Virus record (IMG/VR): IMGVR_UViG_3300009184_000149
Span: 1 to 29,297 of that record
Strand: one strand, 5' to 3'
Length of the DNA: 29,297 nt
Source: a virus
The notes below the pieces were generated by a model that worked only from the letters and a program-made list of their open reading frames with translations, had not been told where the DNA came from and did no database searches. A program made the position numbers and the translations under genes. Below are positions 1 through 29,297 of the stretch, one piece after another (within the stretch, counting starts at the first letter, position 1; each line of letters begins with the position of its first letter).

Positions 1-84
1 GTTAGTTCTGCTATCGGAATTCTCGATCTCAACCTTCGGAACTCGGCAGCGTCTGCTAATTCGACTCAAGGCGTTGCAGGTTAG
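1..84 (+). CDS. C-terminal end of an upstream gene, possibly the major capsid protein (partial)
   Basis: An open frame runs from base 1 to a TAG at 82-84 and encodes the last 27 residues of a protein (ending ANSTQGVAG). It is followed after 32 bases by the next start. The identity is inferred only from position: it lies just before the head-tail connector genes, where many siphoviruses place the major capsid protein. The residues visible are too few to recognise a family. Confidence 0.5.
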   Translation, partial: VSSAIGILDLNLRNSAASANSTQGVAG

Positions 85-116
85 CTTTTTTCTTTACCAA
101 AATCTGGAGCAAACAG

Positions 117-851
117 GTGAGTGATACACAGCAGCAAGTGAACGTTTGTGCATTGATGACCGCAGGACGGTACGAGAACACATGGTGCAGGAACAATATG
201 GAGCATAGCTTTCGCAAGCTAGGAATTCCGTTGATCGTTTCCGGCGGTGTGTACTACGGCCAGTGCATGCAGATCATGATGGAAGACGCAATCAAAGCAG
301 GTGTCGAGTACATCTTAACGGTCGATGGAGATTCAGTCTTCACAGCAGAGCAACTGCAAAGATTAATCAGCATTGCGGTTCAAGAAAAAGACACTATCGA
401 CGCACTTTGTGCAATGCAGGTGCGACGAGGAAAGAAGTCGATTCTCGGCACGCTCGAAGGCCATACTTCGGCAACATGGAACGGTTACCCGCTACGGCTC
501 GATACTGCCCACTTTGGTTTGACAATTATCAACGCTAAAAAACTTTCGGAAGTTCCAAAACCTTGGTTCTTCTGCCAGCCAAGTTCAACAGGCGGCTGGG
601 ACGACGACAAAATCGATTCGGACGTTTGGTTCTGGTGTCAATGGAAAAAGGCTGGACGAACGCTTTACATGGACCCAGGTTGCCGAATCGGCCACTTGGA
701 GGAGATGGTGGCGATTCACGAGGAAGACATGAGCATCACCCACATGTACCCGGCGGAATGGGTGGAAAGGATACAGAGACAAAATGCGAACGATAAGACT
801 GCTGAAGCACTGGAAGCGGTTTCCGATAGGGCGGGAAGTGACGTTAAATGA
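117..851 (+). CDS. GT-A fold glycosyltransferase-like protein
   Basis: 244 residues with a GTG start, preceded by GGAG seven bases upstream. The first half looks like a GT-A nucleotide-sugar transferase: an N-terminal beta strand (VCALMTAGRYE), a region that could bind the nucleotide, then ILTVDGDSVF at residues 67-75, where DGD (70-72) fits the DxD metal/nucleotide-sugar motif. No membrane segment is seen, so it is probably cytoplasmic. It sits between the presumed capsid gene and the connector genes, so it may decorate a virion protein or host surface; the acceptor cannot be read from sequence. The last 68 bases overlap the next gene in another frame. Family call fair, substrate unknown. 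Confidence 0.6.
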   Translation: MSDTQQQVNVCALMTAGRYENTWCRNNMEHSFRKLGIPLIVSGGVYYGQCMQIMMEDAIKAGVEYILTVDGDSVFTAEQLQRLISIAVQEKDTIDALCAMQVRRGKKSILGTLEGHTSATWNGYPLRLDTAHFGLTIINAKKLSEVPKPWFFCQPSSTGGWDDDKIDSDVWFWCQWKKAGRTLYMDPGCRIGHLEEMVAIHEEDMSITHMYPAEWVERIQRQNANDKTAEALEAVSDRAGSDVK

Positions 852-1017
852 TGGGGTTGCTAATCTACTGGTTGAACGTTGTAGGATTGCTGAATATGTT
901 GTCGATGAATCAACAATTGTTTCCGGAAATCGTGACTCGTCCAACCGTGGAGCCAGTGACGCTATTCGAAGCGAAAAAGCAACTGGAAATGTCGCTGACC
1001 GACGACGCACACGATGA
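784..1017 (+). CDS. Small phage protein overlapping both neighbours
   Basis: 77 residues, ATG with GGAAAGGA upstream. The first ~40 residues (RLLKHWKRFPIGREVTLNDG, then VANLLVERCRIAEYV) have the form of a small phage protein I associate with connector regions: basic start, 'PIG..V.L.DGVANLL' core. It overlaps the glycosyltransferase by 68 bases and the connector, if that starts at 905, by 113 bases, each in a different frame. The C-terminal half (Ser/Arg-rich, ending RRRTR) looks like overprint or read-on rather than a folded domain. An upstream sequencing frameshift is an alternative explanation. Function unknown. Confidence 0.5.
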   Translation: MRTIRLLKHWKRFPIGREVTLNDGVANLLVERCRIAEYVVDESTIVSGNRDSSNRGASDAIRSEKATGNVADRRRTR

Positions 1018-1483
1018 CCACCTGACCGACTTGATTAAGCAATGTAGGGAACAGTTCGAAGATGACACCGACACTGCATTGCTAACGCAAACCTGGAAGG
1101 TTCAATGCCAAAACTTTGGCGACAAGATCACACTTCCAAAACGACCAGTGCAATCGATTACATCGGTGAAGTATTACGACGGTGCCAACGTTCAGCAAAC
1201 GCTTTCATCGGCGTTGTACCAACTGCACAAGCCACTCCGGCAGATTCGGCTAGCCTACCAAGCGACAACGCCAGCAACAGCAGCTCGCTGGGACGCTTGG
1301 GAAATTACCTACGTTTGCGGATATGGTTCGGATGATACCAACGTTCCAGGCGTAGCAAAGCGGGCTATCCTGCAACTGATCGGGTACTACTTCGACGCCA
1401 ACCGAGGCGACAACGACAGATCGACCGACTTAGGCAACTACGAGAAGCTTGTCTTGCGATACATGAGGGCTAGCTACCCATGA
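905..1483 (+). CDS. Phage head-tail connector (gp6-like / phiE125 gp8 family)
   Basis: 192 residues from the ATG at 905; the frame is open back to 848, but the first 19 residues from there are hydrophobic read-through of the overlapping gene. The pattern fits the gp6-like connector family: a helical start (VTLFEAKKQLEMSL..DDHLTDLIKQC), a central TWKVQ...ITLPKRPVQSITSVKYYD strand region, a Y(V)CGYG turn, and a C-terminal helix (VAKRAILQLIGYYFDANRG). The protein forms the ring between portal and head-closure protein. Its stop overlaps the next start (ATGA, 1480-1483), giving translational coupling. Confidence 0.85.
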   Translation: MNQQLFPEIVTRPTVEPVTLFEAKKQLEMSLTDDAHDDHLTDLIKQCREQFEDDTDTALLTQTWKVQCQNFGDKITLPKRPVQSITSVKYYDGANVQQTLSSALYQLHKPLRQIRLAYQATTPATAARWDAWEITYVCGYGSDDTNVPGVAKRAILQLIGYYFDANRGDNDRSTDLGNYEKLVLRYMRASYP

Positions 1484-1803
1484 GTAAAACCAAAGTCGGA
1501 GCGATGCGGCATCGCGTTCACATTCAAGAGCCAATCGAAGCACAAGACGACACTGGGCAACCAATCGTAACTTGGCAGACAGTTCTTGAGAACGAACCTG
1601 CCGACTTCATGCCGACAGGTGGCATGGAATCGATGAGAGGCCGACAACTGGAAGCTGGCACAAAGGCGATCTTTCGAGTTCGGTACAAGCCTGTCTACAC
1701 GACACAAATGCGGGTGCTATTCGACGATGTTGGCTACGGAATCACCTACATAAACAAGGTTGACGGACTTCGAAAGTTTATCGAACTGGTGGCAGCAACA
1801 TGA
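1480..1803 (+). CDS. Phage head closure / head-tail adaptor protein
   Basis: 107 residues. The start MRHRVHIQEPIEAQDDTGQPIVTWQ is the characteristic opening of the SPP1 gp16 / HK97 gp7-like adaptor family (small beta barrel), followed by the usual RGRQLEAGTKAIFRVRYKP segment and a C-terminal YINKVDGLRKFIELV strand. Length is typical (about 105-115). It seals the head and docks the tail. It is coupled to the connector by ATGA, and its stop overlaps the next gene by four bases (ATGA at 1800-1803). Confidence 0.85.
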   Translation: MSKTKVGAMRHRVHIQEPIEAQDDTGQPIVTWQTVLENEPADFMPTGGMESMRGRQLEAGTKAIFRVRYKPVYTTQMRVLFDDVGYGITYINKVDGLRKFIELVAAT

Positions 1804-2288
1804 CACTATCAATTCAAATCGAATTCAACGAAGCAACGCTTGCAAAGATCATGCAGATTCCACTATTGATGCGACTTGGGCCAAGCGAGCGAGTTTTGAA
1901 GGCGATGAGTAAGCCTATTATTGAGAAGGCGAAAGCGATCGCTCCAAACTCGATCACTTCTGGCACACGCAAGAAGTGGGGCAAGAAGTACAAAGACAAC
2001 GCTGCTTGGCAGATTAGTTCTGGCAAGCACATCAAAACAAAGTATCTAAAAAACGAACGCGGCGGAGTGCTGATCGTCGGTGGCGATCACCCGAAAGCCA
2101 ACAAGCTGAACTTCGAAGCTGGCACGCAACGCAAAGTATTTTACTGGGGCGTTGACAGCGGCAAGATCAAGAGAATCGCACCATCAGAACGATTCATGCA
2201 GCGAGCGTTCGACGAAACAAAAGCGGCGCAACAGTCAGCAGGCTACGCACAACTGGAAAAAGAAATTAAGGAGTTGAAAATTGGCTAA
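1800..2288 (+). CDS. HK97 gp10-like minor tail / neck protein
   Basis: 162 residues. The helix with KPIIEKAKAIAP near residues 39-50, a basic stretch (TRKKWGKKYKD), a glycine-rich LIVGGDHPKANKLNFEAGT hairpin and the closing 'ERFMQRAFDETKAA' helix match the HK97 gp10 family, in which the C-terminal 'P.PFmrpAf' region is diagnostic. Its position between head closure and tail terminator is exactly where gp10 proteins occur. Start overlaps the previous stop (ATGA). Confidence 0.8.
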   Translation: MTLSIQIEFNEATLAKIMQIPLLMRLGPSERVLKAMSKPIIEKAKAIAPNSITSGTRKKWGKKYKDNAAWQISSGKHIKTKYLKNERGGVLIVGGDHPKANKLNFEAGTQRKVFYWGVDSGKIKRIAPSERFMQRAFDETKAAQQSAGYAQLEKEIKELKIG

Positions 2289-2610
2289 AAACTTACGACT
2301 CACCGACACGGTAACAATTGCCAGTTCGGGCACTGTCTCTACTTCGCTGACCCTTGAAAACAGTCGAGTTCCTGTTGCTGTGACAACTCCAGCAGCGTTG
2401 ACTGGTACCGCTTTTACGTTCAACGCTTCAGCAGACGGAACAACCTTTCGTCCTTTGTACTACGAATCGACGTTGTACTCGGTGACGGTTTCCACATCTC
2501 GGCACATCGGTCTGAATCGATTGGCTTTTGAGGGCGTCAAATATCTTCAAGTTGTTAGCGGAACTGCTGAAACTGCCACTCGAACTATTGGAGTAATCAG
2601 CGGCGAATAA
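2281..2610 (+). CDS. Beta-rich phage structural protein, function unknown
   Basis: 109 residues, TTG start seven bases after AAGGAG and overlapping the previous gene by eight bases. It is rich in Thr, Ser and Val with no charged helices. It shows a pattern I recognise from many tailed phages: 'V.IASSGTVSTSLTL', then 'LTGTAFTFNASADGTTFRPLY', then 'F.GVKYLQVVSGT', ending in 'TRTIGVISGE'. This suggests an all-beta sandwich, perhaps a decoration or tail-associated protein. No enzymatic motif. Its stop overlaps the next ATG by one base. Confidence 0.65.
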   Translation: MAKNLRLTDTVTIASSGTVSTSLTLENSRVPVAVTTPAALTGTAFTFNASADGTTFRPLYYESTLYSVTVSTSRHIGLNRLAFEGVKYLQVVSGTAETATRTIGVISGE

Positions 2611-3032
2611 TGGCAAGCGACGTAGGCAAAGCACTCAGGTCAAAACTGCTTAGCTACACATCGGTGTCTAACTTAGTTGGACAACGCATGTACCCTGACG
2701 CTTTGCTTCAAAACGCCACGCTACCTGCAATCGTCTACTACAAGATTTCGACACTACGCGAACACACAACCGGCGATGTTACCAGACTCGCCCACGCACG
2801 ATTCCAGCTTGATTGCTACGGTACATCGCGGGAGTCAGCCAACGACATTTCGCACGCGATCCGAACCAGCGGCATTTGTGCGTACCAAGGTATCACACTC
2901 AACATCTATTTTTGCGGGACAGAGATAGACAGCGGCGATTCTTACGAGAGCGGTCCACCAACGGACGGCAATCAGGAGCATCGGTACATTACCAGTTTCG
3001 ATTTGTTAGTTCACTATTGGGAGGCGACATAA
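2610..3032 (+). CDS. Tail terminator / tail completion protein (DUF3168)
   Basis: 140 residues. Typical DUF3168 layout: an N-terminal helix 'VGKALRSKLLSYTSVSNLVGQRMYPDALLQNATLPAIVYYKIS', then 'HARFQLDCYGTSRESANDISHAIR', then a C-terminal 'HRYITSFDLLVHYWE' strand. In SPP1 gp17 and lambda gpU relatives this protein stops tail-tube polymerisation and joins tail to head. Position just before the tail tube gene is the usual one. Confidence 0.85.
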   Translation: MASDVGKALRSKLLSYTSVSNLVGQRMYPDALLQNATLPAIVYYKISTLREHTTGDVTRLAHARFQLDCYGTSRESANDISHAIRTSGICAYQGITLNIYFCGTEIDSGDSYESGPPTDGNQEHRYITSFDLLVHYWEAT

Positions 3033-3033
3033 C

Positions 3034-3453
3034 ATGCCAGCATTAACAGTTCCAGTCACAGGTAACGGCGCGACGATTTCAGGTCTTGGAATCACAACGT
3101 TCCTAACTTCGATCAGTTCCCTAAAAATTCAGCAAACTCCGCTCGACGTTACTGTTCTTTCAACAACCGGATTTAAGCGGATGCGACCTGGCGACTTACG
3201 AGACCTGCCAGAAGTAACGGTAGAGTTTTATTGGCTCGGTGCTGCGGTGCCAACATCGACCACGATGATTCCAACGTCTGAGCCATACGCTGGAACAACC
3301 TTTACTATCACTTATCCAGGTGCAGGTTCATTCGCAGGAACTGCACACGTTAAGAGCGTTGATTTCCCTGCACCAAAGAACGGCGAAGTTATGAAAGGAT
3401 CGATGACGATTCAGTATGACGGAGTTACAGGTCCAACATTCACGGCGGCATAG
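3034..3453 (+). CDS. Phage major tail tube protein (small type)
   Basis: 139 residues, ATG preceded by GGGAGGCGACATAAC. All-beta composition with short Thr/Gly-rich turns. The centre 'LKIQQTPLDVTVLSTTGFKRMRPGDLRDLPEVTVEFYW' matches the tail-tube pattern in which an early strand is followed by a stated 'DVT.L...G' loop and 'G.L.D.PE.TV.F'. The end 'MKGSMTIQYDGVTGPTF' also fits. Placed between tail terminator and tail-assembly chaperones as expected for the tube. Confidence 0.75.
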   Translation: MPALTVPVTGNGATISGLGITTFLTSISSLKIQQTPLDVTVLSTTGFKRMRPGDLRDLPEVTVEFYWLGAAVPTSTTMIPTSEPYAGTTFTITYPGAGSFAGTAHVKSVDFPAPKNGEVMKGSMTIQYDGVTGPTFTAA

Positions 3454-3454
3454 C

Positions 3455-3766
3455 ATGACAACTGAACTTAAGCCATTCATTGGCATGGGCGTTGACGGTA
3501 AAGAAGTAGAGCACGATCAGTGGTTTGTCACTGTAGATGGCGTGAATCTGGGCCTGCTTTGCAAGGCACCAGACTCACGCATCATGCCACTACTCGAAGG
3601 CAACAAACTAAGCGATGAGCAATGGTTGCCAATCGTTGCCGACTGTTCGACGTTAGCCGGACACGTTGTCAATCCACCTTTCCATTTTCACGTTCCTCCT
3701 ACCGAGGAACTTTTAGCAGACGAAGACGAGGACGAAGAAGAAGATGACGAACAAGAAGCTAATTGA
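3455..3766 (+). CDS. Small protein with acidic tail in the tail module
   Basis: 103 residues starting MTTELKPF one base after the tail tube stop; the frame is open further upstream to 3416 but that part lies inside the tube gene. Not recognised by family. The body (residues 1-85) is mixed alpha/beta and has one Cys pair (C30, C60). The last 17 residues are almost purely Asp/Glu, a feature of small chaperones or DNA/protein-mimic tails. It overlaps the G-like chaperone gene by 23 bases. Most likely a tail-assembly accessory factor. Confidence 0.6.
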   Translation: MTTELKPFIGMGVDGKEVEHDQWFVTVDGVNLGLLCKAPDSRIMPLLEGNKLSDEQWLPIVADCSTLAGHVVNPPFHFHVPPTEELLADEDEDEEEDDEQEAN

Positions 3767-4121
3767 CAAAGACTCGCTGGCCGATGTGCTATCGCAACCA
3801 GTCCAAGAGGTTGTCGTTGAGTTCGAGGGCAAGCTGTTTCGTTTGCGAGAGCTAACGGAAGATCAGGCCGTAGCCTATGAACTCGAATTGCAAGACAAGA
3901 AGGGCAAGTTCGACGTTAAGAAGATGCGCCGAGCTATGATCGCCCATTCTTGGATCGGTGTTGATGGCGAACGACTGATCGACGACTCCGACAAGCTAAA
4001 GACCATGCGTCGAAGCTTGGCAGGTTACTTGTTCGAAGAGTGCCAGAAGCTAAACAGGTACGAACCTGGAGAGCTTGAGGGCTTAGTAAAAAACTTCGAC
4101 GAAGCCGGAAGCTCCGAATAG
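3744..4121 (+). CDS. Tail assembly chaperone, lambda G-like (zero-frame product)
   Basis: 125 residues. It is mixed alpha/beta: 'VVVEFEGKLFRLRELTEDQAVAYELEL' followed by charged helices, then 'LAGYLFEECQKLNRYEPGE'. Position between tail tube and tape measure and a -1 overlap with the downstream frame identify it as the G-type tail assembly chaperone. These are non-virion proteins that coat the tape measure while the tube polymerises. It ends at a TAG (4119-4121) that lies inside a stem-loop just after an in-phase A AAA AAC slip site (4088-4094). Confidence 0.8.
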   Translation: MTNKKLIDKDSLADVLSQPVQEVVVEFEGKLFRLRELTEDQAVAYELELQDKKGKFDVKKMRRAMIAHSWIGVDGERLIDDSDKLKTMRRSLAGYLFEECQKLNRYEPGELEGLVKNFDEAGSSE

Positions 4122-4130
4122 CTTACCGGC
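4088..4130 (+). promoter_or_regulatory. Programmed -1 ribosomal frameshift signal (slippery heptamer plus hairpin)
   Basis: A AAA AAC at 4088-4094 is in the correct phase of the G-like frame (codons GTA AAA AAC). After a 9-base spacer, GCCGGAAGCT (4104-4113) pairs with AGCTT-a-CCGGC (4120-4130): ten base pairs with one bulged A and a 6-base loop. The zero-frame TAG is in this hairpin. A -1 slip resumes at CTT (4094) and the -1 frame is open to 4465. All three classical parts of a frameshift signal are present. Confidence 0.9.
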
Positions 4131-4465
4131 TGGCCTTGCAGTGGGGGATCGCTGACGTTGACCAATGGCTATCGACACTACCAAAAGGAACGCTGGATAA
4201 GTGGCTTGCTTTCGATGCTGTCGAGCCTATTGGCGAACAGCGATTGCAACACGCGGAGCTATTGGCAGTTTTGTACAGGCTTACAGCGGTCACACTGGCA
4301 GCGAATGGGCAGGGAATGGACCCAATCCAGATTGAGGGCTACATGCCTTCGCGGTACGAACCGGAAACCAAGCCAAAGAAACCGAAAGCGTCAGAAGCGA
4401 TTCTCCAAGTTGCATCGATGTTTGGATTTACAGAAGTAGTAAAACAGCATGGCCGGATCGATTAA
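4094..4465 (+). CDS. T domain of the G-T tail chaperone fusion, reached by -1 frameshift
   Basis: This frame continues the G-like gene after a -1 slip, giving a 240-residue fusion from 3744 to 4465. The sequence just after the slip, RIAYRLALQWGIADVDQWLS, followed by 'KWLAFDAVEPIGEQRLQHAELLAVLYRL', is the hallmark of phage tail assembly protein T (helical, 'AYRLAL.lG..d...w...eP.G.eR.d...A'). There is no ATG/GTG start with a Shine-Dalgarno before this conserved part; only a weak TTG at 4136 inside it, which would truncate the domain. So frameshifting is the likely way it is made. In lambda the T part recruits the tape measure. Ends 16 bases into the tape measure gene. Confidence 0.85.
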   Translation, partial: LRRSRKLRIAYRLALQWGIADVDQWLSTLPKGTLDKWLAFDAVEPIGEQRLQHAELLAVLYRLTAVTLAANGQGMDPIQIEGYMPSRYEPETKPKKPKASEAILQVASMFGFTEVVKQHGRID

Positions 4466-6128
4466 CCTAGCTAACGTAGCAATCGGCTTTGACGCCTCGA
4501 AGATAACGAGAGGCGTCGATTTGTCGGCTGGTGAGATGCGCAGGTTGAACGGAATCATCAAAGAGTCCATTTCGCCAATGGATCGCTACAACGCTGATTT
4601 GACAGTTTTAGAGAAGGCACACAAGGCAGGTGCCGTTAGTGCTGACAGGATGAAGCAGGCTGTCGCAAGCTTGCAAGAGAAGTACAAGCAGGACGTAAGT
4701 TCGTCTAGCACCAACTCAATGGCCACTGATTTGAAATCGACGCTGGCACAATACGCTGGAATGGCGGCAGCGTTCCAGGGGATTAAGAAAAGCCTTTCTT
4801 TGGCAGCAACAGCGGAATCGAACAAGATTTCTTTGGAAGTGCTTACTGGTTCTGCACAAAAGGCACAGATGCTGTTTGATGGCTTCATTGAACTAGATCG
4901 CAGCTCACCGCTATCACGTTCAGACTTTGCACGCGCATCCCAGACTTTACTTGGCTACGGGTACGCGGCAGAATCAACACTACCAACCTTGAAAGCACTT
5001 TCGGAAGTTTCCGTTGGCAACGCAGATCGCTTTCAATCGCTCTCGCTGGCGTTTGGACAGGTAACGGCCAACGGTCGCTTGATGGGTCAAGAAGTCTTGC
5101 AGATGGTCAATGCGGGCTTCAACCCGTTGCAGGAGATAAGCCGCACCACTGGGCGAAGCATGATCGAACTGAAGAAGGCTATGGAAGATGGTGCTATTTC
5201 GTCAAGCATGGTCGAGGATGCTTTCAAGTCGGCTACTAGTGAAGGCGGTCGATTCTTCGAGATGAATGAACGCCTTAAGAATTCTGCGGCTGGTCAGTTT
5301 GCAAAGATGCAGTCTGACGTTGAGATGTTGGCGACTGAGATTGGCACCAATTTGCTTCCAGCTGCTAAAGCATTTATGGATTTGCTTACGTCTGGATCTA
5401 ACGCATCTGGAGAAAAAGGAATGGCAGCGAGATTTGCGGAGACATTTAGCATCGGTGCAGAGGGCTTGTTGTATGCAGTCACGCTTCAGCAAGACAAGTT
5501 TGACGCGATGATGGAACGGCTGATTGATCAAAATACGAAAGCCGAAATGGAAGCGGGACTGCTTCACAAACAAACTCCAGAGGAAAGAGAAAGAGTCGCT
5601 GCAAATATAGCCAAGCGTGCAGCGGATGAAAGAAAGGAACTTGAAGCGATTGCACAAAGAGAAAAACAAGCGGCAGATTTAAAGGCTACGCAAGAAAAGG
5701 AATCGATAGCACGGGCAAAACAGGAAGAAAACGAACGCAAAAAACGTGTTCAAGACATGATTCGAGACGCTGAAAAACTTAAAGAAGCAACTGCAACACC
5801 TTTAGAAAAATACAAAGCCGAAATCGACAAGTTGCAAAACATGATCGACAGCGGAGCAATCGACCAGCAGACATTTGATCGCGGCGAAAAGCAAATGCGA
5901 GAAAAGTTTCAAAAAGACACTGCACCAGACAAAAACGGCATTGAACTAGCAATCGCTCCAACTCTTCGGGCTGGCAGTGTGGAAGCGTACAGAATGATGA
6001 ACGACCAGAAAAGCCAAGACATGGAAATTGCGCTACGACAAGAGGAATTGCAGATACAGCAAATTGACATCAACAAACAGCAACTCGAAGCAATCAAAGA
6101 GATTCAGCCAATCGGGAGGGCACGTTAA
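4449..6128 (+). CDS. Tail tape measure protein
   Basis: 559 residues, largest gene of the tail module. Residues ~100-310 carry the TP901-type tape measure domain ('TLAQYAGMAAAFQGIKKSLSLAATAESNKISLEVLTGSAQKA', 'SRSDFARASQTLLGYG', 'QVLQMVNAGFNPLQEISRTTGRSMIELKKAMEDGAIS'). Residues ~360-500 are a long Lys/Glu-rich coiled coil. Rare Trp and few hydrophobic membrane-like segments are seen. Using the rule of about 0.15 nm per residue, the tail would be near 80 nm, a short siphovirus tail. Start overlaps the T frame by 17 bases. Confidence 0.9.
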   Translation: MAGSINLANVAIGFDASKITRGVDLSAGEMRRLNGIIKESISPMDRYNADLTVLEKAHKAGAVSADRMKQAVASLQEKYKQDVSSSSTNSMATDLKSTLAQYAGMAAAFQGIKKSLSLAATAESNKISLEVLTGSAQKAQMLFDGFIELDRSSPLSRSDFARASQTLLGYGYAAESTLPTLKALSEVSVGNADRFQSLSLAFGQVTANGRLMGQEVLQMVNAGFNPLQEISRTTGRSMIELKKAMEDGAISSSMVEDAFKSATSEGGRFFEMNERLKNSAAGQFAKMQSDVEMLATEIGTNLLPAAKAFMDLLTSGSNASGEKGMAARFAETFSIGAEGLLYAVTLQQDKFDAMMERLIDQNTKAEMEAGLLHKQTPEERERVAANIAKRAADERKELEAIAQREKQAADLKATQEKESIARAKQEENERKKRVQDMIRDAEKLKEATATPLEKYKAEIDKLQNMIDSGAIDQQTFDRGEKQMREKFQKDTAPDKNGIELAIAPTLRAGSVEAYRMMNDQKSQDMEIALRQEELQIQQIDINKQQLEAIKEIQPIGRAR

Positions 6129-7010
6129 ATGGCAAGTCAGATCATTGAATCAAGCGAACTTCGAGACGGAAGCGGTAACGTCAAGGCTGGAAAGCTTCAA
6201 ACGCTTATCTTCACCAGCAAGTACAAGTACATCGTACTTGCCGACAGCAAAGACGTTACCCGCGAAGAGATCCTATTGCTGACTCCTGGCTTGCCGATCA
6301 TTAACTTGGTTTACGGACCAACCAACCAAAAGTGCATGAGCAAGTCTGCACAACGCATGGCAGGTCACGCCCTACACTGGGAAGTTATTGCCGAGTTTGA
6401 ATCAGGCCAAGAAGATCAGAAGCAATCACCAGACAATCCAGACTCGCCAGACCCAGTAACATGGATTCCGCTTTTCAAGATCGACTCGTTTGAAACGAAA
6501 CAACGAGTGCTGTACGAAGACTTCGACGATCCACCAAAGAAGATTATCAACTACGCAGGCCAGCCTTTTGCGGAACCACTAACGCGAACGGTCACGATCT
6601 GTTCTTTCTCGCTTGTGCAGTTCGAAGATGCTTCGCAAGACATCAATTCGATTATGGATCGAAACGACACTGTAAACGAAGACACGTTCCGAGGCCGTGA
6701 ACCTAAAACATGCAAGTTAAACGTGACTGGTGCCGAACTTGGCTACTTCGGATTCTTTCCCGCTTGGCGAATCAGCTACAAAGTGACCTATGACCCAGAC
6801 ACCTGGGAGACTGAATTGTTGCAAGTAGGCAGCGTATTCAAAGACGTTGCAGACGGTAACAAGATCAAGCCATACTTGGACCAGACAAACTCGCATCGCA
6901 TTAACGGCAAGCTAAAGGCGGATGGTGACAAACTTGGATACTTGGCAGACCCGCTTACAACCAAGTTCCTAACTTACAAACAAATCAGCTTCGATTTCAT
7001 CAGGTCGTAA
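6129..7010 (+). CDS. Phage tail-associated structural protein, unknown family
   Basis: 293 residues, ATG immediately after the tape measure stop and behind GGGAGGGC. Mostly beta with aromatic-rich strands; a central proline/aspartate linker (DNPDSPDPVTW near 100-112) separates an N-terminal domain from a domain with 'RTVTICSFSLVQFEDASQDINSIMDRND', and a C-terminal 'FFPAWRISYKVTYDPDTWE' stretch. Located where distal tail or baseplate hub proteins usually lie. No enzyme motif seen; assigned as tail tip component by position only. Confidence 0.6.
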   Translation: MASQIIESSELRDGSGNVKAGKLQTLIFTSKYKYIVLADSKDVTREEILLLTPGLPIINLVYGPTNQKCMSKSAQRMAGHALHWEVIAEFESGQEDQKQSPDNPDSPDPVTWIPLFKIDSFETKQRVLYEDFDDPPKKIINYAGQPFAEPLTRTVTICSFSLVQFEDASQDINSIMDRNDTVNEDTFRGREPKTCKLNVTGAELGYFGFFPAWRISYKVTYDPDTWETELLQVGSVFKDVADGNKIKPYLDQTNSHRINGKLKADGDKLGYLADPLTTKFLTYKQISFDFIRS

Positions 7011-7011
7011 A

Positions 7012-7362
7012 ATGGCAAAAGACGAAGACTTAGTAGCCTTTAGCCGACCAGACGCCGACGAAATCATTCGTAAGGTGCTTGGTTCTAACTTTGTTGGCGA
7101 CGGACAAAACCGAACAACTGACGATACTTCGTTATTGATTGCGTACACAACTGGAGGAGCTACAGCACGAAGCGGGACAACATTAGGAACTGGCACCGCT
7201 TCCAAAGTCTACACAGCCGACAGCGGATCAACCAGAACCATTTCAACATCATCCGACACTGTGACGTTCTACAACTTGGCAGCTACTGCCGTCGGAACAA
7301 ACAAGTATATCAAGCTGATTCGTAGCGGCATGACTTGGTACATCTTCTGGGAGGAGTGCTAA
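7012..7362 (+). CDS. Small tail-tip or fibre-associated protein
   Basis: 116 residues starting one base after the previous gene. A charged N-terminal helix (residues 1-28, 'AFSRPDADEIIRKVLG') is followed by a Thr/Ser/Gly-rich beta region ('TTGGATARSGTTLGTG', 'SGSTRTISTSSDT') and a short C-terminal 'YIKLIRSGMTWYIFWEEC'. This resembles attachment or linker proteins preceding phage fibres, but I do not recognise a family. Its stop is directly adjacent to the GTG of the next gene. Confidence 0.5.
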   Translation: MAKDEDLVAFSRPDADEIIRKVLGSNFVGDGQNRTTDDTSLLIAYTTGGATARSGTTLGTGTASKVYTADSGSTRTISTSSDTVTFYNLAATAVGTNKYIKLIRSGMTWYIFWEEC

Positions 7363-8565
7363 GTGGTCGAACGAAAGCACATGCAAAGCTGCTGCTGCAA
7401 AGGTTGCGAACTTGGCGACGACGACTTTAACCGCGCAGACGCTAACCCGCCAACTGGCTCCTGGTACGAGATAAGCGGCAATTGGGCGATCAGTGGGAAC
7501 AAACTGATCGACAATGGCGGTGCAGGCAAGCTGGCAACAACAATTTGCCACCCAGTATTGTACGATAAAGGAAGCTGGCGAGCTGACTTCGATTTAGTCG
7601 AGTGCAGAACACGCAGCACGTTTGTTGTCGGTGCAGGCGATCCAGGCACATCTCTCTATCGAGTCACGTTTGCTTTTGCTGGCATGGACACAGGAACGGC
7701 TACGATCACAGTTACCATCGAAGGAGACGAAACTGTATCCGCAGTTTACAATTGGCCTGGAGGATACAGCTCGGCAGACACGGTATCGGTGTTTGTGTGT
7801 TTCGAACCAGGCGGCGCATTACGGGCAATGGTGAAATCGGGCGGCTTTACTCCCATCTATGCGTCTGTTGGAAGTGCTGCTGGTGATAACTGCTATGTGG
7901 TTTCCAGTACCAACGTCGGCGGGTTCTTTTTTGTCCGAGGTGCGTTCGACAACTGGGCATACGAAGCGACAGCAATTGATAATATGGACTGTCCTGCTTG
8001 TGGTTGCTTGTGTCTTAAAGCGTACTATCCAGACAACAAGTACGAGCCTTTGGAATACAGTTGTTTCCCAGAAAACCTAAAGGCAATTTTTCAGCTAGTT
8101 ACCGCGCCGATTCCCGGCCTGACTTGCTACATCGACGATTTCGAAGTCGATCTAGCACAATTCGATTTCGGTCGCAACACCTGGAAGTCAGGAATACAAA
8201 CAGTCTGCCCCGGTATAACGTGGGATTTAACAGCAAGATGCGTTTACTACCAAGACCCAGACACAGGATTAACTTGGCGAACACTAACGCTAGAAATAAA
8301 CCGAATCGATGGCGCGTCTATCCTCACAATGTTTTATTGGACGGACTTGAATACGACAATTGGCGACACCACATCAGTCAAGTGGCCTGATTTCGATTTA
8401 TCAACCTGCGAACCGCTTTCGCTAGTCTACAAGTCAGTGGTGCCATACGTTACGGCAACCAGTTGTTACCCTTCCGGCGGTTGGAGGGCGTTTTGTTGCG
8501 ATCCGGATTTGTGCGGCGTTCCTGCTCCTGAAATTAAATGGCACGTTACGGTAGTACCAGCATGA
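7363..8565 (+). CDS. Cys-rich jelly-roll-like protein, candidate receptor-binding/fibre protein
   Basis: 400 residues from a GTG directly after the preceding stop; an ATG six codons in is an alternative start. The N-terminus has a CCCKGC cluster. Residues ~20-205 look like a concanavalin-type jelly roll ('DDDFNRADANPPTGSWYEIS', 'GNWAISGNKLIDNGGAGK', later 'VRGAFDNWAYEA'), a fold common in adhesion proteins. A second Cys-rich segment (CPACGCLCLK near 210) leads into a second beta domain. I count 21 Cys in 400 residues, which is striking for a virion protein. Its place at the end of the tail module suggests host recognition. Confidence 0.6.
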   Translation: MVERKHMQSCCCKGCELGDDDFNRADANPPTGSWYEISGNWAISGNKLIDNGGAGKLATTICHPVLYDKGSWRADFDLVECRTRSTFVVGAGDPGTSLYRVTFAFAGMDTGTATITVTIEGDETVSAVYNWPGGYSSADTVSVFVCFEPGGALRAMVKSGGFTPIYASVGSAAGDNCYVVSSTNVGGFFFVRGAFDNWAYEATAIDNMDCPACGCLCLKAYYPDNKYEPLEYSCFPENLKAIFQLVTAPIPGLTCYIDDFEVDLAQFDFGRNTWKSGIQTVCPGITWDLTARCVYYQDPDTGLTWRTLTLEINRIDGASILTMFYWTDLNTTIGDTTSVKWPDFDLSTCEPLSLVYKSVVPYVTATSCYPSGGWRAFCCDPDLCGVPAPEIKWHVTVVPA

Positions 8566-9803
8566 CAGTAACCAAATGCGAATGCACGCTAGCGGGCCAT
8601 TGCAAGCGACACAACGTCAGCAAGACCAAGCATCTGATTAAGCTGTGCCAAGAGCGTCCTGAGTTCTTCCACGCATGGGAAAACGGAACTGGACCAGGGC
8701 AACAATGGAGCCAATCCGACAAAGACGCACGAAGCAACATTGACGCGACTAGGGTAATGATTAACAGCGAACTTGCCGAAGCTGGCCGTAAGTGCTGGGA
8801 CGCTTTATTTTCTGGAGTCTTTACGCTTGCCGACTTGGAAGCATGGGAACTTACAATCCCTAAGTTTGGTTGTGATTGCAATTCGTTCTACAAAGAGTGG
8901 AAGGCGACAAATCCAGTTTGTTTCGATGGTTTTGGCGATGTTGATTTCGAATGGAAGTATCGATTGAAACAAGCAGTCAATGAAAAGCTGGGACACAAGC
9001 AAGCCACCAGCAACGAAGCACGCGACGAACGAATGACAGTTGAACGAGTTTCCGCGTACTGGCACTCAATTGGCAAACTGCCACCACTACAGAGCTATCT
9101 TCGCGCAGTCGAATGGCATTATCAATCTATCACACCAACAAAGCCTCGTTGTGTGCTGGTTCTAGCTCCAGACGACTGGACAAAATCACAACTGGAAATA
9201 ACCCGCAAAGGTTTCCAGCAATATGCGGCCAAGTGCGATGCGGATTACATCGAACTGACGCACGACGCTTTCCCATCGTGGCCAATGGCAAACAAGCTCA
9301 TACAGATTCCGAACGTAACGACCCACTACGAACAGACCGTTTATTTCGACTGCGATATTGTGGTTAAGCCATCAATGCCAAATCTGTTCGAGCAAGTGCC
9401 TACCCACCACTACGCAGCACAAAACGAACTGCCAACAATTTTAAAGCTGAAGTGCGAAGGACATTATTTTCAGCATTTTCCAAACCTTTTGGCTGTCGAT
9501 AAAGTGCCAAACGGCGGAGTGCTTGTTTTGCCACGCAACGCAGCAGCGTACACAGTTCCTAACGAGTCGATGGCCGAGGATTGGTGTGTGGATCAGTTCG
9601 TGCTTGCAAAGCAGCTACCCGCAGTTAACACGGTTTGGCTGGACGATCGCTACAACTGGGGCTGGATTCGCAAAGATTGGCAAGAAGGGTTGGACGATGC
9701 GTTTGCGATTCATCTTAACGGGGCAGTACCAGAAGATCGTATGAAATGGTTGCGAGAGTTGGCGGATCGATACTTTAGCGATTCAGCAACCGCTCAACCC
9801 TAG
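8562..9803 (+). CDS. Glycosyltransferase with N-terminal Cys/His module
   Basis: 413 residues from the ATG that overlaps the previous stop (ATGA); the frame is also open from an ATG at 8538. N-terminal part: CECTLAGHCKRHNVSKTKH, a likely metal-binding knot, then helical segments. C-terminal part (from ~195) is a GT-A-like transferase: 'RCVLVLAPDDWTKSQLEITRKG', 'YIELTHDAFPSWPMANKLI', and 'YEQTVYFDCDIVVKPSMPNLF' with DCD (263-265) as the DxD motif, followed by 'NGGVLVLPRN' and 'EDWCVDQFVL'. This resembles family-8-like transferases. It follows the presumed receptor-binding gene, so fibre or host-surface glycosylation is possible. Confidence 0.65.
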   Translation: MTVTKCECTLAGHCKRHNVSKTKHLIKLCQERPEFFHAWENGTGPGQQWSQSDKDARSNIDATRVMINSELAEAGRKCWDALFSGVFTLADLEAWELTIPKFGCDCNSFYKEWKATNPVCFDGFGDVDFEWKYRLKQAVNEKLGHKQATSNEARDERMTVERVSAYWHSIGKLPPLQSYLRAVEWHYQSITPTKPRCVLVLAPDDWTKSQLEITRKGFQQYAAKCDADYIELTHDAFPSWPMANKLIQIPNVTTHYEQTVYFDCDIVVKPSMPNLFEQVPTHHYAAQNELPTILKLKCEGHYFQHFPNLLAVDKVPNGGVLVLPRNAAAYTVPNESMAEDWCVDQFVLAKQLPAVNTVWLDDRYNWGWIRKDWQEGLDDAFAIHLNGAVPEDRMKWLRELADRYFSDSATAQP

Positions 9804-10026
9804 CTAAAGCAGCAGCAAGGCAAATGCAGACGCCAAGCTGATTACCCTGGTACGCAACCGCACAGCCAATCACGAAAACTACAGCACTAAGCAGCGAGCT
9901 TGAAACGTTAGCAGCAATTCCAAGTGCGGAAGTGTCTTTCTTACCAAGCAGGATCGCAATCTCTTCCAGTCGCTTTTCGGTCGCTTGTTGCGATGCCACC
10001 AAATCATCTATCGTTAATCGACTCAT
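9775..10026 (-). CDS. Small membrane protein, possibly holin-like
   Basis: 83 residues, ATG at 10026 preceded by a strong G-rich GGGGTGAG. A charged N-terminal helix (LTIDDLVASQQATEKRLEEIAILL) is followed by two hydrophobic segments (about 39-58 'NVSSSLLSAVVFVIGCAVAY' and 62-75 'LGVCICLAAALARV') and a basic end. Such a layout fits small phage membrane proteins including holins, but also accessory proteins. It is coupled to the upstream 34-residue gene (ATGA overlap) and its 3' end overlaps, antisense, the end of the glycosyltransferase by 29 bases. Confidence 0.55.
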   Translation of the reverse strand: MSRLTIDDLVASQQATEKRLEEIAILLGKKDTSALGIAANVSSSLLSAVVFVIGCAVAYQGNQLGVCICLAAALARVERLLNR

Positions 10027-10127
10027 CTCACCCCCCCCACTAACCACAGAACCAAGTAAGCCAAACAAAACACCACCAGCAAAACAAAGCTGGCGGCTAT
10101 ACGTTTGAGGAAATTCTCAGCGTCCAT
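10023..10127 (-). CDS. 34-residue single-span membrane peptide
   Basis: ATG at 10127 with AAGGTG upstream. The peptide has a short charged start (MDAENFLKR) and one hydrophobic span (IAASFVLLVVFCLAYLVLWLV), ending GGVR. Its stop overlaps the next start (10023-10026), so both products are translationally coupled. Tiny membrane peptides paired with a two-span protein are common in phage lysis or superinfection modules; nothing more specific can be said. Confidence 0.5.
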   Translation of the reverse strand: MDAENFLKRIAASFVLLVVFCLAYLVLWLVGGVR

Positions 10128-10156
10128 TGTAGCACCTTGGAATTTTTCGTGGTTCA

Positions 10157-10185
10157 AAAATAACGCCGTGCGCCGCGCAGTACAA
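10157..10185 (-). promoter_or_regulatory. Candidate sigma70-like promoter for the two small membrane genes
   Basis: Read on the minus strand: TTGTAC (-35 like), 17 bases, TATTTT (-10 like), about 30 bases before the ATG at 10127. Each hexamer matches the consensus at four of six positions, so this is a plausible but weak call. Confidence 0.3.
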
Positions 10186-10370
10186 CCACCAAAAAAACCT
10201 GCACTTTTGCGGGAATACAACACCCCTTGCGGGGGCATTTTCAACATCGGTATTCGCTTGGTTTCCAGCGTTTCTTTACCGGAAGCAGGATTTGAAACCC
10301 TGCACAACCCTGGTTGAACGCCCTCGGCGCAGTGCGCATCGCAGTACAAAAGGCGGCGCGCAGTGCGCAG
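10163..10370. repeat. GC-rich repeat zone at the left edge of the cassette array
   Basis: Two copies of GCGCAGTGCGCA (10327-10338 and 10358-10369), each able to fold as GCGC-AGT-GCGC, and two copies of CGCAGTACAA (10176-10185 and 10340-10349). A GTTGAAC box at 10313-10319 duplicates the box at 11364. The stretch 10128-10404 contains no gene that I can support. Confidence 0.5.
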
Positions 10371-10404
10371 TTTGTTTTAATCAGAGGGGTCGGAGAATAA
10401 TTGT

Positions 10405-11397
10405 TCAACGAATCGAATCCATTACCGCTGCGATGAACTCCGCAGCGACTTGCGGGACGATCGCGTTTCCCAATCCACGTATCTGAGCCACTCGCCCGGA
10501 TACCCCATGAGCCAACACACAAACACCGGGTTTAGTTGGCCTGGCTTTTCCGTCGCTGCATGGCAACCATTCAACGCCGTCCCAATGGCTTGATCCCGCA
10601 GGCAGGCTGCTCCGGTCCCTTTGCGGTTGACTCGGTTCGCATCGAACCCGCCCGCCGCTTCTGACGCTTTGGGCGTTGCCCAACCAGCTGCCATGTTTAT
10701 CGTTGATGCTCGGTTCGCTCCGCTCTCTCGCTGCCAACCTTCCCCGTGGTCGATGCCCCTTGTCGCTGCGTTCGCGTCCGGCGTTGGCCATCCGGCCAAC
10801 ATCGCCACTTCGTTCAACGGTCGCGAGTTCTTGCAGTGTTGGTTGCTCTTGCCGTTCTTCCAATCGCGAGCCGCTGCGGTGGGCCACCCAGAACAGTCTT
10901 TGGCGGATGTGCGGCGCACCGACGCCCGCAGCGCACAAATCGGCAGCCCCGACCGCATAGCCCAATGCTTCCAGGTCAGTGCGTACATCGGACAACCAAT
11001 TCCTTCCATCCTCTGACGCAACTTGCTCTCCAAAGATTGTTGCAGGGCGGCACTCGTGAATGAGACGCCGGAACTCCGGCCAAAGGTGTCGGTCGTCTTT
11101 GACTCCCTTTCGCTTGCCTGCGGCGCTGAATGGTTGGCAGGGGCAACTTCCGGTCCAAACGGTAGCATCATCTGGCCAACCGGCCATTTCGAGTGCGAGA
11201 GGCCATCCGCCGATACCGGCGAAGAAATGGCATTGGGTGAATCTGCTAACGTCATTGCCTGTTACGTCCTTGATTGAACGGTCATCTATGAAATCTATCT
11301 GCAACGGCAGGCACGATAACCAATGTGCTGCGTGCGGGTCGAACTCGTTCGCGTACACCGATCGTTGAACAATGTGTTGTTGCGGATTTGCCGGCAT
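10405..11397 (-). CDS. C5-cytosine DNA methyltransferase
   Basis: 330 residues with the full motif series: HFFAGIGG (58-64, motif I, AdoMet), WTGSCPCQPFS (81-91, catalytic C87), FGEQVAS (122-128; GEQ in place of ENV, usual for this phage subfamily), HIRQRLFWVA (163-172, motif VIII), and GLGNAIVPQVAAEF near the end (motif X). Between VIII and X is a variable recognition region with repeated 'MANAGRERSD'/'LGNAQS' units. It probably methylates phage DNA against host restriction; the target is unknown. Cassette logic suggests the native start may be the GTG giving VYANEFD at residue 14, inside the ORF. A second ORF overprints this gene. The gene fills one unit bracketed by GTTCAAC (10403) and GTTGAAC (11364). 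Confidence 0.92.
   Translation of the reverse strand: MPANPQQHIVQRSVYANEFDPHAAHWLSCLPLQIDFIDDRSIKDVTGNDVSRFTQCHFFAGIGGWPLALEMAGWPDDATVWTGSCPCQPFSAAGKRKGVKDDRHLWPEFRRLIHECRPATIFGEQVASEDGRNWLSDVRTDLEALGYAVGAADLCAAGVGAPHIRQRLFWVAHRSGSRLEERQEQPTLQELATVERSGDVGRMANAGRERSDKGHRPRGRLAARERSEPSINDKHGSWLGNAQSVRSGGRVRCEPSQPQRDRSSLPAGSSHWDGVEWLPCSDGKARPTKPGVCVLAHGVSGRVAQIRGLGNAIVPQVAAEFIAAVMDSIR
10422..11255 (-). CDS. ORF overprinted on the C5 methyltransferase (WPTP-repeat family)
   Basis: 277 codons in the +1 frame relative to the methyltransferase. It is not a random shadow: 'QQSLESKLRQRMEGIGCPMY', 'LTWKHWAMRSG', 'LRASVRRTS', several GWPT(P/A) units (e.g. AGWPTPDA, GWATPKAS) and 'GQLNPVFVCWLMGYPGEW' followed by 'SSRKS' are features of a phage protein family I recall as annotated in its own right. 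The WPTP units arise from the same bases that encode the 'ADA'/'ANA' repeats of the methyltransferase variable region. Start uncertain, no strong Shine-Dalgarno. Whether it is translated cannot be told from one sequence. Confidence 0.4.
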   Translation of the reverse strand: MTLADSPNAISSPVSADGLSHSKWPVGQMMLPFGPEVAPANHSAPQASERESKTTDTFGRSSGVSFTSAALQQSLESKLRQRMEGIGCPMYALTWKHWAMRSGLPICALRASVRRTSAKDCSGWPTAAARDWKNGKSNQHCKNSRPLNEVAMLAGWPTPDANAATRGIDHGEGWQRESGANRASTINMAAGWATPKASEAAGGFDANRVNRKGTGAACLRDQAIGTALNGCHAATEKPGQLNPVFVCWLMGYPGEWLRYVDWETRSSRKSLRSSSQR

Positions 11398-11454
11398 AGT
11401 CTTTTCTGATGGTTAAATCACTCGCGGCAAAACCGCAAAACACAAGCGTTACCA
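11364..11454. repeat. attC-like site E (cassette recombination site)
   Basis: Outer boxes GTTGAAC (11364-11370) and GTTACCA (11448-11454). Inner arms 11373-11393 and 11425-11444 pair over about 19 positions; the left arm has an unpaired G and, six pairs on, an A that is mismatched. The loop lies over the start of the C5 methyltransferase. The left box is the complement of the box at 10403, on the far side of that gene. Confidence 0.65.
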
Positions 11455-11458
11455 TGAC

Positions 11459-12310
11459 CTAGAACAACACGCCCTGGGTCAATCTCTCTTTGCTGATCTC
11501 GACATACTCCGGGTTCAACTCGATCCCGATGAATCGCCGTCCATTGTGCTTCGCCATCTTCGCGGTCGTTCCGCTCCCGCTAAACGGGTCTAGCACAATT
11601 TCACCTTCGTTTGACCAACTCTGTATGTGATCCCTTGCTAACGCTTCGGGAAAAATCGCTGGATGCTCAAACGCTATTTTGTCTTTGCTGCTGTGGTTGA
11701 ATCCGTTGGCAAATTCCCACACGTTCCCGCGCACGCCGTATTCTTTGACCTTTGCACCCGTTCGCATCGCCCATGATTCTTCAAGCGTTCCATCTGCTTT
11801 CCGCTGTGTCGATGCTCCGAGGCTTTGGCCTCCGTAATTGTTCTTTTTGTCCGCGATGAGGTTGACCGTTTTCGGTGCGCCTTTGGCGAAAACGTACATG
11901 TACTCAAACGTCGGATAGTATCGCGTCGTCTCTGGGAACTTCGCGACACGCTGATAAATCATCGTGTCATGCTGCTTCAATCCAATGCGGCGAAAAAACG
12001 CTGCTTGTTCTGCCGATGTTCCGGTTTCGCTGCCGTCTATCGTGGCATCGTTGACCACCCAAACAATCACGCCTCCAGGCTTGAGGATTCGTTTCAACTG
12101 CCACGCAACGCCGTAGAAATCCCACGAATGCCCACCATACGTTCGCAAATCGTCGTATGGTGGCGATGTGACAACTAGGTCGATGCAATCTCTTGGAAAC
12201 GATCCCATCACGTCGCAATTGTCGCCGCATATAATCTGGTCCAATGGCAACGCAGGCATGGTAACAATGTCATGCATCGGAGCACTCGATAACGTCGTTT
12301 GGTTTTGCAA
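11459..12310 (-). CDS. N4-cytosine / N6-adenine DNA methyltransferase
   Basis: 283 residues from a TTG seven bases after GAGGAG. TSPPY (48-52) is the catalytic motif IV and DPFSGSGT (from ~241) the AdoMet motif I, followed by 'GRRFIGIELNPEYVEISKERL'. Motif IV before motif I marks the beta class (PF01555 family). SPPY favours N4-cytosine but does not exclude N6-adenine. The frame is open back to 12340, and an ATG at 12259 sits right inside the cassette boundary box and may be the native start (MPALPLDQIICGDN). The product likely protects phage DNA. Boxes GTTACCA (11448) and TGGTAAC (12259) bracket the unit. Confidence 0.88.
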   Translation of the reverse strand: MQNQTTLSSAPMHDIVTMPALPLDQIICGDNCDVMGSFPRDCIDLVVTSPPYDDLRTYGGHSWDFYGVAWQLKRILKPGGVIVWVVNDATIDGSETGTSAEQAAFFRRIGLKQHDTMIYQRVAKFPETTRYYPTFEYMYVFAKGAPKTVNLIADKKNNYGGQSLGASTQRKADGTLEESWAMRTGAKVKEYGVRGNVWEFANGFNHSSKDKIAFEHPAIFPEALARDHIQSWSNEGEIVLDPFSGSGTTAKMAKHNGRRFIGIELNPEYVEISKERLTQGVLF

Positions 12311-12349
12311 TGTTTTTCTCCTCGTGCCCGATGATGACAAGCGTTATGC
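12259..12349. repeat. attC-like site D
   Basis: Boxes TGGTAAC (12259-12265) and GTTATGC (12343-12349). Arms 12269-12285 (17 nt) and 12324-12338 (15 nt) pair perfectly except for two extra bases in the left arm, a G and, six pairs later, an A. The loop (12286-12323) holds the GAGGAG and TTG start used by the downstream methyltransferase. Confidence 0.75.
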
Positions 12350-12763
12350 GGATGGTTTGCGTGCGTTGATTCGACGAAAAAACGCTTCATCCTTCCGACC
12401 AAAATTCCGCCCTGGCCTACACAGCCAAATGTAATAACACTCCACAAACTCCAAAACTTCCTCGTCTTCAAATTGAATCCAGCTTATTTCATCCCCGTCT
12501 TCAATTGCGTGATGGTGTATCCACTTTGTTCCGCCTAATCGATGTGCTAAATCATTTGATTTTCCCACATACTCAATTCTTCCCTCGTTGTGCAGGAAAT
12601 AGATGGCTGCAATACCCGGGATGTATATATCAAAAACGCTTCCGAACGGTGCAGGCGGATCTGGATACCGGGCTAACTCTGCGAACAATTCATGCTTTTG
12701 TAGTGGCCGCGAATCCACATAACAACGCGATGGACCCAAGCCCTCATTACTGTCTGTACTCAT
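12344..12763 (-). CDS. GIY-YIG nuclease-domain protein
   Basis: 139 residues, ATG at 12763 behind AAAGGAG. Residues ~50-125 form a GIY-YIG domain: 'GIAAIYFL' (first Tyr), 'RIEYVGKSNDLAHRL' (second Tyr and the Arg), 'VLEFVECYYI' (Glu) and 'RPGRNFG' (Asn). All usual catalytic positions appear filled, so nuclease activity is plausible. GIY-YIG proteins include homing and restriction endonucleases; beside two methyltransferases it might be part of a modification/exclusion set. The ATG lies in the loop of the neighbouring attC-like site; a GTG at 12718 just inside the cassette edge is an alternative start (124 residues). Stop TAA lies in the GTTATGC box of site D. Confidence 0.75.
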   Translation of the reverse strand: MSTDSNEGLGPSRCYVDSRPLQKHELFAELARYPDPPAPFGSVFDIYIPGIAAIYFLHNEGRIEYVGKSNDLAHRLGGTKWIHHHAIEDGDEISWIQFEDEEVLEFVECYYIWLCRPGRNFGRKDEAFFRRINARKPSA

Positions 12764-12805
12764 CTTCGAATCTCCTTTCGGGCTGGGTCATCGCCAGCGT
12801 TATGC
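12717..12805. repeat. attC-like site C
   Basis: Boxes ACATAAC (12717-12723) and GTTATGC (12799-12805). Arms 12727-12743 (17 nt) and 12780-12794 (15 nt) pair fully except for an extra G and an extra A in the left arm, about six pairs apart. The loop carries AAAGGAG and the ATG of the GIY-YIG gene. Confidence 0.75.
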
Positions 12806-12808
12806 CGA

Positions 12809-13180
12809 TCAAGCGGTCAGCATGTAAATGACTCGTCTGTCCAATACTGGTGGCATCAGGTTGTAGCTCATTCGAAACATCGCGTCGTCGATCACGTAGA
12901 AAACCATCTCGCGTTCTTCGGTGATGATGCCAGCGTAAACCAACCACTCAAAATCCTCTGGACCGTACTCAACGAACCGTTCTTTGACGATGATTTCCTC
13001 TTTTGCAACCGCCTTGCCGTTGGGGAGCTTATACCGGCCAGATGGCTTGTCGCGTTCCATATGCGGGTTGGTTCGAACTCGAAATTCTGCAAACATCGAT
13101 CCTGGTTTGTCGAACTGCCCACGGTCGAGCTTGGCTTTCACTGCTTCCCAATTTGCGGGATGACAAACTATTAACGGCAT
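12809..13180 (-). CDS. Hypothetical cassette protein (123 residues)
   Basis: ATG at 13178-13180 lies in the boundary box of site B (GTTATGC read on the minus strand), as expected for the first codon of a gene cassette. The frame is open from a TTG at 13195. Not recognised. Sequence is mixed alpha/beta ('MPLIVCHPANWEAVKAKLDRGQFDK', 'EEIIVKERFVEYGPEDFEWLVYAGIITEEREMVFYVIDD') with no metal or nucleotide motif and no membrane span. Ends four bases before the next boundary box. Confidence 0.6.
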   Translation of the reverse strand: MPLIVCHPANWEAVKAKLDRGQFDKPGSMFAEFRVRTNPHMERDKPSGRYKLPNGKAVAKEEIIVKERFVEYGPEDFEWLVYAGIITEEREMVFYVIDDAMFRMSYNLMPPVLDRRVIYMLTA

Positions 13181-13267
13181 AACAATCCAATGCAACGAAG
13201 TTGCGGTTAAGGTTTACTCTCAATGGTGAATCAACGGGCCGCAACTCGTTGATTGGAAACGTTAGGT
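13177..13267. repeat. attC-like site B
   Basis: Boxes GCATAAC (13177-13183) and GTTAGGT (13261-13267). The left arm CCAATGCAACGAAGTTGCGG (13187-13206) pairs with the right arm 13239-13256 over 18 base pairs, leaving one G and, six pairs later, one A unpaired in the left arm. Confidence 0.8.
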
Positions 13268-13597
13268 GGATTTCCAAAGATCATCGATAGACTTTTCGTC
13301 TTGGTCTATGTATCCATCGTACATGTATGACTGGTGTTCCTCTTTCGGCAATCCGTCTTCAAGAACTTCTCCAGCGGTCCAGCAATCCAAAGCAGCGTAC
13401 TTGTGCATTCTCACTTTCCTTGGCGTTCTAATCAATTCTTCGGCTGTCTCGCAATCAACCGCGTTGTAGACACCGAAAACCAAGTATCCAGGGAAATCTA
13501 TACCATGCTTCGGCCATCGAATTTCCAAACCGTCGCACGGACCTCCTTCAAGATACACGATGGCCACAGGCTCCAAATTCTTATCGTCTTCACTCAT
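13262..13597 (-). CDS. Hypothetical cassette protein (111 residues)
   Basis: ATG at 13597 after AGGTGG, which lies in the boundary box of site A. Residues 10-30 'EPVAIVYLEGGPCDGLEIRWPK' resemble the 'GGP.DG' start of small planctomycete and actinobacterial hypothetical proteins; then 'GYLVFGVYNAVDCETAEELIRTP' and an acidic end. No enzymatic motif. The TAA stop (13264-13262) is formed by the GTTAGGT box of site B, a common arrangement for cassette genes. Confidence 0.6.
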   Translation of the reverse strand: MSEDDKNLEPVAIVYLEGGPCDGLEIRWPKHGIDFPGYLVFGVYNAVDCETAEELIRTPRKVRMHKYAALDCWTAGEVLEDGLPKEEHQSYMYDGYIDQDEKSIDDLWKST

Positions 13598-13603
13598 AAG
13601 ACC

Positions 13604-13692
13604 ACCTAACAAAAAAATGCACCGGAGTTGCCGTCCGGCTGTTTCCTCATTGACACTCACCGGCGGCAACCCGGTGATTTTGTCCGTTAAAG
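13604..13692. repeat. attC-like site A
   Basis: Boxes ACCTAAC (13604-13610) and GTTAAAG (13686-13692). The left arm AAAATGCACCGGAGTTGCCG (13614-13633) pairs with the right arm CGGCAACCCGGTGATTTT (13664-13681), leaving G and A unpaired with six pairs between. The integrase stop codon lies in the right box. This is the right end of the array. Confidence 0.8.
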
Positions 13693-14787
13693 TTTTTGAT
13701 CCGACAACTCAAAAGCCGTCGCCCAATCCGAAGCGGTCAACATTAAATAATGTTCCTCCGCAACACGATCACTGTGCCCGAACCACTCGCGGCAAGCATG
13801 GGACGCAAATTTATTGCCTGCATCGGTACGGGCTGAAGCTCGCAGATTGATCCAAAGCTTTTCCCAACCGTGAAGGTTCGCGTTCTTGATCGCGTCCAGC
13901 AACCAGCCGCGCCACGTTGTAGCCGCCGACGCCCGAGCTCTCACAAACACATAGCCAGTTTTGGTCGATAGGTTGTATTGGGTTTGCAGTTCATGGACCG
14001 CCCCGAGCATTGGGACAACGCGAGAACCTGTTTTGGTTGCTTTGGCGATCCGTAGCCGCCGGTTTTCGAAATCAATATCTTCCCAAGTCAACGCTAAGGC
14101 TTCATGCGGTATTCGAAGGCCGCAAAAACGAGCGAGGACGAAGATAGTTCTTATGTCTTGATGATCGCAACCCGCTAGAACATGCTGAGTAGTTTGGGGC
14201 GTTAGATAGAATTGTCGCTCCTTGTTCGTTGTCGCCTGGACGTTTACGCCTGCAAACGGATTCGACGTTAATAGCTTCGAGTCAACCGCCCAACCAAAGA
14301 CCTGCCAAGTTCGTTCAATGACCTTCTTCGCGTGTGAGGAAGCATGGACAGCGGCGAAATCTCGTGCGAATTGTTTCGCATCTGCAACAGTTACCGTAGC
14401 CAGATCGATGTCACCGAGTTGGCTTATCGCATGTTTGCGAGCTGTTCCAAATCCCTTCAAGGTAGATTGCGAAAAGTCTGTACGGCTCGCAACGTAAGAA
14501 TCCCAAGCCTTGCCGAGAGTCATTGCGACGGGTTTCGACCAATGGCAAAGCAACCCGAATTCCGAAAGCTTATCGAGTAGTTTTTGCTCGCATCGCATGA
14601 GCCAAGCAGAACTTCTCTCGTCGGGCTCCAGTCCGTTGCGGTTGCCGATCCGGATAGCTTCGATGCGGTCGCGAATAAACTCCGCTTGCGACTTCGTTAC
14701 CCGCCCGAGATAGATCGACTGGCGATTTCCAGCCGTCGAAATGTAGCAGTACCAGCCGCCCCGCTTGTGCTTCGAAATGGTAGTCAC
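13687..14787 (-). CDS. int: Tyrosine recombinase, phage integrase
   Basis: 366 residues. An N-terminal arm-binding-like region (GGWYCYISTAGNRQSIYLGRV), a SAM-like core-binding domain (~90-185) and a catalytic domain: R225 in ARFCGLRIPHEALALTW, R316 in LWINLRASARTD, H338 in REWFGHSD, nucleophile Y347 in AEEHYLMLT. The His of the usual HxLR is Ile-Asn-Leu-Arg here, a variant I associate with planctomycete phage and island integrases. It lacks the extra helix of integron IntI. Start overlaps the excisionase stop (ATGA at 14784-14787). It would catalyse phage integration and excision; the att site is not identified. Confidence 0.9.
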   Translation of the reverse strand: MTTISKHKRGGWYCYISTAGNRQSIYLGRVTKSQAEFIRDRIEAIRIGNRNGLEPDERSSAWLMRCEQKLLDKLSEFGLLCHWSKPVAMTLGKAWDSYVASRTDFSQSTLKGFGTARKHAISQLGDIDLATVTVADAKQFARDFAAVHASSHAKKVIERTWQVFGWAVDSKLLTSNPFAGVNVQATTNKERQFYLTPQTTQHVLAGCDHQDIRTIFVLARFCGLRIPHEALALTWEDIDFENRRLRIAKATKTGSRVVPMLGAVHELQTQYNLSTKTGYVFVRARASAATTWRGWLLDAIKNANLHGWEKLWINLRASARTDAGNKFASHACREWFGHSDRVAEEHYLMLTASDWATAFELSDQKL

Positions 14788-15017
14788 GACAGCACCCCGA
14801 AAAACTTATCCACTTCGGCGCGGTGGAAAAGAATCTGCTTACCTACCAATTTTCCGCGAAGCTCGCCGCGTTCGCGCAGCCCGACAATCGTTCCCTCGCC
14901 AACGCCCATCGCATCGGCTAGTTCTTTGATTGTGTAAGCGATCTTGGAAGTGAATTTTACTTCGCTTAGCTTGTCGATGAGAACCGAAGCTAGTTCGTCA
15001 ACTGGTGTTGTAACCAT
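14784..15017 (-). CDS. xis: Excisionase-like HTH protein
   Basis: 77 residues from the ATG at 15017, six bases after AGGTGG; the longer frame to 15131 lacks a start signal. Residues 27-72 are a winged helix-turn-helix of the MerR/HTH_17 excisionase type ('AYTIKELADAMGVGEGTIVGLRERGELRGKLVGKQILFHRAEVDKFF'). It is directly upstream of and overlaps the integrase, so recombination directionality factor is the natural role. Confidence 0.8.
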   Translation of the reverse strand: MVTTPVDELASVLIDKLSEVKFTSKIAYTIKELADAMGVGEGTIVGLRERGELRGKLVGKQILFHRAEVDKFFGVLS

Positions 15018-15050
15018 GTTTTGCCACCTGAGAAACGTTGAACTGGAATC

Positions 15051-15115
15051 GGGGTGGATACGTTCAGAACATTGACGGCTGTGGGGAAGTGTACTCGGCT
15101 GGCGAACGGAAGGCA
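15051..15115 (+). repeat. Leader-like repeat, copy 1
   Basis: GGGGTGGATACGTT followed by ACATTGACGGC and later CTGGCGAACGGAAG. The first 29 bases match 22 of 29 bases at 16356. Lies in the 265-base gap between xis and the first early gene, where no supported gene is seen. A GTG at 15054 opens a peptide starting MDTFRTL. Confidence 0.4.
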
Positions 15116-15282
15116 AGCGGCAAATAATCAAACGATGTTTGTACTTTTTTCAAAGCGACAGCCCGCGACTTTTCTGGAGAATTCCTCACCTTTCAGTTTG
15201 GAACAGCAAGTGCAAGGACCAAAGGTGTCGAGCGATGCTTCAAATTGCGTAAAAGGAAAAGACTGGCCTGGAGGCTAACTAG

Positions 15283-15471
15283 ATGGGAAACTTTGTGGAG
15301 GGTTTGGGAATGCTTTGGGATGTTTATGTGGTTGACTTTATTGAGGAGACTTGCGAGATGGTTCTAGAGTCTGTTTCGCTGGAAGAGGCGAAGGATTTTG
15401 AGTCTGTTTGGAAGGACCAGGATTCGCTAGTTGCTATTCTTCCTGGCAGCTTTTGCGTTCGTACTGTCTGA
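15283..15471 (+). CDS. Small acidic protein, first gene of the early region
   Basis: 62 residues, ATG eight bases after GGAGG. Acidic, with aromatic start (MGNFVEGLGMLWDVYVVDFIEE) and 'SVSLEEAKDFESVWKDQDSL'. No recognised family. Its last 45 bases overlap, antisense, the end of the Cys/His gene at 15427. Likely a phage accessory protein. Confidence 0.5.
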   Translation: MGNFVEGLGMLWDVYVVDFIEETCEMVLESVSLEEAKDFESVWKDQDSLVAILPGSFCVRTV

Positions 15472-15801
15472 CTTTGCAACTTCTTTCTGCTTTGCAAGTC
15501 GCGCTGATGGTCTGCCACCTTTAGAGGCTGGCAGCAGTCGGTTAAGTTTTATAAGCACATCTTCGCTTGTTTGCGAGATTGCTTTTGTAACGCAGTATTC
15601 ATGGCATCCACGCACATTTTTGCGTTTACCAATCTCGGTAAAGCACCAAAGGCAAACGCCATCTGCAACCTTTTGGTCCCTGTCGGCAGTGCTGATCGGC
15701 TCGACCTTTGACGGGTAGAGGTTGAGCACATCGGAAACAGATGTGATTGCAAGCCGAATTCTTTCCAAGTCTGCCGTTTTGATTTGCGTGTATTCGCTCA
15801 T
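15427..15801 (-). CDS. Small Cys/His (zinc-knuckle-like) protein, paralogue of 16008-16292
   Basis: 124 residues, ATG five bases after AGGAGGG. The core 'VCLWCFTEIGKRKNVRGCHEYC' gives C-x2-C-x12-C-H-x2-C, likely a small zinc site, followed by a helix and a 'KGGRPSARLAKQ' basic segment. The same order (CxxC, RGCHxxC, then GGRP) occurs in the divergent gene at 16008, so the two are paralogues. The family is known to me only as hypothetical phage/planctomycete proteins; nucleic-acid binding is a guess. Confidence 0.65.
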   Translation of the reverse strand: MSEYTQIKTADLERIRLAITSVSDVLNLYPSKVEPISTADRDQKVADGVCLWCFTEIGKRKNVRGCHEYCVTKAISQTSEDVLIKLNRLLPASKGGRPSARLAKQKEVAKSDSTNAKAARKNSN

Positions 15802-15820
15802 TTTGCCCTCCTAAGAATAG

Positions 15821-15955
15821 TCGTCAAGAAAGTTTCTAGGAATTTTTTGAGTTCCGCAAGTCCTTACAGTCAAAAACTTTACGTTTGTTTCGAGGTGGCT
15901 TGTCGTCAATACTGTCTTGAATACTCTCTTGACGATAGTTTTGCCTGCCGATAAT
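15821..15955 (+). promoter_or_regulatory. Divergent control region with TCGTCAA boxes and a + strand promoter
   Basis: TCGTCAA occurs at 15821-15827 and 15903-15909, and its complement TTGACGA at 15929-15935. The latter doubles as a -35 (TTGACG), followed by 15 bases and GATAAT (15950-15955), upstream of the gene at 16008. The layout suggests a repressor operator pair between two divergent paralogous genes. Confidence 0.4.
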
Positions 15956-16007
15956 CTTTGGCGTATCAATCCGCATGGATGCTGTTTCATCACAAGAGGG
16001 GCGCATC

Positions 16008-16292
16008 ATGCAAGTTGTTATCTACGTTCAGGAATTTGTCGAAATGCGCAAGGCTGCCTTAGATCGAATCACGAAATGCAAAAACGAAAACCTGTGCGTT
16101 GCTTGCATGGGTTCGTTGGAAGGTGAGAAGCGAGTCATTCGCGGCTGTCATTACCGATGCCAGCAAGCGACCTTGAAGGCAATCAAGGAAGGAAAGTTTA
16201 CAGAAAAGGGACGAGTTCAGGCTGGCAAGTTTTTGCCTAAAAGCGGTGGACGACCTGTATCGAATCCAGTGTCGATGGAGGCCGCAAGCTAG
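16008..16292 (+). CDS. Small Cys/His (zinc-knuckle-like) protein
   Basis: 94 residues, ATG seven bases after AGAGGGG; the longer frame from 15975 has no good start signal. 'LCVACMGSLEGEKRVIRGCHYRC' (C-x2-C-x12-C-H-x2-C) is followed by a helix 'QQATLKAIKEGKFTEKGRVQAGKF' and 'SGGRPVSNPVS'. It is divergent from its paralogue at 15427. Possibly one regulates the other through the shared upstream region; no direct evidence. Confidence 0.7.
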   Translation: MQVVIYVQEFVEMRKAALDRITKCKNENLCVACMGSLEGEKRVIRGCHYRCQQATLKAIKEGKFTEKGRVQAGKFLPKSGGRPVSNPVSMEAAS

Positions 16293-16298
16293 TAGTTC

Positions 16299-16346
16299 TG
16301 CCTTCGGGATGGTTCCCCTCGTTCAAGTTCGATTCTTGAGACGGCA
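16299..16346 (+). other. Truncated tRNA-like structure 1
   Basis: TGCCTTC (16299-16305) pairs with GACGGCA (16340-16346) at six of seven positions, like an acceptor stem. Inside are a GGGA-TGGT-TCCC hairpin and a canonical T-arm (TCAAG, loop TTCGATT, CTTGA, 16323-16339). There is no D-arm/anticodon pair, so it is not a tRNA. It follows the stop of the previous gene by seven bases. Confidence 0.45.
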
Positions 16347-16355
16347 TTGTATTCA

Positions 16356-16415
16356 GGGGTGGGTACGTTTTGGACGTTGGCAGCGTTGCTAGCGAATTGG
16401 AAGTCTAACAATTAA
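16356..16415 (+). repeat. Leader-like repeat, copy 2
   Basis: GGGGTGGGTACGTT, then GACGTTGGCAGC and CTAGCGAATTGGAAG, similar to 15051-15115. A GTG at 16359 opens an 18-residue peptide (MGTFWTLAALLANWKSNN) ending TAA at 16413-16415, comparable with the start of the peptide in copy 1. It may be a leader peptide or a control element. Confidence 0.35.
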
Positions 16416-16465
16416 AGGTGCTGACCAAGAATTGGTCACGGAGGCACCGAGAAGGATTGATCTTT

Positions 16466-16768
16466 ATGAAAACGATTATTGTCGATGGAGTTGAGTTTGT
16501 AGAGAAAGCAACTTATCCGAAGTGTGAGAGAGCCATTGTGTATGTTGATCGCGGTTGGATCTTTGCTGGTGATATTCGACGTGAGAATGGTCGAATCTAC
16601 TTGACCCGCGCGGTTCATGTTTTTCGTTGGGAGTGCATTGGGTTCGATGGGATGGTTGCTGATCCCAAGTCGAGCAAGGTCACGTTAAAGGCTATGGATC
16701 GACCAGTTGAGATACCACAGTCGGCAGAAGTTTTTTGCATCCCCGTTGATTTAGACTGGGGCATCTAA
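16466..16768 (+). CDS. DUF6948-like small protein
   Basis: 100 residues, ATG preceded by AAGGA. 'MKTIIVDGVEFVEKA', 'IVYVDRGWIFAGDI', 'LTRAVHVFRWECIGFDGMV' follow the order of a small beta-rich phage family (MKT.TVDGVEYV ... VV..RGWVFVG ... L..A.VVR.WGT). Function is unknown; in phages it occurs in early gene runs. Its TAA overlaps the next ATG (TAATG). Confidence 0.6.
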   Translation: MKTIIVDGVEFVEKATYPKCERAIVYVDRGWIFAGDIRRENGRIYLTRAVHVFRWECIGFDGMVADPKSSKVTLKAMDRPVEIPQSAEVFCIPVDLDWGI

Positions 16769-16866
16769 TGGAAACGACCATTAAGCCAATCTGCTACGGC
16801 TACGGCTACGGCAACGGCTACGGCACTGTTAGTAGTCTCGGATTAACAGGAGTGACAAACATATGA
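16768..16866 (+). CDS. 32-residue Tyr-Gly repeat peptide
   Basis: ATG at 16768 overlaps the preceding TAA, and the TGA at 16864-16866 overlaps the next ATG (ATGA), so the peptide is tied to both neighbours. The sequence contains CYGYGYGNGYG (residues 9-19) encoded by tandem TACGGC units, then a Ser/Gly/Thr tail. I recall longer Tyr-Gly/Asp-Gly/Ser-Gly repeat peptides from planctomycete phages and genomes. Function is unknown; repeat length is likely to vary between relatives. Confidence 0.55.
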   Translation: METTIKPICYGYGYGNGYGTVSSLGLTGVTNI

Positions 16867-17120
16867 ACACGATTGTTTCTTTGTCGCTCACCGAGGTAGC
16901 CAAAGACGACCTGCGACACGGTCAGCGGTATCTGTTAGTCGATGATTCGCATGCTCTTGTTGTGTGCGTTCGTAGCGTGGACGGTCGCAAGTTCGCAAAA
17001 GTCGAGATGTCGTACTTGGCAGCACGGGTGCAGATGAGTTTGGATATTATGCTGGATCACTTTACGACTGACTTGGCGAAGTTCTTTGAACTGCCTTCTG
17101 ACAAGGAAGGTGCAGTATGA
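16863..17120 (+). CDS. Hypothetical early protein (85 residues)
   Basis: ATG overlaps the previous stop and its own stop overlaps the next start (ATGA at 17117-17120). Pattern: 'MNTIVSLSLTEVAKDDLRHGQRYLLVDD' with a beta core 'HALVVCVRSVDGRKFAKVEMSYL' and a C-terminal amphipathic helix. Not recognised; no cysteine motif or membrane span. The tight overlaps place it in the 16466-17556 operon. Confidence 0.6.
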   Translation: MNTIVSLSLTEVAKDDLRHGQRYLLVDDSHALVVCVRSVDGRKFAKVEMSYLAARVQMSLDIMLDHFTTDLAKFFELPSDKEGAV

Positions 17121-17344
17121 GAACTTGGAAAGTGACTGCATACACTGGCAAGAATCGTGACAAGCATCTTGGCCGCAGTTGGGTTAAGGCTGATACCGAG
17201 TCGCAAGCTGTTGAGCTTGGCAGACGGGCACTTCGAATGATTGGCGTACGAGGTAAGTTTCAGGTGTCTGCCTCTGAGTATTCGCCACTGAGGGATATGG
17301 ATTTTCTGGGATACGTCCAGAAAGTTGCTGAGGTGGCACGATGA
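17117..17344 (+). CDS. Hypothetical early protein (75 residues)
   Basis: Basic protein with 'RTWKVTAYTGKNRDKHLGRSWVKADTESQAVELGRRALRMIG', a small alpha/beta unit in which 'V.A.TE.QA.ELGR.AL' is typical of phage proteins of unknown role. Translationally coupled on both sides (ATGA overlaps). Confidence 0.6.
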   Translation: MRTWKVTAYTGKNRDKHLGRSWVKADTESQAVELGRRALRMIGVRGKFQVSASEYSPLRDMDFLGYVQKVAEVAR

Positions 17345-17556
17345 AAAACAATGACGACGAAACAGCGTTCCCTGTCGCTATCGGACAGACAGCGGCAGAC
17401 ATGAAAGGGCTAAGCATTCGAGATTACTTTGCTGGTCAAGTGCTAGTCGGACTCTATGCGACTGGGCACTTCAAAGCAATCGATGACACAAAACTTGCAA
17501 GGGTCGCTTACAAGCAAGCAAACGAAATGATGGAAGCCCGCAAGACACTGGGCTAA
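17341..17556 (+). CDS. Conserved phage protein of the 'SIRDYFAGQ' family
   Basis: 71 residues. 'GLSIRDYFAGQVLVGLYATG' and the closing 'ARVAYKQANEMMEARKTLG' match a small helical protein present in early operons of many phages ('G(I/L)S.RDYFA..A....... A..AY..AD.ML.AR'). Role unknown. Last gene of the coupled run that starts at 16466. Confidence 0.65.
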   Translation: MKNNDDETAFPVAIGQTAADMKGLSIRDYFAGQVLVGLYATGHFKAIDDTKLARVAYKQANEMMEARKTLG

Positions 17557-17590
17557 ACAACACACGGACGCAACCAGCGGACGGAATCGA

Positions 17591-17666
17591 CTAGACGATG
17601 GAGCGTCTAGGGCTGGCTTCATGGATGGGATTATTACAACGGATGGATTTTCTAAAAAGGATTTTT
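17591..17666 (+). promoter_or_regulatory. Putative CsrA-binding leader of the phage csrA gene
   Basis: Two hairpins present GGA in the loop. CTAGACG-ATGGAG-CGTCTAG is at 17591-17610. AAAAA-GGA-TTTTT is at 17654-17666, where the GGA is the Shine-Dalgarno of csrA. Further GGA motifs lie between them (ATGGATGGGAT, ACGGATGGATTTT). GGA in a hairpin loop over the ribosome binding site is the known CsrA target form, so autoregulation is suggested. Confidence 0.55.
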
Positions 17667-17668
17667 AT

Positions 17669-17848
17669 ATGGCGCTCGTACTTAGTCGCAAACCATTGGA
17701 ACGTGTCTGGGTTGGAAACGATGTGTGCGTTGAAGTCGTTTCGATCAAAGGGAACAAAGTGAGACTGGCTTTTCACGTGCATCCATCGGTGCCGATCTTG
17801 AGAAGCGAAGTTAAGGAAGCTGACGAGAGAAAGGAACAGGGGAAGTGA
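17669..17848 (+). CDS. csrA: CsrA-family RNA-binding regulator
   Basis: 59 residues from the ATG at 17669 (an upstream ATG at 17621 lies in the leader). 'MALVLSRKPLERVWVGNDVC' corresponds to the MLILTRRxGExIxIGdxI start, 'VEVVSIKGNKVRLAFHVHPSV' to the VxVLgVkGnqVRiGixAPxxv core, and 'PILRSEV' carries the RNA-contact Arg (R45, equivalent to R44 of E. coli CsrA). Length is normal. CsrA dimers bind GGA loops in mRNA leaders to block or alter translation and stability. A phage copy could retune host or phage gene expression. GTGA overlap couples it to the next gene. Confidence 0.85.
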   Translation: MALVLSRKPLERVWVGNDVCVEVVSIKGNKVRLAFHVHPSVPILRSEVKEADERKEQGK

Positions 17849-18138
17849 GATATTACAAGATCGTCTACCGTCGCAAGATTTATAAAGGCAACGGAAGATT
17901 TATTCATAGCATGGTGACATCGTTCCAAACAAGTCGTGCGATTACATCGACCGAAGCAATGAACGACGCCTACACGAAAGCAGCTCGGCAAGTGTCGGAC
18001 GATTGGAGCGTTGAGATACGCGAAGTGTGCAAGGCTGAGTTCCTGCAAATTATCCGCGACCATGACAACTTTGGTATTTGGATGTTGTCCACTGACGCTT
18101 ACCAGGAAGAAAGGGACGACGCAAATGCCGACAGCTAA
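17845..18138 (+). CDS. Hypothetical early protein (97 residues)
   Basis: GTG start overlapping the csrA stop (GTGA). 'MRYYKIVYRRKIYKGNGRFIHSMVTSFQTSRAITSTEAMNDAYTKAA' suggests a beta hairpin followed by helices; the end is acidic (YQEERDDANADS). Not recognised. Co-translated with csrA and overlaps the next gene by 14 bases. Confidence 0.6.
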   Translation: MRYYKIVYRRKIYKGNGRFIHSMVTSFQTSRAITSTEAMNDAYTKAARQVSDDWSVEIREVCKAEFLQIIRDHDNFGIWMLSTDAYQEERDDANADS

Positions 18139-18508
18139 ACATCCGAAATTGAAGGTCAAGCATTGCAAATTTATAAAACGCGATCAAGCGAAGATGATTT
18201 ACGCAGCGGGTGCAAAGATCGACGACGACAGTTCCTTTGGATGCATATTGTCCAAAGGCAACGACAGTGACTTTGCCCCATCTCGCATGCCTCTACCTAC
18301 AGGTGCCAGACCTGGCTCAATCGAGAAGATCGAATTGTACGCGGCTAGATTGTTACGTGGTGAAGAGTTGAATCACCCATGTGACGAACGGACTTCCGGA
18401 ACCATCGACATGCACAACGCGATGATCGAGTTTGCGATGGCGGGACGCAAGGAACGAAAGGCAGAAAGCATTAAGGCGAAGAAGAAACGCAAAAAGCTAT
18501 CTGCTTAA
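18125..18508 (+). CDS. Hypothetical basic protein (127 residues)
   Basis: ATG at 18125 after AAGGGACG; the frame upstream to 18011 is shadow. Basic N-terminus (KHPKLKVKHCKFIKRDQAKM), a middle with 'PLPTGARPGSIEKIELYAARLLRGEELNHPCDE' that is strikingly like a conserved linker found in phage and plasmid hypotheticals (PG..EKI..la.R...Ge.L.hp.D), and a Lys-rich end (KAESIKAKKKRKKLSA). Nucleic-acid binding is possible. Confidence 0.6.
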   Translation: MPTAKHPKLKVKHCKFIKRDQAKMIYAAGAKIDDDSSFGCILSKGNDSDFAPSRMPLPTGARPGSIEKIELYAARLLRGEELNHPCDERTSGTIDMHNAMIEFAMAGRKERKAESIKAKKKRKKLSA

Positions 18509-18509
18509 C

Positions 18510-18552
18510 AGGCAAAACGGTTTTCGAGCGAGTTCGATTCTCGCTCTTGCCT
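18510..18552 (+). other. Truncated tRNA-like structure 2
   Basis: AGGCAA (18510-18515) pairs with TTGCCT (18547-18552). Inside is a T-arm with seven base pairs, GAGCGAG-TTCGATT-CTCGCTC (18526-18546), with the same loop as the element at 16323. It starts just after the stop of the preceding gene and is followed by T-rich sequence, so a terminator role is also possible. Confidence 0.45.
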
Positions 18553-18592
18553 TTGGGGTTTGTTTGTAGGTTTTGTTTTTAGGGGTTTGATT

Positions 18593-19450
18593 GTGTTGCA
18601 TATCAACAAGGGAAAAAGGAATCGCGCGCGTCGCATTCTAATCTATGGCGAAAACGGAGTTGGAAAGTCCTCGCTTGCAGCGAAGTTTCCAAATCCTCTG
18701 TTTCTCAACATCGAAGATGGTATTGGCGATCTTGACGTTGACTCTACCGAAGTGATTCGGTCGATCACGGACTTTATGGGTTGCATGATTGGTGCCAGCG
18801 AAACGGATTACGAGACAATCGTTATCGATACGGTTGACTGGTTGGAGAAACTGATTTTTGCTGACGTAGCCCAAAAGGCAGGCAAGAAAACGATTGACGA
18901 CATCGGGTTTGGCAAAGGCTACCAAGCAGTCGAACAGCAATGGAAGTCTTTGTTCGACGGTTTGTCCTATCTTTGGCAACAAGGAAGGCACATTGTCTTT
19001 ACATGCCACGAGCAGATCGAGAAGTTTACGAATCCTGATGGCGACTCGTACAACTACTGGAAGCCTGCCCTCCATATCAAAGGCAGTGGTTGCGTTACCG
19101 AATGGTGCGATGAGGTGCTGTTCGTTCGGTATCGCACGCTGACGCGACAGATGGATGAGGGATTTGGCAACAAGCGATCCATTGCCATCGGTGGCAAAGA
19201 GCGAGTCATCGTCTGCAATAAGTCGGCAACCGTTGAAGCGAAGAACCGTCTTGGGATGGTGGATGAGATTTCCAGCTTCGCAGACTTGCAAAAGTATTTG
19301 CCAATCGTTTCGAAGCAAGCGGTTGCAGTTCCTGCACCAACGCAAGAAAAGCCAACTGGCAACATTGCAGGCGTCGTCAAGAACGGAACAAGTAAAGGCG
19401 AAGCCTTCGCGGTTGCTGAGCCTGTCGATTTGAGTGATTCCCCCTTTTAG
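18593..19450 (+). CDS. Sak4-like phage ATPase (AAA_24, single-strand annealing/recombination)
   Basis: 285 residues from a GTG seven bases after AGGGG. Walker A GENGVGKS (19-26), Walker B IVIDT (76-80), and 'HIVFTCHEQIEKFTNPDGDSYNYWKPALHIKGSG' as the sensor region. This is the RecA-like core of Sak4/gp1.1-type proteins, which act with a phage single-strand binding protein in recombination-dependent replication. The C-terminal ~70 residues are a flexible, Pro/Ala-rich tail ending DLSDSPF, which may contact the partner. The next gene is exactly that partner (DUF669). Confidence 0.8.
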   Translation: MLHINKGKRNRARRILIYGENGVGKSSLAAKFPNPLFLNIEDGIGDLDVDSTEVIRSITDFMGCMIGASETDYETIVIDTVDWLEKLIFADVAQKAGKKTIDDIGFGKGYQAVEQQWKSLFDGLSYLWQQGRHIVFTCHEQIEKFTNPDGDSYNYWKPALHIKGSGCVTEWCDEVLFVRYRTLTRQMDEGFGNKRSIAIGGKERVIVCNKSATVEAKNRLGMVDEISSFADLQKYLPIVSKQAVAVPAPTQEKPTGNIAGVVKNGTSKGEAFAVAEPVDLSDSPF

Positions 19451-19465
19451 TTTTGGAGTTTAGAG

Positions 19466-19921
19466 ATGGCAAATTTATCTGGATTTGATGCAAGCAAAGT
19501 GGAGCCGAACGATTACGGAGTTATTCCTCCTGGTGATTACGAGGCTTGCATTGTCAACAGCGAAATGAAAGCGACGAAGGACGGAACCGGCCAATATTTG
19601 AATCTGGAGATTCAGATTGTCGGTGGGCAGTACCAGAATCGGAAGTTGTTCGAGAAGTTGAACCTTGTCAACAAGAACGACCAAGCGGTGACTATCGCCA
19701 AAGGAACCTTGTCGGCAATCTGTCGGGCGGTGAACGTCTTGACTCCGAACGATTCGAGTGAACTGCACAACAAGACTTTCCGCGTTGCTGTTGGCGTTCG
19801 AAAGAACGACTACAAGGGCGACATGGAAAACCATGTGAAGTCGTTCAAGCCTCGCTCGGCTGGTCCGGTTGTGGCGGCGGGCGTTTCTGTTCCTGAAACT
19901 ACTAGCAAGGTACCTTGGTGA
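19466..19921 (+). CDS. DUF669 single-stranded DNA-binding protein
   Basis: 151 residues, ATG behind TTTGGAG. 'YGVIPPGDYEACIVNSEMKATKDGTGQYLNLEIQIVGGQYQNRKLFEKLNLVNKN' is the DUF669 signature (PF05037), an OB-like fold that serves as a phage ssDNA-binding protein. The conserved 'A...G.L.AI..AVNV' segment follows. The C-terminus ends in a short PW, not the acidic tail of bacterial SSB. Pairing with the Sak4-like ATPase upstream supports the role. Confidence 0.85.
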   Translation: MANLSGFDASKVEPNDYGVIPPGDYEACIVNSEMKATKDGTGQYLNLEIQIVGGQYQNRKLFEKLNLVNKNDQAVTIAKGTLSAICRAVNVLTPNDSSELHNKTFRVAVGVRKNDYKGDMENHVKSFKPRSAGPVVAAGVSVPETTSKVPW

Positions 19922-19925
19922 TTTT

Positions 19926-20315
19926 ATGGGATGGGAAGTATTTGTAGAACCGCAACATCGTGGAAGTGCCACAAAGTACGCGTCTGATACGGTGGTTATC
20001 AAGCATGAAAAATCTAGTGGTGGTTCAACTACATTGAGCGTTGCGTTTCGGATTGGAAGCGATGTAGTTTCTGCCATGCGATGGCAGGCGGGAGACAAAG
20101 TGACAACAGTTCGAAATGGTGACATCGTTGGAATAAAACGAGTGTCTACGAAAACTGCGATTGGCTGGACATTAACAAAGGCATCATCTGGAAAGAACCT
20201 GCGATTTAAGTGTTGCAGCAAAGAACTTTTGGAGTCGCTTCCTGTTGGTGTGATTACCAATCTTATTGTTGACGGTGACGTTCTCGTTCTTGGTGAAGTC
20301 AAGAAGGCTAAGTAA
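19926..20315 (+). CDS. Hypothetical protein in the replication operon (129 residues)
   Basis: ATG at 19926, four bases after the previous stop; the longer frame from 19869 is overlap shadow. Mostly beta: 'GWEVFVEPQHRGSATKYASDTVVIKHEKS', 'LSVAFRIGSDVVSAMRWQAGDKVTTVRNGDIVGIKRVS', 'VITNLIVDGDVLVLGEVKK'. Layout resembles small OB/SH3-like barrels with an 'AGDKV' strand. Not recognised; replication or recombination accessory by location. The next gene starts at the base after its stop. Confidence 0.55.
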   Translation: MGWEVFVEPQHRGSATKYASDTVVIKHEKSSGGSTTLSVAFRIGSDVVSAMRWQAGDKVTTVRNGDIVGIKRVSTKTAIGWTLTKASSGKNLRFKCCSKELLESLPVGVITNLIVDGDVLVLGEVKKAK

Positions 20316-21950
20316 ATGGATTTGCGATGGTATCAGCAAGAGGCTGTCGAGGCTGTCTACAACCACCTTTGCACGCAAGCAGGCAATCCGATTGTTTGCT
20401 TGCCGACAGGTAGCGGCAAGAGCCTCGTAATTGCAGAACTAGCACGACGCGCCATCACGGACTTTGGCGGTCGTGTCCTGGTTCTACAGCATCGAAAGGA
20501 GTTGATTTCGCAGAACGCTGACAAGGTTCGCAAACTTATCTCGATTCCTGTCGGGGAATACTCGGCAGGACTTCGGCGGTATGCAACCAAAGAGGACATC
20601 GTCCTTTGCGGTATCCAGAGCGTTTACAACAAGGCGAGCTTGTTCGACGTTCGAAACCTGATTTTGATTGACGAAGCCCATTTGTGTTCACCATCGGATG
20701 AATCGATGTACCAAACCTTTTTGAGTGATATGAGAACAATCAATCCGACGATTCGATTCGTTGGATTGACTGCAACCCCATACCGAACGGGTGAAGGTGC
20801 ATTGTGCAAGGCTGATGGAGTGTTTCAGAAGTTGGTCTACAACGCACCAATCAAGCAACTCATGGAAGAGGGGTTTTTGTGCAGGGTGACAAACAAGCCA
20901 GCAGTTCACGAGGTAAACACTTCGTCGCTTCACATGAGGTATGGGGAGTTTATTACCAAGGAAGTCGATGCGTTGTTTGGTGGGATGGCGACAGCGGAAG
21001 CATGCAAGGAAGTTCTTCAGGCTTGCGTTGGCCGTCATTCGATCATGGTGTTCTGTTCTTCGGTCAAGCATGCGGAAGGTGTTGTCTCGACGCTTCGCAC
21101 GCTGACCGACGACAGGGTTGAAATGGTTGAAGGTGGCACGACACCTTTGGAACGTGCTTCGATACTTGCGGGGTTCGTGTCCCAGTCGATTCGAATACTT
21201 GTGAACGTCGATGTGCTGACAACTGGCTTTGATGCTCCTTGCGTCGACGCCATCGCGATCCTGCGAGCGACTGCATCGCCAGGATTGTTTGCTCAGATCG
21301 TTGGCCGGGGACTTCGCACATATGTTTCAAAGGCTGATTGCTTGGTTTTGGACTTTGGCGAAAACATCAAACGGCATGGTCCGATCGACGCAATTGACTT
21401 TGGCAAGCCGCGATCACAAAAGGGAGAATCGCTACCAGCCGACGACGAAGGCAAAGAATGTCCAAATTGCCAGCTAGTGGTACCAAGTCGAAAGCAGTCT
21501 TGCGAGTGCGGCTTTCGGTTCTCGGTTCGAGTGCCAACACACGAAGAAAAAGCAGACACAGTGGCGCAAATCATTAGCGAGCCTGAGACGTTTCAAGTCG
21601 CTACGGTTCGCTACTACAAGCACGAGAAGGAAGGCAAGACGCCGAGTTTGCGGGTGGATTACCACCTGACTGGAGAGGGCAACCTGGAGCCGATGATTTC
21701 GGAATGGGTTTGCTTGGAGCATTCAGGATTCGCACGAAAGAAAGCAGAGGGATGGTGGGGTGCGAGGTGCGAGCTGGAACCACCTACGAGCGTTGACGAT
21801 GCGTTGCATGTCGCCAGTGTGATTGCTGTTCCTCGTTCGATTACGGCGGTTCGTGAAGGTAGGTTTTGGCGAATCACTGGGGCTGAGATTGAAGAGATAC
21901 CAGATTCGAGTTTGTTGGTTGTTACTGAGGAAGAGGAGATGCCATTTTGA
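20316..21950 (+). CDS. SF2 DEAH-box helicase (RadD/SSL2-like) with zinc ribbon
   Basis: 544 residues. Motif Q/I: 'RWYQQEAVEAVYNHL' and PTGSGKS (30-36); motif II DEAH (119-122); motif III TATP; motif V 'LTTGFDAP'; motif VI 'QIVGRGLR'. After the core is a four-Cys ribbon (CPNC...CECGF, near 385-403) and a ~140-residue C-terminal beta domain. This is the form of phage replication/recombination helicases related to RadD. It is placed with Sak4, DUF669 and the primase, so it most likely unwinds DNA in phage replication. Ends EEEEMPF. Confidence 0.85.
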   Translation: MDLRWYQQEAVEAVYNHLCTQAGNPIVCLPTGSGKSLVIAELARRAITDFGGRVLVLQHRKELISQNADKVRKLISIPVGEYSAGLRRYATKEDIVLCGIQSVYNKASLFDVRNLILIDEAHLCSPSDESMYQTFLSDMRTINPTIRFVGLTATPYRTGEGALCKADGVFQKLVYNAPIKQLMEEGFLCRVTNKPAVHEVNTSSLHMRYGEFITKEVDALFGGMATAEACKEVLQACVGRHSIMVFCSSVKHAEGVVSTLRTLTDDRVEMVEGGTTPLERASILAGFVSQSIRILVNVDVLTTGFDAPCVDAIAILRATASPGLFAQIVGRGLRTYVSKADCLVLDFGENIKRHGPIDAIDFGKPRSQKGESLPADDEGKECPNCQLVVPSRKQSCECGFRFSVRVPTHEEKADTVAQIISEPETFQVATVRYYKHEKEGKTPSLRVDYHLTGEGNLEPMISEWVCLEHSGFARKKAEGWWGARCELEPPTSVDDALHVASVIAVPRSITAVREGRFWRITGAEIEEIPDSSLLVVTEEEEMPF

Positions 21951-22237
21951 TAATGCCTTGGGGTAAGCACAAAGGTATTCACATTCGCTCAGTTCCATTG
22001 AGCTACTTGGCCTGGCTGCTTGAATCAGGAAGTATTGATTCTTCATTTAGGGTTTGTTTGGCGGTTGAGATACGCAGAAGAATGAACGAAATATCACCAG
22101 AGCTCAACAGCAAAAGCTCCATAAGAAAAGACCTGTCCGAAATAGTCAGGAGGCTGTCAGTTGCGTGCCATCCTGATTTGGGCGGATCTCAAACCGCAAT
22201 GAAAATAGTAAACGAATTGAGAGAGGCAGTAAATTGA
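21947..22237 (+). CDS. DUF3820-like plus J-domain-like small protein
   Basis: 96 residues from a TTG overlapping the helicase stop (TTGA) eight bases after GGAG; ATG at 21953 is the alternative. N-terminal 'MPWGKHKGIHIRSVPLSYLAWLLESG' fits DUF3820 (putative exonuclease-associated small domain, '(M)PFGKyKG..l..iP..YL.W'). The C-terminal 'RRLSVACHPDLGGSQTAMKIVNELREA' is J-domain-like, with HPD followed by LGGS instead of KGGS. Such fusions occur in phage replication operons. Role unknown, perhaps a chaperone contact at the replisome. Confidence 0.6.
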   Translation: MIMPWGKHKGIHIRSVPLSYLAWLLESGSIDSSFRVCLAVEIRRRMNEISPELNSKSSIRKDLSEIVRRLSVACHPDLGGSQTAMKIVNELREAVN

Positions 22238-22398
22238 AAAAACGAACTACAAAAACAAGCGACCGATTCGAATGGGATGAGTTTTTCCAAAATGCAAAAT
22301 TCGAAGAAGTAATGGATTTGCAGTTCAGGGAGCGAAGGCGATGGATATCCTGTTTTTCTCCATGCAGAAGATGGTTTTTTTATCTTCTCAGGACATAG
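22234..22398 (+). CDS. 54-residue protein, coupled small ORF
   Basis: TTG at 22234 overlaps the preceding stop (TTGA), with GAGAGAGG upstream. Peptide begins MKKRTTKTSDRFEWDEFFQN and goes on FEEVMDLQFRERRRWI; the last ~16 residues overlap the following gene in another frame. The region is A-rich compared with its neighbours. Too short to place in a family. Confidence 0.4.
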   Translation: MKKRTTKTSDRFEWDEFFQNAKFEEVMDLQFRERRRWISCFSPCRRWFFYLLRT

Positions 22399-22598
22399 AC
22401 ATTGATACGGAAGGGACAGATGCAGGATTTGTCCGGTCGTTGATCGTCTCTATACAAGAGGACATTGATCAAATGATGAAAAAGCGAACTGGAGATGATC
22501 TCTGTTTAAAAACAATGCGAATTGCATCTTTGCTTATCGACAAAACCTTTCTTGAAAGCTTGTTGTGCGACATAACGGACGATTCTTTTCACGTCTGA
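22341..22598 (+). CDS. Hypothetical protein (85 residues)
   Basis: ATG with GGGAGCGAAGG upstream. Helical, acidic: 'DIDIDTEGTDAGFVRSLIVSIQEDIDQMMKKRTGDD' and 'MRIASLLIDKTFLESLLCDITDD'. No motif recognised. Overlaps the 54-residue ORF by 58 bases; stands 28 bases before the primase gene. Confidence 0.5.
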   Translation: MDILFFSMQKMVFLSSQDIDIDTEGTDAGFVRSLIVSIQEDIDQMMKKRTGDDLCLKTMRIASLLIDKTFLESLLCDITDDSFHV

Positions 22599-22626
22599 AA
22601 TCAAATAAAAAATCACGGAAGTTCAA

Positions 22627-24753
22627 ATGATACCAACAGAATTGACCCAGCGGCGCCAGTGGATAACATGGAAGTACTTGTCAGACGGCGCCAAATTCCC
22701 AAACGGGAAAAGTAACGATCCAGACTCCTGGTGCCACTTTCACGAAATCGAAGAGTTCGACAAGATCGCGTTCGTGTTCTCCGAGAACGATCCGTATTGC
22801 GGAATTGATTTGGACGACTGCATTGTTGACGGTGAGGTTGTAGAGTGGGCCGAATCCATTCTTAGCAAGTTTCGCGGGGTTGCTTACGCTGAGTTTTCAC
22901 CCAGCGGAACCGGAATCAAGTTGATAACTCGAGCTCGAAAGGCAGAAGGAAGCCGATGCAACAACAACAAAGGCGTTGAGTGCTATGACAATCGGCGGTT
23001 TTGGACAATCACTCGAGATCCTGTTCCAGGGTTCGAGTCGATTGGTGATGGGCAGAGCTCAGTCGATTGGTTGATTGAAACCCACCTGAAAAAAACACAG
23101 GAGGAACCAGCTACCACCACTCGAGCTTACGTTCGAGTCGAAGGGAACGGGCTTCGCAATCGAGCTCAGGACTACGTTGACAACTGCGACCAGGCGCACG
23201 AAGGCTCGAGGAATCAAGCTGCCTTCAGCATTGCCGGCCATCTTCGTTCGATAGTCGAGGATGGAAACAGGCTGAGCGATTCGGACGTTTTGGAGCTCGT
23301 TAGCGTTTGGAACAGTCGAAACGCGAATCCCCTGCCCGAAAGTGAAATCAAACGGGTGGTTGACTCGAGCGGGAAAAACGGAACACCACGGCAGGACAAG
23401 GAGCCGCAAATAATCGTTAGGGACGACAGCGACGTTGACTTGACGAACTTCATGCGGAACTTTCGTTGTGACGATTCGCCAACTGTCAACCAAACTCCTG
23501 TCGATCCAGGTCCGTTTCCAAAAGACTGCCTCGAGCCTCTTGGGTTTATTGGTGAAGTCGCACGGTACACGCTAGCTACTTCGGATGAACCGCAACCGAT
23601 CCTGGCACTTGGCGGGGCGATGTGTTTGCTTTCGGCGTTGACGGGAAGGAAGATCCGAAACAAGCGAGACAACCGCACAAACATTTTCGTTCTGGCTCTG
23701 GCGCCGAGTGGAGCCGGCAAGGACAGACCGAGAAAAGTCAACATGGACATTCTTCGCAGGATTGGACATCCCGAATACATCGGCGCCAACTCGCTTGGAA
23801 GCGGGCACGGAATCGAGTCTCAGCTTAAGCTCCATCCAAGTAAGGTTTTCCACCTGGACGAGCTCGGGGACTTGCTGAAAGCGATCAAGAAAGAGCGAGG
23901 GGGCGGGCACAAGGAAGGAGTTCTCGAAAAGATCAAGATGCTGATGACGAGTTCTCATCAGCTCTATTCCAATTCAGCGACTTCCGAAAGCAAGTTCTTC
24001 TTCACTATCGATCAGCCTCACCTGGTTATCTTCGGAACAGCAACACCAGAAAAGTTCTGGAACAACCTTTCCACTGATTCTATCGAGGATGGTTTCATGG
24101 GTCGCGTCCTTCCTCTCGAGGTTGCTGGCTACAGCGACACACAAGAACCGGCCACAATGGAGATTCCTGAAAGGATTCTTGAGCAGGCTAAAGCGTGGGT
24201 GCAGTTTAGCGCGGGTGGCGGGAACCTGTCGAACGAGAATCCAGTTCCAGTTGTTTATGAAATGTCACCAGACGCAACCGACAGGCACAATAGCTACTGC
24301 CGAGAGATTGACCGAAAGATTCCAAAGGACGGGAGCCACAAGCCAACAGACGGGCTCTGGAAGCGAGCTCGAGGGCGAGCGGCTACTTTGGCGCTCTTGT
24401 TTGCTGGGTCACGTTGTGGGCCAAGTCAAAGCGGTACGATCGAACTTATTGATGTGAACCTTGCGATCAAGATCACCAACTGGATCACTAGAAGGACGAT
24501 CTACAAAATATCGACGCAAGTTAGTGAAAACTTGTTCGAAGCCAATTGCAACAGGATGCTGGAACTGATAAAACGACATGGTGAGTGCGACCGCACGAAG
24601 CTATCTCAAATCGCACGTTGGCTCAAGCCAAAAGAACGCCGCGAAGTTCTCGAGCAACTCTTGGAGCACAATACAGTTATTCAGCTAGAAGAAAAAACAG
24701 GCACGAAAATTCGTGTGATTTTCAAGGCGAAATCGAATAACTGTAATAACTGA
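22627..24753 (+). CDS. PrimPol-helicase fusion (AEP primase plus DUF3987-type ATPase)
   Basis: 708 residues. Residues 1-155: archaeo-eukaryotic primase-like domain with 'QWITWKY' start, YCGIDLDD (57-64, metal-binding Asp residues), SPSGTGIK (91-98) and VECYDNRRFWTIT (117-129), the set seen in NrS-1-like PrimPols. Residues ~190-250: PriCT-like helical segment (RNQAAFSIAGHLRSI... PLPESEIKRVVDSS). Residues ~300-560: P-loop domain with APSGAGKD (359-366; Asp where Ser/Thr is usual) and VFHLDE (407-412), as in DUF3987. C-terminal winged-helix-like tail. It would prime and unwind at the phage origin. CTCGAG/GAGCTC hexamers are very frequent here. The last codons are part of the origin-like repeats. 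Confidence 0.85.
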   Translation: MIPTELTQRRQWITWKYLSDGAKFPNGKSNDPDSWCHFHEIEEFDKIAFVFSENDPYCGIDLDDCIVDGEVVEWAESILSKFRGVAYAEFSPSGTGIKLITRARKAEGSRCNNNKGVECYDNRRFWTITRDPVPGFESIGDGQSSVDWLIETHLKKTQEEPATTTRAYVRVEGNGLRNRAQDYVDNCDQAHEGSRNQAAFSIAGHLRSIVEDGNRLSDSDVLELVSVWNSRNANPLPESEIKRVVDSSGKNGTPRQDKEPQIIVRDDSDVDLTNFMRNFRCDDSPTVNQTPVDPGPFPKDCLEPLGFIGEVARYTLATSDEPQPILALGGAMCLLSALTGRKIRNKRDNRTNIFVLALAPSGAGKDRPRKVNMDILRRIGHPEYIGANSLGSGHGIESQLKLHPSKVFHLDELGDLLKAIKKERGGGHKEGVLEKIKMLMTSSHQLYSNSATSESKFFFTIDQPHLVIFGTATPEKFWNNLSTDSIEDGFMGRVLPLEVAGYSDTQEPATMEIPERILEQAKAWVQFSAGGGNLSNENPVPVVYEMSPDATDRHNSYCREIDRKIPKDGSHKPTDGLWKRARGRAATLALLFAGSRCGPSQSGTIELIDVNLAIKITNWITRRTIYKISTQVSENLFEANCNRMLELIKRHGECDRTKLSQIARWLKPKERREVLEQLLEHNTVIQLEEKTGTKIRVIFKAKSNNCNN

Positions 24754-24901
24754 ATAACTGTCATAGGGTGGGAGTACGCACGTAATGACCGAAGGAAAAG
24801 ACACCCCCATACAGTTATTCAGTTATTACAGTTATTTAATTATATCAATGATTTATATGGTAATTACTACTGAGTACTACCTAGGAAACTGTCAATAACT
24901 G
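24736..24901. other. Candidate replication origin: AATAACTG iterons in a large inverted repeat
   Basis: AATAACTG occurs at 24736, 24745 and 24753; its complement at 24812, 24820 and 24829; and once more at 24894. The two triplets form a perfect 26-bp inverted repeat (24736-24761 and 24811-24836) with a 49-base loop whose ends (GGGTG/CACCC) can pair further. AT-rich DNA follows (24832-24880). It starts inside the last codons of the primase gene. Iterons plus AT-rich DNA next to a primase is the usual form of an origin; a long transcription stop is the alternative. Confidence 0.55.
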
Positions 24902-24948
24902 TAAAAAAGTGAGGCACCCCCCCCAAATGGCAAATAAGAAAGGCTACT

Positions 24949-25301
24949 ATGGAACCGCTAGAATCCTTGACGCTGACAATACCAGGCAAGTTACCAACCT
25001 GGAACGCACTACTGGCGATGAATCGATTTCAAAGGGCAAAGGTCCGGCATTCGATACACCAGTTAGTATTCGAGTCCATTCGTACCGATGCCGTTTGTGT
25101 GACGTTGACGGAATTTCATCCAAGGCCCTTATCGATGGTTTGGTGCTTACCAACATCATTGCCGACGACTCAACGAAAGAAGTTGTCGAAGTCACCTACG
25201 CGCAAACGAAGGTTAAAAACAGGTCGGACGAAAAAGTCGTCGTGACGGTGGTTAGGGTTCGAACGTTAAAGGCGAACAAATGGCAACAATCGAAGACCTG
25301 A
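24949..25301 (+). pseudogene. RusA-like Holliday junction resolvase, split by a frameshift
   Basis: The N-terminal half is in the frame of the ATG at 24949 (LTLTIPGKLPTWNALLAMNR, then FQRAKVRHSIHQLVFESI), the opening of RusA-like phage resolvases. The C-terminal half is in the -1 frame ending at 25301: 'CDVDGISSKALIDGLVLTNI', then 'IADDSTKEVVEV', with the spaced Asp residues (D.DG..K...DGL ... DDS) that form the RusA active site. The switch must occur at about 25060-25090. No canonical slip heptamer is visible there, so a real mutation or a base error is likelier than programmed shifting. Intact it would be ~117 residues and resolve branched DNA before packaging. Confidence 0.6.
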
Positions 25302-25510
25302 GAAAATACCAAGCAGAACTGAAATCCAAGTTTGGTTCTGATACCAACGTGGCTTATGCAAACGTAAGCATGACACAGCTATCGATTGCAAGGCATTACG
25401 GCAGTGCAAACATCCAAGGCAAACACTACATTTACAACCCAGTCGATGACTCGCTGATCCGTGAGGACGTGTCGAAGTGGGTGGCGAAGCGGAAGAAACG
25501 AAAGGAGTAA
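25280..25510 (+). CDS. Conserved hypothetical phage protein (76 residues)
   Basis: ATG inside the end of the resolvase frame, AAAGGCG upstream. 'MATIEDLRKYQAELKSKFG' helix, then 'SIARHYGSANIQGKHYIYNPVDDSLIREDVSKWVAKRKKRKE'. The pattern 'G....G..Y.Y.p..D.LiReDV..W..k..k' is seen in phage hypotheticals near recombination genes. The strongly basic end may bind nucleic acid. Confidence 0.55.
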   Translation: MATIEDLRKYQAELKSKFGSDTNVAYANVSMTQLSIARHYGSANIQGKHYIYNPVDDSLIREDVSKWVAKRKKRKE

Positions 25511-25512
25511 TC

Positions 25513-25842
25513 ATGGACAAGCAAGAATTTATCGAAGCCTTAGAAAAAAAGCTGGAGCCAGTGTTTAACTGCACTTCATGCGGGAAACCATTCACCCAGC
25601 ACGACGGCATCATTCGAACGTGTGAAAAGTTACAGGGAGTGCAAGCGGAACTTGACGCTGTAAAATTGTGCCCTGCTGATTTTTTCGGCCAAGCGATTTC
25701 TTTGCAGTTGGCAATCAAAGAGATTAACAACGAGCTTACGGTGGATATTTGCAAGAACTGCCCACGGTTGGTGCTGATGGTTTTTTTCGACCTGGAACGG
25801 CAAGCGGAAGAGATCGTTGAGGCGATGAAGGCGAAGTCGTAA
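25513..25842 (+). CDS. Small zinc-ribbon-like hypothetical protein (109 residues)
   Basis: ATG at 25513 five bases after AAAGGAG. A CTSCGK knuckle near residue 18 and ICKNCP near residue 85 could form one four-Cys metal site; the helix between them has the coiled-coil spacing. Family not recognised. Its TAA is embedded in the 13-bp hairpin at 25837-25868. Confidence 0.55.
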   Translation: MDKQEFIEALEKKLEPVFNCTSCGKPFTQHDGIIRTCEKLQGVQAELDAVKLCPADFFGQAISLQLAIKEINNELTVDICKNCPRLVLMVFFDLERQAEEIVEAMKAKS

Positions 25843-25868
25843 CAAAAACCCTTTTGTTTTTGTTACGA
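25837..25868 (+). other. Perfect 13-bp AT-rich hairpin at a gene end
   Basis: TCGTAACAAAAAC (25837-25849), loop CCCTTT-like six bases (25850-25855), GTTTTTGTTACGA (25856-25868). It contains the stop codon of the preceding gene and ends 30 bases before the next start. No T-run follows, so it is not a classical terminator; RNA stability or attenuation are possible roles. Confidence 0.5.
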
Positions 25869-25898
25869 AGAATCCCCCCATCACGAACGGAAATAAAG

Positions 25899-26102
25899 AT
25901 GGACCAGATAGAAGAATGCAGAATGTACAACTTAAAAGAGGTTTGCAAGATACTTGGGCCTCATGCAAACACGATCGTAAAATGGTCGAAAGAGGGCAAG
26001 TTTCCTATTCCTAAAAAGACTGGAGTGAAAACTTATTGGTGGTTCGGCTGGCAGTTGCGAGAGTGGATTAAGGAACAACCACCCACAAGCACCCACAAGT
26101 GA
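25899..26102 (+). CDS. HTH (MerR/AlpA-like) DNA-binding protein
   Basis: 67 residues from the ATG at 25899; upstream frame is shadow. 'MYNLKEVCKILGPHANTIVKWSKEGKFPIPKKTGVKTYWWFGWQLREWI' is a single winged helix-turn-helix as in HTH_17/AlpA regulators. It might control late genes or act as a second directionality factor. The C-terminal QPPTSTHK codons are part of a 24-bp repeat found again at 27414. Confidence 0.65.
   Translation: MDQIEECRMYNLKEVCKILGPHANTIVKWSKEGKFPIPKKTGVKTYWWFGWQLREWIKEQPPTSTHK
26076..26100 (+). repeat. 24-bp imperfect direct repeat, copy 1
   Basis: CAACCACCCACAA-g-CA-c-CCACAAG; copy 2 at 27414-27437 differs at two positions. The copies bracket the metallophosphoesterase and the gene after it. 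Confidence 0.55.
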
Positions 26103-26176
26103 CGGAATCTTTACGCTGACGGAATCCCTAGCGTTGGTAGGGTTGTGCAAACAACTCGCTGCACAGGGGGATTACC

Positions 26177-27178
26177 GTGGGTATCAAGTCGGCTGGCAGA
26201 TTGCACGCAGAGGAACTTTGCAAGAAGTATCCTGACCATTCGAACATCGGTTTAGCGAAAAAGCTGAGGGTAGATTATCCAGAATGCTTTTTCAGTGTCG
26301 AGCGTGCTAGAAGCATGGTTCGAGAAATTCGCGGCGTGAATGGCAAGCGAGATAGGAAGCTAGCCACACAGCCTAGGGCAAAAGGTAAGGCTGGGCAAGT
26401 TCCCAAGATGCCTCCTAGCTTGGCTGAGCCTTGGTTGCCATTCGATTTAGGAAGCGGGATTCGGGTGGGTTCTATATCGGATGTTCATATTCCATACCAC
26501 CACGAAAGAGCACTTGAGGCTGCGGTTACTGATCTTAAGAAACGCAACCTGGATGTGCTGCTAATCAATGGGGATTTTTCGGATTTCTACCGTATTTCCC
26601 GCTGGCAAAAAGACCCGAAAAAACGAAAACTCAGCGAAGAACGAAAGCTAGTTATTGAAGGGTTGGCGTGGTTGCGGTATGAGTTTGGCAAGAAACGCAT
26701 TGTCTACAAGCTTGGGAACCATGAAGAAAGATGGAACCATTTCATTTGGAACCAGTGTCCAGAGATTTACGACCTTCCCCAAATGCAGATTGAATCGCTG
26801 TTGGAGTTCGAGAAGTACGGGATTGAACTGGTTGAGGATCAGCGTCCAGTGTTGGCGGGCAAGTTGCCAATCTTCCACGGGCATGAATTGCCAAAAGGTT
26901 TAACTAACCCAGTGAACCAGGCGCGCGGGGCTTTTCTGCGAACGAACGATTCGACGTTGACAGCTCACGGCCATCAAACGTCTAGCCAGCCGCATCCAAC
27001 ATGGGACAAGAAAGAAGCGTTTTCTTGGTCGCAGGGATGCTTGTGCGAAATGCATCCGGCTTTTGCTCGGATAAATAAATGGAACCTTGGACACGCATTC
27101 ATCGAAGTGTACCAAGATGGCAGCTACGACGTTTCGAACATGCGGATTACCGAAGGCGGAAAGGTTCGATCCTCATGA
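26177..27178 (+). CDS. Calcineurin-type metallophosphoesterase with N-terminal HTH
   Basis: 333 residues, GTG after CAGGGGG. Residues 10-52 look like a helix-turn-helix ('AEELCKKYPDHSNIGLAKKL', 'SVERARSMVREIRG'), then a basic linker. The phosphoesterase follows: SDVH (101-104), GDFSD (132-136), GNHE (180-183), a 'HGHE' and an 'AHGHQ' motif, giving the full binuclear metal site. Such phage enzymes may cleave nucleic-acid ends, nucleotides or signalling molecules; the HTH suggests a DNA-linked substrate. Its stop overlaps the next ATG (ATGA). Confidence 0.85.
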   Translation: MGIKSAGRLHAEELCKKYPDHSNIGLAKKLRVDYPECFFSVERARSMVREIRGVNGKRDRKLATQPRAKGKAGQVPKMPPSLAEPWLPFDLGSGIRVGSISDVHIPYHHERALEAAVTDLKKRNLDVLLINGDFSDFYRISRWQKDPKKRKLSEERKLVIEGLAWLRYEFGKKRIVYKLGNHEERWNHFIWNQCPEIYDLPQMQIESLLEFEKYGIELVEDQRPVLAGKLPIFHGHELPKGLTNPVNQARGAFLRTNDSTLTAHGHQTSSQPHPTWDKKEAFSWSQGCLCEMHPAFARINKWNLGHAFIEVYQDGSYDVSNMRITEGGKVRSS

Positions 27179-27411
27179 TTCGCAAAGGCGACATCGTTCA
27201 GCTTTCATTCCGCGATCATGCCGAAGGTACGGACCATTTTGAGTTTACGACTTATGGACGAGTCATGTCGCAAACCAAGCTGGCAATCGTGGTTTGCTGC
27301 TGGCAGTACGCAGACACCAAGAAGCCAGTCTGCGCGGAAGATGCCAATGTGATTGTGCATACGATCTTGAAGTCAACGATCACCAAGATTCAGAAGTTGG
27401 TGCTGGCATGA
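27175..27411 (+). CDS. Hypothetical protein (78 residues)
   Basis: ATG overlaps the phosphoesterase stop. 'MIRKGDIVQLSFRDHAEGTDHFEFTTYGRVMSQTKLAIVVCCWQYAD' predicts an SH3-like small barrel ('KGDIVQL.F.D.......F...GRV'), a common shape for small phage accessory proteins. Function unknown; co-translated with the phosphoesterase. Confidence 0.6.
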   Translation: MIRKGDIVQLSFRDHAEGTDHFEFTTYGRVMSQTKLAIVVCCWQYADTKKPVCAEDANVIVHTILKSTITKIQKLVLA

Positions 27412-27413
27412 CA

Positions 27414-27437
27414 CAACCACCCACAATCAGCCACAAG
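27414..27437 (+). repeat. 24-bp imperfect direct repeat, copy 2
   Basis: CAACCACCCACAA-t-CA-g-CCACAAG, in the non-coding gap just after the stop of the 78-residue gene. The rest of the gap to 27524 holds AGTAT-CC-AGTAT and the Shine-Dalgarno GGAG of the next gene; nothing else is recognised. Confidence 0.55.
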
Positions 27438-27524
27438 CAAGCGAGACAGCCGATTAGCCAGTAACCCCCAAAGGATAGTCTTACAGTCAACTGAGTATCC
27501 AGTATTCACTGCGGAGTAAATTCC

Positions 27525-27770
27525 ATGCCACCGATTATCAAGACTCTCATCACCTCACGACGATTTTGGGCGGCTGCGGCGGTTATCGCTGTGCCAGTGT
27601 TGAATGAGAAGTTTGGCTGGGGGCTTTCAGAGGAAGTGTTTGTCACTTCTGCAATTGCTGTTGTCGGTTGGATTCTTGGTGAATCGCTGAGAAGTAGCGA
27701 ACAGGTTTCGACCGTCAAGGTTGTTGAGGTTGTTCGCTCGAAAGACGATACCAATGTTACGGCGGCGTAA
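27525..27770 (+). CDS. Holin-like small membrane protein
   Basis: 81 residues, ATG eight bases after GGAG. Two hydrophobic spans (about 14-25 'FWAAAAVIAVPVL' and 37-52 'VFVTSAIAVVGWILGE') separated by a short loop with 'NEKFGWGLSEE', and a charged C-terminal tail. This fits a class II/III holin or a small phage membrane protein. It opens the likely lysis block before the papain-like peptidase. Confidence 0.6.
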   Translation: MPPIIKTLITSRRFWAAAAVIAVPVLNEKFGWGLSEEVFVTSAIAVVGWILGESLRSSEQVSTVKVVEVVRSKDDTNVTAA

Positions 27771-28029
27771 GTTGCTTCCCAGACTTGGCGCAGCAGCTTA
27801 TGAAGTTGCCCGTCAATCATGGATCAAATCAAACGGTCGCGGTGACGATGCGCGATTGATTTTCGAGTCGAACGAGCGTCTGCAAAAGTTTTCACCGTTG
27901 ACAATTTTGGCAATGCTTCAGTTTGCATTATGGCTTTGGGATCGATGGCACAAGAACGGCAACTACGAGCCTAGCGTTGTCATGGGTTCAGAAGAACTTC
28001 AATGGATCGGAAACGACGACGATGAGTGA
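27754..28029 (+). CDS. Hypothetical late protein (91 residues)
   Basis: ATG at 27754 overlapping the holin-like gene by 17 bases. Basic start (MLRRRKLLPRLGAAAYEVARQSWIKSNGRGDDARLIFESNERL), then a hydrophobic segment (PLTILAMLQFALWLWDRW) that may be membrane-embedded, and an acidic end (IGNDDDE). Role in lysis or membrane association is inferred from its neighbours. It overlaps the next gene by eight bases. Confidence 0.55.
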   Translation: MLRRRKLLPRLGAAAYEVARQSWIKSNGRGDDARLIFESNERLQKFSPLTILAMLQFALWLWDRWHKNGNYEPSVVMGSEELQWIGNDDDE

Positions 28030-28378
28030 GACAAAGCAAGTCAATTGGCTACCCTGGATCGCTGTTGCTGCACTTAGCCACATGCTTTGGACCACCGACC
28101 GTGCGCCAATTGATCCGGTTGTTCCAGTGCCTGTCTTGGCATCTCCAAGCAAGACACTTGACGCCTGCTATCTTGCAGACAGGTCAAGCAAGCTCGATGT
28201 TCTGAAATCAGTTGCGGCGATGGAGGAAGCCACGGACGAACAAAGGTTGAAGCAGTTCAACGACCTGAGTGCATCAAATCGAGTTAAGGACTTTCAGCCT
28301 TACATTGACATCGTTTCGGTCGCGTTGGTCGAAGATAGACTTGGCGAACTTATTTCCAAACTCCAAGCAAAGAAATAG
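28022..28378 (+). CDS. N-terminally anchored hypothetical protein (118 residues)
   Basis: ATG at 28022. A short hydrophobic segment (WLPWIAVAALSHMLW, residues 8-22) with a following Pro-rich stretch (DPVVPVPVLASPS) suggests an inner-membrane anchor with an exported domain; the rest is charged and helical ('KLDVLKSVAAMEEATDEQRLKQFNDLSASNRVKDFQPYIDIVSVALVEDRL'). This is compatible with a spanin-like or peptidase-partner protein, but no lipobox is present. Confidence 0.5.
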   Translation: MSETKQVNWLPWIAVAALSHMLWTTDRAPIDPVVPVPVLASPSKTLDACYLADRSSKLDVLKSVAAMEEATDEQRLKQFNDLSASNRVKDFQPYIDIVSVALVEDRLGELISKLQAKK

Positions 28379-28386
28379 TTTAGCAA

Positions 28387-29214
28387 ATGAGCGAATCAGG
28401 TTATTTGATCGAGCAAGAGGATAAAGACTTCCTAGCTTCGTTGCCAGTGATGTCACTGGAATCAGCCTTATCCTACAACGGCTACCAAGAGATTCGCCTT
28501 GACCCTCGCAAGCTAATCCGGATCGAGAACCAGGCTTCTCAGGGATCGTGTGCTGGTCATTCGCTTTCGTCGATTCTCGAATGGTGCTACACGGTTGCAA
28601 CTGGTGGCGAGATCATTCAGTACTCTCGTGCTATGGCCTATTACGAGGCACAACGCATCAGCGGCATTCGCGGCGACAGTGGAAGCACAATCTCGGCTGG
28701 AGTTAAGTTGGGAATGGGAACAGGGCTTTGCATCGAGGAGCTTTGGAAGTATCCAGCCAGATATGACAATTCAAGACCTGCGAACTATCAAGCAGTTTTA
28801 GACAACGCAAGCAAGCACAAAGTCGGATCAGCAACCAAGATCACCACCTACGAAAGCTATCGCGTTTTTCTTGGTGCTGGTTTGGGTGGTGTTCACAATG
28901 GCATTGCTTGGGGCAACGGAATGAACCGGGCAGTTGTCGAAAGCTTTTCCCCAGGAGGTGGAGGTCATGCCATAGCGGGTTTGTGCCTTAGTGAACGAAC
29001 TGATACGCAGGGTCGCCCGTATGTGTGGATTGCCAACTCCTGGGGTTTGCAGTTTGGTTCGAGAGATGTTCTAGGTTGGCAAGAGTGGAGTCCTAACGCA
29101 ATCAGCCAAATGCTGCGTCACCAATGGACTGAGATGGTTGGATTGTCTGATATGGCAGTTCCGAAACCTCGCAAATTCAGCGTGGACGAATGGAAAGAAA
29201 GGCTGAGGTCATGA
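28387..29214 (+). CDS. Papain-like (C1A) cysteine peptidase
   Basis: 275 residues. Oxyanion Gln52 and nucleophile Cys55 in QASQGSCAGHS, catalytic His194 in GGGGHAIAG, and Asn217 in IANSWG: the full papain triad with the expected spacing. No signal peptide is visible (start MSESGYLIEQEDKD), so export would need the neighbouring membrane proteins or lysis. It sits after holin-like genes where an endolysin is usual, and no muralytic enzyme is seen in the window. Alternatives are virion maturation or host-protein cleavage. The next start overlaps its stop (ATGA). Confidence 0.85.
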   Translation: MSESGYLIEQEDKDFLASLPVMSLESALSYNGYQEIRLDPRKLIRIENQASQGSCAGHSLSSILEWCYTVATGGEIIQYSRAMAYYEAQRISGIRGDSGSTISAGVKLGMGTGLCIEELWKYPARYDNSRPANYQAVLDNASKHKVGSATKITTYESYRVFLGAGLGGVHNGIAWGNGMNRAVVESFSPGGGGHAIAGLCLSERTDTQGRPYVWIANSWGLQFGSRDVLGWQEWSPNAISQMLRHQWTEMVGLSDMAVPKPRKFSVDEWKERLRS

Positions 29215-29297
29215 AACAAATGCCATTTGTCCTTCTAGTTGTTGGTGCGGCCGCATTGCTTGGACTTAACCACGAGTACCAGGCAATCAAAGCACGA
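29211..29297 (+). CDS. Small membrane or secreted protein, partial at window end
   Basis: ATG overlaps the peptidase stop. The first 29 residues (MKQMPFVLLVVGAAALLGLN, then HEYQAIKAR) form a signal-anchor-like segment and the frame is open to the last base. Probably a further part of the lysis block. Confidence 0.5.
   Translation, partial: MKQMPFVLLVVGAAALLGLNHEYQAIKAR

Follow-up and report, generated by a model that had tools for sequence, protein, structure and literature searches.

A phage-borne gene-cassette array that probably represents an integron without its own integrase gene

Gene cassettes bounded by attC sites are already known from phages: Qi et al. (2023; PMC9892861) described phage integrons and CALINs, and reported that several phage attC sites were recombined with attI1 by IntI1. 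The array analyzed here, carried on a 29,297-nt fragment of a viral genome (IMG/VR record IMGVR_UViG_3300009184_000149; hereafter the window), resembles those phages in its attC-bounded cassettes, its DNA methyltransferase cargo and the existence of arrays both with and without IntI. In the main-text examples of that study, genes run mostly in the usual direction, with divergent attC noted for P12002L; it reports neither an attI common to IntI-bearing and IntI-less phages, nor a systematically inverted polarity, nor near-identical viral contigs that differ by whole cassettes. Similarly, the window array shares with sedentary chromosomal integrons of the Vibrio type, for example the array in Vibrio phage Va_90-11-286_p16, the geometry of attC, its direction away from intI and the complementarity of boxes across cassettes (14/14 in the Vibrio phage), but in sedentary integrons genes lie mostly along attC, attC sits at the 3' end, and arrays are long and accompanied by intI. 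Class 1 integrons, such as that of E. coli phage P1 isolate L-II, likewise have extrahelical C/G and A bases six pairs apart and G|TT boxes, but differ in their resistance cargo, in the sense polarity of all five cassettes and in the presence of intI1 and attI1.

Between positions 10403 and 13692, the window holds five single-gene cassettes and five attC sites (Table 1). As originally predicted, the sites are 89-91 nt long and form long imperfect hairpins that fold alike, in which the left arm, read on the + strand, has one additional G and, six pairs further on, one additional A; folds of their minus strands gave z-scores of -2.3 to -5.0 against shuffles. A strict two-bulge geometry finder, which was designed after the sites were known, overlooks most bacterial attC and is used for description only, found these five, all on the + strand, and nothing on the other strand or in shuffled sequence. 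A scan of Rfam yielded no match to an attC family. R1 and R2, two covariance models derived from bacterial attC with trimmed loops, gave the window sites no score, a point against the integron reading, though R1 was also weak on known attC: in the searches made, a single Vibrio site reached 14.7 bits and a TJE1 match 12.3 bits. Since their loops had been trimmed, we regarded both models as insensitive and therefore used an independent profile that scores positions and pairs and leaves the loop unscored. Trained on 26 attC, almost wholly from bacterial integrons and including no site from the window, it placed the five sites at ranks 1-5 among 2,634 candidates, all on the + strand, at 26-44 bits, inside the range of the training set and comparable to sites of IntI-bearing arrays. 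Profile and folds agree on the attC architecture expected of integrons, an R''-L''-loop-L'-R' hairpin in which one arm carries extrahelical bases.

Table 1. Features of the cassette array and its surroundings, in window positions.
Feature	Position	Strand	Evidence or remark
attI-like element, AACAATTATTCTCCGACCCCTCTGATTAAAAC (gene sense)	10374-10406	-	Proximal array edge; 33 bp, 90.9% identity to the intI-to-first-cassette stretch of phage G009
First cassette boundary box, G|TTCAAC	10403-10409	+	Complement of GTTGAAC at 11364
Cassette 1, C5-cytosine DNA methyltransferase	10405-11397	-	PF00145 8.6e-21; phrog_363 1.1e-75
attC1	11364-11454	+	Independent profile 26.5 bits; fold z -3.9
Cassette 2, N4/N6 DNA methyltransferase	11459-12340	-	PF01555 3.2e-41
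attC2	12259-12349	+	Profile 39.1 bits; fold z -2.3
Cassette 3, possible GIY-YIG protein (weak)	12344-12763	-	ORF; SD+ATG test; PHROG endonuclease E 0.03 only
attC3	12717-12805	+	Profile 43.9 bits; fold z -3.1
Cassette 4, protein without assigned function	12809-13180	-	Phage L031 has an 82% identical homologue as a lone cassette
attC4	13177-13267	+	Profile 40.7 bits; fold z -4.5
Cassette 5, protein without family match	13262-13597	-	ORF
attC5, last site	13604-13692	+	Profile 35.2 bits; fold z -5.0
Phage-type tyrosine recombinase, array neighbour, not IntI	13687-14787	-	phrog_1 2e-33; TIGR02249 19 bits vs cut-off 265

At the cassette boundaries, all five predicted box pairs were recovered (10403 GTTCAAC/11364 GTTGAAC; 11448 GTTACCA/12259 TGGTAAC; 12343 GTTATGC/12717 ACATAAC, 6/7; 12799 GTTATGC/13177 GCATAAC; 13261 GTTAGGT/13604 ACCTAAC), so that the R' box at each cassette start is complementary to the R'' box at its end, as in integrons. 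With GTT/AAC held fixed, complementarity across genes extends to 19 of the 20 free positions (P ~6e-11 under base composition), while the two boxes inside one site are not complementary (0-3 of 4). The same signature marks 50 of 64 cassettes in viral IntI loci, against 4.1 when boxes are re-paired, as well as 47 of 62 in bacterial IntI loci and every cassette of the Vibrio phage integron. The attC R'' box recurs unchanged directly after the methyltransferase gene in 11 related viral loci. The R boxes of most window sites deviate from the strict RYYYAAC/GTTRRRY form. Gene stops and starts had been predicted to fall in the boxes, and some do: the stop codons of cassettes 1 and 5 lie in the boxes at 10403 and 13261, and the ATG of cassette 4 in the box at 13177. 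Other start codons sit within the sites instead, as for cassette 1 (ATG within attC1), possibly cassette 2 (ATG near 12259, or within attC2) and cassette 3, whose ribosome-binding site AAAGGAG and ATG are held in the attC3 loop (SD+ATG test).

The predicted cargo stood in part. Pfam upholds two DNA methyltransferases, but the GIY-YIG assignment of 12344-12763 has no Pfam support and only the PHROG hint listed in Table 1. PHROG and Pfam searches gave no firm family for cassettes 3-5, and Pfam no family match for cassette 5. A swappable anti-restriction locus, the function proposed originally, would fit this cargo.

At the left edge of the array, the 33-bp element has its counterpart at about 5121-5154 of contig L161, in the stretch that separates intI from the first cassette in G009, an only distantly related phage with a true IntI. 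By similarity and position this element is a candidate attI at the proximal array edge; the original prediction had not included an attI. Phages G009 and G018 (contigs L161 and L183) encode IntI (TIGR02249, 344 bits, cut-off 265) on contigs that also carry terminase, portal and head genes. The window, a genome fragment, and the other contig of the same phage, in which the array is identical, gave no TIGR02249 match above the cut-off, in agreement with the prediction that the 29-kb fragment lacks IntI. With five attC and no intI within 29 kb of this fragmentary contig, the array corresponds to a CALIN, defined by at least two attC and no intI nearby; an attI followed by cassettes and no IntI would make it an IntI-less phage integron. 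The tyrosine recombinase beside the array is, judged by its sequence, a phage-type integrase and not IntI, and probably serves in lysogeny. In a tree of viral and bacterial IntI, we left the separation of the two unread because the bacterial sample is almost entirely of the beta/gamma type.

The five genes all lie on the - strand and the five attC, by profile, on the + strand. This departs from the usual form of integrons, in which genes are co-oriented with attC and attC follows the gene; here attC stands at the 5' end of the gene and sometimes contains its ribosome-binding site and start codon. On this inversion the original prediction was silent, and we found no description of it. Viral loci fetched through their methyltransferases are predominantly antisense (11 to 1) and viral IntI loci are mixed (24 antisense, 18 sense; by longest ORF, 22 of 64 cassettes are ambiguous), with Pfam matches on 8 antisense vs 2 sense ORFs, while sampled bacterial IntI loci are predominantly sense (46 to 4).

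We consider it very likely that the locus is a phage-borne integron without an integrase gene, in which an attI at 10374-10406 precedes five cassettes that would move as in bacterial integrons; the integrase gene was probably lost. Each cassette comprises a single gene and one attC, and IntI would bind the folded single strand of attC and join it, at G|TT, with either attI or a further attC. As neither the window nor the phage's other contig encodes IntI, activity would need an enzyme not seen here, possibly supplied by the host or by a co-infecting IntI-bearing phage; the window being a genome fragment, an intI may also lie in the missing part. Because the genes face attI and run against attC, attC precedes the gene in the transcript, and in some cassettes its loop may supply the ribosome-binding site and start codon. 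Transcription presumably reads through from the phage integrase gene, which lies upstream of the cassette genes on the same strand. The likely benefit would be the swapping of DNA-modification genes that protect phage DNA from host restriction.

That neighbouring gene invites another explanation, in which the recombinase itself moves the cassettes as part of an independent, non-IntI integron-like system: it adjoins attC5, whose R' box overlaps its stop codon, and shares the strand of the cassette genes. We judge this very improbable, as the protein fits phage integrase families, scores far below the IntI cut-off and lacks the IntI patch motif. Moreover, in G009 it is IntI that lies beside the attI, whereas a phrog_1 integrase is encoded separately at another place, and no Tyr recombinase was found in 9 of the 16 related contigs searched, all of them partial. 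Intergenic hairpins are common in phages, and the sites might have been ordinary dispersed repeats or terminators with no role in recombination; there is next to no chance of this given the attC sequence profile, the extrahelical bases, the complementarity at gene boundaries and gains and losses of cassettes that break at the boxes, and the link between hairpins and gene boundaries claimed originally holds.

Host integrons are known to insert cassettes at secondary sites of the G|TT type, and canonical bacterial cassettes could have entered phage DNA singly at such attG-like sites without any phage integron. The lone cassette 4, found with its own attC at a different locus in the related phage L031, speaks for this. 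Comparison of that insertion with the empty window site revealed no base-perfect empty site, with ~40 extra attI-resembling nt remaining, which counts against the phage-integron reading. An attI-like element common with G009, an inverted polarity that is rare in sampled bacterial loci, and IntI encoded beside the array in related phages make the idea quite improbable. It is also unlikely, if less so, that the array is an inert relic, a set of genes captured in the past that has since become fixed as an ordinary operon of the phage. The lack of IntI in the contig and the unchanged array in the second contig would suit a relic, but its intact hairpins and G|TT boxes score in the range of sites in IntI-bearing arrays, and cassette 4 lies at another locus in a related phage. 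Two near-identical IntI-bearing viral contigs (L216 and L217) also argue against it: their flanks are 99.2-99.9% identical, yet their arrays differ by whole, box-cut cassettes. Together with the lone cassette in L031, they display the gain and loss of single units anticipated among relatives. Collectively, the attC profile, the boundary signature, the attI element common with an IntI-bearing phage and these whole-cassette differences bear out the central prediction of an integron-like array in a phage without IntI. The differences suggest recent activity, as read from sequence comparison, and so make cassette shuffling in phages directly testable.

More tentatively, and with somewhat less than an even chance of being right, these loci may form an integron lineage of the phages' own, with phage IntI and attI, systematically inverted cassettes, and attC as a 5' leader and sometimes a translation start, whose IntI-less members are mobilized by the IntI of a co-resident phage or host and draw on a shared, reshuffled anti-restriction pool. 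The locus supports the view of integrons as a gene-exchange system of phages. Inverted polarity would alter the understanding of cassette expression, and cassette finders that assume sense polarity may misread inverted arrays. In G009, the counterpart of cassette 2 together with its attC retains 77-78% nucleotide identity. The cargo indicates DNA-modification genes, with the two methyltransferases of the window joined by matches to C5-MTase, Dam, Mom and DpdA in other viral arrays.

Read on the + strand from 10403, the array runs G/TTCAAC, gene 1, GTTGAAC, site 1, G/TTACCA, gene 2, TGGTAAC, site 2 and on to site 5, which ends at 13692; there the right box, GTTAAAG, shares bases with the stop codon of a gene for a phage tyrosine recombinase. 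As the original prediction of 7-nt boxes complementary across genes implied, the four free box bases pair across each gene at 4, 4, 3, 4 and 4 of 4 positions (P ~6e-11), while the free bases of the two boxes of one site are not mutually complementary. When an integron circle inserts at G/TT, the right half of the cassette's core site then forms the left boundary of the cassette that follows. Complementarity across genes but not within sites is the signature of integron cassettes, and the integron of Vibrio phage Va_90-11-286_p16 likewise has it, in 14/14 cassettes.

To score the sites we used an attC profile of positions and base pairs, ignoring the loop, trained on 26 attC from bacterial IntI loci, a Vibrio phage integron, class 1 integrons on P1 and phage TJE1, with zero window sites among them. 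In a scan of every AAC...GTT pair on both window strands, the five sites took ranks 1 to 5 (43.9, 40.7, 39.1, 35.2 and 26.5 bits); left-out training sites scored mostly 27-54 bits, with five in a lower tail, and the top score among 30 dinucleotide shuffles was 24.2 bits. All five score on the + strand, the same places on the - strand reaching ≤11.6 bits. Features common to the attC sites include AA after AAC, a T three bases ahead of an A (this A is absent in site 1 only), and a right arm mostly ending AGC ahead of GTT. Their stems have one extrahelical base, which is G in the window and either C or G in the bacterial sites shown; after six pairs an extrahelical A follows. Two Infernal models from loop-trimmed sites did not score the window sites; since one of them, R1, also scores Vibrio and TJE1 attC weakly, this failure is probably one of the models themselves.

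The array had been described as lacking IntI, and indeed none is encoded in the window, where the best TIGR02249 score is 19.8 bits against a cut-off of 265. The recombinase adjoining the array was rejected as an IntI: it matches phrog_1 (phage integrase) and is without the IntI patch motif. Two viral contigs with similar arrays, G009 (L161) and G018 (L183), carry an IntI at 344 bits just past the array's methyltransferase end, as well as genes for a terminase, a portal protein and a head protease. In the window itself, neither terminase nor portal nor capsid genes were identified, and the stretch is taken to be part of a genome; the virus records compared are metagenome contigs. G009 and the window phage are distantly related (72% nucleotide identity at window 27790-28091), and cassette 2 with its attC is common to both (77-78%), as is a 33-bp element that, by position, is a candidate attI (table). 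The sites could instead form a loose attC cluster, but because this element is common with the IntI-bearing G009, the window locus is best read, from sequence comparison, as an integron without intI.

Coordinates of the candidate attI and of other features in the window and related contigs
Feature	Location	Detail
33-bp element	window 10374-10406, just outside first box; G009, intI/first-cassette interval	90.9% identity
Direct repeats	window 10164-10185 and 10328-10349	22 nt, 86%
Repeated motif	window 10327-10338 and 10358-10369	GCGCAGTGCGCA
Palindrome-like element	window 2666-2682	GTCTAAC-NNN-GTTGGAC
attC with loop peptide	L161 2994-3085	MNKPNDVTGCFDA
attC with loop peptide	window 12259-12349	IAKPNDVIECSDA then stop
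Extra cassettes, L217	~3241-3786; 5617-6306	
Extra cassette, L216	~3296-3739	

The gain or loss of single units anticipated among relatives was observed. In L031, a related phage 84-93% identical to the window over several segments, cassette 4 (82%) occurs singly, together with its own attC, at the position that corresponds to window 25265, and the adjoining sequence may be another attI. L216 and L217, both IntI-bearing viral contigs, are 99.2-99.9% identical on either side of arrays that differ by whole cassettes, the alignment breaking at the boxes. Besides IntI, the L216 ORFs scanned include a spanin, a ParB-like protein and an SSB but no recognised capsid gene. Among viral relatives of the N4/N6 methyltransferase, 11 have an exact copy of the box of its attC just 3' of the gene.

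Genes 1-5 all lie on the - strand and the attC all read on +, so every gene has an attC at its 5' end that is directed away from the gene. Read along the genes, the attC3 loop has AAAGGAG followed by the gene 3 ATG, and attC2 has GAGGAG ahead of a gene 2 TTG; attC1 contains the gene 1 ATG. By ORF-based, noisy calls, cassettes of bacterial IntI loci (n=80, almost wholly beta- and gammaproteobacterial) were 46 sense (co-oriented with attC), 4 antisense and 11 ambiguous, those of viral loci fetched with IntI (n=80) were 24 antisense, 18 sense and 22 ambiguous, and those of viral loci fetched with the two methyltransferases were 11 antisense and 1 sense, including four of the window's own phage via contig L189. 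In the viral IntI loci, antisense ORFs match DHH (three members), C5-methyltransferase, HNH, RNA ligase, Dam and Mom, and sense ORFs match thiouracil desulfurase and DpdA. Inverted polarity thus predominates in the viral arrays examined but is not universal. A strong RBS and ATG within the site, opening a long frame opposite to attC, occurs in 16/131 viral versus 2/111 bacterial sites, and on the attC strand in none of either set; start regions within attC are thus a minority pattern.

The window array belongs to the kind reported by Qi et al. 2023 (PMC9892861), who found both complete integrons and CALINs in phage genomes, with methyltransferases among the cargo, and reported that IntI1 recombines phage attC. 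In the literature searched, whose scope left out most subscription papers and preprints, we found no description of inverted polarity, of an attI common to IntI-bearing and IntI-less phages, or of whole-cassette differences between near-identical viral contigs.

More widely, attC arrays were present in 42/80 viral contigs with IntI relatives (L204-L283), whose cassette ORFs match the DNA-modification genes C5-methyltransferase, Dam, Mom and DpdA. The palindrome-like element, two inverted GTTRRRY boxes, resembles the terminator that has been described where the TJE1 array ends (PMC9892861). Both the direct repeats and the repeated motif lie just outside the array's attI end. A second contig of the window's phage, L002 (IMGVR_UViG_3300027973_000209), has one difference across window 10340-22787; its positions 12449-12635 are ~83-85% identical to window ~10153-10340, and further left the two are unrelated, a drop that reads as a mosaic break near the array edge. 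The loops of one attC in L161 and one in the window encode similar short peptides, which suggests coding constraint inside attC.
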